From NCBI RefSeq assembly GCF_005144585.1, contig NZ_SSMQ01000001.1, forward strand, positions 310,001 to 374,000: a stretch of DNA of 64,000 bases, read 5' to 3'. Positions 1-64,000 of the stretch are shown piece after piece (the first letter of the stretch is position 1; each line of letters begins with the position of its first letter). The notes below the pieces were generated by a model. The model had not been told where the DNA came from. It worked only from the letters and a program-made list of their open reading frames with translations, and made no database searches. The DNA comes from Polyangium fumosum (GTDB lineage: Bacteria; Myxococcota_A; Polyangia; Polyangiales; Polyangiaceae). The position numbers were made by a program, and so were the translations under genes.

Positions 1-2
1 CC

Positions 3-1571
3 AAGGCGCCCGTGGATCTTTTCGGCGCGACCCCGGCGCGCCCCTTCGATCCCCGCGCCCTCTTCGCCGACAAGGCGAGCGAGCCCGAGACGGTGGCCGC
101 CGACGCGCCCGAGGGTTCGTACACGTACGCGCTCTTGAAGAGCGGCCCCGAGGTCCCCGCCGAGGAGTGCGAGCGCGCGGACGAGGCGGTCGAGATCATG
201 ATCCTGTGGGGCGACTCGATCCTCCACGTCGCGCACCTCTCGCCGGTTCGTCCGTTCCACGTCGGCGAGGAGAGCGCGGACTTCGTGATCCCCGCCGGCA
301 CGCTCGGCGCCTCGCGGCTCCCGGTGGTGCTCGTGGGCGCGGATGGCAAGGCGAGCGTCGTGGTTCCGGCGACGGCGAAGGCGACGATCGAGACCGAGGG
401 CCGTCGCGCTCCGGTCGACGCGACGAACGCGATGCCGTGCGCGGCGCTCGCGGGCAGCGTCGAGGTCGCGCTCTCGCTCGGCGCGCGGGTGAAGGTGGAG
501 ATCGGCGGGCTCGTGATCCAGGTCGCGAGCGTGAAGGCGGGCCGCAAGGTCAAGGGCGGCGCGGTGGCGATGCAGGGCAAGGGTCTCTCCTGGCACGGCG
601 TCTCCCTCGCGGTGCACGCGGGGTTGCTCGCAGCGGCCGCGTTTTTCCTCCCGCCCCTCGGCGTGACGGACGAGGACGCGATCTCGGACGAGGACAAGTA
701 CTTCATCCAGCACGCGCTCGACGTGAGCGCGGAGCGTGAGGAGGAGAAGAAGGAGACGCCCGAGCTCGCCGAGAACAACGAGAAGGCCCCCGGCGGCAGC
801 TCCGGCGCGCGTGCGCAGGACAGCGAAGGCAAGATGGGCAGCACGACGAGCCACAAGACCGACGGCCGGTTCGCGCTCTCCGGGGACAAGAACAACACGG
901 ACCCGCAGATCGCGCGTCAGGCGGCGGTCGACGAGGCGCGCAACTTCGGCATGATCGGGCTGCTCAACGTGATGAACGGCGGCGACCCGAACGCCGTCAC
1001 GGCGAAGTGGGGCGGCGACACCTCGTTCGGCAGCGACGATCGAAGCGCCCTCGGCAACATGTGGGGTTCGTCGATCGACGAGGCCGCGGGTTCGGGTGGT
1101 CTCGGCGTGTCGGGCCACGAGGAGGGTGGTGGTGGCAAGGGTGAAGGCATCGGGATCGATCGCATCGGGACCTACGGCGTGAACCTCGGCGGCCCCGGCG
1201 GCTTCAACCGCCAGCTCAAGCCGAAGGATCACAAGACGAGCGCGCCGATCATGCGTCCGCAGGGCGTCACGACGACCGGTCGTCTCCCGGCCGAGATCAT
1301 CCAGCGGACCGTGCGGCAGAACTTCGGCCGCTTCCGGTTCTGCTACGAGCAGGGCCTGCGGACGAACCCGAACCTCCAGGGCCGCGTGGCCGTGCGGTTC
1401 GTGATCGGTCGCGACGGCAGCGTCTCGCAGGTGTCGAACGGCGGGTCGGATCTGCCCGACCAGAACGCGGTCTCCTGCGTGGTCCGCTCGTTCTACGGGA
1501 TGAGCTTCCCGGCTCCGGAGGACGGCATCGTCACCGTGACGTACCCGATCATGTTCCAGCCCGGGAGCTGA
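3..1571 (+). CDS. AgmX/PglI C-terminal domain protein, 5' end outside window
   Basis: The frame is open to the left edge, so the true start probably lies upstream; the first possible start inside is GTG at 12, giving 519 residues. Residues about 60-130 form a beta-rich region, residues about 197-217 a hydrophobic segment that is probably the only membrane span, followed by an acidic stretch (ISDEDKYFIQ) and a long Gly/Ser-rich linker. The last 100 residues (GRLPAEIIQRTVRQNFGRFR, then CYEQGLRTNPNLQGRVAVRF) match the AgmX/PglI C-terminal domain, a TonB-like fold found in myxobacterial gliding and adventurous-motility proteins and in many uncharacterised paralogs. The likely arrangement is a cytoplasmic N-terminus and a periplasmic C-terminal domain that contacts envelope partners. 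The next gene is a shorter paralog. A role in motility is inference from the family name only. Confidence 0.8.
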   Translation, partial: KAPVDLFGATPARPFDPRALFADKASEPETVAADAPEGSYTYALLKSGPEVPAEECERADEAVEIMILWGDSILHVAHLSPVRPFHVGEESADFVIPAGTLGASRLPVVLVGADGKASVVVPATAKATIETEGRRAPVDATNAMPCAALAGSVEVALSLGARVKVEIGGLVIQVASVKAGRKVKGGAVAMQGKGLSWHGVSLAVHAGLLAAAAFFLPPLGVTDEDAISDEDKYFIQHALDVSAEREEEKKETPELAENNEKAPGGSSGARAQDSEGKMGSTTSHKTDGRFALSGDKNNTDPQIARQAAVDEARNFGMIGLLNVMNGGDPNAVTAKWGGDTSFGSDDRSALGNMWGSSIDEAAGSGGLGVSGHEEGGGGKGEGIGIDRIGTYGVNLGGPGGFNRQLKPKDHKTSAPIMRPQGVTTTGRLPAEIIQRTVRQNFGRFRFCYEQGLRTNPNLQGRVAVRFVIGRDGSVSQVSNGGSDLPDQNAVSCVVRSFYGMSFPAPEDGIVTVTYPIMFQPGS

Positions 1572-1603
1572 AGGCTGATCCCGCGAAACAACGCCCCTCT
1601 CTG

Positions 1604-1657
1604 ACCGCCGGGGCCACCTTCCACACCTGGAAGGTGGCCTCGGCGGTTTCCTTTTGT
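1604..1657 (+). terminator. Strong intrinsic terminator after the AgmX-like gene
   Basis: Positions 1604-1623 and 1628-1647 form a hairpin of 20 paired positions, one of them a G-T wobble, around the 4-base loop CACC. The inner arm GGCCACCTTCCA pairs perfectly with TGGAAGGTGGCC. It is followed directly by the T-rich stretch TTCCTTTTGT. It lies 33 bases after the stop codon and should end transcription of the first gene. Confidence 0.85.
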
Positions 1658-2004
1658 CGTCCTGCACCTGTGGGAGGTGGCCTCGGCGATCTCGTTCGTC
1701 GGCTGTGATGTGTGTGCGTCGGCGACGCCGACCTGCCTTGGGCACCTGGCACCTGTGGGAGGTGGCCGTGGCGATCTCCTTACGTCGACGGACACGTGTG
1801 TAGGCCGCGCATCCCGACCTCCTCGGGGGACAGGCACGTCCGTCACGTCGGCGCGGCAGGTCTCGTTCGCCGGCTGTGACGTGTGTGCGTCGTCGATCGA
1901 GGACGCGTACGGCGCCTGTGCGGCGCGTGAGCATCTCTTTCTGAGATGCCCGGCCTCATGTACTCTCGACGCGGGTCCTCGGCTGGAACGATCGGGAGGG
2001 TGAC
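1658..2004. repeat. Gene-free spacer with interleaved direct repeats
   Basis: This spacer between the two AgmX-like genes holds two repeat families. The 19-base sequence GCACCTGTGGGAGGTGGCC occurs identically at 1664-1682 and 1749-1767 and resembles the right arm of the preceding terminator. A 32-base element occurs at 1690-1721 and 1861-1892 with only two differences (shared core GTGTGTGCGTCG). Inverted motifs are also present. No convincing coding frame was seen. A ribosome binding site (GGGAGGG, 1994-2000) for the next gene lies at the right end. Confidence 0.7.
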
Positions 2005-3252
2005 GTGGTCTCTGTCTCCGTGGCCTCCGATCCGCCGCTTCGGGATGCAAGGGTGAGCGCCGCTGCGCGCGCCATCGACGTCGTCGTGCGGTGGGGGAGC
2101 GACTGCGTGCTTGCCGCCGTGGAGCTCTCCCCGCCGCGCTCGTTCTTCGTGGGCGAAGACGAGGGCTGCGACGTCGTGTTGCCCGCCGAGATCGTGGGCG
2201 CATCCCGCGCGCCCGTGCTGCTCGCGCGGTGGGACGGCGACGTGCGCGCCGTCGTGCCGAAGGGCGCGCGTGTCGTCTTCGACGGCGAGGGCAAGCCGAT
2301 GACGCCCGCCCGCGCCGTCGCGCGTGGGCTCGCGGAGGCCTCGCGTATCTACCGCGACGCCGCCGAGGTTCCGCTCGGGCCGGGCCGGACGATCGCCGTG
2401 CGCCTCGGTCCTTTCACGATCGAGATCACCGGCAGCGACGCCGCTCCCCGCGCGCCGCGCGCGCCCGTGCTCTCGCGTCGCCTCGGGCTCTCGCACCTCG
2501 CTTCGGTGCTGCTCCATCTACTCGTCTTCGCCGTCGTGGCCTCGCGGTTCCAGCCCATCCTCGACGACGACTTCGACGGCATCACGGACGATGACAAGTT
2601 CTTCATCCATCAGATGCTCCGCCGCGCCGACGAGAAGGAGATGGAAGGGCTTTACGCCGAGGAGATCGCAGGGTTCGAGCGCCGGGCGCGGCGGCGGCAA
2701 CGGCGCGACCGCGCGGAGATGGACCTCGAAGCGGCGTGGATGCGCTCGCTCCAGGCGGCGGGCGAGCGCTGGAGCGCGGAGGAGTTCGCGCGTGCGCGCG
2801 CGGGTGAGCCCGAGGACGCCCGCGACACCGGCATGATCGGGCTGCTCTACGATCGCCCCCCGCGGCCCGCACCGACCGTGGCCCCGGTTGCTTTCGATGA
2901 CCGCGCCTCCTCCAAGGCGACACAAGCGCAAGCGCGCCCGGGCGCCATGGCTCTGAGCGGTCGGCTGCCGCCGGAGGTCGTGCGGCGCATCATCCGGCAG
3001 AACTTCGGGCGCTTCCGGCTCTGTTACGAGAACGGCCTGCGGAACAATCCGAACCTCCAGGGGCGCGTCTCGGTGCGCTTCGTGATCGGGGCCGACGGCG
3101 CGGTGTCGAACGTCGGCAACGGCGGATCGGACATGCCCGACGGCGGCGTGGTCGCGTGCATCGTGCGCGCCTTCCACGGGCTGAGCTTTCCGCAGCCCGA
3201 AGGCGGAATCGTGACGGTGGTCTATCCCATGCTGTTCTCGCCGGGCGGATGA
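2005..3252 (+). CDS. AgmX/PglI C-terminal domain protein, second copy
   Basis: A 415-residue paralog of the preceding gene. GTG at 2005 is chosen because the purine run GGGAGGG ends five bases upstream. The order of parts is the same: a beta-rich N-terminal region (about 30-160), one hydrophobic segment near residues 172-190, an acidic stretch after it (ITDDDKFFIHQMLRRADEKE), a charged, helical Arg/Glu-rich region (about 210-270), and the C-terminal domain (about 315-415; QNFGRFRLCYENGLRNNPNL). Unlike the first copy it lacks the long Gly-rich linker, having the charged helix instead. The C-terminal domains are nearly identical, which points to a duplication followed by replacement of the linker. 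Expected topology is a single-span inner membrane protein with a periplasmic C-terminal domain. The partner and substrate are unknown. Confidence 0.8.
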   Translation: MVSVSVASDPPLRDARVSAAARAIDVVVRWGSDCVLAAVELSPPRSFFVGEDEGCDVVLPAEIVGASRAPVLLARWDGDVRAVVPKGARVVFDGEGKPMTPARAVARGLAEASRIYRDAAEVPLGPGRTIAVRLGPFTIEITGSDAAPRAPRAPVLSRRLGLSHLASVLLHLLVFAVVASRFQPILDDDFDGITDDDKFFIHQMLRRADEKEMEGLYAEEIAGFERRARRRQRRDRAEMDLEAAWMRSLQAAGERWSAEEFARARAGEPEDARDTGMIGLLYDRPPRPAPTVAPVAFDDRASSKATQAQARPGAMALSGRLPPEVVRRIIRQNFGRFRLCYENGLRNNPNLQGRVSVRFVIGADGAVSNVGNGGSDMPDGGVVACIVRAFHGLSFPQPEGGIVTVVYPMLFSPGG

Positions 3253-3285
3253 GCCAAACGCCGAACCTTTGCTAGGCTCGCGCCC

Positions 3286-4287
3286 GTGCGGCTCTTGCTG
3301 ATCCACACGGGGGGGACGCTCATGATGCGCGGCGGCGATCCGACGCCGCTCGAACCCGACGTGTACACACGCGACCTCGTCGCGGAGCTGCCCGTCCTTC
3401 GCAAGCTCGCCGAGATCGAGACGAAGATCCTCTACAATCTCGACTCGGCCGACTTCCAGCCCCACCACTGGGTCGAGCTGGCAAAGACCGTGCACGCTTC
3501 GCTCGATCGGTACGACGGCTTCGTCATCGTGCACGGCACCGACACGATGGCCTACACCGCGAGCGCGCTCGCGTTCCTCCTGTCCGGCCTCGATCGTCCC
3601 GTGATCCTCACGGGCGCGCAGAAGCCGCTCGCGGACGTGCGCACCGACGCGCGGACGAACCTCGTCGACGCCTGTCATCTGGCGACGACGCGGGTCCCCG
3701 AGGTGGGCATCGCGTTCTACTCGGAGCTGCTCCGCGGCTGCCGCGCGACGAAGCTCGACGCGTGGGGGATGAAGGCCTTCGGCTCGCCCGCGTGCCCGCC
3801 GCTCGCGGAGCTCGGCCTCGGCGTGAACATCGCGCCGCACGTGCTCGCGCCGCGGCCGAGGTCGTCGTTCGACGGCCGGCTCGAGCCGCACGTGCTCGCG
3901 GTGCGCACGTTCCCGGGGCTCGATCCGCGGCTCTTGCACGGCGCGCTCGCGACGGGCGTGCGCGGCATGGTGATCGAGGCGTTCGGCGCGGGGAACGTGC
4001 CGCGGCTGGAGAACTCGCTCGTGCCCGTGCTGGAAGCGGCGCGCGCGGCGGACGTGCCCGTGGTGATCGTCAGCCAGTCGACGCGCGGCGCCGTGGATCT
4101 GACGCGGTACCACGGCGGCGTCGCGGCCGCGCGGGCGGGGGCGATCGGCGGCGGGGACATGACGACGGAGGCCGCGTTGACGAAGCTCATGATCGTGCTC
4201 GGTCGCGCGGAGGGCGCGAGCGAGGGCCGCACCGCGGCGGCGCGCGCGGCGTTCGCGGCGTCGTGGGCCGGCGAGATCAGCGTGTGA
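3286..4287 (+). CDS. ansA: Type I L-asparaginase
   Basis: This 333-residue protein has the asparaginase/glutaminase signatures: HTGGTLM near the N-terminus, with the expected nucleophile Thr11, and HGTDTMAYTA with Thr85/Asp86. The stretch LTGAQKPLADVRTDARTNL is typical of the family. It should hydrolyse L-asparagine to aspartate and ammonia. There is no signal peptide, so it is likely cytoplasmic and of the AnsA (type I) class; length is normal. The GTG start at 3286 puts the catalytic strand at the very N-terminus, as in the family. The stop overlaps the GTG of the following EamA transporter by four bases, implying coupled translation. No regulatory site was seen upstream. Confidence 0.92.
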   Translation: MRLLLIHTGGTLMMRGGDPTPLEPDVYTRDLVAELPVLRKLAEIETKILYNLDSADFQPHHWVELAKTVHASLDRYDGFVIVHGTDTMAYTASALAFLLSGLDRPVILTGAQKPLADVRTDARTNLVDACHLATTRVPEVGIAFYSELLRGCRATKLDAWGMKAFGSPACPPLAELGLGVNIAPHVLAPRPRSSFDGRLEPHVLAVRTFPGLDPRLLHGALATGVRGMVIEAFGAGNVPRLENSLVPVLEAARAADVPVVIVSQSTRGAVDLTRYHGGVAAARAGAIGGGDMTTEAALTKLMIVLGRAEGASEGRTAAARAAFAASWAGEISV

Positions 4288-5237
4288 GCGGAGCGAACAC
4301 AGCGCTCGGGGGGCGCGGTCGCGCGGCCTTGTTCGTCACGCTCGCGGGGTTCTGCTTCGCCGTGAGCGCGCCGATGGCGGTGGTGGCGAAGCCCGCGCAC
4401 CCGCTGTTCATCGCGTTCGGGCGAGTCTTCCTCGCGTCGCTCCTGCTCTTCGCGTTCGATCCGGCGGGCGTCGTGCGGCACGCGCGCGCGCTGCCTTCGT
4501 CGGTGCGCCTTCGGATCCTCGCGTGCGGGGCGATGCTCGGCGCGCACTTCGCGTTGTTCCAGGTGGGCCTCTTCGCGACCTCGCTCCCGGCGGCGGTCTC
4601 GCTCATCTCGCTCGAACCGCTCAGCGTGGTCGTCTTTGCGTTCCTCGTGCACGGCGTGCGGCCGACGCGGCGCGAGCAGGTCGGCGTGCTGCTCGCGACA
4701 GCGGGCGCCGTGGTGATCGGGCGCGCGGCGGGCACGGGCGAGCACAAGCTGGCGGGCGATCTCTACGTGCTCGGCGCGGTCTCGCTCTACGGTCTCTACG
4801 TGGCGGCGGCGCGCGCGATCAAGGACGCCTTGCCGGCGCGGCACGCGGGCTCGTTGATCTATGGCGTCGCCGCGCTCGTGGTCTTCGTGGTCTTGCCGCC
4901 GCTCGGCGCGCTCGACGGCGTGACGAGCTTGCCCGCAAAGTCGTTCGTGGCCCTCGCGACGATCGCCGTCGTCCCGACGATCATCGGCCACACCTCGGTG
5001 CAGGCCGCGGCGCGCACGCTGCCGCCGGCGATCGTGGCGCTCGTGTCGCCGGGCGAGACGCTCGGCGGTCTCGTGCTCGGCGCGGCGTTCCTCGGCGCCA
5101 AACCCACGGGGATGGAGCTCCTCGGCGCGGCCATCATCCTCGCAGGCGTGCTCGTCGCGATCCTCGGACCCGAGCCCCGGACGGACGCGCCGCGCGTCGC
5201 GGAAGACCCGGACGCACGCAAAGCGCCCGGGGCGTGA
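4284..5237 (+). CDS. EamA-family (DMT) membrane transporter
   Basis: A 317-residue, very hydrophobic protein with about ten membrane spans in two EamA repeats. The second repeat carries the typical PxxLGGLVLGAAFLGAKPTG-like region near the C-terminus. EamA proteins are drug/metabolite exporters of the 10-TMS superfamily; the substrate cannot be read from sequence. The GTG start at 4284 lies inside the asparaginase stop (GTGA), so the two genes are translationally coupled. This makes an amino acid or amino-acid-derived substrate plausible, which is inference. The C-terminal tail is Arg/Asp-rich and probably cytoplasmic. Confidence 0.85.
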   Translation: MSGANTALGGRGRAALFVTLAGFCFAVSAPMAVVAKPAHPLFIAFGRVFLASLLLFAFDPAGVVRHARALPSSVRLRILACGAMLGAHFALFQVGLFATSLPAAVSLISLEPLSVVVFAFLVHGVRPTRREQVGVLLATAGAVVIGRAAGTGEHKLAGDLYVLGAVSLYGLYVAAARAIKDALPARHAGSLIYGVAALVVFVVLPPLGALDGVTSLPAKSFVALATIAVVPTIIGHTSVQAAARTLPPAIVALVSPGETLGGLVLGAAFLGAKPTGMELLGAAIILAGVLVAILGPEPRTDAPRVAEDPDARKAPGA

Positions 5238-5313
5238 TCGAGGCGGATTTAGCGCTGGATCCAGCACATCCGCGCGCTTGACTCAGGCCTCTTCGAGGGG
5301 ACGCTCGCGTGCG

Positions 5314-7851
5314 ATGTACGCGAGCCTGTTCCAGTCCGTGCTGTTCCCTCTGTACGAGACCCACCTCCGCAAGCGCGACACGTTGCGCGCGCTCGCCGAG
5401 CTCGAACAGTCGCAGTGGCGCACGCCCGAAGAGGTCGCCGAGGACTCGTTCCGAAGGCTGCTCGAAGCGCTGCACCACGCCGAGAAACACGTGCCGTTTT
5501 ACCGGCGTCGCTTCGCGGAGTACGGCGTGCGCGCGAGCCAGGTGAAGGCGCCCGCGGATCTCGCGGCCTTCCCGATCCTGACGAAGGAAGACGTGCGCCT
5601 CTCCAGCAAGGAGCTCGTCGCCGAGTCCCACGTGGGCACGCTCCACCAGGGCGCGACCGGAGGCTCGACCGGCGTGCCGGTGCGCTTCATGTACGATCAT
5701 CCGACGTACGAGCGTCGTGTCGCCGCCGCGCTGCGCGCCGACGGCTGGGCCGGCGCCGTGATGGGCGAGAAGGAGCTGCACGTCTGGGGTCGCCCGCCCG
5801 GCGAGAAGAAGGGGTTCGACACGACGAAGCGCGCGGTGCACGAGGCGATCTGGCGGCGCAGGTACATCTCGACCTTCCACCTGCGCGCCGATCGGCTCGC
5901 CGACACGGTCCGCGAGATCGTCGATTACGCGCCGCGCGTGGTGATCGGTTACACGACGCCGCTCTTCCTCCTCGCGCGCGCCGCGCTGGAGCACGGCATC
6001 ACGATCCCGCCGCCGCGGGGCATCATCACCTCCGCGGAGAAGCTCTTCGAGGCGCAACGCGAGGTCATCGAGCGCGCGTTCGGCGCGCCCGTCTTCGATC
6101 GCTACGGCTGCCGCGAGATGATGCTGATCGGCGCCGAATGCGAGCGGCACGAAGGCCTGCACGTGCACGCCGAGGGCGTGTTCGTCGAGCTTTGCAGCGA
6201 TGGCCGCCCGGTCCCCGTGGGCACGCCCGGCGAGGTGCTCCTCACCGATCTCTACAACCGCGCGATGCCCCTCCTCCGCTACCGCAACGAGGACGTGGCC
6301 GTCGCCAAGGCCGGCGCCTGCGCGTGTGGTCGCGGGCTGCCGCGGCTCGCCTCGGTCGAGGGCCGCGTGCTCGATCTGCTCATCGGCGAGGACAGCCGCA
6401 TCGTCGCCGGCGAGATGATCCCCTTCCTGTTCAAGGACCTGCCGGTCGAGCGCTACCAGGTCCACCAGCGCGCCGATCGCACGGTGACGCTGCGCATCGT
6501 CCCCGGGCCGAGCTACGGGCCCGAGGTGACGAAGCTCGTCGACGAGCGCCTGCGGCTCGTGCTCGGCGCGAACGCGCCGCTCACCGTGGAGCTCGTGCGC
6601 GACATCCCGCTCACCGCCGCGGGCAAACATCGGGTCACGGTCTCGGACGTGCCCGTGGATCTCGGCAGCGTGACGATCGAGAAGGCGAACGAGGACAAGC
6701 CCGCCGCGCGCGTCGCCGCGCCGAAGCCGCGCACGCGCGTCGCGCACGTGGTGCTCGGCCTTCGGGCAGGCGGGCTCGAGCGCGTGGTGCTCGACCTCGT
6801 GCAAGGGATCGATCGCGCGCGCTTCGATCCGATGGTGATCGCGCTCGACGAGCCGGGCGAGCTCGCGCCGCAGCTCGCGACGATGGACGTGCCGCTGCGG
6901 CTGCTGCTCAAGCGGGGGCAGGGGTTCGATCCGAGCGTGATCGGCGAGCTCTCGGATCTGTTCGGTCGTGAAGGGATCGACCTCGTGCACACGCACAACC
7001 CGCGCCCGCACGTGCACGGCGCGCTCGCAGCCCTCGCCGCGCGGCGCGTGACGGGCAAGCGGCCGCGCGTGGTCCACACGAAGCACGGGCGCAACTACCC
7101 GGACGACCTCGGGCGCGTGATCGCGAACCGCATGGCCTCGGCGCTCTCCGACCGGATCGTGGCCGTGAGCGACGACGCGCGGCGCGTGGCCTTGGAGATC
7201 GAGCGCGGCAGCGCGCGGCGGCTCGTGACGATCCGCAACGGCGTTGACACGCGCGCCTACAAGCCCGGCGACGCCCCGCGCGCGAGGCGGGTGCTCGACG
7301 TGCCCGCGGGCGTGCTCCACGTGGGCTGCGTGGCGCGCCTCTCGGCCGAGAAGGACCACGCCACGCTGATCACGGCCTTCGCGCGCGTGCGCACGAGCCA
7401 CCCCGGCGCGCGGCTGACGCTCGTCGGCGAGGGGGCCGAGCGCGCTTCGCTCGAAGCGCTGGTCAAGACGTTCGGCCTGCACGGCGCGGTGAGCTTCCTC
7501 GGCCACCGCGACGACGTGGCCGCGCTCCTGCCCGGCTTCGACCTCTTCGCGCTCGCCTCGCGCACGGAGGGCACGAGCCTCACGCTCCTCGAAGCCGCGG
7601 CCGCGGGCCTGCCGATCGTGGCCACGCGGGTCGGCGGAAACCCCGAGGTCGTGACCGACGGCGAGACCGGCCTCCTCGTCCCGGCTGGACAGCCCGCCGC
7701 GCTCGCCGACGCGATCGGGAGCGTCTGGGCGCGCCCCGATCGCGCGCGCATGGGCGCCGCCGGCCGCGCGCTCGTGGAGGAACGTTACGGGATGAAAAAG
7801 ATGCTCTCCGCCTACGAGACCCTGTACGCCGAGGTCTTGCGCCTCGCCTGA
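5314..7851 (+). CDS. Fused PaaK-like adenylate-forming enzyme and GT4 glycosyltransferase
   Basis: One 845-residue chain holds two normally separate enzymes. Residues 1-445 resemble phenylacetate-CoA ligase/CapK-type adenylate-forming proteins: P-loop-like ATGGSTG (114-120), a FDRYGCREM region (261-269), a Cys pair CACGRG, EGRVLD (349-354) and a C-terminal TAAGKHR with the candidate catalytic Lys438. A 25-residue Lys/Ala/Pro linker follows. Residues 473-845 are a GT4 (GT-B fold) glycosyltransferase: LGLRAGGLERV (481-491) at the N-terminus, IRNGVDTRAY, VGEGAER, and EGTSLTLLEAAAAGLPIVAT with the E-x7-E donor-site motif. ATG at 5314 is preferred over TTG at 5278 because the ligase-like start is then natural and GAGGGG lies upstream at 5295-5300. 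CapK-like proteins occur in exopolysaccharide and teichuronate loci, so a sugar- or acyl-transfer step in surface polymer assembly is likely, but the substrates are unknown. Confidence 0.85.
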   Translation: MYASLFQSVLFPLYETHLRKRDTLRALAELEQSQWRTPEEVAEDSFRRLLEALHHAEKHVPFYRRRFAEYGVRASQVKAPADLAAFPILTKEDVRLSSKELVAESHVGTLHQGATGGSTGVPVRFMYDHPTYERRVAAALRADGWAGAVMGEKELHVWGRPPGEKKGFDTTKRAVHEAIWRRRYISTFHLRADRLADTVREIVDYAPRVVIGYTTPLFLLARAALEHGITIPPPRGIITSAEKLFEAQREVIERAFGAPVFDRYGCREMMLIGAECERHEGLHVHAEGVFVELCSDGRPVPVGTPGEVLLTDLYNRAMPLLRYRNEDVAVAKAGACACGRGLPRLASVEGRVLDLLIGEDSRIVAGEMIPFLFKDLPVERYQVHQRADRTVTLRIVPGPSYGPEVTKLVDERLRLVLGANAPLTVELVRDIPLTAAGKHRVTVSDVPVDLGSVTIEKANEDKPAARVAAPKPRTRVAHVVLGLRAGGLERVVLDLVQGIDRARFDPMVIALDEPGELAPQLATMDVPLRLLLKRGQGFDPSVIGELSDLFGREGIDLVHTHNPRPHVHGALAALAARRVTGKRPRVVHTKHGRNYPDDLGRVIANRMASALSDRIVAVSDDARRVALEIERGSARRLVTIRNGVDTRAYKPGDAPRARRVLDVPAGVLHVGCVARLSAEKDHATLITAFARVRTSHPGARLTLVGEGAERASLEALVKTFGLHGAVSFLGHRDDVAALLPGFDLFALASRTEGTSLTLLEAAAAGLPIVATRVGGNPEVVTDGETGLLVPAGQPAALADAIGSVWARPDRARMGAAGRALVEERYGMKKMLSAYETLYAEVLRLA

Positions 7852-7962
7852 GGCTGCTTGGTCTCGACGCGCCCGCGCCGGCCTCCGAGCGGGCGCGCGC
7901 GGCGCTCGGCTCGCGCATTCCGGGCTTGGCGAGATGCGCGCTTACAGGGTATCGGAGAGAGG

Positions 7963-8637
7963 ATGTCCGACGGTCACCAGAAGCTCCCGCCCAAAAAGGA
8001 GGTCGCGCTCGCCCTGCTCGAGGGGCCCAGCATGTACGTGCACCTCGACCCGCGACGTTCGGGCGTGCTGGTGCCGAAGCGCTTCCTCGACAAGCCGCAG
8101 CTCGTCCTGCAAATCGGGCTCAACATGTTCATCCCGATCCCCGACCTCAAGGTCGACGACGAGGGCATCTCCTGCACGCTCTCGTTCGATCGGGCCCCCT
8201 TCTGGTGCCGCATGCCCTGGAACGCGATCTACGCGCTCGTCGGTGAAGACGGCCGGGGGATGATGTGGCCGACCGACATCCCGCCCGAGGTGGTGGCGCA
8301 GATGCAGGCCCCGCCGCAGCAGGCGAAGGACGCGCAAAAGCCCGTGCCGAAGAGGCCGCGCCCCAGGCTCGCCGCCGTCGGCGACGCGCCGCCGGAGCCC
8401 GAGGAGAAGGCGCTCGCCGAGGATCCGGATTCGGCCCCGGCGTCGGCCCCGCCTCCCGAGGAGGCCGCCGCGAAGGAAGATGCCTCGGGCGAAGCGGCCG
8501 CGGCCGCGGAGAGCATCGCCGAAGAGCCGAAGACCGTGGAAGCGACGGAGTCTCCGCGCCCGCAGGCGGCGCCCGCGCAGCTCCCGGGGCGCAAGCCGCG
8601 CCGCGAGCTGCCGCCCTACCTGCGGGTGGTGAAGTAA
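7963..8637 (+). CDS. sspB: SspB-like ClpXP adaptor
   Basis: This 224-residue protein has an SspB fold region in residues 1-110 (YVHLDPRRSGVLVPKRFL, then LSFDRAPFWCRMPWNAIYAL) and a long Ala/Pro/Glu linker (about 115-205). It ends in PPYLRVVK. E. coli SspB ends in LRVVK, the peptide that docks onto the ClpX N-domain, so both tag-binding and docking parts are present. SspB delivers ssrA-tagged proteins from stalled ribosomes, and other substrates such as RseA fragments, to ClpXP. The start is ATG 7963, behind GGAGAGAGG; the open frame extends further upstream but is Arg-rich and does not look coding. It stands 58 bases before livM, on the same strand. Confidence 0.88.
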   Translation: MSDGHQKLPPKKEVALALLEGPSMYVHLDPRRSGVLVPKRFLDKPQLVLQIGLNMFIPIPDLKVDDEGISCTLSFDRAPFWCRMPWNAIYALVGEDGRGMMWPTDIPPEVVAQMQAPPQQAKDAQKPVPKRPRPRLAAVGDAPPEPEEKALAEDPDSAPASAPPPEEAAAKEDASGEAAAAAESIAEEPKTVEATESPRPQAAPAQLPGRKPRRELPPYLRVVK

Positions 8638-8695
8638 GAACCCGCGTCGCTCCTGCTTGACCGTAGGAGCTGACCGCGCGAGTTTTCCACCGCCC

Positions 8696-9928
8696 ATGTC
8701 CCCCTCGACGCTGGGAGACGGCGCTCGGACGAGCCGAGCCACGTCGACCAACCCCCTCCTGCGCCGCATCCTGGTCACGTTGGCCCTCATCGGCGCCGTC
8801 GTGGGGCTCGAATTCGCGTTCGACACGCTCGTGCCCGACGCGGCCCTGCAACAGCTCGTGCTGTTCGCCCTGGTCAACGTCGTCGTCGCCCTCTCGCTGA
8901 ACGTCATCAACGGGATGGCGGGGCAGTTCTCGATCGGCCACGCGGGCTTCGTCGGGATCGGCGCGTACACGGCCGCGATCGTCGCGGGGCACATCCACAA
9001 GGCGCTCGGCGTCGACGACATCCTCTTCTCGAACTCGTTCCTCGTCATGCCCGCGGCGATCCTCGCTTCGGGCGTGGTGGCCGCGCTCTTCGGCTTCGTC
9101 GTGGGCCTGCCGAGCCTGAGGCTCCGCGGCGACTACCTCGCGATCGTCACGCTCGGCTTCGCCGAGATCTTCCGGTTGGTCATCGCGACCGCGCAGACGG
9201 GCGGCGACGTCGAGGGGCCGATCGCGCAGTTCCTCGCCTACCTCGGCGGGCAAAACGGGTATGCGGGGCCCGATCGCAACGGCGTGCCTCAGTACGCCGG
9301 CCCGTTCTGGATCTTCGGCGCGGCCGTGGTCGCTGTGATCATCGCGTGGCGGCTCAAGTTCTCGGGCTGGGGGCGCGCGCTCCGCGCGCTGCGCGAGGAC
9401 GAGATCGCGACGGCCAGCGTGGGCGTCGATCCGACGCGGTACAAGGTGACCTCGTTCGTCATCGCGGCGACCGGGGCCGGCGTCGCGGGCGCGATGCTCG
9501 CGTCGATGCGCAACGGCAACCCCACCGTCCAGCCCGATCAGTTCACGTTCGCCTACTCGTTCGACGCGATCACCATGGTGATCCTCGGCGGCTCGGGCAG
9601 CGTGTCCGGCGCGATCGTGGGCGGCGTGTTCGTCACGTTCACCGTGAAGATGATCGAGCAGCTCCAGCGCTTCGAGTCGGTGCAGGCGCTCCAGGCAGCC
9701 TACCCCGCGCTCGACCTCAACGCGCTGCGCATGGTCGTCTACGCGTCCGTGCTGATCGGCCTCATGATCTTGCGCCCCGAGGGCATCTTCGGCGAGCGTG
9801 AGCTCTTCCGGCGCAAGCCCCGCCAGCGCGTCAGCCACGCTCCGCCCGAGCCCTTGCCTGCGCGCACCGAGGCGGAGGCGGATCCGAAGAGCGAGACCGG
9901 GCCCCTCACGGGGAAGGGGGAGAAGTGA
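8696..9928 (+). CDS. livM: Branched-chain amino acid ABC transporter permease LivM
   Basis: A 410-residue integral membrane protein of the LivM permease family. It shows the family landmarks NVINGMAGQFSIGHAGF, LRGDYLAIVTLGFAEI, the coupling-loop EAA-like stretch ALREDEIATASVGVDP, and ILGGSGSVSGAIVGG. It should form one half of the channel for leucine, isoleucine and valine (or related amides) in the inner membrane. ATG 8696 is chosen because the family alignment begins just after it; an upstream TTG at 8657 would add a Pro-rich leader. The C-terminal 35 residues are charged and not conserved. The stop overlaps livG by four bases. Neither the partner permease LivH nor the binding protein LivJ is in the window. 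Confidence 0.9.
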   Translation: MSPSTLGDGARTSRATSTNPLLRRILVTLALIGAVVGLEFAFDTLVPDAALQQLVLFALVNVVVALSLNVINGMAGQFSIGHAGFVGIGAYTAAIVAGHIHKALGVDDILFSNSFLVMPAAILASGVVAALFGFVVGLPSLRLRGDYLAIVTLGFAEIFRLVIATAQTGGDVEGPIAQFLAYLGGQNGYAGPDRNGVPQYAGPFWIFGAAVVAVIIAWRLKFSGWGRALRALREDEIATASVGVDPTRYKVTSFVIAATGAGVAGAMLASMRNGNPTVQPDQFTFAYSFDAITMVILGGSGSVSGAIVGGVFVTFTVKMIEQLQRFESVQALQAAYPALDLNALRMVVYASVLIGLMILRPEGIFGERELFRRKPRQRVSHAPPEPLPARTEAEADPKSETGPLTGKGEK

Positions 9929-10737
9929 GCGCGCTCGACCTCCAGGGCGTGACGAAGACCTTCGGCGGCCTGCGCGCCGTCGGGGGTGTGACCTTCAAGG
10001 TGCCCGAGCGCTCCATCTTCGGCCTCATCGGTCCGAACGGCGCGGGCAAGACGACGGTCTTCAACCTCGTGACTGGCGTTTACAAGCCGGATACGGGCTC
10101 GATCCGCTTCGCCGGCGAGGAGCTCTCGCAGCTCAAGCCCGCGCAGATCGCGCGCCGCGGCGTCGCGCGCACGTTCCAGAACATCCGCCTCTTCGGCCAG
10201 CTCACCGTGCTGGAGAACGTGCTCGTCGCCTGCGAGAACCGCAGGCGCTCGGGCCTGCTCTCGGCCCTGCTCCGCTCGCCCTCGTTTTTCCGCGACGAGG
10301 CCGAGATGCAGCGTCGCGCGATCGAGCTGCTCGCGATCTTCGACCTCGATGGACTCGCGGACGAGACCTCGACCTCGCTCTCCTACGGCAACCAGCGCCG
10401 GCTGGAGATCGCGCGCGCGATGATGCTCGAGCCGAAGATCCTGCTGCTCGACGAGCCGGCCGCGGGCATGAACTACGGCGAGGCCGAGGGCCTGAAGAAG
10501 CAGATCCGCTGGCTGCGCGACCGCTTCGATCTGACGGTCATCCTCGTCGAGCACAACATGCAGGTGGTCATGGGCGTGTGCGAGGAGATCCACGTGCTCG
10601 ACCACGGCGAGACCATCGCCCACGGCACGCCCGAGGAGGTCCGCAAGGATCCCAAGGTGCTCGCCGCGTACCTCGGCGAAGAGACGCCGGACGAGGCCGC
10701 GGCTGCCGCAGCGGCCGAGGAGGAGGCCGCGACGTGA
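9925..10737 (+). CDS. livG: Branched-chain amino acid ABC transporter ATPase LivG
   Basis: A 270-residue ABC ATPase of the LivG type. It has Walker A GPNGAGKTT, ARTFQNIRLF (typical of LivG), the signature region LSYGNQRRLEIARAM, Walker B LLLDEPAAGMN and the switch His in VILVEHNMQVVM. It powers import together with LivF. The 25-residue Ala/Glu-rich C-terminal tail is an addition. GTG 9925 overlaps the livM stop by four bases, and its own stop overlaps the livF GTG in the same way, so the three genes are translated as a block. Confidence 0.93.
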   Translation: MSALDLQGVTKTFGGLRAVGGVTFKVPERSIFGLIGPNGAGKTTVFNLVTGVYKPDTGSIRFAGEELSQLKPAQIARRGVARTFQNIRLFGQLTVLENVLVACENRRRSGLLSALLRSPSFFRDEAEMQRRAIELLAIFDLDGLADETSTSLSYGNQRRLEIARAMMLEPKILLLDEPAAGMNYGEAEGLKKQIRWLRDRFDLTVILVEHNMQVVMGVCEEIHVLDHGETIAHGTPEEVRKDPKVLAAYLGEETPDEAAAAAAAEEEAAT

Positions 10738-11492
10738 AGACCGCGCACCCGACGCGAAAGGCCCCCACGGCCGAGGTGGGCAAGCCGCTGCTCGTCGTGG
10801 AGAAGCTCGCCGTCTCGTATGGCGGCATCAAGGCGCTGAAGGGCGTGAGCCTGGAGGTGCGCCGCGGCGAGATCGTCGCGATGATCGGCGCGAACGGCGC
10901 GGGCAAGACGACGACGTTGAAGACGATCGTGCGGCTCTTGCCGATCACCACGGGCAAGGTCGTCTACGACGGCAAGGATCTCGCCGGGGTCCCGGCCGAG
11001 GAGATGGTGAGCTTCGGCATCTCCCTCGTGCCCGAGGGCCGCGCGATTTTCCCGAACCTGACGGTGCGCGAGAACCTGGAGATCGGCGCCTGGAACCACA
11101 AGAACCGCGCGACGATGGACGAGACGCTCGAGGACGTGGTGCGCCTCTTCCCGAGGCTCGGCGAGCGCATGAAGCAGGAGGGCGGCACGCTCTCGGGCGG
11201 TGAGCAGCAGATGCTCGCGATTGGCCGCGCGCTGATGGCCCGGCCCTCCATGCTCCTGCTCGACGAGCCCTCGCTCGGCATCGCGCCGCGCCTCGTCGCG
11301 GACATCTTCGAGGCGATCGCCCGGGTCGCGCAGGCCGGGACGACCATCCTGCTCGTCGAGCAGAACACGCGCCTGGCGCTGAAATACAGCATGCGGGCGT
11401 ATGTGCTCCGTACCGGCGAGATCGCGATGACCGACGATTCGAAGGCGCTCGCGGCGAATGAAGAGGTCCGCGCGGCGTACCTCGGCGGCTAG
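10734..11492 (+). CDS. livF: Branched-chain amino acid ABC transporter ATPase LivF
   Basis: A 252-residue ABC ATPase of the LivF type: Walker A GANGAGKTTT, VPEGRAIFPNLTVRENLEIG (hallmark of LivF), signature LSGGEQQMLAIGRALM, Walker B LLLDEPSLGIAP and the switch His position replaced by Gln in LLVEQN, which is normal for LivF. A 20-residue Lys/Pro-rich leader precedes the fold. GTG 10734 overlaps the livG stop. It is the last gene of the livMGF unit; 164 bases without any recognised element follow. Confidence 0.93.
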   Translation: MKTAHPTRKAPTAEVGKPLLVVEKLAVSYGGIKALKGVSLEVRRGEIVAMIGANGAGKTTTLKTIVRLLPITTGKVVYDGKDLAGVPAEEMVSFGISLVPEGRAIFPNLTVRENLEIGAWNHKNRATMDETLEDVVRLFPRLGERMKQEGGTLSGGEQQMLAIGRALMARPSMLLLDEPSLGIAPRLVADIFEAIARVAQAGTTILLVEQNTRLALKYSMRAYVLRTGEIAMTDDSKALAANEEVRAAYLGG

Positions 11493-11656
11493 CGCTCCCT
11501 GACCTCGCTCGCGCTGCGAAATGACGCGGCACGTGGTGTGCAAACGCGGACGCACGGATCGCGCTGCGCAGCCCGCGTCGCCGCGCCGAACCCGCTCTCC
11601 GCGCGTTCGCCGGTTCCTGGGCCCACGGGCGCGTCTTTTGCTAAGGGCGAACCATC

Positions 11657-12025
11657 ATGGAATCTGCTGCTGCGATACGCGTCCTGGTCATCGACGAGAA
11701 CCCCACGAGCGCCGGTAACCTCGCGACGTTCCTCTCCGCGCATCATTACGATGTGGCGACCTGCTCTGCCTTGGACGGGGCCCGGGATGTGGTCTCGTCG
11801 CGCAGGCCGCACGTGCTCGTGCTCGCGACGAAGGACCATCCGCACGCCGAGGTCGAGGAGGTGCGGAAGGTGTATCCTCGGCTGCCGCTCGTGCTGCTGA
11901 CGGCGGAGGCGGGCCAGGAGCTTCTGCTCGACGTCGAGGCGTTCGCCCCCGCGGTTCCGGCGTCCCCTTCGCGCGGCTTTGGCCACATCGAGTCGGCCGT
12001 CGAAGCTGCAGCGCACTTTTCCTGA
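11657..12025 (+). CDS. Degenerate receiver-like protein
   Basis: This 122-residue protein starts like a response-regulator receiver: IRVLVIDENP (acidic pair Asp13/Glu14) and LPLVLLTAEAG (Thr82 at the switch position). At the place of the phospho-acceptor Asp it reads VLVLATKDHP, so alignment by spacing puts Ala57 or Thr58 there. The conserved Lys of the last strand is also not seen and the C-terminal third is Ala/Pro-rich. It is probably a pseudo-receiver that does not accept phosphate in the usual way and may act by protein contact. No output domain is present. ATG 11657 is the only sensible start. No kinase gene adjoins it. Confidence 0.6.
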   Translation: MESAAAIRVLVIDENPTSAGNLATFLSAHHYDVATCSALDGARDVVSSRRPHVLVLATKDHPHAEVEEVRKVYPRLPLVLLTAEAGQELLLDVEAFAPAVPASPSRGFGHIESAVEAAAHFS

Positions 12026-12239
12026 CGTCCTGCAAGCCGACCTCCCCGGAGGGCGCCGCGTTCGTCGTGGCTCGATGGACACATGTGCGTGTCCCTGCAC
12101 CACGCTTGCGCGGCGCAGCAGGAAAGGCGACCATTCGCCCCCCTGGTCGAAGGATCGACCAAGGACTGAGGCGCGCCCACGTTCCCCGGCGCGCCCTCGC
12201 CGAGGCTCCCGCCTCGTTCGCGCCCTTCCCGGAGGACCG

Positions 12240-15200
12240 ATGTCGAAATTCAAGGGCTTCCTCGCCGTCCTTGCGGCGCTTTGCGTCTTCGTGTTCGCAG
12301 GGCGCGCCGAGGCGACGCATTTACGTTACGCCAACATCACCTGGAGCATCCCCGACCCGGTCTCGGCTCCACGCACCGTGCGCTTCGAGGTCACGACCGG
12401 TTGGCGCGCCACGTTCGTCGATTCCACGACGCTCTTCTTCGGCGACGGGACCTACCACGCCACGACGACAGGCGCGGTCATCGGGAGCGGGGTCGATGCC
12501 GCGGGCCTCGAGTACAAGGTCACCCGATACGCCGCGACGCACACCTACGCCGCGGCCGGCCAGTACATCGCGTATTTCGGTTCGTGCTGCCGCATCTCGG
12601 AGCTCGTCAACGGCGCCGACGATAACTTCCGCGTCGAGGCCAAGGTCGACTTGACGCCGGGCAACACGGGCAACGCCGTCTCGGTGGTGCCCGCGCTCAT
12701 CCAGATGCAGGTGAACGGGATCCGCACGATCCAGATCCCCGCGACCGATCCCGATGGGACACCGGTCACCTGCCGCTTCTCCAACGCGGCGGAGATCGGC
12801 GACGCGGCCACGGTCAATCCCCCGAAGATTCCGGCCAACAACAACGCCCCGACGCTCGCCCCGAGCACGAACCCGCCGGGCTGCACGCTCACGTGGGACA
12901 CGAACGGCGCCGTCGCGGGCCAATCGTATGCGGTTCAGGTGGTGCTCGAGTCGCCGAACGAGAACGACCTGACGCTCAAGAGCAGCGCCGTGCTCGACTT
13001 CATAATCGAGATGGTCCAGTCGCCCGTGCCGACGTGCACGGGCAGCGACAGCTTCGTCGTCGACATGGGCCAGAAGCTCGACACGAACTTCACGGGGGCG
13101 TCGAACTCGTTCCTCAAGATGACGTCGATCGGCTCGGTCGGCCTCCTGAACCCCATCCCCGGCACGACCAAGCCGAGCCCCTTCACGACGAACCTCACCT
13201 GGACGCCCGGCCCCGGCGAGGAGGGGACACACGTCCTCGCGATCGTGTACACGAACCAGCTCAACGTCAGCGGCTACTGCACGCTCACGGTGACGGTGCC
13301 GGAGTGCGCCGTGTACGGCACACCCTGCTCGACCGGCATCGGCGCCTGTTTGGGTACGGGTATCGAGCAGTGCCTCGGGCCCGACGTGATTTGCACCGCC
13401 GTGGCGAAGGCTCCGATGCCCGAGGTCTGCAACGGCATCGATGACGACTGCAACGACACGATCGACGACAACAACCCCGAGTCCGGCACGCCCTGCACGA
13501 CGGGCCTGCCTCCGGTGTGCGGCGCGGGCGTGAACGACTGCAACGCAGGCGTGCTCGAGTGCGTGCCCGACGTCGCGCCCGGCAGCATCGTCGAGACCTG
13601 CAACGGGGTCGACGACGATTGCGACGGCACGACCGACGAGGGCTACGGCCTCGGCGTGTCCTGCATCGTGGGCGACGGCGTGTGCGAGGCGGTCGGCAAG
13701 ATCGTCTGCGACGGGCCGGATGCCACGACCTGCGACGCGGTCCCCGGCGTTCCCACGACGGAGATGTGCGACGGCGCGGACAACGACTGCGACGGCGTGC
13801 CTGATGACGGCTTCGACGTCGGCACGTCCTGCATGGAGGGCCTCGGCGAGTGCGTGGCGAGCGGCGTGAACGTCTGCAAACCCGATGGCACCGGCGTGGT
13901 CTGCAACGCGGTGCTCGGGACGCCGACCCTCGAGATCTGCGGCGACGACAAGGACACCGACTGCGACGGCAACAACGAAAACGGCTGCGGCGACATGGAC
14001 GGCGACGGCCTGTACGACGCCCTCGAAGAGCAAACCGGCACGAAGCCGGACGACGCCGACAGCGACGACGACGGCGTGCTCGACGGCGAGGAGCCCCAAT
14101 GGGACGAGGACTCCGACGGCGACGGGCTCATCAACGCGCTCGATCCCGACAGCGATGACGACGGCCTGTTCGACGGCACCGAGCTCGGCAAGTCCTGCAA
14201 CGATCCCGACACGGCCGCGCATCTCGGCCACTGCCGGCCCGACGCCGACGCCGGCCAGACGGGGACCGATCCGCTGAACCCCGACAGCGACGACGACGGC
14301 AAGAGCGACGGCTCGGAGGACCCGAACCTGAACGGCGCCGTCGACCCGGGCGAGGGCAACCCCGAGAACCCCGGCGACGCGAACACGACGAAGGACTTCG
14401 ACGGCGACGGCCTCGGCGACGCGCTGGAGAAGACGCTCGGCACGGACGAGAAGGACGCGGACTCGGACGACGACGGCCTGCTCGACGGCGACGAGCGGAA
14501 CCCGAGCGACGACACGGACGGCGACGGGCTCATCAACGTGCGTGACGTCGACAGCGACAACGACGCGCTCTTCGACGGCACCGAGGCGGGCAAGGGCTGC
14601 CAGCACCCGGCGACGAACGCCACGGCCGGTCATTGCCGCGCCGACGGCGATCTCGGCGGCACGAAGACCTCGCCCGTCGCGCGCGACACCGACGGCGGCT
14701 CGAAGAGCGACGGCTCCGAGGACGGCAACCTCAACGGCGTGATCGACTCGGGCGAGGGCAACCCGAACAACGAGTCCGACGACGCGAATGTCGTCGACAC
14801 CGACGGCGACGGCCTGAGCGACGCGCTGGAGAAGGCGCTCGGCACGGGCGCGAACGACGCGGACACGGACGACGACGGCCTCGCCGACGGCGACGAGCCG
14901 AACCCGAGCGACGACACCGACGGCGACGGCGGGCGCAACGTGAAGGACGCGGACGCGGACAACGACGGTCTCGCCGACGGCACGGAGGCGGGCCGCCCGT
15001 GCGACGGCGAGGGGACGGACGCGGCCGCGCAGAAGTGCACCGCGGACGCGGATAACGGCGCGACGAAGACGCTCGTGCTCGTCGCGGACACGGACGGCGG
15101 CTCGAAGAGCGACGGCGCCGAGGACACGAACCTGAACGGCAAGCTCGACGCGGGCGAGACGAACCCGCTCTTCGCCGGCGACGACATCACGCAGCCCGAG

Positions 15201-15503
15201 TGCACGGCGGACGCGGACTGCGGCGGTGCGTCGAGCGGCACGATCTGCCAGGAGCAGCGCTGCGTCCCCGGCTGCCGCGGCGCCGGCGGCAACGGCTGCC
15301 CCGAAGGTCAGGTGTGCTCGTCGACGTCGGACGCGCCCGGCCTGTGCAAGGCCGAGCCGCCGCCGGACACCACCCCGGAGACGCCGGAGACCCCCGAGGG
15401 TTGCGGCTGCCGCACCGCGCCTGCGCAAGGCGGCGCGCTGCCCATCACGCTCACGCTCGTCGCGGGTCTCCTCTTCGCGACGCGCCGCCGCCGCGCGGCC
15501 TGA
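12240..15503 (+). CDS. Secreted MopE-type protein with TSP3 calcium repeats and MYXO-CTERM tail
   Basis: A 1087-residue exported protein starting at ATG 12240 behind GGAGGA. Residues 1-26 form a signal peptide ending in AEA. Residues about 27-350 are a beta-rich, Ig-like region. Then come Cys-rich units with the MopE metal-binding motif (CNGIDDDCND, CNGVDDDCDG, CDGADNDCDG) between about 350 and 580. From about 580 to 980 there are many Asp-rich thrombospondin type 3-like calcium motifs (DxDxDG, for example DSDDDGVLDGEE). A second short Cys cluster is followed by Gly-Cys-Gly-Cys, a hydrophobic helix and RRRR at the end, which is the MYXO-CTERM layout recognised by myxosortase. It should be a calcium-stabilised, stalk-like surface protein. 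The coding sequence is highly repetitive. Its function is unknown. Confidence 0.85.
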   Translation: MSKFKGFLAVLAALCVFVFAGRAEATHLRYANITWSIPDPVSAPRTVRFEVTTGWRATFVDSTTLFFGDGTYHATTTGAVIGSGVDAAGLEYKVTRYAATHTYAAAGQYIAYFGSCCRISELVNGADDNFRVEAKVDLTPGNTGNAVSVVPALIQMQVNGIRTIQIPATDPDGTPVTCRFSNAAEIGDAATVNPPKIPANNNAPTLAPSTNPPGCTLTWDTNGAVAGQSYAVQVVLESPNENDLTLKSSAVLDFIIEMVQSPVPTCTGSDSFVVDMGQKLDTNFTGASNSFLKMTSIGSVGLLNPIPGTTKPSPFTTNLTWTPGPGEEGTHVLAIVYTNQLNVSGYCTLTVTVPECAVYGTPCSTGIGACLGTGIEQCLGPDVICTAVAKAPMPEVCNGIDDDCNDTIDDNNPESGTPCTTGLPPVCGAGVNDCNAGVLECVPDVAPGSIVETCNGVDDDCDGTTDEGYGLGVSCIVGDGVCEAVGKIVCDGPDATTCDAVPGVPTTEMCDGADNDCDGVPDDGFDVGTSCMEGLGECVASGVNVCKPDGTGVVCNAVLGTPTLEICGDDKDTDCDGNNENGCGDMDGDGLYDALEEQTGTKPDDADSDDDGVLDGEEPQWDEDSDGDGLINALDPDSDDDGLFDGTELGKSCNDPDTAAHLGHCRPDADAGQTGTDPLNPDSDDDGKSDGSEDPNLNGAVDPGEGNPENPGDANTTKDFDGDGLGDALEKTLGTDEKDADSDDDGLLDGDERNPSDDTDGDGLINVRDVDSDNDALFDGTEAGKGCQHPATNATAGHCRADGDLGGTKTSPVARDTDGGSKSDGSEDGNLNGVIDSGEGNPNNESDDANVVDTDGDGLSDALEKALGTGANDADTDDDGLADGDEPNPSDDTDGDGGRNVKDADADNDGLADGTEAGRPCDGEGTDAAAQKCTADADNGATKTLVLVADTDGGSKSDGAEDTNLNGKLDAGETNPLFAGDDITQPECTADADCGGASSGTICQEQRCVPGCRGAGGNGCPEGQVCSSTSDAPGLCKAEPPPDTTPETPETPEGCGCRTAPAQGGALPITLTLVAGLLFATRRRRAA

Positions 15504-15517
15504 GCGCCCGCCCCGTC

Positions 15518-15547
15518 ACCCCTCTCCCGCCGCTGCGGGAGAGGGGT
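15518..15547. terminator. Perfect hairpin between convergent genes
   Basis: A perfect 13-base-pair stem (15518-15530 with 15535-15547) with the loop CGCT sits between the stop of the MopE-type gene and the stop of the minus-strand gene that ends one base later. It is symmetrical enough to act in both directions. There is no T tract on either side, so it is a weak or Rho-assisted terminator at best. Confidence 0.5.
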
Positions 15548-16609
15548 TCATCCCACCTCATCCGAAGCCACGAGCCCGTCGTAGAACTCGGTCACGATCG
15601 ACGCGAGCCACGCTTGCGCGGCCGGCGTCGTGATCGTCGCCGCGAGCGCGGGGAATGTCGCGTCCGCGAGGGCGCGGACGATCTCGCGCGGCGGTTTGTC
15701 CGGCAGCCCGAGCGACGCGAACACCTCGGACACGGGCTTCGCCTCGTTCTCCTTCACCCACGCCGTCACGAAGGCGCGCCGCCGCGCCGCGAGCTCCTCG
15801 TTCGCCGCGAGGTGCGCCGCCACGTCGACGCCGATGCGCGCGCCTTGTTTCGTCGCGTCGACATCGAGCAGCACCTCGGCGAAGCGTTGCTCCAGGAGGA
15901 ACCGCGCGAGCCTCTGCCGCAGCGCCACGAACGGCGGCTCGTTGCCGCGCGCGAGGATCGACTCCGCGGCGTTCTTCACGGCCTTCTGCGAGAAGCCGAG
16001 CAAGAACTTCCGGATCTCTGGATCGAGCCGCTTCTCGAAGTCCACGCGCAGCCCGTCGATCGACTTGCCCACGCCGCCGAGGCCGAAGGGCCCGAGCTTT
16101 TTCATCAGCGAGGGCAACCCCCACTCCGCGACGAACGGGTTCACGCGCTCCGAGAACTGCTTCAGCCCGTCGTGCATGACCTCGCGCATGACCTCGCGCG
16201 CGGCCTCGCTCTCGGCGATCTCGCGCACGAGCTTCGGCGGGAGCACGTCGGGCCGCGCGACGAGCTCGGCGAGGCCTTTTTGCGCGTGCTCCGGCACGAA
16301 CGATCCGATCGTCGCGCGCTCCTTCACGAGCTGCGCGTGCACCTCGCGCGCGAGCCGCTCGATCGCGGGGCGCAGCGCGCCGTCCACGGTCTGCTTCGTG
16401 ATCGCCGCATCGAGCGCCAAAGCGAGCGAGCCAGGCTCGACGAGCTGACCGAGCGGCGCGAAGCGAAGCTCGTCGAGCACGTCGGCCACGGTCTTTTGCC
16501 ACTCGGCGCGCGCGGCGGGCGAGGTGAGCCGCGCTTTCAGGAAGGCGATGTGCCGCGTCTTGAGGTCATCGAGCGCGGCGCGGGTCGTCTGCACGGATCG
16601 ATCGTTCAC
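15548..16609 (-). CDS. Helical protein of unknown function
   Basis: A 353-residue protein predicted from composition to be almost entirely alpha-helical, with regular Ala/Leu/Arg/Glu spacing and no signal peptide. A Gly-rich loop (GPFGLGGVGKS, about 178-188) could be mistaken for a P-loop, but it lacks a Walker B partner. The C-terminus is enriched in Pro/Ala before a final helix. I do not recognise a family. Codon usage is like that of neighbouring genes, so it is a real gene. The start is GTG 16609; no strong ribosome binding site precedes it. It stands alone, convergent with the MopE-type gene and divergent from the glycosyltransferase. Confidence 0.65.
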   Translation of the reverse strand: MNDRSVQTTRAALDDLKTRHIAFLKARLTSPAARAEWQKTVADVLDELRFAPLGQLVEPGSLALALDAAITKQTVDGALRPAIERLAREVHAQLVKERATIGSFVPEHAQKGLAELVARPDVLPPKLVREIAESEAAREVMREVMHDGLKQFSERVNPFVAEWGLPSLMKKLGPFGLGGVGKSIDGLRVDFEKRLDPEIRKFLLGFSQKAVKNAAESILARGNEPPFVALRQRLARFLLEQRFAEVLLDVDATKQGARIGVDVAAHLAANEELAARRRAFVTAWVKENEAKPVSEVFASLGLPDKPPREIVRALADATFPALAATITTPAAQAWLASIVTEFYDGLVASDEVG

Positions 16610-16746
16610 CTGCCGAAGGTAACCCGCGTGCCTTTGCAGCGCGAGGCGCCGAGGGCGCGCGGGTCCTCCGGCGCGGCTTGGAAGTGTCGAGGTTCGTCAG
16701 GACTTGTCACGGGGGGCGGGGGAGGCGCGGCAGGATGTGACGAGCA

Positions 16747-16785
16747 GAGACAAACCGAGACAACGTTTTACAAGTCCATGACAAC
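16747..16785. promoter_or_regulatory. Phased GACAAM repeats upstream of glycosyltransferase gene
   Basis: GACAAA at 16749, GACAAC at 16759 and GACAAC at 16780 are spaced by 10 and 21 bases, that is one and two helical turns. The first two belong to a longer repeat GAGACAA (16747-16753, 16757-16763). They lie in the most AT-rich part of a 244-base gene-free interval (16610-16853) between divergent genes. This would suit a factor binding the same face of DNA. No certain -35/-10 pair was found next to them. Confidence 0.35.
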
Positions 16786-16853
16786 TATGACGGCCGGGCT
16801 CTGGTACTCCCTCGTTGTCTGCTGTTTTTTTGCGCCCGAGGGAGGCGCGCCCG

Positions 16854-18389
16854 ATGCTCCACACGATGCTCGTCGTCCTGTACTTCGCCGTCCTCCTCGC
16901 TCTCAGCGCGTATGGTCTGCACCGGCTGCACCTCGTGGTCCTGTGCCTTCGGCATCGCCGCGCGATCGAGCGCGCGAAGCAAATGCCTCACGTGGCCGAA
17001 GAAGACCTGCCTCGCGTGACGATCCAGCTCCCGCTGTTCAACGAGTCCACGGTGGCCGCGCGCCTGCTCGAGGCGACCGCGCGCATGGACTACCCGGCGG
17101 ACAAGCTGGAGATCCAGGTCCTCGACGACTCGACCGACGAGACGCAAGCGCTCGTACGTGCGCACGTCGACCGCCTGCGCGAGCGCGGCGTCGACGCCGT
17201 CTACCTGCACCGGACGAACCGCGTCGGCTACAAGGCGGGCGCGCTCGACGAGGGGCTCAAGGTCGCGAAGGGTGACCTCGTCGCCATCTTCGACGCGGAC
17301 TTCATCCCGCAGCCCTCGTTCGTCCGCAGCATCGTGGGTCACTTCGCGGACCCGAAGATCGGCATGGTCCAGACGCGCTGGGGCCACCTGAACCGCGAGC
17401 ACTCGGTGCTCACGAAGGTGCAGGCGCTCATGCTCGACGGCCACCACCTCGTCGAGAACCGCGCGCGTTACGGCGCCGGCCTGCTCTTCAACTTCTCCGG
17501 CACCGGCGGCATGTGGCGCAAGAACGCGATCCACGAGGCCGGCGGCTGGCAGCACGACACGCTCACCGAGGACCTCGACCTCTCGTACCGCGCGCAGCTC
17601 GCGGGCTGGAAATTCGTCTACCGCGAGGACGTGGTCTCGCCGTCGGAGCTGCCCGAGGACGTCTCGGCGCTCCGCGCGCAGCAGTACCGCTGGGCGAAGG
17701 GCACCGTGCAGACGGCCCGCAAGCTCCTCAAGCGCGTGCTCTCCTCGAACATCAGCCTGGCGCAGCGCATCGAGGCGCTCTTCCACCTCACGCCGCACTT
17801 CGCCTACCCGCTCATGGTGACCTTGAGCGTGCTGCTCCTGCCGGCGCTCGTGCTCCTGCCGGCCACGGACACGCTCACGATGCTCATCGTCGATCTGCCG
17901 CTCTGCGTGGCGACGACGGGCTCGCTCGCGGCGTTCTACATGTTCGCCGAGGCGGCCCAGGGCCGGAGCCGCGCGAACGTGCTCACGCGGCTGCCGATGC
18001 TCATCGCCCTCGGCACGGGCCTCGCGCCGCACCTCTCGAAGGCGGTCTTCGAGGGCCTACGCCACATGGCCGGTGAGTTCGTCCGGACCCCGAAGCACGG
18101 CGTCAACAAGGGCCGCTACCGCGCCCGCGCCGACCTGCCGCTCCTCGAGACGGGCCTGTGCCTGCTCTCCTTCGGCTCGACGGTCGCCTCGATCCAGACG
18201 GGCCACTACTTCGCCACGCCGTTCGCGGCGCTCTTCACGATCGGCTATGGCTACGTGGCGATGCTCGTGGCGCACGAGCAGTCGACGCGCCGCCGCGAGG
18301 CCGCGCCCATGCTCCTCGCCGCGTCGAGCGAGCGCCCGAGCGAGCCCACGGCCGCCGCCGAGCAGCCCGTCGGCAAGCTCGCTGCCTGA
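16854..18389 (+). CDS. Membrane family 2 glycosyltransferase (cellulose-synthase-like)
   Basis: A 511-residue processive GT2 enzyme. An N-terminal membrane helix (about 3-30) is followed by the catalytic domain with VLDDSTDET (first Asp region), FDADFIP (DxD), TEDLDLSYR (catalytic Asp region) and QQYRWAKG (Q-x-x-R-W). After it come four or more membrane spans. This set is found in cellulose synthase-like and glucomannan-type synthases that polymerise a sugar and push it through the inner membrane. The product cannot be told from sequence. ATG 16854 is fixed by GGGAGG at 16840-16845, eight bases upstream. No PilZ-type c-di-GMP domain is present. The Ala/Glu-rich C-terminal tail is probably disordered. 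It may supply an exopolysaccharide backbone. Confidence 0.85.
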   Translation: MLHTMLVVLYFAVLLALSAYGLHRLHLVVLCLRHRRAIERAKQMPHVAEEDLPRVTIQLPLFNESTVAARLLEATARMDYPADKLEIQVLDDSTDETQALVRAHVDRLRERGVDAVYLHRTNRVGYKAGALDEGLKVAKGDLVAIFDADFIPQPSFVRSIVGHFADPKIGMVQTRWGHLNREHSVLTKVQALMLDGHHLVENRARYGAGLLFNFSGTGGMWRKNAIHEAGGWQHDTLTEDLDLSYRAQLAGWKFVYREDVVSPSELPEDVSALRAQQYRWAKGTVQTARKLLKRVLSSNISLAQRIEALFHLTPHFAYPLMVTLSVLLLPALVLLPATDTLTMLIVDLPLCVATTGSLAAFYMFAEAAQGRSRANVLTRLPMLIALGTGLAPHLSKAVFEGLRHMAGEFVRTPKHGVNKGRYRARADLPLLETGLCLLSFGSTVASIQTGHYFATPFAALFTIGYGYVAMLVAHEQSTRRREAAPMLLAASSERPSEPTAAAEQPVGKLAA

Positions 18390-18521
18390 TCGCCTCTCCC
18401 TCCCGTCACGCGCCGCCGCGGCGCCCCTCCTCGCCCCTCCACGCTTCTCCACATCACTCCCCCCTGGAAATTCCGGGCCCGGGCTCTTATTCTCGGCGTC
18501 GCAAGGGCGGGACTTTCGTCT

Positions 18522-18848
18522 ATGACCAAGGCCGAAATCGTACAAGCCGTCTACGGTCGGCTCGGGGGGTTCTCGAAGAAGGAGTCGGCAGACCTCGTCG
18601 ACCTCGTGTTCGAGACGATGAAGGAGACCCTCGGCCGCGGTGAGAAGATCAAGATCTCGGGCTTCGGCAACTTCGTTCTGCGCGACAAACGCCAGCGCCA
18701 GGGCCGGAATCCGCAGACGGGCGATCCGATCGTGATCACCGAGCGCCGTGTCCTCTCCTTCAAGGCGAGCCAGATCCTGAAGCACGCGCTGAACCCGCGT
18801 GTCTCCGGGGCGAGCGGCGCCACGGCTTCCGCCGTCGCGGAGGAGTGA
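18522..18848 (+). CDS. ihfA: Integration host factor subunit alpha (HU/IHF family)
   Basis: A 108-residue DNA-bending protein. The start MTKAEIVQAVYGRLGGFSKK, the middle GEKIKISGFGNFVLRDK and the arm QGRNPQTGDPI with the intercalating Pro are all diagnostic of the HU/IHF family. The closest resemblance is to IhfA. A short Ser/Ala tail is added after residue 95. It should act as a nucleoid protein and as a helper at promoters, including sigma-54 promoters that are abundant in myxobacteria. The stop overlaps the GTG of the next merR-type gene by four bases, an arrangement known from other deltaproteobacteria. Confidence 0.9.
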   Translation: MTKAEIVQAVYGRLGGFSKKESADLVDLVFETMKETLGRGEKIKISGFGNFVLRDKRQRQGRNPQTGDPIVITERRVLSFKASQILKHALNPRVSGASGATASAVAEE

Positions 18849-19243
18849 GCGGCTTGTCCGGGCGCCGAGAGCTTCCTGCGAAGCTCTACTACCGCATCGG
18901 AGAGGTCGCCGGGATCGTCGGCGTCGAGACGCACGTGCTGCGTTACTGGGAGAGCGAGTTCCGCTCCATCCGGCCGCAGAAGTCCGCCAAAGGGCAACGT
19001 GTCTACTCGCGCCGCGACGTGGAGACGCTGCTCAAGGTGAAGGACCTGCTCTACGCGCACCGCTTCACGATCGCGGGCGCGCGTCGCAAGCTGCGCGAGG
19101 GCGGCATCGAGCCGCCCGGCGAGGACGATCCGAGCGTGGAGCAAGCGCGAAGGATGCGCGAGGCGCTGCTCGACATCCGGAGCGAGCTCGTCGCGATGAT
19201 GCGTGAGCTCGACGAGCCCAAGGCCACGGGCAAGAAGAGCTAG
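18845..19243 (+). CDS. MerR-family transcriptional regulator
   Basis: A 132-residue MerR-type protein. Residues about 12-80 hold the winged helix-turn-helix: YYRIGEVAGIVGVETHVLRY, WESEF and RVYSRRDVETLLKVKDLL. A short coiled-coil helix follows instead of a ligand-binding domain, and no metal-binding Cys are present, so it is not a metal sensor. It is coupled to ihfA by a GTGA overlap (GTG 18845), suggesting co-expression with the nucleoid protein. Target genes are unknown. Confidence 0.88.
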   Translation: MSGLSGRRELPAKLYYRIGEVAGIVGVETHVLRYWESEFRSIRPQKSAKGQRVYSRRDVETLLKVKDLLYAHRFTIAGARRKLREGGIEPPGEDDPSVEQARRMREALLDIRSELVAMMRELDEPKATGKKS

Positions 19244-19254
19244 AGCGGCGCGCG

Positions 19255-19911
19255 ATGACCGAGCGGCGCGAGGAGGCGCTCTCCGGCGGGGCCATCGTGC
19301 GCTTCGGCGTGCCCGCGGGCGCAGTGGAAGAGCGCGCCGAGGCGCTGCCGCGGATCGAGGTGTCGAGCCTGAAAGGCGCGCGCGTGGGGCTGCGGGCTGG
19401 CTTCGTGGACGAGGCGGGTTTGCGGCTGCGCGTCGCGTGCGTGGAAGCGCCGTCGGACCGGTTCGCGCCGGGCGTGGAGGAGATCGTGCTCGGCATGGCG
19501 ACGTCGATCGCGCGGGGCGCGGCGTCGGACGGGATCACGCTCGACCGCTGGGATGCCGAGGGGATCACGCGGCACGAGGGCCGCTTCGAGCAAGCGCTCA
19601 CGGGGCAGGGGACGCGTGGCGAGAGGCCCGTCACGCTTCGAGGTTGGCACGTCCTCGGCTTCGAGGGCGCCGCGAGCGAAGCGGTGTTGTGCACGTTCGT
19701 CTGCGAGGAGCCACGCGCGGGCGAGCGTTGCGCCGCGCTCGTGGCGAACGCCGAGCTCACGTCGCTCGTGCCGCCGCCGCCGCCGAGTTTGCTGGTGCGT
19801 ACGATCTTGATGGCAGCCGAGCGGCCGCGGGAGGCGGCCTTGCTCGGCCTGGGGATCGGCGTGCTCTTGGTCGCGGTGCTGCTCGCGCGGCGACCGCGAC
19901 CTTCGCCCTGA
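19255..19911 (+). CDS. Small protein with C-terminal membrane anchor, function unknown
   Basis: A 218-residue protein without a recognised family. Residues 1-175 form a soluble region with alternating strands. A Pro stretch (about residues 173-180) leads to one strong C-terminal membrane helix (about 193-212) ending in RRPRP, so it looks tail-anchored with the bulk in the cytoplasm. There is no signal peptide. It starts eleven bases after merR and may share the ihfA-merR transcript. Its stop lies three bases from the stop of the convergent ssb. Confidence 0.6.
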   Translation: MTERREEALSGGAIVRFGVPAGAVEERAEALPRIEVSSLKGARVGLRAGFVDEAGLRLRVACVEAPSDRFAPGVEEIVLGMATSIARGAASDGITLDRWDAEGITRHEGRFEQALTGQGTRGERPVTLRGWHVLGFEGAASEAVLCTFVCEEPRAGERCAALVANAELTSLVPPPPPSLLVRTILMAAERPREAALLGLGIGVLLVAVLLARRPRPSP

Positions 19912-19914
19912 GAC

Positions 19915-20553
19915 TCAGAACGGGATGTCGTCGCCGCCGTCGTAGCCGCCGAAATCATCCGGCGGAGGCCCGGGATCCGGCGCGGGACGACCGGCGCCGC
20001 CGCCGCCACCGCCGCCGCCGCGGTTGGTGCCGCCGCCACCACCCCCACCACCGCCGCGCGAGCCGCCGTAACCACCACCGCCGCGGCTGCCGCCGCCGCT
20101 GCCACCCCCACCACCACCGCTGAAGTCGCCGTAGTCGCCGCCGCCGCCACCACCGCCGCGCGCGGGCGGGCCGGAGAAGTCGGCGGGCGGGCCCATGTCA
20201 TCGCCGGCGGGCGCGCCGCGACCACGGCCGGCGAGGATCACGTTGTTCGCGATGACCTCGGTCTTGTAGCGCTTGTTGCCGTCGCGATCGTCGTAGCTCG
20301 ACGTGCGCAGCGAGCCCTCGATGAAGAGCGACGAACCTTTGCCGAGGATCTTCGCCAGCGCCTCGCCGCGCTTGCCCCACACGACGACGTTGTGCCAGTC
20401 GGTGCGCTCGCGGCGGACCTTGTCTTTGTCGAGGTAGCTCTCGGTCGTGGCGAGGCGAAGGTTGAGCACGGCTTGGCCACCCTGGGTGAACCGAAGCTCG
20501 GGATCTGAGCCCAGATTTCCGAGCAACATGACGCGATTGAAGCCTTCCGCCAT
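19915..20553 (-). CDS. ssb: Single-stranded DNA-binding protein
   Basis: A 212-residue SSB. Residues 1-110 are the OB fold (FNRVMLLGNLGSDPELRFT, TDWHNVVVWGKRGEA, GSLRTSSYDDRDGNKRY). Residues about 118-195 are an unusually long Gly-rich linker with runs of up to nine Gly and scattered Tyr/Arg. The end is DGGDDIPF, the conserved acidic tip that binds partner proteins such as RecQ, PriA and exonuclease I. The start is fixed by AAGGAAGGA (20561-20569) upstream of ATG 20553. It protects single-stranded DNA in replication and repair. The linker gives the DNA a strong strand asymmetry. Confidence 0.95.
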   Translation of the reverse strand: MAEGFNRVMLLGNLGSDPELRFTQGGQAVLNLRLATTESYLDKDKVRRERTDWHNVVVWGKRGEALAKILGKGSSLFIEGSLRTSSYDDRDGNKRYKTEVIANNVILAGRGRGAPAGDDMGPPADFSGPPARGGGGGGGDYGDFSGGGGGGSGGGSRGGGGYGGSRGGGGGGGGGTNRGGGGGGGGAGRPAPDPGPPPDDFGGYDGGDDIPF

Positions 20554-20703
20554 CGACTTGTCCTTCCTTACAACCCTTGCGACACAGACCGCGTGCGGAC
20601 TCCGGTCTCCCTTGTTCCGCGTCGAGCGTCAAGGGAGAGGCGTCCCTCTTCAGATTGTTCGTTTCTCGGCTCCCGTTCGGCTCGTTCGTCCGTGCGGCGT
20701 TCG

Positions 20704-22092
20704 TCAGTGCACGGTCTTCGCGGCTTGCGCGATCACCTCGGCGAGCAGGAGCTTCGCCACGTTCAGATAGATCAGGATCCCGAGCACGTCGATCAGCGTG
20801 GCGATGAACGGCGTCGAGCTCGTCGCCGGATCGAGGCCGAGCTTGCGCAGGAGCAGCGGCAGCATCGAGCCCACGGTGCAGCCCATGATCACGATGAAGA
20901 ACAACGTGAAGCCGACGGTGAACATCAACGGAAAGCCGTCGCCCCAGAGGTAGATGCGCGTCATGCCGATGGTCGCGAGCATCAGGCCGAGCACCACGCC
21001 CTGGCCGACCTCGCGCACCATGACGCGCTTCCAGTCGATCGGCTTCACGTCGCCCACGGCGAGGCCGCGGATGATGAGCGACGACGACTGCGAGCCGGTG
21101 TTGCCGCCCGTCGAGATGAGCATCGGCACGTAGTAGGCGAGCTTCGAGACGGCCTCGATGATCTCGTCGTAGTGCCGCAGCACCGTGCCCGTGATGAATT
21201 CGCTCACGAGCAGCGCCGCGAGCCACGGCGCGCGCTTCTGGATGAACGTCCAGAACCCCGTCTGGAAGTAGCCCTCCGCCATCGGCTCGACGGCGGCGAG
21301 GCGCTGCAAGTCTTCGTTCTGCTCCTGCGTGAGCACGTCCATCACGTCGTCGACCGTGATCACGCCGAGCAGCTTTCGATCCGGGCCGACCACGGGCATC
21401 GCCGCGAAGTCGTACTTCGCCATCTTCCGCGCGACCTCTTCCTGATCGGTCTCGGGGCTGAGCGCGAAGATGTTCTCCGTCATCACGTCCGTGATCCGGT
21501 CCGTGGGCGCGGCGAGCAAAAGGTCACGCAAGGACACGATGCCGAGCAGGCGGTCGTCGTCGGAAAGTACGTAGACGTAATAAATCGTCTCGGCATCCTG
21601 GGAGGATTGGCGGATGCGCTCGATCGCCTCGGCGACCGTGATCGTGGGCGGCACCGAGACGTAGTCGGTGGTCATCAGGCCGCCGGCGCTGTCCTCGGGC
21701 CACTTCGCGAGCTCTTCGACCTCGGCGGCGGCCTCGGGATCGACCTTCTCCAGCGTCTCGAGCAGGTTGTCGCCGACCTCCTCGGGCAGGGCTTCGATGA
21801 GGTCGGTCCGCTCGTCGGCGGCCATCTCCGAGACGATCGGCGCGGCGTTCTCGACGCCGAGCTCCTCGACGAGCGCCTCCTGCTGATCCTCGTCGAGGCG
21901 CTCGAAGATCGGCGCGGCCTCCTCGGGCTTCAGCGTCTTGAGGATGAGGGCCGCCTCGTGCTCTTCGAGCATGCCGAGCAGGTCGGCGAGGTCCTCGTCG
22001 TGGATCTCCTCGAGCAAGGCGCCGATCTGCGCGGGATCCTCGGCGAGGAGCTCTCGCACCTCGGGCAGCATCGCGACGGCGACTCGCATCAT
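20704..22092 (-). CDS. mgtE: Magnesium transporter MgtE
   Basis: A 462-residue MgtE. The N-terminal helical domain (about 1-130) with DLADLLGMLEEHEAA and its acidic helices is followed by two CBS domains (about 130-255; DYVSVPPTITVAEAIERI and MTENIFALSPETDQEE), the plug helix and five membrane spans. The last spans contain the magnesium-pore signature (LDPATSSTPFIATLIDVLG). The cytoplasmic domain closes the pore when magnesium is high. ATG 22092 is chosen because the conserved N-domain starts right after it; the frame continues upstream to a TTG at 22236 with Arg/Gly/Pro-rich sequence that does not belong to the family. No ribosome binding site is obvious before either start. Confidence 0.92.
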   Translation of the reverse strand: MMRVAVAMLPEVRELLAEDPAQIGALLEEIHDEDLADLLGMLEEHEAALILKTLKPEEAAPIFERLDEDQQEALVEELGVENAAPIVSEMAADERTDLIEALPEEVGDNLLETLEKVDPEAAAEVEELAKWPEDSAGGLMTTDYVSVPPTITVAEAIERIRQSSQDAETIYYVYVLSDDDRLLGIVSLRDLLLAAPTDRITDVMTENIFALSPETDQEEVARKMAKYDFAAMPVVGPDRKLLGVITVDDVMDVLTQEQNEDLQRLAAVEPMAEGYFQTGFWTFIQKRAPWLAALLVSEFITGTVLRHYDEIIEAVSKLAYYVPMLISTGGNTGSQSSSLIIRGLAVGDVKPIDWKRVMVREVGQGVVLGLMLATIGMTRIYLWGDGFPLMFTVGFTLFFIVIMGCTVGSMLPLLLRKLGLDPATSSTPFIATLIDVLGILIYLNVAKLLLAEVIAQAAKTVH

Positions 22093-22231
22093 CGGGCGCC
22101 AATCAGCCAGAGGAGCCGCGCGCCCGCAAGCGGGATCGCGGGGGGCACGGCGATGCGCGGGGGTGCCCGGTCCGGGCCCTCTCTGGGCCTCCCGTCCCCG
22201 GCCCTGGACCGGCTCGCCCGTTGTCCATGAC

Positions 22232-22246
22232 GCCAACTAAGTTGGC
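22232..22246. promoter_or_regulatory. 15-base palindrome in mgtE/lipoprotein divergent region
   Basis: GCCAACTAAGTTGGC is a perfect palindrome of two 7-base arms around a single A. It lies in the 406-base gene-free interval 22093-22498 between divergent mgtE and the lipoprotein gene. Its size and symmetry suit the site of a dimeric regulator. The left third of this interval is GC-rich with nothing recognised; the right part holds the promoter listed separately. Confidence 0.35.
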
Positions 22247-22365
22247 AAATGGGAGAGCAGGATCTCCACGGAGGACGAGGGCTCGGGTCGGCACGCCTGT
22301 TGCGTGGCACATGCCTTGATCGCGGACTTTTCTGCAAATGGGCCGTTCCCAGGCCGGATCTCGAA

Positions 22366-22395
22366 TTGACAGCCTTCCCGGGAGGTCCCTAGCAT
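22366..22395 (+). promoter_or_regulatory. Sigma-70-type promoter for the von Willebrand-type lipoprotein
   Basis: A perfect -35 box TTGACA (22366-22371) is separated by 18 bases from TAGCAT (22390-22395), which matches four of six -10 positions. It stands about 100 bases before the ATG of the lipoprotein gene, whose ribosome binding site AAGGAG is at 22486-22491. A consensus -35 box is rare in such GC-rich DNA, which supports strong expression. Confidence 0.55.
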
Positions 22396-22498
22396 CGAGG
22401 CCATCGATCACGGACGGTCCCGGCAGCATGGGTCCCGTTCGTCGCGGCAACTCCGTTTCTGGGACGAGCCCAGCGTAAGGTCGGCTAAGGAGCTCAGC

Positions 22499-24883
22499 AT
22501 GAAAGGCTTACAGCGTCAGAAAAGCTTCCTGGGGAAGCGCGCGGCCAAAGCGGCCCTCTCGATGGTCGTAGCCACCACGGCGGCTGGCGCCGCAGGCTGC
22601 CTCGACCGGCCCGTCGAGACCGTCGAGCCCCGTATCACGGCGACGATCGTCGAGCGGCTCACCCAGAGCTCGGTCGACAAGATCGACATCCTGCTCGCCA
22701 TCGACAACTCGCGGTCGATGGCCGACAAGCAGAACATCCTCGCGCTCGCGGTCCCCGACCTCGTCGCGGGCCTCGTGAACCCGCGCTGCATCGACGACAA
22801 CGGCGCTCCTGCGATGACGCAGCCGAGCTACCCGACCGATGACTGCCCGGCCGGCACGAAGCGCGAGTTCCAGCCGGTGTACGACATTCACATCGGCGTC
22901 ACCAGCTCCAGCATCGGCGGCCACGGCGCGGACTCGTGCCCGAACTCCGACGCGAACAGCAAGGAGTGCTCGCCGCAGCCGAACACGACGAACAACGACA
23001 AGGGTCACCTGCTCTCGCGCCTCGACCAGTGCGGCGGCGCCTCGGTCGACACCTATCCGTACGGCACGGGCAGCACGGACAAGGGCTTCCTCGCGTGGGA
23101 TCCGGAGCAGAAGCTCTCGCCGCTCGGTGAGAAGGACATCCCGAACCTGCAGGCGAACCTGCGCGACATGGTCATCGGCACGGGCCAGATCGGCTGCGGG
23201 TACGAGTCCCAGCTCGAGAGCATCTACCGCTTCCTCGCGGACCCCGAGCCCTACGACACGATCTCCGTCGTCAACAACCGCGCGACGCCCGACGGCACGG
23301 ACACGATCCTCCTGCAGCAGCGCGCCGAGTTCATGCGGCCCGACTCGCTGCTCGCGATCGTCATGCTCACCGACGAGAACGACTGCTCCATCAAGGAGTA
23401 CGGCCAGTTCTACTACGTCGGCCAGCTCCGCATCGGCGCGACGAACGTCCGCATGCCGCGCGCGCGTCAGGAGTGCGCCACCAATCCGGACGACCCGTGC
23501 TGCAAGTCGTGCGGCCAGGATCCGGGGAGTTGCCCCGCCGACGCGAGCTGCACGAACCCGCAGGGCGGCCCGGCGCTGCTCAACGTCGAAGAGGACGACA
23601 TCAACCTGCGCTGCTGGGATCAGAAGCGCCGCTTCGGCATCGACTTCCTCTACCCGACGGACCGTTACGTCCAAGCGTTCTCGGCCGCGGAGATCCAGAA
23701 CCGCGCGGGTGAGCTCGTCCCGAACCCGATCTTCTCGGACCTGAACCCCCAGGACAACATCACGAACATCCGCGACGCCGGCCTCGTGTTCTTCGCCGGC
23801 ATCGTCGGCGTGCCCTGGCAGGACATCGCCCGCGACAAGACCGACCTGTCGAAGGGCTTCAAGAACGCGAACGAGATGAACGCGCCGATCGACGCGAGCG
23901 GCTTCTCGACCTGGGACGTCATCCTCGGCAGCTCGAAGACGCAGGACGGCAAGCCCCTCGATCCGCTCATGATCGAGTCGGTCCAGAAGCGCACGGGTAC
24001 GAACCCGATCACGGGCGACGTGCTCGTCGACTCCTCGACGCCGAACGCGAACCCGCTGAACGGCCACGAGTGGACGATCGCGAACGACGACCTCCAGTAC
24101 GCGTGCGTCTTCCCGCTGCCCGTCGCGGATCAGCGCGACTGCACGAACACGAACCTCACGGCCTGCGACTGCTTCGAGGTGGGCAACGACAACCCGCTCT
24201 GCCAGCAGGACCCGAACAACGGCAACCAGCCGACGCTCCAGGTCCGCGCGAAGGCGTACCCCGGCGTCCGCCCGCTCGAGGTCATGCGTGACCTCGGCGA
24301 TCAGGGCATCGTCGCCTCCGTGTGCCCGTCGAAGATCGAGGCCGCCGACCTCGACAAGCCGGACTTCGGGTATCGCCCGGCCATCGGCTCGATCATCGAC
24401 CGCCTGAAGAGCGCGCTCAAGGGCCAGTGCCTGCCCCGCACGCTCACGCCCGACGGCTCGGGCAACATCCCGTGCCTCATCCTCGAGGCGCGCAACACGC
24501 AGGGCGCCGGCTGCGTCTGCGACCCGGCCAAGGCCCGCGCCGAGATCCCGGCCGAGGGTCCGAAGGCGAAGGCGGTCCAGCTCGCGAAGGAAGATCCGGC
24601 GGCGGCGAAGGCTGGCTGGGACTGCTTCTGCGAGATCACGCAGTCGAAGGACGCGGAGCGTACGGCCTGCCAGGACGACTCGAGCGCGGAGCCGCAGCTC
24701 AACGGCCAGCCGGTCAACGGCTGGTGCTACGTCGACGGCACGACCACGCCGCCGACGGGCAACGTCGAGATCGTCAAGGACTGCCCGGCGAACGAGCAGC
24801 GCATCATCCGCTTCGTCGGCGCGGGCGAGGCGCAGCCGGGTTCGACGCTGTTCATCACCTGCTCGGGTGACACCGGCGGCTGA
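22499..24883 (+). CDS. Lipoprotein with von Willebrand factor A-like domain
   Basis: A 794-residue surface or periplasmic lipoprotein. The leader ends in a lipobox with Cys34 (TTAAGAAGC). The following domain has a MIDAS-like motif in DILLAIDNSRSMADKQ (Asp69, Ser71, Ser73), as in VWA domains that bind a metal and a partner. The rest is rich in paired Cys (CCKSCGQDPGSC, CVCDP, CFCEIT), Asn/Asp/Pro loops and few helices, as in disulfide-linked extracellular proteins. Similar large Cys-rich VWA lipoproteins are frequent in Polyangiaceae and have no known role. ATG 22499 has the ribosome binding site AAGGAG seven bases upstream, a good promoter and a strong terminator, so it is a well expressed single-gene unit. 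Confidence 0.8.
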   Translation: MKGLQRQKSFLGKRAAKAALSMVVATTAAGAAGCLDRPVETVEPRITATIVERLTQSSVDKIDILLAIDNSRSMADKQNILALAVPDLVAGLVNPRCIDDNGAPAMTQPSYPTDDCPAGTKREFQPVYDIHIGVTSSSIGGHGADSCPNSDANSKECSPQPNTTNNDKGHLLSRLDQCGGASVDTYPYGTGSTDKGFLAWDPEQKLSPLGEKDIPNLQANLRDMVIGTGQIGCGYESQLESIYRFLADPEPYDTISVVNNRATPDGTDTILLQQRAEFMRPDSLLAIVMLTDENDCSIKEYGQFYYVGQLRIGATNVRMPRARQECATNPDDPCCKSCGQDPGSCPADASCTNPQGGPALLNVEEDDINLRCWDQKRRFGIDFLYPTDRYVQAFSAAEIQNRAGELVPNPIFSDLNPQDNITNIRDAGLVFFAGIVGVPWQDIARDKTDLSKGFKNANEMNAPIDASGFSTWDVILGSSKTQDGKPLDPLMIESVQKRTGTNPITGDVLVDSSTPNANPLNGHEWTIANDDLQYACVFPLPVADQRDCTNTNLTACDCFEVGNDNPLCQQDPNNGNQPTLQVRAKAYPGVRPLEVMRDLGDQGIVASVCPSKIEAADLDKPDFGYRPAIGSIIDRLKSALKGQCLPRTLTPDGSGNIPCLILEARNTQGAGCVCDPAKARAEIPAEGPKAKAVQLAKEDPAAAKAGWDCFCEITQSKDAERTACQDDSSAEPQLNGQPVNGWCYVDGTTTPPTGNVEIVKDCPANEQRIIRFVGAGEAQPGSTLFITCSGDTGG

Positions 24884-24913
24884 ACTCGACCGTAGCTGAC
24901 CTCCTGAGATAGA

Positions 24914-24951
24914 AACGTGACGAGGCCCGACATCGGGCCTCGTCGCGTTTT
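24914..24951 (+). terminator. Strong intrinsic terminator after VWA lipoprotein gene
   Basis: The arms 24919-24929 and 24934-24944 pair perfectly over 11 bases around the loop ACAT. Pairing extends past one T-G position to AACG/CGTT (24914-24917 with 24946-24949). The right end runs into TTTT (24948-24951). It is 30 bases after the stop codon. Confidence 0.85.
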
Positions 24952-24972
24952 GTGGTAAGACGGCGCCCCGAG

Positions 24973-25668
24973 GTGACGTCGAAAAAGAAGATCCTGATCA
25001 TCGAGGACGAGCCGCACATCGTCCTCGGCCTGACCGACGCGCTCGAGTTCGAGGGTTTTTCCGTCGTCTCGGCGGGCACGGGCAACGCCGGCGTGCAGCT
25101 CGCGCGGCAGGAGAAGCCGCAGGCGATCCTGCTCGACCTGATGCTCCCCGACACGAACGGGTTCAAGGTCTGCGAGGAGCTGCGTCGCTGGGATGCGTTC
25201 ATCCCGATCATCATCCTGACGGCGCGTGGCCAGGAGCTCGACAAGATCCGCGGCCTCGACGCGGGCGCCGACGACTACGTCACGAAGCCCTTCAGCGTGG
25301 GCGAGCTCATCGCTCGCATGCGCGCCATCTTCCGGCGCACCACGCGCGGGCCCGGCGATCCGACGCCTGAGGTCTTCACGATCGGGCAGGCCAAGATCAA
25401 CATGACGACCCACACGGTCGCGCGCGGCTCGAAGTCGAGCCCGCTCTCGTTCTACGAGGTCGAGCTCCTGCGCCTGCTCTACGAGCGCGTAGGCCAGCCC
25501 GTCTCGCGCGAGGAGATCCTGCAGAAGGTCTGGGGCGTCGAGGGGTCTCCCACGAACCGCACCGTCGACAACTTCATCGTCAAGCTGCGCAAGAAGGTCG
25601 AGAAGTCCCCGGACAAACCGCAGCACATCCTGACGGTGTACGGGCACGGCTACAAGCTGGCGCCTTGA
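24973..25668 (+). CDS. OmpR/PhoB-family response regulator
   Basis: A 231-residue two-domain regulator. The receiver has the acidic pair in IIEDE, phospho-acceptor Asp55 in LLDLMLP, Thr83 and Lys105 in DDYVTKPF, so all active residues are present. The output domain (about 130-231) is a winged helix of the OmpR type ([43 protein letters not shown]). GTG 24973 is the likely start. It is an orphan: no histidine kinase adjoins, which is usual in myxobacteria. It lies just behind the terminator of the preceding lipoprotein gene, so it must have its own promoter in the short gap or be read through from it. The targets are unknown. Confidence 0.92.
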
Positions 25669-25718
25669 GGTGGGGGGCTCCGGTCGGACGGCGTTGCCGT
25701 CCTTCCTCTGCCCCCACC
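25669..25718. terminator. Nested hairpin between convergent genes
   Basis: An inner perfect 7-base stem (25686-25692 with 25696-25702, loop GTT) is enclosed by an outer GGTGGGGG/CCCCCACC pairing (25669-25676 with 25711-25718). It fills the 58-base gap between the convergent response regulator and the M23-like gene and could end transcription from both sides. The T content after the stem is low. Confidence 0.5.
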
Positions 25719-25726
25719 CCCGCAGG

Positions 25727-26530
25727 TCAACGTAGCGGGACGACGTTGCGCACGTCGATCGGGACGCTGACGATGTCGTGCCGGAGCCGCGCGGCGTCGA
25801 GGCCGCCGAGGCTCGTGCCTTCGCGGAGCTGGCGCGCTTCGAGGTAGAGGCCGGGGCGGCCGCGGAAGGCGCTGTCGCCGACGAAGCCGATCTCGTCGCC
25901 CGCTTCGAGCGGCGCGCCGACGACCGCACGTTCACTCGGCCGATCGAGGTTTCCGTGCACGAGCAAGACCTGCCGCAGCCGGCCCCCGTCGCGCACGAGG
26001 TGCGCCGTGACGACCGTCTCGCCGAGCATGTCCCCGACAAACGCGACCTCCGCCGGCCCCTCCTGTCCTTCGAGGGACAGCGACACGACCGCATCCCCGC
26101 TCGACGCGTCGAGCAGCACGGCGCCGGGCCCAGGCGAAACCTCTCCCGCTTCGAGCGAGAGGTCGAAGGGCCGATCGAGCCCCGCGAGCACCGACGGTGC
26201 TGCCTCGGCCGTGAGCGGGAAGCGGTAGGCCGCGACCGCGACGGGGCGCTCCGGCCGGCGCGGGACGAGCGGGCTCCGCTCCGCCGCGGTCGGGATGTCC
26301 TCGGGGAACTCTTCGCGGCCGTCCGGCTGCGGCGCCCGACCCGGCGGGGGCAGGGGGATGCACACGTCGCCCTCGGGCAACGTGCGCGGACCACAGGACG
26401 CGGCCACGCCCGGGGCGACCGTGGAGGGCGCTTTCGCGGGCTCGGGCGCCTTCGCCCGGGGGGTTTTCCCGAGCGCGCCGAGGGCCGCGAACAGGGCGGC
26501 AAAAGCGGCGGCCCGGACGAGCGGCTGCAT
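25727..26530 (-). CDS. Secreted protein with degenerate M23-peptidase-like domain
   Basis: A 267-residue protein with an N-terminal signal peptide (about 1-20), a Pro-rich low-complexity region (about 25-95) and a beta-sandwich-like C-terminal half. The end of that half resembles the lysostaphin-type M23 fold: VLLVHGNLDRP, a loop GAPLEAGDEIGFVGDSAF, then GRPGLYLEARQL where active enzymes have HLHFE. The second catalytic His is replaced (Gly-Leu-Tyr), so endopeptidase activity on peptidoglycan is unlikely. Degenerate M23 domains such as EnvC act as activators of amidases; that role here is inference. It is divergent from the HEAT-like gene. The family assignment rests on pattern only. Confidence 0.6.
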   Translation of the reverse strand: MQPLVRAAAFAALFAALGALGKTPRAKAPEPAKAPSTVAPGVAASCGPRTLPEGDVCIPLPPPGRAPQPDGREEFPEDIPTAAERSPLVPRRPERPVAVAAYRFPLTAEAAPSVLAGLDRPFDLSLEAGEVSPGPGAVLLDASSGDAVVSLSLEGQEGPAEVAFVGDMLGETVVTAHLVRDGGRLRQVLLVHGNLDRPSERAVVGAPLEAGDEIGFVGDSAFRGRPGLYLEARQLREGTSLGGLDAARLRHDIVSVPIDVRNVVPLR

Positions 26531-26686
26531 CGCCCTTCGGTATAGCCCAGGCCGAAGCGCCGTTCGAGCCGGGGACCCGCGCCACCGTCGGGGACGGGGC
26601 CCTACGAACGTTCAGGGGGTCCCTGCAGCGCGTCCGTGGGCGCCGCGGCTTGCGTCGGCACGAGGCTGTTGATAGCTCCTGTCTTC

Positions 26687-27376
26687 GTGCAAGACCGCTC
26701 CTCGATCGAAAAGTCTCTGAACGCGCTCTTCGACGCCGAACGCACCGTTCGCCGCGTGCATGACGAGCTCGCCGACAAAACCGAAGGCGTGCTCCTCGAT
26801 GTGCTCACCGACGCGATCACGACCGCCCTCAAGGAGAGCGACGAGGACGAGTCCGCGTTGCGGCTCGTGCGGATCGCAGCGCTGCTCGGCGAGCTCCAGG
26901 GGCCGCGGGTCGTCGACGCGATGATCGACGTCCTCTCGTCCGAACATCCGGAGGCGCGCCGCGCCGCGGGCGAGCAGCTCGAGGAGCTCAGCTTCGAGCG
27001 GTTCAAGGAGGTCGCGCTGGGCGTCGAGCGTGCGCTCAGGCGTTTGCCCGTCGGCTCGCCCGCGCTGCCCGAGCTCCCGTACATCCTCGCGGAGGTCCCC
27101 GAGCCCGGCGTCCCCAAGGTGATCGGGCAGTTCTTGAAGCACGGCGACGCCGACGCGGTCGCGGCTGCGATCGAGGCGCTCGTGCAGATCGGCGACCCGG
27201 CGTCGGCCCGGCTCATCGAGCCGCTCGTCGACGACACGCGCACGGTCGAGCTCGAAGAGGACGGCTCGGACGCGACGACCGAGGTCACGATCGGCGAGCT
27301 CGCCGAAGAGGCGCTCGAGATGCTCGAAGCTGTTGGCGAGGACGAAGGAAACGGCGGGAACGGGAGAGCTTCGTGA
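26687..27376 (+). CDS. HEAT-repeat-like protein
   Basis: A 229-residue acidic helical protein. Repeated helix pairs such as ALRLVRIAALLGELQGPRVV, DAMIDVLSSEHPEARRAAGE and AVAAAIEALVQIGDPASARL have HEAT/PBS-lyase-type spacing, which suggests a protein-binding scaffold in the cytoplasm. The C-terminal 30 residues are very acidic and Gly-rich. GTG 26687 is taken as start because the helical region begins there; the frame is open farther upstream to 26636. The stop overlaps the GTG of the methyltransferase gene by four bases, so the two proteins may work as a pair. Confidence 0.65.
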   Translation: MQDRSSIEKSLNALFDAERTVRRVHDELADKTEGVLLDVLTDAITTALKESDEDESALRLVRIAALLGELQGPRVVDAMIDVLSSEHPEARRAAGEQLEELSFERFKEVALGVERALRRLPVGSPALPELPYILAEVPEPGVPKVIGQFLKHGDADAVAAAIEALVQIGDPASARLIEPLVDDTRTVELEEDGSDATTEVTIGELAEEALEMLEAVGEDEGNGGNGRAS

Positions 27377-28200
27377 GCCTCGGGACCCCGCTCACGGGGG
27401 CGGAGGTCGCGGTCTTCGATACGTCGATCATCCCGCGATATCTCACGTATTTCGGCACGTCCGCGGTGGAGATGGTCATCCCGTACTCCTCGGCGGCCGT
27501 GGCCGACATCGGCTGCCGCACGGGGTACGTCGAGCCCATGCTCGCTGACAAGCTGCCGGGCGCGAATATCGTCGGCGTCGATCCTTCGCCCCAGGCGCTC
27601 ACGCTCGCGCGCGCGAAGGCGTCGGAGCTTTCGGGCGTGCACGTGAGCCTCGAACTCGCGACGGGCATGCCCTTGCCGCTGCCTGATGCGAGCTTCACGC
27701 ACGGCCTGCTCGTGCATCCGGTCGTGAGCGCGCAGGCGCGGTATGCGCTGCTCGCGGAGCTCCGACGTATCCTCGTCCTCGGCGGGCAGGGCCTCGTCGC
27801 GCTGCCCGTGCGCGGCTCGTTCCCCGAGATCTACGACATGCTGCGCGAGTACGCGTTGCGGCAGGACCTCGCGGATTTCGGCAAGGCCGTGGAGGTCGCG
27901 GCGGCGAGCCGCCCGACGATCGAATCGCTCTCGGAGGAGCTCGAGAAGGTCGGGCTCGGCGAGGTCGACGTCGACGTGCAGCTCATCGGCGTCGCATTCA
28001 ACAGCGGCAAGGAGTTTCTGGAAGATCCGATCGCGCAGATGATCGTCTTCCCCGACATGCGCGCGCTGCTCGAAGCCGACCCGGGCGCCGTCGAGGCCGG
28101 CTTCCGCTACGTGAGCGACGCGATCACGAAGTACTGGTCCGAGGGCGCCTTCGAGCTGACGGTCAACATCGGCTGCGCGAGCGGGCGTCGCTTCGAGTAG
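27373..28200 (+). CDS. Class I SAM-dependent methyltransferase
   Basis: A 275-residue protein with the class I methyltransferase core: motif I is VADIGCRTGYVE (a variant of D-x-G-x-G-x-G), followed by IVGVDPSPQALTLARAKA and the motif LPLPDASFTHGLLVHPV. This is the Methyltransf_11 pattern. The C-terminal 100 residues are an added helical part that may hold the substrate. The substrate is not evident. It is coupled to the HEAT-like gene (GTGA overlap), which could be a scaffold for the target. It is convergent with the minus-strand lipoprotein gene that ends eight bases later. Confidence 0.8.
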   Translation: MSLGTPLTGAEVAVFDTSIIPRYLTYFGTSAVEMVIPYSSAAVADIGCRTGYVEPMLADKLPGANIVGVDPSPQALTLARAKASELSGVHVSLELATGMPLPLPDASFTHGLLVHPVVSAQARYALLAELRRILVLGGQGLVALPVRGSFPEIYDMLREYALRQDLADFGKAVEVAAASRPTIESLSEELEKVGLGEVDVDVQLIGVAFNSGKEFLEDPIAQMIVFPDMRALLEADPGAVEAGFRYVSDAITKYWSEGAFELTVNIGCASGRRFE

Positions 28201-28208
28201 TCCGCGGC

Positions 28209-29609
28209 TCAGCGCAGCACGAAGAACGGCACGAGCGCCCAGCCGCCCGCGTCTACTTTGACGTCAAACGTTCTCCGTTGCCCGCGCACTTCGAGCGTGA
28301 TCGCATGTTTCCCCGCGGGGACACGCGTCCGTGCGATCGCGATTCGCGCCGGCAGGGTCGACCATGAGCGCGTGTCGGGCGTGTCGAGCGCCGACATCGT
28401 CAGGCTCGTGGCGAAGCCGAGCAGCATGCCCACGGCCTCCGCGCTTCCATCACGGCGCTGCCGATCGTCCTGTGCTGCGTTGATCCCCGCCGCCGTCGCG
28501 CCCGCCACGGCCACGCTCGCCGCCGTGCGCGCGAGCAGACGCGTGATCGCCGCGAGCACCAGCGTCCCCTCGCGCTTGTGCCAGGCCGACCGCACCTCGC
28601 CTTCCACGTCGAGCGCCTGCTCCAGCGGCAAGATCTCCTCGCCGATCGACGCCTTAGGCACCTCGTACCCCCCGCGGCCCTGGCCCAGCGTGGGGTAGTT
28701 GATCCACGCGACCGCGCCCTGGAGCACGAGCGAATCGACCTCCCTGCGCTCCATCGGCGACAGCTCGTTCCCCACGATCTGCATCGCCATCCCGATCGGG
28801 ATCCGCACCGGCGTCTTCTGCGGCACCCGCCCGAAGCCCACGACGACCAAGAGCTCCGCCTCGCCCGTCTCCTCCACGGGCGGGAGCGGCTCGGCGCCCT
28901 CCACGAGCGCGTCGACGGCCTCGTGTGTCGTCTTCTCCCCGCGCGTCAGCGCGCGGAGCGGATCCCGCAGCGACTTGTACCGCGCGTAGTCGAGCGCCTC
29001 GTCGTAGTGCAGGAGCGCCTCGTCGCGTTGCTTCGACTTCTCGAACGTGAACCCCGCGAGGTAACTCCCGAGCCCGAGCAGCGCGCCCTCGTCGCCTTGG
29101 CTCTCGATGTACTTCTGCATCACGACGAGCCGCCGCGCCTCCACGCGCGCCCCGTTGAGGTCGTGTCGCGCGAGGTAACTCAGCATGTTGAGCGTGTTCA
29201 GCAGGAGCTTTTCGTACGCAGGCGCCTTGTACGGCCCCGCGTCGTCCGAGAACACGTAGCGGCCGAGGTCCGCCGCTTTGCTCGTCGAGAGGTCGAGCAC
29301 CTCGATGGCCTGATCCGCGGCGCCGAAGTCGCGCGAGGCGCGCTCGTACTGGCCCATCGCGAGGTGGATGCTGCCGCGGTCGAGCAGGAGCAGGGCCTCG
29401 TCACGCGTGACGGGCGGGAGCTCGCCCGGCGACTTCACGCCGAGCTCTCGATCGAGCGCGACGACGGCTTGATCCATCGAGCCGCGATCGAGCGCGGCGA
29501 GCGAGTCGCGCACGCGCACCTCGTGCCCGGCGCAGCCCGCGTTCGCGAGCGCGCCAAGCGCGAACGTGATCACACAGGCCGCGCGCCGGAGGCCAAGGAG
29601 CGGGCGCAC
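28209..29609 (-). CDS. COG3014-type lipoprotein with TPR-like region
   Basis: A 466-residue lipoprotein with Cys26 in a lipobox (LANAGC). Residues about 30-210 carry TPR-like helix pairs (MDQAVVALDREL, LLLDRGSIHLAMGQYERASR, YLAGFTFEKSKQRDEALLHY). Residues about 240-360 are a beta-rich region, followed by an Ala-rich hydrophobic stretch (about 350-378) and another beta region. The layout matches the COG3014 group. In other proteobacteria it is linked to the neighbouring LpoB-type protein in the outer membrane; family membership is inferred from layout and context. GTG 29609 begins one base after the lpoB stop, so the two genes are translated together. Its own role is unknown, possibly support of peptidoglycan synthesis. 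Confidence 0.7.
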   Translation of the reverse strand: MRPLLGLRRAACVITFALGALANAGCAGHEVRVRDSLAALDRGSMDQAVVALDRELGVKSPGELPPVTRDEALLLLDRGSIHLAMGQYERASRDFGAADQAIEVLDLSTSKAADLGRYVFSDDAGPYKAPAYEKLLLNTLNMLSYLARHDLNGARVEARRLVVMQKYIESQGDEGALLGLGSYLAGFTFEKSKQRDEALLHYDEALDYARYKSLRDPLRALTRGEKTTHEAVDALVEGAEPLPPVEETGEAELLVVVGFGRVPQKTPVRIPIGMAMQIVGNELSPMERREVDSLVLQGAVAWINYPTLGQGRGGYEVPKASIGEEILPLEQALDVEGEVRSAWHKREGTLVLAAITRLLARTAASVAVAGATAAGINAAQDDRQRRDGSAEAVGMLLGFATSLTMSALDTPDTRSWSTLPARIAIARTRVPAGKHAITLEVRGQRRTFDVKVDAGGWALVPFFVLR

Positions 29610-29610
29610 G

Positions 29611-30231
29611 TCAATCCTGGTTCAGCAGGGCCTTCGTGAAGGCCGCCTTGTTTTGCCAGCGCACCGCGCTCGTCTCGGTCTCGATGACCTGCATGAACAT
29701 GAAGTATTGCACGCGCCGCCCGCCGGCCGTGCGCTCGTCCGAGGTGTAGACCTTGCCGGTCATGTAGTACTTCGCGCCGAGCTGACGGCCGTACTGGGCC
29801 GCGTGGTTCGGATCGAACTGGCCGCCGTTCTGCCGCTCGACCTCGGCGATCATCTGGTTCTGCCGCTCGCGGCTCACGACCGTCACGAGCTGCGAGTTCA
29901 CCATGAACGTCTCGGCGTCGGAGAGCACCGCCTGGAGCTGGCTGTCGATGTGCTGGCTCGTCTCGTTGAGCATCGGGAAGATCGCGAGCGTCGGCTTGTC
30001 GCCCGCGTCGGCCCAGGCCTTGGCGAGGGGCGAGGCCACGAGGTGCTTCATGTTCTCGTGGAGGAGCTGCTCCATGTCGCGTTTGTCGATGCCGGTGCTC
30101 ATCGGCGGGTCGTCGAGCCCCTCGACCTCCGAGCCGCGGACGAACACGGGGTCGCTCGAGCAGCCGGCGGCGAGCGGCGCGAGCAGGAAAGCGACAGCGG
30201 GGACGAGGCGAAGGAAGGGTGCAGTTTTCAT
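29611..30231 (-). CDS. lpoB: LpoB-like penicillin-binding protein activator
   Basis: A 206-residue lipoprotein: Cys24 in the lipobox LAAGC, then a conserved LpoB-type domain (PTLAIFPMLNETSQHIDSQL, TVVSRERQNQMIAEVERQ, AQYGRQLGAKYYMTGKVY). LpoB sits in the outer membrane and reaches through the peptidoglycan to activate class A penicillin-binding proteins such as PBP1b. The linker that must span the periplasm is short here, so the PBP or wall spacing may differ from E. coli. ATG 30231 starts 17 bases after the leuS stop, placing lpoB in a leuS-lpoB-COG3014 transcript. Confidence 0.85.
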   Translation of the reverse strand: MKTAPFLRLVPAVAFLLAPLAAGCSSDPVFVRGSEVEGLDDPPMSTGIDKRDMEQLLHENMKHLVASPLAKAWADAGDKPTLAIFPMLNETSQHIDSQLQAVLSDAETFMVNSQLVTVVSRERQNQMIAEVERQNGGQFDPNHAAQYGRQLGAKYYMTGKVYTSDERTAGGRRVQYFMFMQVIETETSAVRWQNKAAFTKALLNQD

Positions 30232-30248
30232 CTGTGGGGATGTGACGC

Positions 30249-32777
30249 TCAGGCGACGACGAGATTCACGATCTTGCCGGGTACGTAGATAAACTTCTTC
30301 AAGGTCTTGCCGGCCGTGAACGCCGAGACACCCTCGGCTGTGAGCGCGGCGTTACGGGCCTCGTCTTCGCTGGCCTTGATGGGCAGCGTCACGCGGCCGC
30401 GGACCTTGCCGTTCACTTGCACGGCCATCTCGATCACGTCGTCGACGCAGAGCGTCGGATCGAAGGTCGGCCAGGCTTCGAGCGCGATCGAACGCTCGTT
30501 GCCCCACATGCGCCAAACCTCCTCGGCCACGTGCGGCGCGAACGGCGAGACGCAGATCAAAAGACCCCGTGCAGCCTCCCGCGGCAGATCCTTCAGGGAG
30601 CCGAGGTGGTTCAGGAGGACCATCATCGCCGAGATCGCCGTGTTGAACGAGAGCGTCTCGATGTCCTCCGTGACCTTCTTGATGGTCTTGTGGACGAGGC
30701 GCTTCGTGGCGTCGTCGATGCCGTCGACGAGCTGCCGGCCCGTGAGGATCGAGAAGACGCGGTCGCGGAAGCGGACGACGCCCTGGATCTGCGCGGATTG
30801 CCAGGGTTTGACCGCTTCGAGTGGGCCCATGAACATCTCGTAGAGGCGCAGGCAATCGGCGCCGTAGCCTTTCACGATGTCGTCGGGGTTCACCACGTTG
30901 CCGGCCGATTTCGACATCTTCTCGCCGTCCTCGCCCAGGATGAGGCCCTGGTGGACGAGCTTCAGGAACGGCTCGGGGTGTTTCACCTTGCCGATGTCGA
31001 ACAGCACCTTGTGCCAGAAGCGCGCGTAAAGCAGGTGCAGCACCGCGTGCTCGTTGCCGCCGATGTAGAGGTCGACGGGCATCCAATCGTCGTAGGCCTT
31101 CTGGCTCCACGGCTCGGCGTCGTTTTTCGGATCGATGAAGCGCAGGTAGTACCAGCACGAGCCCGCCCATTGCGGCATCGTGTTCGTCTCGCGCGCGTAC
31201 CACTGCCCGTCTTTCTGGAAGAACCTCCAATCGACGGCGCGGGCGAGCGGGCCCTGCGGGTCGTCACCGGGGCGGAAATCGACGAGGTTCGGCAGGCGCA
31301 GGGGCAGCTCGCTCTCGGCGACGGCGATGGGTTTGTCGTAGCGGATCACATGCTCGTCGCCCTTGCGCGGGTCGCCGGCCGGATTCTTCATCTCGACAGG
31401 GAAGTAGACCGGGATCGGCTCGCCCCAGTACCGCTGCCGCGAAAACACCCAGTCGCGCAGCTTGTACGTGATCTTCGGCGCGCCTTTGCCCGAGGCGACG
31501 AGCGCGTCCACGATGGCGCGTTTGCCCTCGGTCGACTTGATCCCGTCGAACTTGCCGCTCCGCACGAGGACGCCCTCGTCGACGTAGGCCGCGTCGAGCG
31601 AATCGTGGAGCTTTCCATCGGGGCTCACGACCTCGATGATCGGGAGCTCGAACGCCTTGGCGAACGCGAAGTCGCGCTCGTCGTGGGCCGGGACGGCCAT
31701 GACCGCGCCCGTGCCGTAGCCGCCGATGACGTAGTCGCCGACCCAGATCGGCACGGCCTTTCCGGTGAGCGGGTGGATCGCCATCGCCCCGGTGGGCACG
31801 CCGGTCTTCGTCTTCTCCGAGGTGCGGTCGAGGTCGCTCTTGCTCGCGGCGGCCTGCACGTAGGCGCGCACCGCGTCGAGTTTTTCGGCCGACGTGATCT
31901 TCTCGACGAGCGCGTGCTCGGGCGCGAGCACGACGTAGGTACACCCGAGGAGCGTGTCGGGGCGCGTGGTGAACACGTCGATCTTCGCGCCCTCGAATCC
32001 TTGGACGTCGAACGAGATGGTCGCGCCCTCGGACCTCCCGATCCAGTTGCGCTGCGCGACGAGCGTGCCTTCGGGCCAGTCGACGAGGGCGAGGTCGTCG
32101 GCGAGGCGATCGGCGTACGCGGTGATGCGGAGCATCCACTGGCGCAGCGGGGTGCGGATCACGGGGTGATTGCCGCGTTCGCTCTTGCCGTCCTTGACCT
32201 CCTCGTTGGCGAGGACGGTGCCGAGGGCGGGGCACCAGTTGACGAGGATCTTGTCCTGGTAGGCGAGGCCGCGTTCGAAGAGCTTGACGAAGATCCACTG
32301 GGTCCAGCGGACGTAGTTCTCGTCGATCGTGCCGAACTCGCGCTCCCAGTCGTAGCTGAAGCCGAGCATCTTGAGCTGGCGCCGGAACGTGTCGATGTTC
32401 TTGCGCGTGGTCTCGGCGGGGTGGGTGCCGGTCTGGATCGCGTACTGCTCGGCGGGCAGACCGAAGGCGTCCCAGCCCATCGGATGCAGGACGTCGAACC
32501 CCTTCATGCGGCTGTAGCGGCAGAAGATGTCGGTGGCCGTGTAGCCCTCGGGGTGCCCGACGTGGAGGCCCGCGCCCGAGGGATACGGGAACATGTCGAG
32601 CACGTAACGCTTCGGCCGACCCTCGTGGCGAACGGCGCGGAAGACGCCGGTCTCCTCCCAGAAGCGCTGCCAGCGGGGCTCGGCCTCGGCGTGAACGTAA
32701 CGAGCGGGCTCCTGCGCAGCCGCAGCGCCATCCGCAGGCGTGCTCGGCGAGGGCGTGTTCGCGGTGGGGGACGTCAT
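30249..32777 (-). CDS. leuS: Leucyl-tRNA synthetase
   Basis: An 842-residue class I aminoacyl-tRNA synthetase. HVGH (72-75) is the HIGH motif and KMSKS (620-624) the second ATP-binding motif. GYTATDIFCRYSRMKGF, GMGWDAFGLPAEQYA-like sequence (HPMGWDAFGLPAEQYA) and the CP1 editing domain (TTRPDTLLGCTYVVLAPEH with the editing Asp in VPAHDERDFAFA) identify it as LeuRS. It charges tRNA-Leu in the cytoplasm. A 25-residue Thr/Ser/Pro/Ala leader precedes the conserved start. Length is normal. It is first in an operon with lpoB. Confidence 0.97.
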   Translation of the reverse strand: MTSPTANTPSPSTPADGAAAAQEPARYVHAEAEPRWQRFWEETGVFRAVRHEGRPKRYVLDMFPYPSGAGLHVGHPEGYTATDIFCRYSRMKGFDVLHPMGWDAFGLPAEQYAIQTGTHPAETTRKNIDTFRRQLKMLGFSYDWEREFGTIDENYVRWTQWIFVKLFERGLAYQDKILVNWCPALGTVLANEEVKDGKSERGNHPVIRTPLRQWMLRITAYADRLADDLALVDWPEGTLVAQRNWIGRSEGATISFDVQGFEGAKIDVFTTRPDTLLGCTYVVLAPEHALVEKITSAEKLDAVRAYVQAAASKSDLDRTSEKTKTGVPTGAMAIHPLTGKAVPIWVGDYVIGGYGTGAVMAVPAHDERDFAFAKAFELPIIEVVSPDGKLHDSLDAAYVDEGVLVRSGKFDGIKSTEGKRAIVDALVASGKGAPKITYKLRDWVFSRQRYWGEPIPVYFPVEMKNPAGDPRKGDEHVIRYDKPIAVAESELPLRLPNLVDFRPGDDPQGPLARAVDWRFFQKDGQWYARETNTMPQWAGSCWYYLRFIDPKNDAEPWSQKAYDDWMPVDLYIGGNEHAVLHLLYARFWHKVLFDIGKVKHPEPFLKLVHQGLILGEDGEKMSKSAGNVVNPDDIVKGYGADCLRLYEMFMGPLEAVKPWQSAQIQGVVRFRDRVFSILTGRQLVDGIDDATKRLVHKTIKKVTEDIETLSFNTAISAMMVLLNHLGSLKDLPREAARGLLICVSPFAPHVAEEVWRMWGNERSIALEAWPTFDPTLCVDDVIEMAVQVNGKVRGRVTLPIKASEDEARNAALTAEGVSAFTAGKTLKKFIYVPGKIVNLVVA

Positions 32778-32901
32778 GGCGAACGTACGATTAGCACCGA
32801 CACGGCGCGTGTGTCAGCGGGCGGGCGAGGGGAGACGCGGCGCGCGAGAGCAGCGCGAAAGCTCGCGTGGCGGTGGGGACGCACGGAAACGCCGGACGGC
32901 C

Positions 32902-34338
32902 TCAACGCGCGGGGGCCGGCGGCCGCCTCGACAACACGAGCTCCGCCGCTACCCACCGCCGCAGAAGCTCCGCGTCTTCTGCCCGCGCAAACCGCGCCTC
33001 GAACTTCGGCTGGGTCATGGCCGCCGCCAGCTCCTCCGCGTCGAGCGGCCTCTTTTTCGCGCCGTCGATCACGATGAACAACTTCCTCGCCGCCTTGTCG
33101 ACGACGAGGCACGCCCAGCCTGGCCCTTCCTCCGCGTGGACGAGCGTCCCGGCGATCACGCTGTCGAACGACGTCGACGCGCCATCGTGCACGACTCGCA
33201 TTCGCTCGCCGTCATCCGCCAGATAGGCGTGATATCGACCATCAGCGCTGAACGTCAGATCTCCCGCCCAGGCAAACGGCCTCTCCTCGCGCCCATCGAT
33301 CACCACGAATCGCGCGCCGCGGCTCGCGGCCACATAACCGAATTTCGTCCCGCGCCGCGCGAACACCGGCCGATCCACTGCGTCGTAGGCCGAGCCCTCC
33401 TCCCCATTCACGACGATGTGCCAGCCGCGCCCACGCCGCGCCGCATACGCCACGGGCCCGCTCTCGGCGCCGAAGACCAGGCTCCCGGGCGCGATTTCCT
33501 CGTACGGCGGGCCCTCCACGGCATCGAGGACGAGGACCTCTCCGTCCGCCCGACGGCCCGCATACGCCACGTGCGCGCCGCCTTTGCTGAAGAGCACCTC
33601 CGAGATACGAGCATAAGGCGCGGATTCGATTCCATCGACCGTCACGCGCCATTGCCCATTGCGCTTCGCCACGTAGGCATGACGCCCTCCGCGCGGCCCG
33701 AGTGCATGGTGCGCGATCGCCTCCGCAGGCGGCGATTCACGCCCGTTCATCCAGAAAAACGCCTCCTCGCCGCGCCGCCCCACGTGCGCCACAGCGGCCC
33801 CGTCCTCGCTGAATCGTAAGGCGCCGATGCCGTCGTAGCGTGGTCCGGGGACGCCGTCGACGACCGCGCGCACGGAGCCTCCGGTTTTCCCCACATAAGC
33901 GAAACGCCCACCCTGCCCGAAGAGCATCGTGCCCTCCAGAATGGCATCGAAGGCGGGCCCGGGTGTTTCATCCAGCACCACGAACCACACGCCTCTTCGG
34001 TGCGCGGCATACGCCACGTGCGCGCCGTCCGCGCTCAGGACGACCTCGCCCACGCCGTCGAACGTCGGGCCTGCGCGGCCGTCCACCACGAGCGACCAGC
34101 CTTTTTCGCGGCGCGCGGGGTAGGCGAGGCGGCGGCCGTCCGCGCTCCAGACGAGGGATTCGATTCCGATGCCCAGATATGCGGCCCCGTCCACGCCGTC
34201 GACGCGCACCCGCTGCTTGCCGGCGCTCTCCAGCACCTCGATGTGATGGCTTCGATCGGGGCTATGGCCCAGCCAAACCACGGAAGGCCCGCAGCCCGCC
34301 GAAACGAGCAAGGCGAGCCCGAGGAAACGCGCCTTCAT
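32902..34338 (-). CDS. Lipoprotein with beta-propeller-like repeats
   Basis: A 478-residue lipoprotein: MKARFLGLALLVSAGC places the lipid anchor at Cys16. The body consists of about eight 45-50-residue repeats, each with a strand of the type GRRLAYPARREKGWSLVVDG followed by a GPxFDGV turn and LVWSADG. This resembles TolB/WD40-like (PD40) beta-propeller units. The last 60 residues are a charged helical tail. ATG 34338 lies inside the stop of the dehydratase gene (ATGA), so this lipoprotein is translationally coupled to the fatty acid/polyketide-like cluster and may be its envelope-located partner. That functional link is inference. Confidence 0.75.
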   Translation of the reverse strand: MKARFLGLALLVSAGCGPSVVWLGHSPDRSHHIEVLESAGKQRVRVDGVDGAAYLGIGIESLVWSADGRRLAYPARREKGWSLVVDGRAGPTFDGVGEVVLSADGAHVAYAAHRRGVWFVVLDETPGPAFDAILEGTMLFGQGGRFAYVGKTGGSVRAVVDGVPGPRYDGIGALRFSEDGAAVAHVGRRGEEAFFWMNGRESPPAEAIAHHALGPRGGRHAYVAKRNGQWRVTVDGIESAPYARISEVLFSKGGAHVAYAGRRADGEVLVLDAVEGPPYEEIAPGSLVFGAESGPVAYAARRGRGWHIVVNGEEGSAYDAVDRPVFARRGTKFGYVAASRGARFVVIDGREERPFAWAGDLTFSADGRYHAYLADDGERMRVVHDGASTSFDSVIAGTLVHAEEGPGWACLVVDKAARKLFIVIDGAKKRPLDAEELAAAMTQPKFEARFARAEDAELLRRWVAAELVLSRRPPAPAR

Positions 34339-34949
34339 CCGAAGATTGGCGCTGGCAGCGGCGGGATGCTGCGCGTGCTGGTCATCACGCCCTTCGCCAC
34401 CGTGCGCCCCTCCACGCGGGCCTCGACCTCGTACCGCGCGAGGTTTTCCATGAGATGCGATTGCGCGACGATGTACTCGATCCGCTGCCCGGCGAAGACC
34501 GGCTGGAGCAGCTTCACGTCCACCGACGCGCTCATTCCGACGTGCAGATGGGAATGCGACTTCAGCGATTCGACGAGCGCCGCCGAGACCTCGGGCTTGT
34601 ATCCCGGTTGCAGGCGATATCCGAGCGCCAGGTTTTGCAGGGCTTCGATCACCTCGTTCGGATCGTGCCCCTTCGCCTCCCAGGCATCCTGGTAGGCGGC
34701 GACGATGCCGAGCAGGTTCGAGCTCTGGCCGAGCCCCTCGATCGTGTACACGCCGGGCCAGAGGTGCAGGCCCGGAAAATGGCCCTCGAACACGGGCTCG
34801 TTCGCGGATACGTGGCGCGCGGCGCGCAGGGTCGGCCGAGGTCCGCGCTCGTACGATTCGATCACGTCGACCATCGAGAAGGGGCGACGATGCGGAATCA
34901 GGAGGTTGATGACGTCCGCGCCGAGGGACAACCGGGAGCTCGTTTTCAT
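34335..34949 (-). CDS. FabZ-like 3-hydroxyacyl-ACP dehydratase
   Basis: A 204-residue hot-dog-fold protein. IPHRRPFSMVDVI, NEPVFEGHFPG with the catalytic His57 and PGVYTIEGLGQ with the catalytic Glu71 match FabZ. It should remove water from a 3-hydroxyacyl-ACP to give a trans-2-enoyl chain. It is longer than housekeeping FabZ (about 150), with an extra loop (about 85-120) and a longer C-terminus, so substrate specificity may differ. ATG 34949 overlaps the stop of the acyltransferase gene (ATGA), and its own stop overlaps the following lipoprotein start. GTG 34961 is an alternative start. Confidence 0.85.
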   Translation of the reverse strand: MKTSSRLSLGADVINLLIPHRRPFSMVDVIESYERGPRPTLRAARHVSANEPVFEGHFPGLHLWPGVYTIEGLGQSSNLLGIVAAYQDAWEAKGHDPNEVIEALQNLALGYRLQPGYKPEVSAALVESLKSHSHLHVGMSASVDVKLLQPVFAGQRIEYIVAQSHLMENLARYEVEARVEGRTVAKGVMTSTRSIPPLPAPIFG

Positions 34950-35911
34950 GAGAGGCTCCACCGCAGCGCGTCCACGGTGCGCTGCATGTCATTCGCGTTT
35001 TCGGTCGCGTGGACCCGCGCTTCGGTGCCGAGGTTCGTCCGGACGAGCGATCGCAGCACCGCGCCCGGGGCCATGGTCACGAAATCCGTCACGCCCTCGT
35101 CCTTGAGCGTGGCCATGACGTCGGTCCAGCGAACGGTATGGACGAGCTGGCCGGCGAGGAGGCGCGGGACGAGCGCCTCCTCCTCGGCGCGTTTTCCCGT
35201 TGCATTGAGCACCATGGGGACTTGCATGGTCCCCCGACGCGCGAGCTTGAGCGCCGCTTCGAGCTCGGGGACGGCATCTTTCATGGATTCGCTGTGCCAG
35301 GCGCCGGAGACAGGCAACCGTCGCGCGTGGCGCCAGAGGTCGATACCGAGCGCATCACCGAGGGTACGGATCATGCTGCGGATGGCGTTCTCATCGCCGC
35401 TCAACACCACTTCCCCGGGCGCATTCGATGCGGCCACGTGGATTCCGGGCCGCGTGGCCGCGCGCTGGAGCGTCCCCTTGAGGAAGACCTCCGAACGCTC
35501 TGTCGAAGGTTCGGAGAACACGAACATGGCTCCCGGGTGCCGCTCTGCTTCCCGCGCCATCAGCCGCCCACGCAGCGCCGCGATCGCAATCGCATCCTCG
35601 GGCGTGATGGCGCCCGTCGCCGCCCAGGCCGGGAGCTCTCCGAGCGAATGACCTGCCACGACGTCGGGCTTGATTCCCGCGGCGAGAAGCTCCGCGTGCA
35701 CGAAGAGCGCGACCGCCGTGAGCACCGGTTGCTGGATTTCCGTACGTTCGAGCGCGCGCCCGCCCTTCACCAGGAGTTCGCTCGGCGCGAAGTCGGCCGC
35801 CGCCGCCGCCCGTTCGAGCATTTCCTTGCCCCGCGGCGCGCTCTCCGCGAATTGCACGGCCGCGACGAGCCCTTTCGCACCCTGCCCGGGAAACAGAAAC
35901 GCGACGGTCAC
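34946..35911 (-). CDS. FabD-like malonyl-CoA:ACP acyltransferase
   Basis: A 321-residue acyltransferase. FLFPGQGAK opens the fold, AGHSLGE carries the nucleophile Ser89, and SGAWHSESM provides His206. QQPVLTAVALF is typical of the family. It should load an extender acyl group, most likely malonyl, onto the ACP encoded in the same cluster. The specificity residue region reads AWHS rather than the common AFHS, so the extender is not certain. GTG 35911 overlaps the reductase stop by four bases. A dedicated acyltransferase is unusual in classical type II polyketide clusters, which borrow FabD from primary metabolism. Confidence 0.88.
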   Translation of the reverse strand: MTVAFLFPGQGAKGLVAAVQFAESAPRGKEMLERAAAAADFAPSELLVKGGRALERTEIQQPVLTAVALFVHAELLAAGIKPDVVAGHSLGELPAWAATGAITPEDAIAIAALRGRLMAREAERHPGAMFVFSEPSTERSEVFLKGTLQRAATRPGIHVAASNAPGEVVLSGDENAIRSMIRTLGDALGIDLWRHARRLPVSGAWHSESMKDAVPELEAALKLARRGTMQVPMVLNATGKRAEEEALVPRLLAGQLVHTVRWTDVMATLKDEGVTDFVTMAPGAVLRSLVRTNLGTEARVHATENANDMQRTVDALRWSLS

Positions 35912-36657
35912 AACGTGAGTCCCCCGTCCACCACGAGCGCCTGCCCGATCACGTACGACGCCTCGTCCGAGGCCAGAAACAAGACAGCCCGCGCGACCTC
36001 GTCGCCGGTCCCGAAGCGCCCGAGCGGAATCTGCGCGCGCGCCTTCTCTGCGATCCGTTTGTCCAGGCGCTTCGCCATTCCCGTGCCGAGCAGCCCCGGC
36101 ACCACGGCGTTGACCCGGATCCCGCGCGGGGCGAGCTCGGCCGCGAGCGTGCGCGTGAACGCGAGGATCGCGCCCTTCGAGGCGGCGTAATTCGATTGCC
36201 CCGGGCTCGCGTGCTGGCCCGCGACCGAGGCGACGTTGACGATGGCGCCCCGCCGCTTCGCCATCATCGGCCGCACCACCGCGCGGCAGCCGTGAAAGGC
36301 GCCGCCCGCATTGACGCGCATCACCTCGTCCCAGCTCTCCTCGGCCATGAGCGGGAAGAGCTCATCCGCCGCAACGCCGGCATTGTTCACGAGCACGTCG
36401 ATCGCGCCCCGCGCGACGAGCACCTGTTCCACGGCCGCGTTCATGGACGCCGCGCTCGCGACGTCCATCACGAGCAATGCACCGCGCCCGCCCGCCTCTT
36501 CCAACGCTCGGAGCGTCTCCTTCGCCTCGTCCTCGCGCGTCCGGTATCCGACGAAGACAAACGCCCCCTCGGCGCCGAACGCCGTTGCAATGCTCCGGCC
36601 GAGCCCGCGTGAGGCGCCGGTCACGATCACCGTGCTGTCGTCGAATCGAGCACTCAT
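35908..36657 (-). CDS. FabG-like 3-oxoacyl-ACP reductase (SDR)
   Basis: A 249-residue short-chain dehydrogenase. TGASRGLG (13-20) binds NAD(P)H, NNAG is present, and the catalytic set is Asn116, Ser144, Tyr157 and Lys161 (YAASK). The C-terminus PGLLGTGM and VIGQALVVDGGLTL follows the FabG pattern. It should reduce a 3-oxoacyl-ACP made by the ketosynthase upstream. Arg in the loop after the first strand (VGYRTRED) favours NADPH. ATG 36657 overlaps the preceding stop (ATGA). Confidence 0.9.
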   Translation of the reverse strand: MSARFDDSTVIVTGASRGLGRSIATAFGAEGAFVFVGYRTREDEAKETLRALEEAGGRGALLVMDVASAASMNAAVEQVLVARGAIDVLVNNAGVAADELFPLMAEESWDEVMRVNAGGAFHGCRAVVRPMMAKRRGAIVNVASVAGQHASPGQSNYAASKGAILAFTRTLAAELAPRGIRVNAVVPGLLGTGMAKRLDKRIAEKARAQIPLGRFGTGDEVARAVLFLASDEASYVIGQALVVDGGLTL

Positions 36658-37703
36658 AAAGGCAACACGAACGGCGGCAGCTTGGATTCGTCTCGCGTCC
36701 GGTAGCTATGCCGCTGGGGGCTCACGTACAGGCTGCGGTTGTTGAGGAGCGGCGCCGAGAGGGTGCGAATCGGCCGGCGCTCGCCCGCGTGACGGGCCTC
36801 GTACCGATCGATGCCGGCGTACGCATACGGTCGATCGAGGAGCAAAAGCACAACCCATTCGCCGCGGATCACGGAAAAGCCGGACACGAGGACATGCCCG
36901 ATCCGTTGATCGTCCAGAAACACCTCGTCCCCCTCGGCCACGGGTGCGCCGGCGACGGCCCATACGACCCGCGCCGTCGCGTTCGCCTCGCGCCGGGCCT
37001 GCAGCGCGGCAGATCCCACGTAGTCCTTGCGGTACGAGACGCGCCATTGCAGGCCGAGCTCCAGCGGCGAGAGGCCGGCGCGTCCCTCGCGGCGAATGTT
37101 GAAGAAGCCATTTTCGAGCGCGCATTGATCCAGCGCGGACAGGCTCGCGAGGGCGAGGTCGAACGCCGCCCCCTCCCGGAGGAGCGCCTCGCGCACGGTC
37201 GCGACCTCGTCCGTGGGAATCAGCAAATCATACCCAAACTCGCCGGTCTTGCCCGACCGAAAAAACACGGCGTCGTCGGTGCGGTAAAACGCGAGATACG
37301 GAAGGCTCCCGACGTCGGGCCCAAACACGGTCGTGCAGAGCTCCCAGGCATAAGGCCCGTGGAGCGAGAGGAGCGTCCCGTTGCATCGCTCGACCGTCAC
37401 CACGACGCCCGCGGGAAAACGTTTCTCCAGGAACGCGACGAGCTCCTCGGGCGACGGCCCCTCGGCAAGCAAAAAGAACGATTCGTCGTCCCGGGCCACG
37501 TGAATGTCCGCGAACGGTCGGGCCTCCTCGTCGAGCAAGAGGCTCGGGCGCATCTGACCATCCTGCAAGAAAAGATCACAGGCGACGACGTAGTCGAGCG
37601 CTTCGTACGCGCCTTCGCCCTCGATGCGCAGGCACGTGATGTGATCACCTTTGGCGAGCGCCACGCTCGTGCGCAAGGCGCGGATCTCGTCATCCATCGA
37701 CAT
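36654..37703 (-). CDS. GcvT-like (aminomethyltransferase fold) protein in fatty acid cluster
   Basis: A 349-residue protein of the GcvT/YgfZ folate-binding type. The stretch SGKTGEFGYDLLIPTDE matches the GYTGEDGFEI-type motif, and LSALDQCALENGFFNIRREG plus LSPLELGLQWRVSYRKDYVG matches the middle of GcvT. The C-terminal beta-barrel (about 250-345) is present. Real GcvT moves a methylene group from lipoyl-bound aminomethyl to tetrahydrofolate; family members also demethylate methoxy or N-methyl compounds or act without folate. Its place between ACP and reductase genes suggests a C1 or methyl step on the chain, or a structural role. ATG 37703 overlaps the ACP stop by 14 bases; ATG 37697 is an alternative. 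Confidence 0.75.
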   Translation of the reverse strand: MSMDDEIRALRTSVALAKGDHITCLRIEGEGAYEALDYVVACDLFLQDGQMRPSLLLDEEARPFADIHVARDDESFFLLAEGPSPEELVAFLEKRFPAGVVVTVERCNGTLLSLHGPYAWELCTTVFGPDVGSLPYLAFYRTDDAVFFRSGKTGEFGYDLLIPTDEVATVREALLREGAAFDLALASLSALDQCALENGFFNIRREGRAGLSPLELGLQWRVSYRKDYVGSAALQARREANATARVVWAVAGAPVAEGDEVFLDDQRIGHVLVSGFSVIRGEWVVLLLLDRPYAYAGIDRYEARHAGERRPIRTLSAPLLNNRSLYVSPQRHSYRTRDESKLPPFVLPL

Positions 37704-37992
37704 CGTCCGTCCTCCCGTGGGCGAGGGCCAGGTCGACCAGCGTATTGACGGTGCGCATGGCCGGTCGTGACAAACCCTCGTGTGGCAGCCTCACGCCGAG
37801 CTCGGATTCCATGCTGACCAGGAGCTCGACCGCGTCCACCGAATCCAGGCCGAGCCCCGTGCCAAAGAGCGGCGCGTCGGGGTCGATCTCGTCGGGCGCG
37901 CGGCTCACGTGCAGGCGCTCAACGAGGAGCGTGCGCACCTTGTCGAGGATACGCTCGCGACGCTGGATGTACCGGGCAAGCTCGGGGTTCAT
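37690..37992 (-). CDS. Acyl carrier protein
   Basis: A 100-residue acyl carrier protein. The phosphopantetheine attachment motif is GLDSVDAVEL with Ser51. It is longer than AcpP, with an Arg-rich first helix (MNPELARYIQRRERILDKV) that makes the start basic, while the region after residue 35 is acidic as usual. It carries the growing chain for the enzymes encoded around it and needs a phosphopantetheinyl transferase, which is not in the window. ATG 37992 overlaps the ketosynthase stop (ATGA). Confidence 0.9.
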   Translation of the reverse strand: MNPELARYIQRRERILDKVRTLLVERLHVSRAPDEIDPDAPLFGTGLGLDSVDAVELLVSMESELGVRLPHEGLSRPAMRTVNTLVDLALAHGRTDDVDG

Positions 37993-40049
37993 GCGGCTCC
38001 TTTTCGGCTGAAGACCACGGCGGCCGCGGCGGTGCCGCCCACATCGGGGACCAGCACGTGCTCCCAGGTCCCTCGCAAAATCGAGGCGACGGCGAACGCG
38101 CAGGCGAACATCGCCTCGGCTGCGGGCGCGGGGCCGAGGACGGGCGTGACGTTTGGCGCCACGACAACGTCGCTCGCGTCGAGCCCGGCCATTCGAATTG
38201 CGAGGCGCGTGGCCTCCTCCACGTCGCCCGGGCCGGCGAGGCCGAATCCCGAGAGACGCACGGCTTTGGATGTGTCCGGGGCCGGACCCTTGCCGAGCAC
38301 GAGGCACGCCGCCCCTTCTCCCTCGTGCGCCTCGGATTCGAGGGAGACGCGCTCGTCGACGCCGGCGGCGAGGATCAGGTCGACGTCGGATCGCGTCGAG
38401 AGGTGCAAGGCCGCATAAATGAGCGCGACGAGGCCGCTGCCGTCGCCCGTGGTGAGCGTCGTGGTCGGGCCCTTGAGCGCGCAGAGCTTCGTGCAAGTCC
38501 CCGCGGACGCATTGAGGACCATCCGCGTGAACGCCGTGGCCGAGAGGCGCGCGAGGCCACGCTCGCGAATGCTGTCCCTGAATTCACGCTCGCTTTCGGT
38601 CGATGCGCGTGTCGTGCCGACGAAAAGCCCCGCCCGGTCGCGTTTTACGCCGCGCAGCGTGATCCCCGCGTCGGCGAGGGCGAGCGCCGCGGCGGCCGAG
38701 AGATACCGCGACGCAGGATCCATCCCGCGCCCGTCCGCCGTGGGAATGAGGCTCTCGATGCGGAAGGCGGGCGCGCGTCGGCGGAGCGGGACCTTCGCGG
38801 CGAGCGCCTCCCCAAGCGCGTCGAGATCCATCCCGTGCGGCCCCACGGCGGAGGCGCCGAGGACCAGCCATTCGGCGGGGGTTTTTCCGGCCGAAACGTG
38901 CGGTGCTTTGCCCACGATGACGGCAGCATTCGCGCCTCCAAATGCCGAGTTGTTGCAAAGCGCGCGCTCGACGCGGGCCACGCGAGGCCGGTCGCCGGCC
39001 ACCGGATCGGGCGGAGAGCGCGGCCGCGCTTTGTCGTAATGCAGGGTGGGAGGAATCTTGCCCTGCTCCATGCCGCAGAGGGTCGCGATGAGCTCGAGCA
39101 CGCCCGCGGCGCCCTGCGCGTGACCGAGAAAGCTCTTCGTGGAGCTCACGGGCAAACGCGCCACGCGCTCGCCGAAGACCTGTTCGAGCGCGCGGAACTC
39201 GGCGGCGTCGTTGGTCATCGTGCCCGTGCCATGCGCATTGAAGTAATCGATCCTGTCAGCCTCCATCCCCGCATCGAGCAGCGCGCCGCGCAGCGCCCGC
39301 GCGACGCCGGCGCCCGTGGGATCGGGCGTGGTCGGATGGTAGGCGTCGGCCGAAAGACCATACCCGAGCACCGTCGCGAGCACCTGCGCGCCGCGGGCGC
39401 GGGCGGTATCGCCGCGTTCGAGCACCAGAAAACCCGCGCCCTCGCCAAGCGTGGTCCCCACGGGCTCGCTGAACGGCGCGCATTTCGAGAGACAAAGCAG
39501 CCCGAGCGCGTGAAAACCGGCAAAAATCTCCGGCGTGAGCTCGTCCGTGCCGCCGGCAAGGGCTATGTCGCAGAGCCCCGCTTCGAGCAGATCCCGGCCG
39601 AGCCCGATGGCATTCGTCGAGGAGGAGCAGGCCGTCGAAAGGGTGAGCGTCGGGCCCTCGATGCCGAGGGCGCGCGCGACCTCCGCTGCGACGCGGTGCA
39701 GGCCGTCCACGTGCATGCCGAGGCTCGTGCCGAGGATCAGGGCGACACGCCGCCCCGCGACGCCGCCCGGCCCGATCTGCAAGGCTGCATGCGCGAGAGC
39801 TTCGCGCGCGGCGGCCGTGGCGAATTCGACGCAACGATCCCCGGTTCCTGCGCCGGGCACCATCCCGCCGAGCGACACGGAAAAACCTTCGGTCGAGAAT
39901 CGCTCGATCGGGCGAATCCCATCGCGGCCCTCCTCGATGGCGGACCACAAGGCGGACGTACTTTCGCCGAGCGCCGAGACGGCGCCCATTCCCGTGATGG
40001 CAATCGGAGAGCCCGATTCCGGGGGTTCGGCGGTCGGTCGCTGGAGCAT
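37989..40049 (-). CDS. Single-chain KS-CLF-like beta-ketoacyl synthase fusion
   Basis: A 686-residue protein made of two thiolase-fold halves. Residues about 15-380 are an active ketosynthase with the Cys-His-His triad: Cys141 (STACSSST), His273 (NAHGTGT) and His310 (KSFLGH, with Lys305). Residues about 393-686 are a shorter ketosynthase-like half in which the Cys position reads TTGDGSG (Asp536) and no HGTGT motif is present. This is the arrangement of KS-alpha and KS-beta (chain length factor) of type II polyketide or aryl polyene systems, but in one chain. It should catalyse decarboxylative Claisen condensation on the ACP, with the second half shaping chain length. ATG 40049 is 14 bases after the preceding stop. 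Confidence 0.85.
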   Translation of the reverse strand: MLQRPTAEPPESGSPIAITGMGAVSALGESTSALWSAIEEGRDGIRPIERFSTEGFSVSLGGMVPGAGTGDRCVEFATAAAREALAHAALQIGPGGVAGRRVALILGTSLGMHVDGLHRVAAEVARALGIEGPTLTLSTACSSSTNAIGLGRDLLEAGLCDIALAGGTDELTPEIFAGFHALGLLCLSKCAPFSEPVGTTLGEGAGFLVLERGDTARARGAQVLATVLGYGLSADAYHPTTPDPTGAGVARALRGALLDAGMEADRIDYFNAHGTGTMTNDAAEFRALEQVFGERVARLPVSSTKSFLGHAQGAAGVLELIATLCGMEQGKIPPTLHYDKARPRSPPDPVAGDRPRVARVERALCNNSAFGGANAAVIVGKAPHVSAGKTPAEWLVLGASAVGPHGMDLDALGEALAAKVPLRRRAPAFRIESLIPTADGRGMDPASRYLSAAAALALADAGITLRGVKRDRAGLFVGTTRASTESEREFRDSIRERGLARLSATAFTRMVLNASAGTCTKLCALKGPTTTLTTGDGSGLVALIYAALHLSTRSDVDLILAAGVDERVSLESEAHEGEGAACLVLGKGPAPDTSKAVRLSGFGLAGPGDVEEATRLAIRMAGLDASDVVVAPNVTPVLGPAPAAEAMFACAFAVASILRGTWEHVLVPDVGGTAAAAVVFSRKGAA

Positions 40050-40063
40050 GTAGCGGGGCGAGA

Positions 40064-41056
40064 TCAGTCCTCGGTCGCCCGGAGGACCGCGCCGACGATG
40101 AGCGTGATGAGCCCTGCAATGCCGAGGATCGCGCCGATGGTCACCGCGAAGACGCCGCCGCCGGACGCGAAGATGCCGCCGATCACCATGGCGAGCACGC
40201 CGACGCCGAGGAGAATGCCGCCCACCGCGAGCACCGTGTTGCTGCGGCCATGCGGGTTCGCAGCGGGAGGGCCCTGCTGCGCGCCGTCATTCGCGGTCGC
40301 GCCCGTGCTGGCCACGTTCCAGCGCCGCGCGTGGGCCTCGGTGCGCTCCCGGAGCTGGAAAAATGCCTCCTCGCCCATTTGCGCGACGAGGCGGCGCTCG
40401 AAGTCGGCGACCGTCACCGGCCGAGCCGCCACTTTGTTCACCTTCGTCACGTATTCGTCGATGAGCAGCGGCGTCGATTGTTTCATGCGGGCGCACGCCT
40501 CGACCGCGATCGAGCGCAAATGCAGCCGCCGCTCCATCGAGATCCCGGCCCTGGCCGCGTCCTCGTCGATCGCCTCGACGATCCGCATCCCGAGCCCCGG
40601 ATCCTTGCGCATCCGGAGGCCGATGTCCGCGCGTTCGGTGGGCGTCAAAGCTTCGAGCTCGCTCGTCATGCCGAGCATCGCTTCGTCCATCTCGTCCATC
40701 CCATTCCACATGCGCGCTTGCATGCCGGGATGTGCGCGCCCCTCTTCGGGAAGATCGTTGAACGAGCCCACGAGGAGGAGCGAGCGGAGCGTCTTGCGGA
40801 CGAGCAGGTCCTGCTTCTGAACCTTCGAATCCGTAGCATCGAGCTTCGGGAAGAGCGACGTGATGGGGCTGTCGCCGGTCTTCAGCGAATCGAGACCCCT
40901 ATCGAGGCGCGCGAGAAACCGATCCATTTCCTCGGGGCTGACCAGCGTCACCGGCGACGCCGCCGCGCCCGTCGTGCCCACGCAACCCACGCTGCCTGCC
41001 GCCGCGGTCCCCGCCCCACCGATCACGCCGACCTTCAAAAAATCACGTCGTTCCAT
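40064..41056 (-). CDS. Tat-signal membrane protein of unknown function
   Basis: A 330-residue protein beginning MERRDFLKVGVIGGAGTAAA, a twin-arginine signal; a Cys at about residue 25 (GSVGC) could be lipidated. The middle (about 40-240) is helical and charged, with KTGDSPITSLFPKLDATDSK and several EARR-type helices. The last 60 residues hold two Gly/Val/Ile-rich membrane spans. I do not recognise a family. It lies 14 bases before the ketosynthase gene and probably belongs to the same transcript, so it might be the membrane component of the pathway. Tat export suggests folding in the cytoplasm before export. Confidence 0.6.
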   Translation of the reverse strand: MERRDFLKVGVIGGAGTAAAGSVGCVGTTGAAASPVTLVSPEEMDRFLARLDRGLDSLKTGDSPITSLFPKLDATDSKVQKQDLLVRKTLRSLLLVGSFNDLPEEGRAHPGMQARMWNGMDEMDEAMLGMTSELEALTPTERADIGLRMRKDPGLGMRIVEAIDEDAARAGISMERRLHLRSIAVEACARMKQSTPLLIDEYVTKVNKVAARPVTVADFERRLVAQMGEEAFFQLRERTEAHARRWNVASTGATANDGAQQGPPAANPHGRSNTVLAVGGILLGVGVLAMVIGGIFASGGGVFAVTIGAILGIAGLITLIVGAVLRATED

Positions 41057-41100
41057 GGCCCCACCCCGAACGTTGCAGAAGAAAGTTCTTTCCGGAGGAT

Positions 41101-41117
41101 GCCCGCTCCGGGCGGGC
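41101..41117 (-). terminator. Short GC hairpin between kinase and cluster genes
   Basis: GCCCGC (41101-41106) pairs with GCGGGC (41112-41117) around a 5-base loop. It sits in the 65-base gap after the kinase stop and before the Tat-signal gene. No T tract follows, so it may only attenuate transcription from the kinase gene into the cluster. Confidence 0.25.
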
Positions 41118-41121
41118 GGCG

Positions 41122-44100
41122 TCAAGCCGTGCCCGGTGACGCAGCGAGCCATGCCGCCGCGAGCTCCAGCGTGCGGGCGTTGTCCGGAACGGCACGCAAG
41201 AATCGCTCCCGCCGCGACGGATCGCCGATCTTCTCGGCCCGGCCGAGGAGATGCGCGCGCGCGGCGGAGAGCGCTTCCTTCGCGCGCGCGTGCTCGCCGT
41301 TCGCGTGGAGCGCCTCGGCATACACGAGCCGCACGAGCGGCTCGTCCGAGAGGAGCGCGCCGATCTGTTCGAGGAGCTGTTTGCCCTCCTCCGCCGCCGA
41401 GAGCGCCTCCGCAGGGCGGCCACACGCGAGCAGCACACGCGCCAGCGTCGCGAGGTACGAGCAGCGGCGGTTCGGGGGCGCATCGACGAGCGCCACGGCC
41501 TCGATCGCAGCGCGCTCGGCGGCCTCGCTGTCGCCCTGCCGCACGAGCACGAGCGCGAGGAACTGCCGCACGTCGTGCGCCGAGAGCACGAGGCCAGCGT
41601 TCGTGAGCGTCTCCAGGATGTCTTCGAGCAGCGCGCGCGCCTCCGCGAGCGCCCCGCGCGCCGCGAGCGCCTCCGCGAGCCCATGCCGTGCGCTCGCCGC
41701 GAGCATCGGCAAGCACTGCGCCTCGGCGCGCGCGACGAGCGTGGCGAGCCCCTCCTCGGCGCGGGCATGATCGCCGAGGTCGCAGAGCACGAGCGCCGCG
41801 TAGATGCGCATCGAGATGCCGAAGCGATCGACCTTCGCCTCCTCGAAGCACTGCGCGGCTTCGAGGAAAAATTCGTACGAGGGTTCGAGGTCGCCCTCGA
41901 CGAGCGCGCGCGTCGCCGAGACGGCCGCCCACTCGGCCCGCACGATGGGCTCGCGCCGCGCTTCCTCGGGCGCCTGCGTGAACCGCTCGGTGAGCGTCTC
42001 GGCCGCTTTCCGTTGCCCGGAGCGCAGGAGCATGCGCGCGATCCAGCCCATCGCCGCGAGCCTGCGCGTGAACGGCGAGGCCTCACGATCGGCGCGCTCG
42101 AGCATCGACTCCGCGATCCCGAGGAGCTGGCGGCGCTCGCCGCGCGAGCTCTCGGCCCACGCCGCCGCGCTCGCCGCGCCGAACCAGAGCGGGCTGTCGG
42201 GCGAAAGATGCTGCATCGCCTCGCGCGCCCGCCGCGCCGCCTCCGCGAGCTCGCCGCGGTAGAAATGCGCCTCGGCCTGCGCTTGCCGTACCTCGCCGAG
42301 CAGCCCGCCGTCCGCGCCGCACGCCTCGGCGCGCTCGCTGCGTTCGAGCACCGCCTCGAAGTCGTTCGCGCTGAGGGCCTGCGTCGCCGCGCGCACGAAC
42401 CACACCGCGGCTTTCTCGCGATCCTCGCCGCGCTCGCAGTGCTCGGCGAGGGCCATCGCGTCGCGCTCGCCCGCGGTCTCGAGCCACTCCGCCGCGAGCC
42501 GGTGGCCGAGCGCTCGATCGACCTCCGTGAGCGCCGCATAGGCGACCTCGCGCAGGAGGTCGTGCCGGAACGCGAGCTCCTCCTCGCCGGGAAAACGGCT
42601 CTCGCGGCGACGCATGAGGAGCTCGCGGTGGACGAGCGTCTCGATCCAGCGGCCTGCGTCGACGACGCTGCTCTCGCCGCCGAGGAGCGCGCGCACGCCG
42701 CCGCTCCAGAACGTTTCGCCGAAGATGCTGCCCGCGCGGAGCAGCCAGCGCGCCTCGCTCGGCAGCGCTTCGAGCCGCGCCTGCAGCATGGCGAGCACCG
42801 TCTTCGGCAGCGCGGTCTCCTGGCCCTCGGCCACCGCGCGCAAAAGCTCTTCGAGGTAAAACGGGTTGCCCGCGGCCTGCGCCACGACACGCGTGAGCAA
42901 GGACGGCGGCGCCTCATCGCCGAGCACGTGCCGTGCGAGCCGCTCGCTCGCGCGCCGCGACAGCTCGCCGAGCCGGATCTCCTGCATGCCGCGGTCCGCC
43001 CAGAGCCCCGGGAACCTGTCGTGCACGTCGGGCCGCGCGAGCGCGAGGACGAAGAGCGAGCGTTCGCGCGACACACGGAGCGCCGCGTCGATGAGCTGCA
43101 CCGTCGGCGTGTCGGCCCAGTGCAGATCCTCGAGCACCAGCACCACCGGCCGGGTCGCGCTCGCCGCGCTCACGAAGTCCTCAAAACCGCGGCGGATCTG
43201 ATCCCCCATCAGCACGGGATCTTTTCGCGCCGCGCGCAGGAACGTGCTCGCCTCCTCGGCCGCCCACGGCGCGCCCACGAGCTCGCCGTAGAGCTCCATG
43301 ACGCGCCCCGCGTCCGCGCCAAGGTGCCGCGTCACCGCGCCGCGGATCTTCTCCCGCCGCACCTCGATCGGATCCTCCTCGTGCAGCGACGAGGCCCGCC
43401 GCAAGAGCTCGCCGGCCATGCCGAAGGGCGCGCCCGTGCGCGTCGGATCCCCCTGCGCGAGCCAGATATCGGGGCGAGGCTCGGACTCGGCGAGCTTCTG
43501 CAAGAGCTCATGCCGGATGCGCGACTTTCCGATGCCGGCCACACCCGTCACGAGCACCGCGCGCCCCGCGGGCTCACTCACGCACTCCTCGTAGAGCGCG
43601 AGCAACGTCGAGAGCTCACGCTCGCGGCCTACGCACGGCGTCACCCGCCCGAGCAAGAGCCGCGATCCTTCCTGCGCTTGCGCCTCCCCGAGGAGCGACC
43701 GCACCTCCTCGCTCCCGTCGATCACGAAGCGCCCTTCGAGCAGCTCCGCCGTCAGCTCGTCGAGCCGCACCGGCCGCCGCGCCCCGCTCTCCGAATCGTC
43801 GCGTTTCGCCGTGCACTGCTCCTCCTCGCGCAAGAGCTTTGCCGCGCGATCGATGCCTTCTCCGACGGGCAGCGCGTGCGAGATCACCCCTCGTCCCGTC
43901 ACGAGCACCATGGGCGCCTCCGGCACCATCGCCTGCAGCGCGAGCGCGCACCGCGCGGCTTGGGTCGCCTGGTCCGTCGCCATGCCCGCGCCCGAGAGCA
44001 CGAGCGCCGCCGACCCGTCCACCAGCGCCTCCACGCGCGCCCCGTACGATCGCGCCACCGCGCGCAGCGCCGCGAGCGGCGCGATGCCGGCCGAGTCCAT

Positions 44101-45063
44101 CGTGCCGCCCAGCGGATCGACGGGCAGGCCCTCCTTCGGCGCCGAGAGCAGGATCACGCTCACGAGGCGCTGCTCGCCGCTGCCGAGCGCGCCCTTCGAT
44201 CGCAGCGTATGCGGCGGCTCGCTCGTGTACTCGTCGTTCGCCACCCGCGCGAGCGCGCCCATCACCGCGTCGCCGTCCGCGAGCCTTTCTTCCGGCTGCT
44301 TCGCGACCATCCGCGCGATGAGCAGGTCGAGCGCGAGCGGCACGCCGGGCCGAAGTGCCGAGACCTTCGGCACGTCCTCGAAGAGCACCTTCGCCAGCAC
44401 CGCCACCACGTGTTGCCCGGTGAACGCAGGTTTTCCTGCGAGGCTCTCGAAGAGCACGCAGCCGAGGGCGAACACGTCGGCGCGCGCGTTCACCGCGCGA
44501 TCTCCGCGCGCTTGCTCGGGCGCCACGTAGCCGGGCGTCCCCATGAACACGCCCGTCCTCGTCACGACGTGCGGGTCCGAGGCGCGCCGCGCGATCCCGA
44601 AGTCGAGCAGCATCGCGCGCCGCACGTCCCCGTCGCGCAGGAAGATGTTGCTCGGCTTGATGTCGCGGTGGACGATCCCGTGCCGGTGCGCGATCGCGAG
44701 CGCGCCTGCGATGCGCTCGGCGAGCGCCATCGTCTCCTCGACGCTCAGCCGCTCCCGCATGATGCGCGTGTCGAGGCCCTCGCCCGAGAGCCACTCCATC
44801 ACGAGGTACGGCTCGCCGGAGTCGAGATTGCCGTAGCCGAGGTAACGCACGATGGCCGGGTGCGAGAGCGCTGCGAGCACACGCGCCTCGCGATCGAACC
44901 GCGCGCGCTCCTCGACGCTCGCGCCGTTCATGATCTTGATCGCGACCTTATCGCCGGTCTCGCGATCGCGGGCCTCGAAGACGGCGCCCATGCCGCCTTG
45001 GCCTGCGAGACGTACGAGCTCGAAGCGCTCGCCAACCGACACACCTACCCGCATCTCCAACAT
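41122..45063 (-). CDS. Ser/Thr protein kinase with cyclase-like, ATPase and TPR regions
   Basis: A 1313-residue multidomain signalling protein. Residues about 14-275 are a Hanks-type kinase with GQGGMG (21-26), Lys43, HRDIKPSN (Asp134) and DFG (154-156), so it should be active. Residues about 298-450 look like a class III nucleotide cyclase domain that has lost its metal-binding Asp residues. A STAND/AAA-type ATPase follows, with Walker A GVAGIGKS (507-514) and Walker B VVLVLEDLHWAD. The C-terminal half (about 800-1313) is an array of TPR-like helices ending in a motif shared with a second kinase (FLRAVPDNARTLELAAAWLA). No transmembrane span is visible. ATG 45063 or 45054 may be used. It is upstream of the fatty-acid-like cluster on the same strand. 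Confidence 0.88.
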   Translation of the reverse strand: MLEMRVGVSVGERFELVRLAGQGGMGAVFEARDRETGDKVAIKIMNGASVEERARFDREARVLAALSHPAIVRYLGYGNLDSGEPYLVMEWLSGEGLDTRIMRERLSVEETMALAERIAGALAIAHRHGIVHRDIKPSNIFLRDGDVRRAMLLDFGIARRASDPHVVTRTGVFMGTPGYVAPEQARGDRAVNARADVFALGCVLFESLAGKPAFTGQHVVAVLAKVLFEDVPKVSALRPGVPLALDLLIARMVAKQPEERLADGDAVMGALARVANDEYTSEPPHTLRSKGALGSGEQRLVSVILLSAPKEGLPVDPLGGTMDSAGIAPLAALRAVARSYGARVEALVDGSAALVLSGAGMATDQATQAARCALALQAMVPEAPMVLVTGRGVISHALPVGEGIDRAAKLLREEEQCTAKRDDSESGARRPVRLDELTAELLEGRFVIDGSEEVRSLLGEAQAQEGSRLLLGRVTPCVGRERELSTLLALYEECVSEPAGRAVLVTGVAGIGKSRIRHELLQKLAESEPRPDIWLAQGDPTRTGAPFGMAGELLRRASSLHEEDPIEVRREKIRGAVTRHLGADAGRVMELYGELVGAPWAAEEASTFLRAARKDPVLMGDQIRRGFEDFVSAASATRPVVLVLEDLHWADTPTVQLIDAALRVSRERSLFVLALARPDVHDRFPGLWADRGMQEIRLGELSRRASERLARHVLGDEAPPSLLTRVVAQAAGNPFYLEELLRAVAEGQETALPKTVLAMLQARLEALPSEARWLLRAGSIFGETFWSGGVRALLGGESSVVDAGRWIETLVHRELLMRRRESRFPGEEELAFRHDLLREVAYAALTEVDRALGHRLAAEWLETAGERDAMALAEHCERGEDREKAAVWFVRAATQALSANDFEAVLERSERAEACGADGGLLGEVRQAQAEAHFYRGELAEAARRAREAMQHLSPDSPLWFGAASAAAWAESSRGERRQLLGIAESMLERADREASPFTRRLAAMGWIARMLLRSGQRKAAETLTERFTQAPEEARREPIVRAEWAAVSATRALVEGDLEPSYEFFLEAAQCFEEAKVDRFGISMRIYAALVLCDLGDHARAEEGLATLVARAEAQCLPMLAASARHGLAEALAARGALAEARALLEDILETLTNAGLVLSAHDVRQFLALVLVRQGDSEAAERAAIEAVALVDAPPNRRCSYLATLARVLLACGRPAEALSAAEEGKQLLEQIGALLSDEPLVRLVYAEALHANGEHARAKEALSAARAHLLGRAEKIGDPSRRERFLRAVPDNARTLELAAAWLAASPGTA

Positions 45064-45159
45064 TGTCGCACGTCACGCGTGGACTCCAAGAAGGCAGTTC
45101 GGCTGCGCTGCTTCTTTCCCGGTCTTTCGCGACCGGTTATCTTGCGCGCTCTTTTCCCC

Positions 45160-46065
45160 ATGTCCATCCCGCTCGGAGAACTCGCGGCCCTCGGCACGGC
45201 CCTTTGCTGGACCGCGAGCTCGCTCGCGTTCTCGGCTGCAGGGCGCCGCATGGGCTCCTTGTCGCTCAACCTCGTCCGCCTCGTCCTCGCGTTCGTTTTT
45301 CTCGGCGTGTACAATTTCGTCCGTCGCGGCCTTCCATTGCCGCTCGACGCCTCCGCCGAGGCGTGGGCCTGGCTCTTCGTGAGCGGCCTCGTGGGGTTCG
45401 TCTTGGGCGACATGTGCCTCTTTCGGGCCTTCCTGCTCATTGGTCCGCGCGTCGCGATGCTGATCATGTCGCTCGCGCCACCGATCGCTGCCGTCCTCGG
45501 GTGGATCGTCCTGGGCGAGCGGATCTCCGATCTCGGTATCGTGGGAATGGGCGTGACGCTCGTCGGCATCGCGGTCGTCGTGCTGGAACGAGCGGGCGAT
45601 ACGAATGCGGCGGGCGCTGGACCAAAGGGGGAATCGGGCAAAGGAATCCTGCTCGCGTTCGGCGGCGCCGTGGGCCAGGCCGTGGGGCTCGTGCTGAGCA
45701 AGATCGGCATGAAGACCTACGACCCGTTCGCCGCGACGCAAATTCGCGTTCTTGCGGGCATTGTCGGTTTTTCCCTCCTGTTCACGTCCATCGGCTGGTG
45801 GGGGCGCGCGGCCGTGGCGGTCCGGGACCGCGCGGCGCTCGGATTCGCGTCGCTCGGCGCGATCGCGGGCCCGTTCGTCGGGGTATCGCTCTCGCTCCTC
45901 TCCATTCAGCACACGGAGACGGGCGTCGCGGCCACGATCATGGCAACGACCCCCGTCCTCGTCATTCCGGCCGTCATCTTGGTTCACAAGGAACCCGTCA
46001 GCCTGCGCGCGATCCTCGGCGCGCTCGTGGCCGTCGGCGGCGTGGCGCTGCTCTGGATCAGGTAA
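45160..46065 (+). CDS. EamA-family (DMT) membrane transporter, second copy
   Basis: A 301-residue protein with about ten membrane spans in two EamA repeats (ALGTALCWTASSLAFSAAGR at the start, PVLVIPAVILVHKEPVSLRA near the end). It is a drug/metabolite exporter type with unknown substrate. It is not close in sequence to the EamA protein at 4.3-5.2 kb. ATG 45160 is the likely start. It is divergent from the kinase gene, with a 96-base gap that must hold both promoters; no clear boxes were seen there. The stop codon lies within a direct repeat. Confidence 0.85.
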   Translation: MSIPLGELAALGTALCWTASSLAFSAAGRRMGSLSLNLVRLVLAFVFLGVYNFVRRGLPLPLDASAEAWAWLFVSGLVGFVLGDMCLFRAFLLIGPRVAMLIMSLAPPIAAVLGWIVLGERISDLGIVGMGVTLVGIAVVVLERAGDTNAAGAGPKGESGKGILLAFGGAVGQAVGLVLSKIGMKTYDPFAATQIRVLAGIVGFSLLFTSIGWWGRAAVAVRDRAALGFASLGAIAGPFVGVSLSLLSIQHTETGVAATIMATTPVLVIPAVILVHKEPVSLRAILGALVAVGGVALLWIR

Positions 46066-46105
46066 TGGAATGCGGTAACCGCCTCCGGTAACGGAATGCG
46101 GTCAC
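46061..46105. repeat. Direct repeat pair behind the EamA gene
   Basis: A 19-base element with 17 identical positions occurs at 46061-46079 and 46087-46105 (shared core GGAATGCGGT). The first copy includes the stop codon of the EamA gene. The gap 46066-46166 between convergent genes holds nothing else recognised. Confidence 0.6.
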
Positions 46106-46166
46106 GGGGTTTGGGGCGAAGGACGCCGATCGCCGGCGGGAAGCTGCGCGAGCCCTCTCCCGGGAC

Positions 46167-47249
46167 TCAGCTCTTCGGGCTCATCTTCGTGATCTGCGCA
46201 ATCATCTTCCCCCGCCGCCGGGCCTCTGCCCGCGCCCGCGCGTCGTGCTTCTCGCGCAGGTGCCGACCCTCCGCCGCCAGCTTGCGGAACCCCGCGAGCC
46301 TCCCTTCCTCGAGCGCTCCGCGCTCCACCGCCTCCGCCACCGCGCACCCCGGCTCGCCCTCGTGCGCGCAGTCACGGAAGCGGCATCCGGCGGCCAGCTC
46401 CTCCACATCGCCGAACCCCGCCGGCCCGCCTTCATCGAGATCCCACGGTTCCAGCTCGCGCAGCCCCGGCGTGTCGACCAGGAGGCCGCCGTTTGGCAGC
46501 ACGAACAGCTCGCGGTGCGTGGTCGTGTGCTTGCCGCGATCGTCGTGCGCCCGGATCTCCCCCGCGCGCTGCGCGTCATTGCCCAGGAGCCGGTTGGCGA
46601 TCGTCGATTTCCCTACGCCTGACGATCCCAGGAGCACCAACGTCTCGCCCGCGCGCACGTGCGCCGCGAGCGCGTCGAGCCCGGCCCCTTCGGTCGCGCT
46701 CACCGCGATCACCGGCGCCGACGGCGCGAGCGCGCGCGCCGCCTCCACGAAGCGCTCGGGCGTGTCGCAGAGATCGGCCTTGTTGAGCACGAAGACCGGC
46801 CGCGCCCCGCCCTCGATCGCGACCTCCAGATACCGCTCCAGGCGCCGCGGGTTGAAGTCGGCGTTGAGCGAGCTGACGATCATCACCGTATTCACGTTGG
46901 CGGCCAGCACCTGCGCCTCGAAGCGCCGCCCGGCGGCCTTGCGCAAGAGCGCCGTGCGGCGCGCGAACACATGCGTGATCACCGCCGGATCGGCGGCGTC
47001 GGGCCGGACGCCGACCCAGTCGCCGACCGCCGGCAACGCCGCGCCGTCGCTCTCGTGGAGCAGGCGGCCGCTCACCTTCGCGCGGCGCGGGCCCGCGGCG
47101 GTGAACACTTGCAGTACGCCCCGCCCGCCGGCGGACACGCGGGCGGGCTCGAAGGGCTCGGCGAGCGCGGCGCGCTGCCGTTCGAAGAAGGAGTTCCAAC
47201 CGAGACTATCGAGCGAATGAGAGACGAGACGATTCGAGTCGAGATCCAT
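46167..47249 (-). CDS. rsgA: Ribosome biogenesis GTPase RsgA
   Basis: A 360-residue circularly permuted GTPase. An N-terminal OB-like fold (about 40-105) is followed by G4 NKAD (156-159), G5 region VSA (183-185), G1 GSSGVGKST (208-216) and G3 DTPG (259-262), the order typical of RsgA/YjeQ. The zinc site is Cys289, Cys294, His296 and Cys302. It helps mature the 30S subunit by testing the decoding centre, hydrolysing GTP when bound to 30S. A basic C-terminal helix (ARARAEARRRGK) contacts rRNA in the family. ATG 47249 is the start. Confidence 0.95.
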   Translation of the reverse strand: MDLDSNRLVSHSLDSLGWNSFFERQRAALAEPFEPARVSAGGRGVLQVFTAAGPRRAKVSGRLLHESDGAALPAVGDWVGVRPDAADPAVITHVFARRTALLRKAAGRRFEAQVLAANVNTVMIVSSLNADFNPRRLERYLEVAIEGGARPVFVLNKADLCDTPERFVEAARALAPSAPVIAVSATEGAGLDALAAHVRAGETLVLLGSSGVGKSTIANRLLGNDAQRAGEIRAHDDRGKHTTTHRELFVLPNGGLLVDTPGLRELEPWDLDEGGPAGFGDVEELAAGCRFRDCAHEGEPGCAVAEAVERGALEEGRLAGFRKLAAEGRHLREKHDARARAEARRRGKMIAQITKMSPKS

Positions 47250-47259
47250 TGTGGTGCGA

Positions 47260-47479
47260 GCTCCGGAGCGCCGCGGGCTCGCGAGGCGAGGCGCGGCGGG
47301 TCACGGCCACGGAGCGGACGGCGCACAGGCCGGCCAGTCCGAACGGAGCCTCGGCTCTTGCCGAGGACGGAAGCCCGTCCGGCGCCCGCTGGATCAACAC
47401 GCAATCGCCTGGTCAGCGATGAGGAGACCGGCTCATCCGGTTCCGTACCGACCCCAACGCCGGCAAAGCCGGCGTGGGG
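47260..47479. repeat. Cluster of inverted repeats in rsgA upstream region
   Basis: Four separate palindromes or hairpins lie within 220 bases: GCTCCGGAGC at 47260-47269; CCTCGGC/GCCGAGG at 47349-47366 with loop TCTT; ACCGG/CCGGT at 47427-47441; and an 8-base stem ACGCCGGC/GCCGGCGT (47457-47464 with 47468-47475, loop AAA) extended by CCCC/GGGG past one bulged A (47452-47479). No gene was recognised in 47250-47503. The array lies upstream of rsgA on the minus strand. Confidence 0.6.
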
Positions 47480-47503
47480 AATGGGACCGCTTGCGGCCCC
47501 ATC

Positions 47504-47544
47504 GTGACCGGTGACCGGTGACCGGTGACCGGTGACCAGTGACC
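47504..47544. repeat. Tandem 7-base repeat, about six copies
   Basis: GTGACCG is repeated head to tail from 47504: four identical units, then GTGACCA and a partial GTGACC, covering 41 bases. The period of seven is outside coding sequence. Units overlap to give ACCGGT palindromes. It is too short and lacks spacers to be a CRISPR. Confidence 0.9.
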
Positions 47545-47881
47545 TAACTTGCGTGGCTCGCGGCGGCGACGACGGGCAGGGAGACGCGCTCGGTGCAGCT
47601 CGGGACAGTCATATTCGCAGCCTCCTCCGTGGGGCTCGCTGTTGCGAGGCAGCCGCAATCATGAAGCGCCACGGGCGGCTCGTCAACCGCATACCGGGCC
47701 CTTCCTCCCGGAACATCTCCTCGAATCCCAGCGTGAGCGTCTCGGTCACCACCATCGGCGTGTGGAGATAGAGCCCCTGCTTCACGTAATCCCCGAGCCG
47801 CGCCCGGGCTGCCTCGTAGCTCCCCCACGCAGCCCTGTGCACGGTGCCTCTTCCGGGCATATCCGGCCCGATCTCGAACAC
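47544..47881 (-). pseudogene. Probable decayed small gene with frameshift
   Basis: From GTG 47881 the minus strand encodes a plausible protein start (MFEIGPDMPGRGTVHRAAWG, then SYEAARARLGDYVKQGLYLH and TPMVVTETLTLGFEEMFREE). It then passes, after about residue 76, into an Arg-rich stretch ending at 47609. The neighbouring frame continues naturally from the same region (DCGCLATASPTEEAANMTVP) to a stop at 47544, so a single frameshift near 47655 would restore an open frame of about 112 codons. An upstream ATG at 47918 is cut off by an in-frame TAG five codons later. In the present sequence the first frame ends in ATGA, overlapping a 22-codon open frame with GGAGG eight bases before its ATG (47612). 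I do not recognise the family. Confidence 0.35.
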
Positions 47882-47954
47882 CGAGGAGCTCCGCGGCGTG
47901 TTCTACGTCGACGTCATGCCCTGAAAAGGGTCTCTCCCGCCAAACCCACCCTAC

Positions 47955-51857
<3,903 letters not shown>

Positions 51858-51959
51858 CCGTAACGAATCAGTCTACCGGCAGCGCCTGGACCTTGCAAAC
51901 CCGGAAGCACGCTCCGGCCGGGCGCCGCGCCGCCCCGGGCGCCCCCGCAATTCCTGCGC

Positions 51960-52499
51960 TCAGCGCGCAGGTGGCATTTTGGCAATCTTGCGCTGGAGCG
52001 AACGCCGGTGCATCCGCAGCCGCCGCGCCGCCTCGGAGATATTGCCGCCGCAATCGCCGAGCACGCGATGCAGATACTCCCACTCCACACGATCGAGCGA
52101 AGGCACATCGTCCGGCGCGCTCTCCGTGGAGGGGCGGCCCGCGAGGGCACGCTCACACGCTGCCGCGTTCACCGGCTTCGTCAGGTAATCGAAGGCTCCC
52201 GCGCGCATCGCCTCCACCGCATTCGCGATCGTGCCGTATCCGGTGAGCACCACGATTCGTGTCCCCTCGTCGAGGGATCGGAGGGAGCGCACGAGGTCGA
52301 TCCCGCTGCCGCCCGGCATTCGCACGTCGACGAGCGCATATTCGAAGACCTGCCGCTCGGCGAGCGACAGCGCCGCCGGGGGCCCCTCGGCGAGCGAAAC
52401 GGAAAAACCGCGCCGTTCGAGGGCTTCTCCGAGCGCGGCCCGGAACGCGTCGTCGTCGTCCACCACGAGCAGCGTGGGTTTTCCCTCGGCCCCCGTCAC
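51960..52499 (-). CDS. RegA/ActR-type response regulator
   Basis: A 179-residue regulator. The receiver contains the Asp cluster in LLVVDDDDAF, phospho-acceptor Asp58 in VDVRMPGGSG, Thr86 and Lys108 (DYLTKPV). A short Pro/Ser linker leads to a Fis-like helix-turn-helix (about 150-172; GGNISEAARRLRMHRRSLQR) that closely follows the RegA/ActR/PrrA pattern. There is no AAA domain, again as in RegA. This family controls redox-responsive genes such as terminal oxidases, nitrogen fixation and photosynthesis. GTG 52499 overlaps the stop of the kinase gene by four bases, confirming the pair. Confidence 0.9.
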   Translation of the reverse strand: MTGAEGKPTLLVVDDDDAFRAALGEALERRGFSVSLAEGPPAALSLAERQVFEYALVDVRMPGGSGIDLVRSLRSLDEGTRIVVLTGYGTIANAVEAMRAGAFDYLTKPVNAAACERALAGRPSTESAPDDVPSLDRVEWEYLHRVLGDCGGNISEAARRLRMHRRSLQRKIAKMPPAR

Positions 52500-53791
52500 G
52501 CCCGCGCCTCCGCGAGCCGGATCGTCACGCGTGTCCCCCGCGGCTCTCGCGGCCCGATATCGAGCGTCCCTCCGGCGATCTCCACGACGCGCCGCACGAG
52601 CCAGAGCCCGAGGCCCATTCCCTCGCCCGGCTCCTTCGTCGTCAAGAACGGCTCGCCGAGCCGCTCGCGGAGATCCGCCGGCACGCCCGCGCCTTCGTCC
52701 TCCACCGCCACGAGGATCCGCTCGCCCTCGCGCCGCACGTGCACGCCGATCGGCGCCGTCACCGCCCCGGCCCGACACGCGAAGAGCGCGTTGTCGAGCA
52801 AGGCCCCGAGCGCGCCCTCCAGCTCGGCCGCGGACAAACCCACGCGCGCCCCCGGATCACACGACACGGAAATCGTGACCTTCGCGTCGGGGTGCGCCGC
52901 GCGCCAGGCCTCGACCGCGCGCGTCGCGGCGTCCGTGATGCTCGCGTGTTCGCCCTCGGCCGAGCGCGTGCTGCCCGCCGAGAGGCGCGTGATCACCTGT
53001 CGGCATCGCTCGACCTGCGCGCCGATCGCCGCGCCGTGCCGCTGCGCCGCTTCAGGCTCGCATCCGTCGCCGATCTCGTAAGCGAGGACCGCGATCGTCC
53101 CGAGCGGCGTGTTGAGCTCGTGCGCTGTACCTGCCGCGAGCGTCGCGAGCGCGCGGAACCGCGCGTTCACCTCGGCCTCGCGGCGGAGGCGCGCGATCTC
53201 GCGGCCGCGCGCCGCGAGCGCGCTGCGCACGTGCGTGACGAACGTGGCGATGATCCCCGCCGAGATCGCAAAGGCAAACCACATCCCGTAGAGGTGCGTC
53301 GAGAACGCCCCGTTCTCCGGGTGGCTCGGGCAGCAAGCCCCGGAAGGCACGCTGAAGAGCGCGAGGAAGAGGCACGCAGCGAAGCCCGAGAGCGCGAGCG
53401 TCGTGCCGAGCGGCAAGACCGCGGCGGCGAGCGCGACGTGGATCAAAAAGAGCGCGCTCCAGGGATTCGCCGCGCCGCCCGAGCACGCGAGGACCACGAA
53501 GATCCCGGCGAGATCGAGCGCGAGCCCGGCTGCGAGCGCGCGGCGCGAGGGCGGCGGGCGGCCCCGCCCCGCGCGGGAAGCCACGAGGGCATTCGCCGCG
53601 GCGACGAGCAGCGTCGCGGGCACGGCGATCTCGTAGCGGACGTGAAAGCCGAGGACGTGTGCGCTGAAGGGCAGCGTCGCGAGCAGGAGGCCGGAGACCG
53701 CGATCCGCAGCCCGGAGAGGCCACGCTCGACGACCCCGATCGCGTCGTCTTCCTCGTGGGCCGCGGGCAGGCCGAGGGGGGAGCCTGACAT
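52496..53791 (-). CDS. RegB/PrrB-like redox sensor histidine kinase
   Basis: A 431-residue membrane kinase. About six hydrophobic spans cover residues 28-185. Between them lies GGAANPW (105-111), corresponding to the GGxxNPF quinone-binding motif of RegB. The dimerisation helix has GTAHELNTPLGT with phospho-acceptor His224. Cys263 in QVERCRQVITRL sits where RegB has its redox-active Cys in a similar ERCR context. The ATPase domain has LLDNALFAC, VEDEGAGVP and GEGMGLGLWLVRR. It should sense quinone or redox state and phosphorylate the adjoining regulator. ATG 53791 is preferred; the frame is open further upstream but Arg-rich. A CC pair (153-154) in a periplasmic loop is a further feature. Confidence 0.88.
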   Translation of the reverse strand: MSGSPLGLPAAHEEDDAIGVVERGLSGLRIAVSGLLLATLPFSAHVLGFHVRYEIAVPATLLVAAANALVASRAGRGRPPPSRRALAAGLALDLAGIFVVLACSGGAANPWSALFLIHVALAAAVLPLGTTLALSGFAACLFLALFSVPSGACCPSHPENGAFSTHLYGMWFAFAISAGIIATFVTHVRSALAARGREIARLRREAEVNARFRALATLAAGTAHELNTPLGTIAVLAYEIGDGCEPEAAQRHGAAIGAQVERCRQVITRLSAGSTRSAEGEHASITDAATRAVEAWRAAHPDAKVTISVSCDPGARVGLSAAELEGALGALLDNALFACRAGAVTAPIGVHVRREGERILVAVEDEGAGVPADLRERLGEPFLTTKEPGEGMGLGLWLVRRVVEIAGGTLDIGPREPRGTRVTIRLAEARA

Positions 53792-53885
53792 GAGGCGCGA
53801 GCGTAGCAACCGCGGGGCGCGGCGGGGTGCGTCGGATCGTCGCACCATCCCGCTCGGACGCCTGCGTGATGCGACAACGTGTCTC

Positions 53886-54854
53886 ATGGATCTTTGCGCC
53901 GCGCGGCTCCATGGATGCACCGTGCTCGGCGCCTGCAAAACCTTCGCTTCGGCTCTGCTCGGTTGCGTGCTTTTCCTCGCCACGCGTGACGCCTCGGCGT
54001 CGGCTTGTTGCGGCAGTGGTCACGGCCTCGGCCAGCGGCTCGGCCCGCTCGAACGCGGGGCGATCGGGCTCTCGTTTCGTTTCTCGGATCGGTTCGGCTC
54101 GCACGGACACGCGGGTGCGTTCACGCTCGCGCCGCCCGGCACACGCGACGCCGAAGGACGCGCCGAGCTCGGCTGCCTCTTCGCGCCGATCCCGCGCCTT
54201 CAGCTCGGCCTCGTCGCGCCCGTGTTCTTGAACATCCGCGGCTCGCGCGACGACACGGACGTCGGCGGTGGTTTCGGCGACCTCTCGTTCTCGGCGCGCT
54301 TCGACATCGTCTCGCTCACCACGACGAGCGCCTGGCCCGCGATCGCCCTCACGGCTGGCGTGAGCCTCCCGACGGGCCGATCCGCGGCGGACGCGAAAGA
54401 CCCGCTCGCCACGGACGCCACGGGCCTCGGCGCCGCCGAGGTTCGTCCGGGCGTGTTCGTCGAGAAAAACTGGGCCAACGAGGCCACGGCCGTCTTCAGC
54501 GCGTCGATGGGCTTTCGCACGCCGATGACGGGGGCGCGCGGCGAGCGCATCGAGCTTGGCCCGCGCTTGCGGCTCGTCGCGGCGGCGGGGCCGGTGTTTT
54601 CCACGGGCTGGTCGCTCTCGGCGGGGCTCGTGCACGAGTACGAATCGGCGCCTGCCATCGGCGGCGCGACCACGCCCGACGCGGATCGGCGGCGTACGGC
54701 TGCGCTGCTCTTTGCTGGATACGATATCTCCGAGCGCTTCACGGCGCTCGCCTCGCTGGAGGTGGACCTGCCGGTCTCCTCCCTCGGCAAGAACGAACCA
54801 TCGGCCGTGGCATTCGCCATCGGCCTACGGAGATCATTTCCGCGTTATGAATGA
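53886..54854 (+). CDS. Outer-membrane beta-barrel-type protein
   Basis: A 322-residue exported protein. A signal peptide (about 18-45, ending ASASA) is followed by CCGSGHGLGQRL and then a series of amphipathic strands typical of an outer-membrane barrel (GAIGLSFRFSDRFG, LQLGLVAPVFLNIRGS, ALTAGVSLPTGRS), ending in FAIGLRRSFPRYE. It resembles the broad group annotated as transporter, MetA-pathway of phenol degradation type. The role may be uptake or export of a small molecule or metal. ATG 53886 is chosen because it begins the signal peptide. It is divergent from the RegB-like gene (94-base gap) and overlaps the following lipoprotein gene by eight bases, so the redox pair may control both; this is inference. 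Confidence 0.65.
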   Translation: MDLCAARLHGCTVLGACKTFASALLGCVLFLATRDASASACCGSGHGLGQRLGPLERGAIGLSFRFSDRFGSHGHAGAFTLAPPGTRDAEGRAELGCLFAPIPRLQLGLVAPVFLNIRGSRDDTDVGGGFGDLSFSARFDIVSLTTTSAWPAIALTAGVSLPTGRSAADAKDPLATDATGLGAAEVRPGVFVEKNWANEATAVFSASMGFRTPMTGARGERIELGPRLRLVAAAGPVFSTGWSLSAGLVHEYESAPAIGGATTPDADRRRTAALLFAGYDISERFTALASLEVDLPVSSLGKNEPSAVAFAIGLRRSFPRYE

Positions 54855-55284
54855 CACGAACCGCATCTCCCGCGCCCGGTTTTCGAGGGTCCTCCTCTGC
54901 TCGCTCGCCTTTTCGTGGCTCGCCGCATGCGGCGGGGAGGGGAGCTCCGCGAGCCCGGACCAGGAATCGATTGGCCTGCGCGGCGCGATGCAATTCAAGC
55001 TCGTCCCCGAGGCGCCGCTCGTGCAGGGCGAAAACGACCTACGATTGACCTTGCGCGACGCGGAGACCGGCGCGGTGGTGGAGGGGGCCTTGATCGAAGT
55101 GACCGCGATCATGCCGGCGATGGGGCACGAGGCGACGTTCGCGCCTGCGATCGAGGAGGCGGGAGACGGCGCCTACGCCGTACGAGGTCTTGCCCTCTCC
55201 ATGCCGGGCCGCTGGGACGTCCACGTGAGGGTCGAGCACCAGGGCACGATCGACGAGGTCCATTTCTATTACGACGTGCCCTGA
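54847..55284 (+). CDS. YtkA/FixH-like lipoprotein
   Basis: A 145-residue lipoprotein with Cys28 in a lipobox (WLAAC). The mature part is a single beta-sandwich domain with the YtkA-like pattern: NDLRLTLRDAETGAVVEGAL, ITAIMPAMGHE-like sequence (VTAIMPAMGHEATFAPAIEE) and GRWDVHVRVEHQG. Such domains occur in FixH- and copper-related proteins near cytochrome oxidase genes. The MPAMGH stretch could bind copper through Met/His, which is inference. It overlaps the outer-membrane-type gene by eight bases, and its last 16 bases overlap the convergent next gene. Confidence 0.7.
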   Translation: MNDTNRISRARFSRVLLCSLAFSWLAACGGEGSSASPDQESIGLRGAMQFKLVPEAPLVQGENDLRLTLRDAETGAVVEGALIEVTAIMPAMGHEATFAPAIEEAGDGAYAVRGLALSMPGRWDVHVRVEHQGTIDEVHFYYDVP

Positions 55285-56846
55285 CGACGCGCCCCCCGCG
55301 ACGCACGTCTGCGCAGGAGCAGACCGAGCAGGACGAGGGCGAACGCCGAGGAGCCGGAAGGGGCGCCTGGCGTCGCCGCTCGACACGCGCCCTCGACGCC
55401 CGGTGTTGCGCCCCTTCCGCCGCCAGAGGACATGCTGCTTTCGGCATGGCTCGGATCGATGTCGCCTGCGCCTTGTCCAGCGCCTCCCATTCCGACGGCG
55501 CCCCCGGCGCTTCCAGCGCCTCCCGTTCCGACGGCGTCCCCAGCGCCTCCAACGCCTCCTGTTCCGACAGCGCCCCCGGCGCCCCCAGCGTCTCCCATTC
55601 CGCCTATGCCCCCGTCGCCTCCGGCTCCCCCGTCGCCCTCACCTGGTGTGGCATTGAGGAAGCTACGAAGCATCTCCAGATCCCCGTCGCTGCCCCGGCT
55701 GGCATGGACGAACAGGGCTTGCCCGGTGATCCCCGCTGCGCCTCGCAGCCGTCGGGAATCGACGGCCTGTCCGAGGAAGATCCGAGCGGAGGGCGCCCCG
55801 TCGTCACTCACGGACGCCGCGCTCACGTATCCAGATTTGAAGGTCCACTGGTCGAGCCAGGCGACGACGTATTTTTCGTGGTTGTGCACGATCATGGGCG
55901 TGTTGAACCCGCCAAGGTTCTCGGGGTCGTGGTAGATGACGAACGGGACGCCGATGGCCCCGGACGGGCCCATGCGCATCCCTTTCATCCTGTCGTCGTC
56001 GTTCCCGTCGACCCAGGCCAGAAGGAATTCTGTGCCGTTCGAGCCGACGGCTGGACGGCTCCAGTATGCTGCGTTCTCCTTGGGGAGGCCGAATGCGACG
56101 ATGTCCGCCCCCGGACCGATGAAGGCCCCACGCAGCGTGCCCCCCGTGTCGCTGTAGACGGCGCAAAACGTATTCGCACCGAAGGCGAGCTCGCCGAACC
56201 ACACCGGAGCGGCCGCTTGCGCCACGACGAAACCGCCGGGGTCGGACACCACCCCATCCGTCGTCACGCGCGCGGCGCGAATGGTATCCACGCTCCCGCG
56301 CTCCACCCACGCGACAAGGAACTGCCCGTCCCCGTAGCTCACGGAAGGCTCGACCTGGTTGGCCACGCCCGTGGCAATGGGAAATCCGCCCGGATCGAGG
56401 GTCGTCCCGTCCACCGTCACGCGCGCGGCGTAGACGTTCCCCTCTTCCATGCTCGTCGAACGATCCACCCACACGAGGAGGTGGTTCGTCCCGTCGAACG
56501 CGAGGGCCGGATCCTCGGCTATCACGGGCGCATCGATCAACTGCGGGCCGGCGGGATCTACGGTGCCGTCGGTCGCGATCCGATGGCTCCAGATGCCAAA
56601 TTGGGGATCGGGGCGCTGGGTCCAGACGACTCGGTAATGCGACCCGTCGAACGCCACGCCGCCGGGCAGCTCGTCCACATCCTGGAACGAGGCGACGCCG
56701 CCGCTCGGGGCGAAGAGCGAGCGGGACGGAGCCGAGATCCATTCCTCGGTAGGGTGCTTCGTGGACGAGCAGCCGCCCGACAGCGCAGCGACGAGGACGA
56801 ACGACAAGCAGCACGGACGAACCGCACCGTCGACGAATGAATTCAT
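55269..56846 (-). CDS. Lipoprotein with beta-propeller-like body, Gly-rich repeats and MYXO-CTERM-like tail
   Basis: A 525-residue exported protein. The leader contains LSGGC (Cys26), a possible lipobox. Residues about 40-400 are repeated units of the type AFDGTNHLLVWVDRS and SYGDGQFLVAWVERG followed by RVTVDGTTLDPGG, which suggests a beta-propeller. Then comes a Gly/Ala-rich stretch (about 400-460) including three 12-residue repeats, and finally GACRAATPG (Cys488), a hydrophobic helix and LLLRRRASR, the MYXO-CTERM layout. A protein with both a lipobox and this tail would be lipid-anchored and a myxosortase substrate, or one of the two signals is not used. The function is unknown. It overlaps the YtkA-like gene at its 3' end. 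Confidence 0.75.
   Translation of the reverse strand: MNSFVDGAVRPCCLSFVLVAALSGGCSSTKHPTEEWISAPSRSLFAPSGGVASFQDVDELPGGVAFDGSHYRVVWTQRPDPQFGIWSHRIATDGTVDPAGPQLIDAPVIAEDPALAFDGTNHLLVWVDRSTSMEEGNVYAARVTVDGTTLDPGGFPIATGVANQVEPSVSYGDGQFLVAWVERGSVDTIRAARVTTDGVVSDPGGFVVAQAAAPVWFGELAFGANTFCAVYSDTGGTLRGAFIGPGADIVAFGLPKENAAYWSRPAVGSNGTEFLLAWVDGNDDDRMKGMRMGPSGAIGVPFVIYHDPENLGGFNTPMIVHNHEKYVVAWLDQWTFKSGYVSAASVSDDGAPSARIFLGQAVDSRRLRGAAGITGQALFVHASRGSDGDLEMLRSFLNATPGEGDGGAGGDGGIGGMGDAGGAGGAVGTGGVGGAGDAVGTGGAGSAGGAVGMGGAGQGAGDIDPSHAESSMSSGGGRGATPGVEGACRAATPGAPSGSSAFALVLLGLLLRRRASRGARRQGTS
55479..55586 (-). repeat. 36-base coding minisatellite, three units
   Basis: Three consecutive 36-base units inside the preceding gene encode GGAGGAVGTGGV, GGAGDAVGTGGA and GSAGGAVGMGGA (residues 421-456). 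Flanking sequence on the N-terminal side is a more decayed Gly-rich repeat. Unit number probably varies between strains. Confidence 0.8.
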
Positions 56847-56975
56847 GGTTTCCCCCGTTGTTCGGAATGTTCCGAGACCGGGGCTTTACCACCACGCGCC
56901 GCGCAGGGCGAGCTCTCGGAGCCGCGAGACCCTCGGCAAAGGCCTCCGTTCGTGACGGGAGCTACTTTTTCAAGG

Positions 56976-57749
56976 TCAAATCCCGGAGCCCGCGAGACCC
57001 TCGATCATCTCGCGCAGCGCCTCCGTGAACGCCGCCTTCGACTGCTCGAACAGATAAAAATGTCCGCCTTCAAAAAACCGCGACGTGAAGGCGGCGCTCG
57101 TGTGCTCGCGCCACGGCTCGATTTGCTCGGTGCGCGTCGCGTGATCTCGGTTCCCGCCGAGGGCCACGATGGGGAGCGCGAGCGGCGCTTCGGGGCCGAA
57201 GGTGTTTGTCTCGTAGATCGTGAGGTCTGCGCGGAGCGGCGGCAGGAAGAGGTCCATGAGCTCGTCGTTCGACAAGACGGCCTCCGGGGTGCCGCCATAA
57301 CGGCGAAGCTCGTCGATGAGCCGCGGCCTCGGAAGGTCGTGCAAGGGATTGCGCCCGAGCGGGAGGTGCGGCGCGCGGCTGCCGGAGACGACGAGGGCCC
57401 GAGGCACCGCGGATCCTCGCGCGCGGAGCGCCCGCGCCACCGCGAATGCGACGTGTCCGCCGAAGCTATGGCCGAGAAACACGAACGGGAGGTCGAGCTT
57501 CGGCGCGAGCACGGAGACGAGCGCCGAAGTGAGCGGGAGCATCGACCGGTAAGGTGTCGCCGTGAACATTGCCTCGCGACCGGGGAGCTGCACGGCATGG
57601 AGTTCGACCCAGGGGGGCAAACCAGCGGCGAGCGCGCGGTAGGGAAATGCGCCGCTCCCCGCGTGCGGGAAGACGAAGAGGCGAAGCGCGGGCGCCTCGC
57701 GGGCGGGGACGGTGACGAGGGCAGGGGGCGGAGGCGGGATTTCGGCCAT
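56976..57749 (-). CDS. Type II thioesterase
   Basis: A 257-residue alpha/beta hydrolase of the TEII/GrsT type. FVFPHAGSGAFPYRAL at the start, GHSFGG with Ser95, GNRDHAT with Asp202 and GGHFYLF with His230 form the catalytic triad in the usual order. TEII enzymes clear wrongly loaded or stalled acyl groups from carrier proteins of polyketide and non-ribosomal peptide systems. No such megasynthase adjoins; the nearest carrier protein is the ACP at 37.7 kb, about 19 kb away. ATG 57749 has only a weak ribosome binding site. The 129-base gap behind it (56847-56975) holds nothing recognised. Confidence 0.88.
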   Translation of the reverse strand: MAEIPPPPPALVTVPAREAPALRLFVFPHAGSGAFPYRALAAGLPPWVELHAVQLPGREAMFTATPYRSMLPLTSALVSVLAPKLDLPFVFLGHSFGGHVAFAVARALRARGSAVPRALVVSGSRAPHLPLGRNPLHDLPRPRLIDELRRYGGTPEAVLSNDELMDLFLPPLRADLTIYETNTFGPEAPLALPIVALGGNRDHATRTEQIEPWREHTSAAFTSRFFEGGHFYLFEQSKAAFTEALREMIEGLAGSGI

Positions 57750-57846
57750 GGGATGCGTGAGCCCTAGGCATCACGAAAGGCCCGCGGAGGTCAAGCCCGC
57801 CGTGGAGTTGACGGCCCGCGCGGCTGTCCGTAGCCTCACCCGCGTC

Positions 57847-58500
57847 ATGAAAGACCGCTCCGAGGCGCTCGTGAACGATCCGATCCTCGCCCGGCTCGTG
57901 AACGAATTGGTCACGCGGCACGGCTGCCACACGGTCGTTCTTTATGGCTCGCGCGCGCTCGGAGCGGCGACGGCGGAGAGCGACTGGGACATGCTCGGGA
58001 TCCGCGCGGAGGGCGAGGCGACGCGGGACGCGCGGCTCGTGGACGGGGTGTTTTTCGACGCATTCATCGTGCCCGAGAAGGACGTCGTGGACGCGGGGGC
58101 GAATTATCTGCACGTGCGCGGGGGCATTCCCGTGCTCGACCCGCGCGGGCTCGGCGCGCGCCTCGTCGAGGACGCCGCGGCCGCGCTCGCCCTGCCGCCG
58201 AAAGGTTTGCCCGAGGCGGAGATCGCGGCGCGGCGGGCCTGGTGCCGCAAGATGCTCGGGCGCATCCGCCGCGGCGGGCCCGCGGACGTGGAGGCGCATT
58301 ACCGGCGCGCGTGGCTGCTCTTTGATCTGCTGGAGCTCTATTTCGTGTTTCGGGGCCGCCATTTCCTCGGGCCCAAAGAGAGCTTCCGCAGGCTCGCGGC
58401 GGAGGACGCGCCCGTGCATGCGGCGTTCTCGGCTGCGCTCGCGCCTGGCGCGCCCGTCGAGGCCATCGAGGCGCTCGTCGAGCGCGTGCTCTCGGCTTGA
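57847..58500 (+). CDS. Nucleotidyltransferase-domain protein
   Basis: A 217-residue protein with the minimal nucleotidyltransferase motif in VVLYGSRALGAATAESDWD: Gly34-Ser35 and the metal-binding Asp46 and Asp48. The N-terminal 110 residues form the nucleotidyltransferase fold; the C-terminal part is helical with a His/Arg/Phe-rich segment (YFVFRGRHFLGPKESF) and may contact a substrate. Such proteins transfer nucleotides to small molecules or proteins, and some act in toxin-antitoxin pairs (MNT/HEPN), but no HEPN partner was found next to it. ATG 57847 is the start that keeps the fold intact. It is divergent from the thioesterase gene. Confidence 0.75.
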   Translation: MKDRSEALVNDPILARLVNELVTRHGCHTVVLYGSRALGAATAESDWDMLGIRAEGEATRDARLVDGVFFDAFIVPEKDVVDAGANYLHVRGGIPVLDPRGLGARLVEDAAAALALPPKGLPEAEIAARRAWCRKMLGRIRRGGPADVEAHYRRAWLLFDLLELYFVFRGRHFLGPKESFRRLAAEDAPVHAAFSAALAPGAPVEAIEALVERVLSA

Positions 58501-58510
58501 GGGGCGCCCG

Positions 58511-59206
58511 TCAGAGCCCGCAAAAGCTGCCGGGCCGCGCCCGCAGGGGGCGAGGGAGCTCGGCGTGGGCCGCGCCGCGCTTGGCCCCTCGCGACTGAAG
58601 GAGGAGGCAGGCGGGCGTGTCGCGGACGATCACCGCATGCTTGCCGAGCGCCTTCACGAATTGCACGGCCGTCTCGACCACGGTAGGCTGCGTCCGGTTC
58701 GTCACGGACACCTCGCAAAACCCGGCCAGCACCGCGGGGGCGAAGAAATGCAGTCCCACGAAGTTTTCACGTACGTCGAGGCGCGTCGCGAGCGCCCGGA
58801 GCAGCGCGGTCGGGGCCGTCGTGGCCAGAATGGCGTGTCCGTTCGTGGCGCGCTCGGCCTGCGCGAGCAGGGTTTGTCGCGTTTTCCAGGACAAATCGGT
58901 CGATTCCAGGACGAGGTCGGCGCTCGCCGCGGCCCCGATGTCGCCGGTCGCGCGGAACAGGCGGAGCGCGCGCGTGACGGCCTCCGGGTCGAGCCGGCCG
59001 GCGCGGCGTTTGTCCTCGAGCGCGCAGGCCAATCGCTTGCGCGCCTCGGAGGCGCTGCCGGGCGTGGTTCGAATCATCGTGGCGGACAGACCGGCGAGCA
59101 GGCAAGCTTCGATGACGCCCAGGCTGCCCGCGCCTCCGCCGATGACGGCCACGTCCGTGATCGCGCAGGTTGTCGCGTCGCCGTTCGCGTTTTCCAGCGG
59201 CTCCAT
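58511..59206 (-). CDS. 3-hydroxyacyl-CoA dehydrogenase-like protein, shortened
   Basis: A 231-residue protein covering the NAD-binding half of 3-hydroxyacyl-CoA/3-hydroxybutyryl-CoA dehydrogenase. VAVIGGGAGSLGVIEACLLA (23-30 is the dinucleotide motif), ADLVLESTDLSWKTRQ, FVGLHFFAPAVL and VIVRDTPACLLL align with the family, including the catalytic His region (LHFFAP). The helical C-terminal domain that normally closes the active site (about 90 residues) is missing; the chain ends in an Arg/Pro-rich tail. It may be a truncated relic or a specialised protein. ATG 59206 is the start. It lies ten bases after the convergent nucleotidyltransferase stop. Confidence 0.7.
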   Translation of the reverse strand: MEPLENANGDATTCAITDVAVIGGGAGSLGVIEACLLAGLSATMIRTTPGSASEARKRLACALEDKRRAGRLDPEAVTRALRLFRATGDIGAAASADLVLESTDLSWKTRQTLLAQAERATNGHAILATTAPTALLRALATRLDVRENFVGLHFFAPAVLAGFCEVSVTNRTQPTVVETAVQFVKALGKHAVIVRDTPACLLLQSRGAKRGAAHAELPRPLRARPGSFCGL

Positions 59207-59367
59207 GGTTCCTTTCCCCCAACACCTCCGGCACGCTCGCGGTCGAGCGCTCGGGGTACGATGTCGTATGGGTCCTACATGAGCACCGTCAATCCAGCCG
59301 AGTTCGTCTGGGCCAGCCGACGCCGCGGGCGCAATCGCGGCGGCGCATGTGTACGAGGCGTAGGCGC

Positions 59368-60261
59368 ATGAGCCGCGGCGGATCGTCTTTGCGAGGGGCA
59401 GACGAGGCGCTCCGGCGCGCGCTCGACGACGTGCGGGCGCGTTGCGACGTGGAGGCGCGCAAAGCTGCCGATCCAGTGCATTTCGTGCATCGTTATGCCC
59501 GCCGCGACGACCAGGAGATCGTCGCGATGATCGCGTCGTCGCTGGCCTTTGGCAACGTGAAGGCGCTCTGCGCGAAGATCGAGGACGCGCTCGCGCGGCT
59601 CGGTCCGCGCGTCGCCGAGATCGCCGACGATCCGGCGGCGGTGCGCGCACGGCTGGCGGGGTTCCGGCATCGCGTCTACCGGGACGAGGATCTCGCGGGG
59701 CTCGTGATTGGCACGCGGGCGGTGCAGCGCGCCCATGGCTCGCTCGGCCAAGCGCTCACGGACAAACTCGCGGCGTCGGGCAATCTACGGGAGGCGCTCG
59801 GGGCGTGGGTTCGCGAGATCCGGGAGCGGGGCGAGCTCGGCGCCGGCGCAGGCGGGCGTCGGGGCGCGGAGCATATTTTGCCGGATCCGAGCAAAGGCAG
59901 CGCGGTGAAGCGAATCTTGCTCCTCGTCCGGTGGATGGCGCGGCCGGCGGACGGGGTGGATCTCGGGTTATGGGACGTGCCGACCTCGCGGCTCATCATT
60001 CCCGTGGACACGCACATTCACAAGCTCTCGCGAAACCTCGGGCTCACGGAGCGAACCTCGGCCGATTTCCGGGCGGCCGAGGAGATCACGGCCGCTCTCG
60101 CGCGGCTCGACCCCGAGGATCCGGTGAAATACGATTTTTCGTTGTGCCATATGGGCATGCTCCAGACCTGTCCGTCGAAGCGGGACCCGGAGGCATGCGA
60201 GGGGTGCGGGGTCAAGCCGGTCTGCCGGCACTGGCGGCGTGACGCGCGACGGCGTTCGTGA
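59368..60261 (+). CDS. TIGR02757/DUF2400 family protein
   Basis: A 297-residue protein of the TIGR02757/DUF2400 family. Conserved blocks are DPVHFVHRYARRDDQEIVAM, LAFGNVKAL, GSAVKRILLLVRWMARPADG, VDLGLWDVPTSRLIIPVDTH and the end CPSKRDPEACEGCGVKPVC. The fold region resembles HhH-GPD DNA glycosylases, and the four Cys are spaced C-x8-C-x2-C-x5-C, very like the [4Fe-4S] loop of endonuclease III. The biochemical function is not established. ATG 59368 is taken as start because the conserved sequence follows; the frame is open upstream without coding character. The gap 59207-59367 shows no element. Confidence 0.85.
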   Translation: MSRGGSSLRGADEALRRALDDVRARCDVEARKAADPVHFVHRYARRDDQEIVAMIASSLAFGNVKALCAKIEDALARLGPRVAEIADDPAAVRARLAGFRHRVYRDEDLAGLVIGTRAVQRAHGSLGQALTDKLAASGNLREALGAWVREIRERGELGAGAGGRRGAEHILPDPSKGSAVKRILLLVRWMARPADGVDLGLWDVPTSRLIIPVDTHIHKLSRNLGLTERTSADFRAAEEITAALARLDPEDPVKYDFSLCHMGMLQTCPSKRDPEACEGCGVKPVCRHWRRDARRRS

Positions 60262-60324
60262 GCCGAGCCAAGCCGGGCGAATTCGTATACCATGCGTCCT
60301 TCCCGCGTCCGAGGAGGACTTTCC

Positions 60325-61911
60325 ATGCTTCAATTGATTCGCCCTGCATTTGCGACAGCGTTTATTTTTTGCACTCTCGCCGCCTGCTCGGGCGGCGGGA
60401 GTGGTGACGACGGCGCCGGTGCGTCCGGCGCATCTGGGGGCTCGGGCGGCGCCGGTGCGTCCGGCGGCTCGGGGTCGTCCTCGGGCGGCGGTGGATCGGG
60501 TGGATCCGGGGCCGGGGGCGCGCTCGGCGGACCGTTCCGGTATGGCGTTAATTATGGATTTCCGAACCCTGGCTGGAACGACCAGAACCTCGCCTTCCTG
60601 TCGCACGAGGCGGGCTCGAACAGCGCGCGCCTGAAGCTTTCCGAGCAGCACCTCGATACCTGGGGCTACGACATCGAGGTCGGGGACATGAAAGGGTACG
60701 CGGAGCTCGGCATGGGCGAGCACGTGGCGTTCCTCGGCGTGCCCACGCCCGAGCACGCCACGGCGCCGGCGGGCACCCCGAACTGGGAGCTCGAGCATTA
60801 CATTCCGAAGAACCTCTACGAGCCTGTCTTCAATGGAGACGGGTCGATCAACCCGAACAATTACTGGGGCGCGTACGTGTACCAGACCGTGACCACGTAC
60901 AAGCCCTGGGTGCGCGTGTGGGAGGTGTGGAACGAGCCGGACTGGGTCCCCGATTGGCAGGTCACGCAGACGTGGGAGACGGAGCCGCCGACGAAGGAGC
61001 AGCTCGTGCGGTTCGGCGGGTCGATCTACGATTACGTGCGCATGCTGCGCGTGAGCTTCGAGGCGGCGAAGAAGGCCGATCCCGAGGCGCGGATCGCGCT
61101 CGGCGGGATCGGGTATCCGAACTTCCTCTCGGCCGTGCTGCGCTACACGGACAACCCCTCCGGCGGGGCCGTGACGAACGACTATCCGAAGACGGGTAGC
61201 TCGTATTTCGACGTCGTGAGCTTCCATTATTATCCGGTCTTCGGGCCGGGCAGCTCGGACGAGGGCGTGACGGGCTTCTTGAAGCTGAAGTCGGACCTCG
61301 ACAAGAAGCTCACGGACGCGGGCGTGACGGGCAAGGGGTGGATCGTGACGGAGACCGGCGCGCCGCACGTGGCCGTGGGCGGCGCGCCGGGTGGAGCCGA
61401 ATACGCGCCGAATTACCTGGTGAAGGTGATGACGGCCGCGCAAACGGTGGGGATCGAGCGGATCGATTGGTTCTGCCTGTCCGATGGAAAGGACGTCGGG
61501 GCAAGCACGAATTCGTTCGATTACATGGGTCTTTACGTGGACGTGTCGAAGCTCGGACAAACGAGCGAGGCTGTGCGCACGGAGGCGGGTCGCGCGTACC
61601 GGACGCTCGGCAAGCTCCTCGAAGGCGCGCTGTTCGACAAGACGGGCACGACGGCGCTCGGTTTGCCCGATACGGTCGGGGGCGCGGCCTTCCGCTTGCC
61701 CGACATGCGCCGCGCGTTCGTGTTGTGGGCGCGCACGAAGGGCGGCAGCGAGACCGCGAGCGCGTCGTATTCGCTCGCCGCAGAGGGTTCGTACGAGTCG
61801 TACGGGCTCGATTTTGGCGACACCGGCGCCGTGGAGACGCTGAGCCCCGACGGAGGCAAGATCTCGCTCACGCTCGGCGGCGCGCCGCGGATCTACGTGC
61901 AGAAGCCCTGA
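60325..61911 (+). CDS. Clan GH-A glycoside hydrolase lipoprotein
   Basis: A 528-residue exported enzyme. The leader ends in a lipobox (LAAC, Cys21), followed by a long Gly/Ser/Ala linker (about 22-70) as in surface-anchored proteins. The catalytic part is a (beta/alpha)8 barrel of clan GH-A: the acid/base Glu204 in VWEVWNEPDW and the nucleophile Glu343 in GWIVTETGAP. HYYPVF and NYWGAY are further aromatic substrate-site residues. It is GH5/GH39-like; the substrate is not known but could be a plant or bacterial beta-glycan, fitting a saprophytic predator. ATG 60325 has GGAGG (60313-60317) seven bases upstream. A beta-sandwich tail lies at the C-terminus (about 450-528). Confidence 0.8.
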   Translation: MLQLIRPAFATAFIFCTLAACSGGGSGDDGAGASGASGGSGGAGASGGSGSSSGGGGSGGSGAGGALGGPFRYGVNYGFPNPGWNDQNLAFLSHEAGSNSARLKLSEQHLDTWGYDIEVGDMKGYAELGMGEHVAFLGVPTPEHATAPAGTPNWELEHYIPKNLYEPVFNGDGSINPNNYWGAYVYQTVTTYKPWVRVWEVWNEPDWVPDWQVTQTWETEPPTKEQLVRFGGSIYDYVRMLRVSFEAAKKADPEARIALGGIGYPNFLSAVLRYTDNPSGGAVTNDYPKTGSSYFDVVSFHYYPVFGPGSSDEGVTGFLKLKSDLDKKLTDAGVTGKGWIVTETGAPHVAVGGAPGGAEYAPNYLVKVMTAAQTVGIERIDWFCLSDGKDVGASTNSFDYMGLYVDVSKLGQTSEAVRTEAGRAYRTLGKLLEGALFDKTGTTALGLPDTVGGAAFRLPDMRRAFVLWARTKGGSETASASYSLAAEGSYESYGLDFGDTGAVETLSPDGGKISLTLGGAPRIYVQKP

Positions 61912-62820
61912 TCAGCCCGGCCAATCGATCCGGAACTGATCCATCGGCGAAACACGGGTCGCGCCCTTGGCCAGGCCGAGGGCGCGCACGTCGAGGCCGG
62001 TGTCGTCCGGCGCGAGGGTCAGGAAGTGAAAAGGGCGAATCGAGGGGCCGTCGAAGAGGTCGCGGAACATCTGCCGCTCCTTCGGGCGCAGCCGATGCCG
62101 CGGGCCTCCGCCGCCGCCACAGACGACGAAATGGCGGCCCTCCCGGACGAAATGCTCGTAGGCGTGCACGTGCCCCGAGAGCATCAAGACGGCCTTGCGG
62201 GAACGGAAAAATGCGGGGACGAACGCGCGCTGGGTGCGCGCCGATGGACCGGTGACGGTGCCATTCGTGAACGGCGGGTGGTGGACGAGCACGAGAATGC
62301 CCCGCACGTCCGGATCGGCGTCGAGGCGGGCGAGCATTTCGTTATAAAAGAGCGATTGTTCGTCCCATTGCCGTGAGGGCATGAAGAGCCGGTTCGAATC
62401 GAGCGCGACGATGCCGAGGGGCCCGAGGCGCGCCGTGTAGAACCGGCTTCCTTCGAGCCGGGGGAAACGCGAAAAATAATGGCGGAGCCCCCGCGGCCCG
62501 ATCGACCAGCAATCGTGGTTGCCGAGGATCGGCAAGAGCTCGACGCCCGCGGCGCGGAGCGGCTCGACCAGCCGATCGAAAAACGCCCAGGCCCGGGACG
62601 AGGCGCCGAGGAAGACGTGATCGCCGAGCAGGAGCGTGGCGTCGGGGCGCGCCGCGGTGAGCGCCGCGAGGATGCCCGTCCGCTCGGCGTCGTTCTGCTC
62701 GGCGCGCCGGAAGAGGCGCTCGACGAGGGCCGTGCGTTGCAGATCGGAGACGACGGCGACGCGCCCGCCCTCGCGGAGAGGGACGACGATCGGTGCCGCG
62801 CGTGTCGGGGCAGGGGCCAT
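61912..62820 (-). CDS. Metallophosphoesterase
   Basis: A 302-residue calcineurin-like phosphoesterase. Metal-ligand motifs are GDH (LLLGDHVF), GNHDCW, LVHHPPF and GHVHAYEH. The first motif, normally D-x-H, reads SDLQ, so the first His is replaced by Gln; this may change metal content. The Gly run CGGGGGPRH follows the last His motif, as in purple acid phosphatase-like members. No signal peptide is seen, so it is probably cytoplasmic. The substrate is unknown. ATG 62820 is the start. Its stop directly abuts the glycosidase stop on the other strand. Confidence 0.82.
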   Translation of the reverse strand: MAPAPTRAAPIVVPLREGGRVAVVSDLQRTALVERLFRRAEQNDAERTGILAALTAARPDATLLLGDHVFLGASSRAWAFFDRLVEPLRAAGVELLPILGNHDCWSIGPRGLRHYFSRFPRLEGSRFYTARLGPLGIVALDSNRLFMPSRQWDEQSLFYNEMLARLDADPDVRGILVLVHHPPFTNGTVTGPSARTQRAFVPAFFRSRKAVLMLSGHVHAYEHFVREGRHFVVCGGGGGPRHRLRPKERQMFRDLFDGPSIRPFHFLTLAPDDTGLDVRALGLAKGATRVSPMDQFRIDWPG

Positions 62821-62901
62821 GGGCGAGGGGAGGCATCCTAGCGCGCGCCTCGCGCGGAAGCCGTTGACCAGATGCCCGCGCGCTGGGACGTTCGTAGCCG
62901 A

Positions 62902-63729
62902 ATGATCACCCCCGATGCATCCGGCGTCCCCGCCGCGCCCGTCCAGGGCCCGTCCGCAGCGCTCGTCCCGTTCGAACGCCCTGGCTTCGGCGCGGGCCTC
63001 AAGGCGGTGCTCGGCGGATACGGCTACCTCTTCCGCACGCCGGATCTCTGGCCGCTCGCGCTCGTCCCCACGGGCATCGCGCTCGTGCTCTCGATCGTGC
63101 TCGGCATCTCCGGCGTGAAGCTCGCGCCTGCGCTCGTCGCGCTGATCGTGAAGGAGCCCGGGACAGGCGCGCTGTGGACGGTGCTCGGCTTCGTGCTGCA
63201 AGTTCTCTCGGTCGTGGTGATGCTCGTGGCCGCGCTCGCGACCTCGTTCGCGGTCGCGAAGCCGCTCTCGGGGCCCGCGCTCGAGCGGATGGTGCGGCGC
63301 GCCGAAGCCGATATGGGCGCACCCACGTGGCCCGAGGTCGGGCTCCTCGACGACATGTGGCGCGCGCTGCAGTCGTCGCTCGTGGCGCTCGCGGTCACCG
63401 CGCCGATCCTCATCATGCTCGGCCTCCTGAGCTTCTTCTTCGCGCCGATGAGCGTCGTCGCGTTCCCGCTCCAGCTCGCGGTGGCGGCGCTCGGGGGAGC
63501 GTGGGATCTCTGCGATTGCCCGCTCTCGATTCGCGGCGTGCCCGTGGGCGCGCGCATCGACTTCGTGCGCCGGAACATCGGCGCCGTGATGGGCTTCGGC
63601 TTCGGGCTCGCGTTGCTCTCGTTCCTGCCGTGCACGCTGCTCATCGTGCTGCCGGCCGGCGTCCTCGGCGCGGCGCGGCTCGTGGTCCTGCTGGAGCGAT
63701 ACGAGGCCGCGGGACAGCAGCCGCGCTGA
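62902..63729 (+). CDS. EI24/CysZ-like membrane protein
   Basis: A 275-residue integral membrane protein with about five hydrophobic segments. The start PGFGAGLKAVLGGYGYLFRT with DLWPLALVPTGIAL, then WDLCDCPLSIRGVP and FVRRNIGAVMGFGFGLALLS, follows the EI24/CysZ (DUF540) pattern. CysZ takes up sulfate in enteric bacteria; many homologs have no proven substrate. ATG 62902 is the start; the frame before it is not coding-like. It is divergent from the phosphoesterase gene and 60 bases before hemE. Confidence 0.8.
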   Translation: MITPDASGVPAAPVQGPSAALVPFERPGFGAGLKAVLGGYGYLFRTPDLWPLALVPTGIALVLSIVLGISGVKLAPALVALIVKEPGTGALWTVLGFVLQVLSVVVMLVAALATSFAVAKPLSGPALERMVRRAEADMGAPTWPEVGLLDDMWRALQSSLVALAVTAPILIMLGLLSFFFAPMSVVAFPLQLAVAALGGAWDLCDCPLSIRGVPVGARIDFVRRNIGAVMGFGFGLALLSFLPCTLLIVLPAGVLGAARLVVLLERYEAAGQQPR

Positions 63730-63789
63730 GCTTCGGCGGGCCGCGCTTCGTCGTTGCCACGGGCGGGGCCCGAGGTCACTGTTTGGGCC

Positions 63790-64000
63790 ATGTTCGATCG
63801 GTTTTTGCGCGCCTGCCGTCGCGAGAAGACGGACGTCACGCCCGTCTGGTTCATGCGACAGGCCGGCCGCTACATGGCGGAGTACCGCGCGCTTCGCGAA
63901 AAACACACGCTGCTCGAGATCTGCAAGACGCCGGAGCTCGCGCTCGAGGTCACGCTGCAGCCGCTGCGGCTCGGTGTCGACGCCGCCATCCTGTTCGCGG
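63790..64000 (+). CDS. hemE: Uroporphyrinogen decarboxylase, 3' end outside window
   Basis: The first 70 codons of HemE. The conserved N-terminal sequence [20 protein letters not shown] contains the Arg and Gln that bind the porphyrinogen carboxylates, and [20 protein letters not shown] follows. The enzyme removes four acetate carboxyls from uroporphyrinogen III to give coproporphyrinogen III in haem synthesis. ATG 63790 is the start. The gene continues past the right edge. Confidence 0.95.

Follow-up and report, generated by a model that had tools for sequence, protein, structure and literature searches.

A putative type II fatty acid/polyketide synthase-like operon of Polyangium that pairs an acyl carrier protein with a GcvT-like protein

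SAM is a known source of one-carbon units in fatty acid and polyketide pathways. To our knowledge, relatives of glycine-cleavage enzymes are not normally part of acyl-chain or carrier-protein pathways; the glycine cleavage T-protein (GcvT) is an aminomethyltransferase that binds tetrahydrofolate and releases NH3 from the aminomethyl-lipoyl H-protein. Among described acyl-chain systems, aryl polyene clusters mix ketosynthase (KS), CLF, reductase (KR), dehydratase (DH) and ACP without an enoyl reductase (ER), and KS-CLF type II synthases are represented by actinorhodin (1TQY) and by 6KXD, which we take to be the ishigamide KS-CLF system. For the FASII clusters of anammox (ladderane) bacteria, PMC9821293 describes a SAM-dependent methyltransferase, AmxMT1, that binds ACP in pull-down, and proposes alpha-carbon methylation of the ACP-bound beta-ketoacyl group. 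The cluster reported here, from a Polyangium soil bacterium, likewise appears to join FASII enzymes with an unusual one-carbon enzyme, although the anammox clusters use a SAM methyltransferase and radical SAM enzymes, whereas the Polyangium protein has a folate-type fold.

In the window, the 64,000-nt stretch of DNA analysed as a whole, eight minus-strand genes at 32902-41056 overlap or nearly abut one another and encode, in order, a Tat-signal helical membrane protein, a KS-CLF fusion, an ACP, a GcvT-like protein, a KR, an acyltransferase (AT), a DH and a propeller-type lipoprotein. Adjacent reading frames overlap by 4 nt, or by 14 nt between the ACP and GcvT-like genes, and the sole junction without overlap is a 14-nt gap between the Tat and KS-CLF genes. 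The reading frames and their Pfam/NCBIfam matches bear out which genes are present, their strand and coordinates and their close packing, as given in a sequence-only reading of this DNA, although we count eight genes where it had nine; KSIII and megasynthases, which it had reported missing, are absent from the eight genes in Pfam/NCBIfam. A promoter scan of the cluster returned no sites, and its seven terminator-like sites are near the shuffled number (mean 4.4, sd 2.2).

The KS-CLF fusion (37989..40049, minus strand, 686 aa; PF00109/PF02801) begins with an active-type KS, whose triad of Cys141, His273 and His310 is invariant in 26/26 KS-CLF rows. Its second half is shortened and matches the KS fold (3.5e-13), and both the conserved Cys and a conserved Gln are absent there. 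The best PDB match of either half is the KS pair 9S5H; a literature search for 9S5H/9S5I found no paper. An active-type KS, a KS-like half without active Cys and a discrete ACP with a phosphopantetheine site (GLDSVD; 37690..37992, minus strand, 100 aa; PF00550, 9.9e-11) are what characterises a type II FAS/PKS. The Cys-His-His KS with its Cys-less partner, ACP, KR, DH and AT are common to this cluster, 6KXD and 1TQY; in Polyangium, by contrast, KS and the truncated CLF form one polypeptide, and the GcvT-like, Tat-signal and propeller proteins are extra.

The FabD-type AT (34946..35911, minus strand; PF00698) carries GHSLGE and GAWHS motifs and scores 163 bits with TIGR00128, under the cut-off of 260.9. 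The FabZ-type DH (34335..34949, minus strand; PF07977) has His57 in HFPG, Glu71 and a family-typical LWPGVYT motif, along with a weak, sub-threshold match to FlK thioesterase. For the KR (35908..36657, minus strand), the best Pfam model is PF13561, which is named enoyl-ACP reductase, while NCBIfam ranks 3-oxoacyl-ACP reductase first (TIGR01830, 5.8e-81, 272 bits, under the cut-off of 297.75) and NF009466, a FabG subfamily model, scores above its cut-off (244 vs 222 bits). Because of this ranking and the passed cut-off we read the protein as a FabG-type 3-ketoacyl-ACP reductase, and an ER role is disfavoured.

Since these enzyme types are the same as those of FAS II, and the KR is near FabG, the cluster might be a duplicate of a housekeeping FAS operon, but we regard this as very improbable. 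First, a branch of the KS tree (94/86, the UFBoot value of 94 being slightly under the usual 95) separates the 26 cluster KS from 11 housekeeping-type FabF rows, in an alignment that left out the fragment L185 and for which no type I PKS locus (L001-L008) passed the length filter; the KS thus lies outside the housekeeping clade into which, by the earlier account, the enzymes might have fallen. Second, the KR falls outside the clade of five housekeeping FabG, in a tree that held five of seven FabG loci (L187 and L188, from Polyangium, were left out) and in which the cluster KR rows are not one clade. Lastly, a separate fabH-fabD-fabG-acpP-fabF-like locus exists elsewhere in the same genome. Judged from sequence, the assignment as a dedicated type II FAS/PKS-like operon, probably distinct from housekeeping FAS, is supported.

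The enzyme mix, the same as that of aryl polyene clusters, raises the question of whether the locus makes a polyene acyl chain for the envelope, as a polyene lipid cluster of aryl-polyene-like or other type, with the GcvT-like protein only an accessory or scaffold. Consistent with this are KS-CLF, ACP, KR, DH and AT without a clear ER; NCBIfam matches of the ACP and KS, below cut-off, some of which belong to families that we take to be APE-type; and the occurrence at sister loci of FAD enzymes of the amine-oxidase family, which presumably includes phytoene-desaturase-like enzymes. Pfam identifies these FAD enzymes at L119 and L149, and N-terminal sequence alone points to them at four more. However, the cluster DH does not match the aryl-polyene ApeP-like dehydratase PF22817 in Pfam, and no exporter, LolA, glycosyl- or acyltransferase was found in the small set of neighbours scanned, which comprised two kinases, a TPR-like protein, LpoB and RsgA. 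FabF is moreover the top-scoring of the KS models listed for the cluster KS in NCBIfam, all of them under cut-off, and the core of the locus is a GcvT-like protein whose pairing with ACP holds even at loci (L119, L125, L126, L130) that yielded no KR, AT or DH. We consider a polyene cluster with an accessory GcvT-like protein unlikely, though a polyene is plausible as the predicted product, which by the sequence-only reading would remain on the ACP or reach the envelope.

Other known clusters fared no better. The PfaA-type PUFA megasynthase model TIGR02813 gave 76 bits for the KS and 83 bits for the AT against a cut-off of 1010.1, and no ladderane radical SAM or SAM-methyltransferase genes occur among the eight genes, the neighbours being partly scanned. 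Aryl polyene, PUFA and ladderane readings were set aside on these tested hallmark families, as sought in the eight genes and some of their neighbours.

The GcvT-like protein (36654..37703, minus strand, 349 aa) belongs to an ACP-linked subfamily (PF01571, 4.6e-31) and does not reach the NCBIfam GcvT cut-offs (TIGR00528, 64.5 vs 235.85 bits; NF001567, 87.9 vs 300). Its AF2 model (pLDDT 96.8) adopts the T-protein fold, with the T. maritima T-protein (1wos/1woo) as best structural match (Z 37.3, 2.0 Å over 321 residues). It shares with GcvT (1WOO/1WOS, 3A8I) this fold, the Asp that is mutated in 3gsi and, presumably, work beside a swinging-arm carrier protein; it differs in its sequence (23% identity), separate score group, own C-terminal segment and ACP neighbour, to which it is sometimes fused. 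Asp66 is invariant in 54/54 rows (one contig counted twice) and in 34/34 rows, and aligns with a position occupied by Asp in 1pj5 and by Ala in 3gsi, a GcvT-family oxidase (D552A in the PDB title). By residue counting in the alignment it corresponds to T. maritima Asp96, the presumed catalytic residue. Loss of the catalytic Asp was ruled out by the same counting.

Other canonical positions have changed. The GYTGE Tyr is Lys/Arg in 31/34 GcvT-like rows and the GLGAR Arg is Leu in 23/34, both residues being invariant in five comparison GcvTs (12 loci sought, eight open frames, two of which match the profile, plus L137, L138 and L161). The family thus retains the Asp but departs from the canonical pattern that includes GYTGE and GLGARD, and its folate affinity may be altered or lost. 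At the C-terminus an S-L-x-V segment is nearly invariant, preceded by N-R in most rows (NRSLxV in Polyangium). Together with the absence of a thioesterase from the eight Polyangium genes (the FlK match of the DH being sub-threshold), these replacements and the new segment would suit a protein that no longer carries out one-carbon chemistry but acts on acyl-ACP in some other way, for example as a hydrolase, cyclase or pantetheine-arm gatekeeper. We give this reading a low probability: no row lacks the key Asp, folate-binding T-proteins are the nearest matches to the fold, and at L134 a thioesterase adjoins yet the GcvT-like protein is kept.

No other pair is as constant across loci as ACP and the GcvT-like protein, the latter being the hallmark of the pathway; the sequence-only reading had overlooked this centre of the cluster. 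An ACP gene lies on the same strand, at most 9 kb from the GcvT-like gene, in 52/53 de-duplicated loci, and the one exception begins 205 nt away from the end of its contig. The two are within 150 nt, usually abutting, in 44 of 56 hits, and four loci (L124, L127, L130, L148) encode PF00550 and PF01571 as a single fused polypeptide. As a control, ACP was found at none of 22 other (ordinary) GcvT-domain loci, and the scores of ACP-linked and other GcvT-domain proteins are disjoint (143-177 vs at least 254 bits). Because of gene adjacency and fusion, a predicted change of partner from the lipoyl H-protein to ACP is strongly supported. The pair is spread across Myxococcota and extends to another phylum, in one genome at least.

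The eight-gene set is present in all six Polyangium genomes examined, and two genomes from a different family have the same eight genes, 26-55% identical and with the AT moved. When gene order was compared across myxobacterial genomes, as had been suggested, the cluster proved common to many other Myxococcota in rearranged or trimmed form. Values of dN/dS against five Polyangium relatives (0.06-0.44 for every one of the eight genes) indicate that purifying selection acts on all of them. Chance co-location was ruled out by the shared gene set, dN/dS, the ACP-GcvT pairing and the GcvT control loci. The variable members are KR, AT, DH and the propeller protein: at least one of KR, AT and DH is absent from the stretch examined in 28/53 de-duplicated loci, in some of them because the contig ends. 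The enzymes of the full elongation, reduction and dehydration cycle described earlier do exist in Polyangium, but the reductive cycle is not universal, and the full cycle is not the family's defining feature. Sister loci carry FAD oxidases, a ferredoxin-diiron protein, an AMP ligase or a thioesterase, and in the f26 genomes a KS of this cluster's family was not found near ACP-GcvT.

We lean, by a modest margin over even chances, towards a pathway of type II FAS/PKS-like character whose carrier-bound chain would be the substrate of the GcvT-like protein, perhaps for a one-carbon transfer that depends on folate. As its motifs suggest, the AT would load malonyl onto the cluster's own ACP; the KS-CLF fusion would elongate the ACP-bound chain, and KR and DH would convert the beta-keto group to an enoyl group. 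The acyl chain would stay unsaturated because the gene set has no clear ER. The GcvT-like cavity would most likely take the ACP phosphopantetheine arm, as the T-protein takes the lipoyl arm, and the protein might then modify the bound chain, speculatively by moving a one-carbon unit to or from folate. Counted against this pathway are the GYTGE Tyr and GLGAR Arg changes, the 28/53 incomplete loci, the f26 genomes without KS, the split KR rows, the UFBoot of 94 and PF13561.

A literature search on GcvT or glycine-cleavage T-protein with ACP, ketosynthase or type II PKS found, among the papers listed, no description of such a pathway. A conserved acyl-chain gene set with an atypical GcvT relative points to an undescribed product and possibly to undescribed one-carbon chemistry. 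More tentatively, and with the odds against it, the family could be an undescribed class of carrier-protein enzymes across Myxococcota and at least one genome of another phylum, T-protein relatives that have ACP as partner and shuttle one-carbon units from folate to the growing acyl chain or back; alpha-methylenation of beta-ketoacyl-ACP would be one example. If true, a folate-type T-protein acting on ACP would add a new type of tailoring step; even without folate use, an ACP-bound GcvT relative would be a surprising partner change. The pair offers a way to test the move of the T-protein fold from the lipoyl to the phosphopantetheine arm and, since many Myxococcota have it, some as a fusion, a sharp handle on an undescribed lipid/pigment family.

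Envelope-type proteins stand at both cluster ends, as first proposed, and are conserved; they might take charge of the product or its partners at the outer face of the inner membrane. The Tat-signal protein (40064..41056, minus strand, 330 aa) has RRDFLK and a lipobox-like Cys25 and is without a Pfam family. RR is present in 8/8 rows not selected for it (19 further rows were so selected), whereas 4/30 hits of at least 55 bits gave no RR by the start-codon rule, and a Cys follows 8-36 residues after RR in 22/27 rows. Its AF2 model (pLDDT 63, a low to moderate confidence) is all-helical with a hydrophobic C-terminal helix pair, and Foldseek found no PDB match for it at E <= 0.001. The lipoprotein (32902..34338, minus strand) contains repeated propeller-type stretches and resembles the Tmc complex subunit TmcD in repeat type, far under the cut-off of NF045725 (83 vs 440 bits), with no other Tmc subunits among the proteins scanned. 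Beyond the kinase gene, outside the neighbour scan, a permease-like ORF lies on the plus strand at about 45.1-46.1 kb.

The cluster at 32902–41056 of the window, in the 13 Mb genome of Polyangium fumosum, comprises eight minus-strand genes in the order Tat-signal protein, ketosynthase–chain length factor (KS-CLF) fusion, acyl carrier protein (ACP), GcvT-like protein, ketoreductase (KR), acyltransferase (AT), dehydratase (DH) and propeller-type lipoprotein. It is flanked on the Tat-protein side by a Ser/Thr kinase gene (41122–45063, minus strand) and on the propeller side by leuS (30249–32777, minus strand; name assigned from sequence). Adjacent frames overlap by 4 nt, except for a 14-nt overlap between ACP and GcvT-like and a 14-nt gap between the Tat-signal and KS-CLF genes. 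Family scans matched KS, ACP, GcvT, FabG-type KR, FabD-type AT and FabZ-type DH, returned no family for the Tat-signal protein and gave the propeller-type lipoprotein only a sub-threshold TmcD match; the first protein has a Tat signal as well as hydrophobic helices at its C terminus, and the last begins like a lipoprotein. We take the reductase to be a KR, not an enoyl reductase, because NCBIfam ranks 3-oxoacyl-ACP reductase first and the protein passes the cut-off of the FabG subfamily NF009466. The sequence-only reading had counted nine genes where eight lie between the kinase gene and leuS. Family scans of the eight bear out its absence of KSIII and megasynthase; its absence of an enoyl reductase agrees with the NCBIfam assignment but not with the name of the top Pfam match, PF13561 (enoyl-ACP reductase).

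The core of the cluster family is ACP plus the GcvT-like protein. A GcvT-like profile built from cluster members (threshold E≤1e-30) had matches in 40 of the 317 class genomes and 48 of the 377 phylum genomes, two samples that overlap. Neighbourhoods identify the matches at about 1e-31 to 1e-36 as ordinary GcvT, of the glycine cleavage T-protein type (two in the class sample, twelve in the phylum sample); their removal leaves the family in 38 and 36 genomes, respectively, the former count including G198, G201 and G213 on score alone (E≤3.5e-108). Same-strand genes up to 9 kb from GcvT-like were tallied for 53 de-duplicated loci: ACP is present at 52, followed by KR (38), KS-CLF-like (37), Tat (36), AT (34), DH (32) and propeller (20). 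All eight genes occur in 15 of the 53, and KR, AT and DH together in 25; at least one of these three was not found in 28, an upper bound like all absence counts here, since many loci end at contig ends. The sole locus without ACP starts 205 nt from a contig end. By direct distance, duplicates counted, an ACP stop lies within 150 nt for 44 of 56 GcvT-like matches, the other 12 being four fusions, two at contig ends and six with an over-long open frame masking the junction. PF00550 and PF01571 share one polypeptide in four loci (L124, L127, L130 and L148).

As the loci were chosen with a cluster-built profile, the family boundary is partly set by us. Two observations argue against this choice as the cause of the ACP link. 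First, the score gap is clean, with ordinary GcvT at 143–177 bits and the ACP-linked family at 254 bits or more. Second, a profile from cluster ACPs found no ACP at any of 22 other GcvT-domain loci (0/22), a control comprising weaker phylum-sample matches, ordinary GcvT matches and five others, several of them mutual orthologues and some on short stretches. For L211, which belongs to the family but was not in the training set, ACP was found with a 4-nt overlap with GcvT-like. Metagenome bins supplied many of the sister loci, and misbinning of some contigs is possible (L092 carries a Nealsonbacteria bin label). Outside Myxococcota, in the phylum that includes an Afipia locus (Pseudomonadota), 1 of 299 genomes carries the pair; ACP lies 29 nt upstream of GcvT-like there, with DH, KR and KS genes around; the second GcvT match in this sample is ordinary GcvT. 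The two KS-like proteins of this locus (L170, genome G875) include one of 852 aa with two KS stretches.

Placement of the enzymes inside housekeeping FAS clades, the case that the sequence-only reading had set against itself, was found for neither KS nor KR. A KS tree of 44 sequences, built without any type I PKS KS, has a branch that separates the 26 cluster KS from the 11 FabF-like rows (94/86; recovered in 92% of 200 bootstrap trees); its support is 97/93 when a KS of the Pseudomonadota locus is included. The source genome also has a separate fab locus with FabH-, FabD-, FabG-, ACP- and FabF-like genes, named by similarity and order. Together, the KS grouping and this locus make a housekeeping FAS identity very unlikely. 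In the KR tree, from which two Polyangium FabG are absent, the five housekeeping FabG group together in a clade (100/99) that excludes all 43 cluster-locus KR rows; the latter do not make one clade, and a single KR origin for the cluster loci finds no support in this tree.

Gene order, whose comparison across myxobacterial genomes that reading had also proposed, is the same throughout the eight-gene set in all five further Polyangium genomes examined; Polyangium strains are the closest named relatives in the scanned collection (DH 94–96% identical). It is rearranged in two genomes of another family (G036 and G026), where the first five genes in order are followed by DH and propeller, with AT directly after propeller in G036 and about 3.5 kb further on in G026; protein identity is 26–55%. 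Each of the eight genes has a dN/dS of 0.06–0.44 against five Polyangium relatives. KS Cys141, His273 and His310 are invariant in 26/26 aligned fusion proteins, the second half of the fusion has no conserved Cys among these and matches the KS fold (3.5e-13), and DH His57 and Glu71 are kept in 8/8. The low dN/dS, the kept catalytic-site residues and the KS-fold second half indicate, at the sequence level, that the genes are maintained, not decaying.

The AF2 model of the GcvT-like protein (pLDDT 96.8) gave a VIA-align Z of 37.3 to T. maritima T-protein (2.0–2.1 Å, 321–322 residues, 23% identity), compared with 36.0 for dimethylglycine dehydrogenase, 32.4 for DMSP demethylase and 24.6 for YgfZ. 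Asp66 is invariant in 54/54 rows (one contig twice) and in 34/34 of a second alignment. It aligns with a position occupied by Asp in 1pj5 and by Ala in the GcvT-family oxidase 3gsi, whose title names the mutant D552A, and by residue counting in the alignment equals T. maritima Asp96, which we take to be the key acid. The GYTGE Tyr and GLGAR Arg, both invariant in five ordinary GcvT rows, are Lys/Arg in 31/34 and Leu in 23/34 family rows, respectively. A C-terminal S-L-x-V segment is family-specific, its Ser invariant in 34/34; N-R precedes it in most members, not in families f26 or f40. Given the fold match, the invariant Asp66 and the changed GYTGE and GLGAR positions, the family retains the T-protein core and key acid, whereas its pocket is re-tooled and its C-terminal segment differs from ordinary GcvT. 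The altered pocket positions could signify that folate has been lost.

The stretches examined of L119, L125, L126 and L130 showed no KR, AT or DH; L119 has an AMP ligase and an FAD amine-oxidase-family enzyme instead, and L125 and L126 a ferredoxin fused to a ferritin/FA-desaturase-2-like part. FAD enzymes adjoin GcvT-like in L149 (Pfam) and in L146, L147, L150 and L151 (N-terminal sequence only). At f26 loci L133, L134 and L135, the genes after ACP-GcvT have N-termini that are thioesterase-like and similar to one another, and Pfam confirms a 4HBT thioesterase (4HBT_2) for L134. The chemistry around the pair therefore varies while the pair stays. Tat-type matches lack RR in 4 of 30 under the start-codon rule used, the wider Tat alignment having been selected for RR. 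Loci L132–L136 and L211 of f26 carry ACP-GcvT pairs with no cluster-family KS in the stretch examined, a minimal form of the pair. Divergent ACP-GcvT-KR-AT runs occur at f40 loci L154–L158 and L160; L154 additionally contains fragmentary KS sequences, another KR and a match to ApeP-like dehydratase that falls slightly short of the cut-off. At L146 (2713–5474), a tandem pair of Tat-signal proteins lies beside ACP-GcvT, and Pfam finds PDZ domains in the first of them.

We rate the cluster as a type II FAS/PKS-like system whose constant partner is an unexpected T-protein relative. Judged from sequence, the Polyangium cluster has the enzymes for loading and condensation as well as for ketoreduction and dehydration, with GcvT-like tied to ACP. 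Malonyl would be the extender unit, the chain would stay unsaturated, and the two exported proteins (Tat-signal and propeller lipoprotein) may handle the product. The GcvT-like protein may perform one-carbon transfer or another arm-bound reaction. We propose that the ACP arm could insert into it as the lipoyl arm does into T-protein, on the basis of a glycine cleavage system model in which the H-protein lipoyl arm is so inserted (PMC7733448). A precedent for a one-carbon enzyme acting on an ACP-bound β-ketoacyl group is the anammox SAM methyltransferase AmxMT1, for which such a target is proposed from structure, docking and pull-down (PMC9821293). Searches of non-subscription literature returned no relevant paper that connects a GcvT or glycine-cleavage T-protein to ACPs, ketosynthases, chain length factors or type II polyketides, or an aminomethyltransferase to folate and ACP; an earlier description may exist in subscription literature or among antiSMASH and MIBiG entries.

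The source genome also contains, at L047 (7566–14219, G000:C77), a nitroreductase-type protein, KR, KS-like proteins and a FabA-like dehydratase, a separate set resembling a further type II PKS/APE-like cluster. A third, unassigned KS/ACP set at L046 (6373–12150, G000:C125) has two long KS-like proteins, ACP and two proteins without a Pfam family, on one strand. Immediately downstream of leuS in the window lies an LpoB-type peptidoglycan-synthase activator lipoprotein (29611–30231), present also in L041, L042 and L043. The kinase at 41122–45063 (1313 aa, TPR-like repeats), 65 nt upstream of the cluster, is one of two long minus-strand Ser/Thr kinases with AAA ATPase parts, the other lying at 47955–51857 (1300 aa); a further paralogue (~40% identity) is near the kinase in sister loci L039 and L040. 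Divergent from the kinase gene, on the plus strand at ~45100–46065, is a permease-like protein of ~300 aa, presumably of EamA/DMT type, which adjoins the kinase also in L039 and L041.
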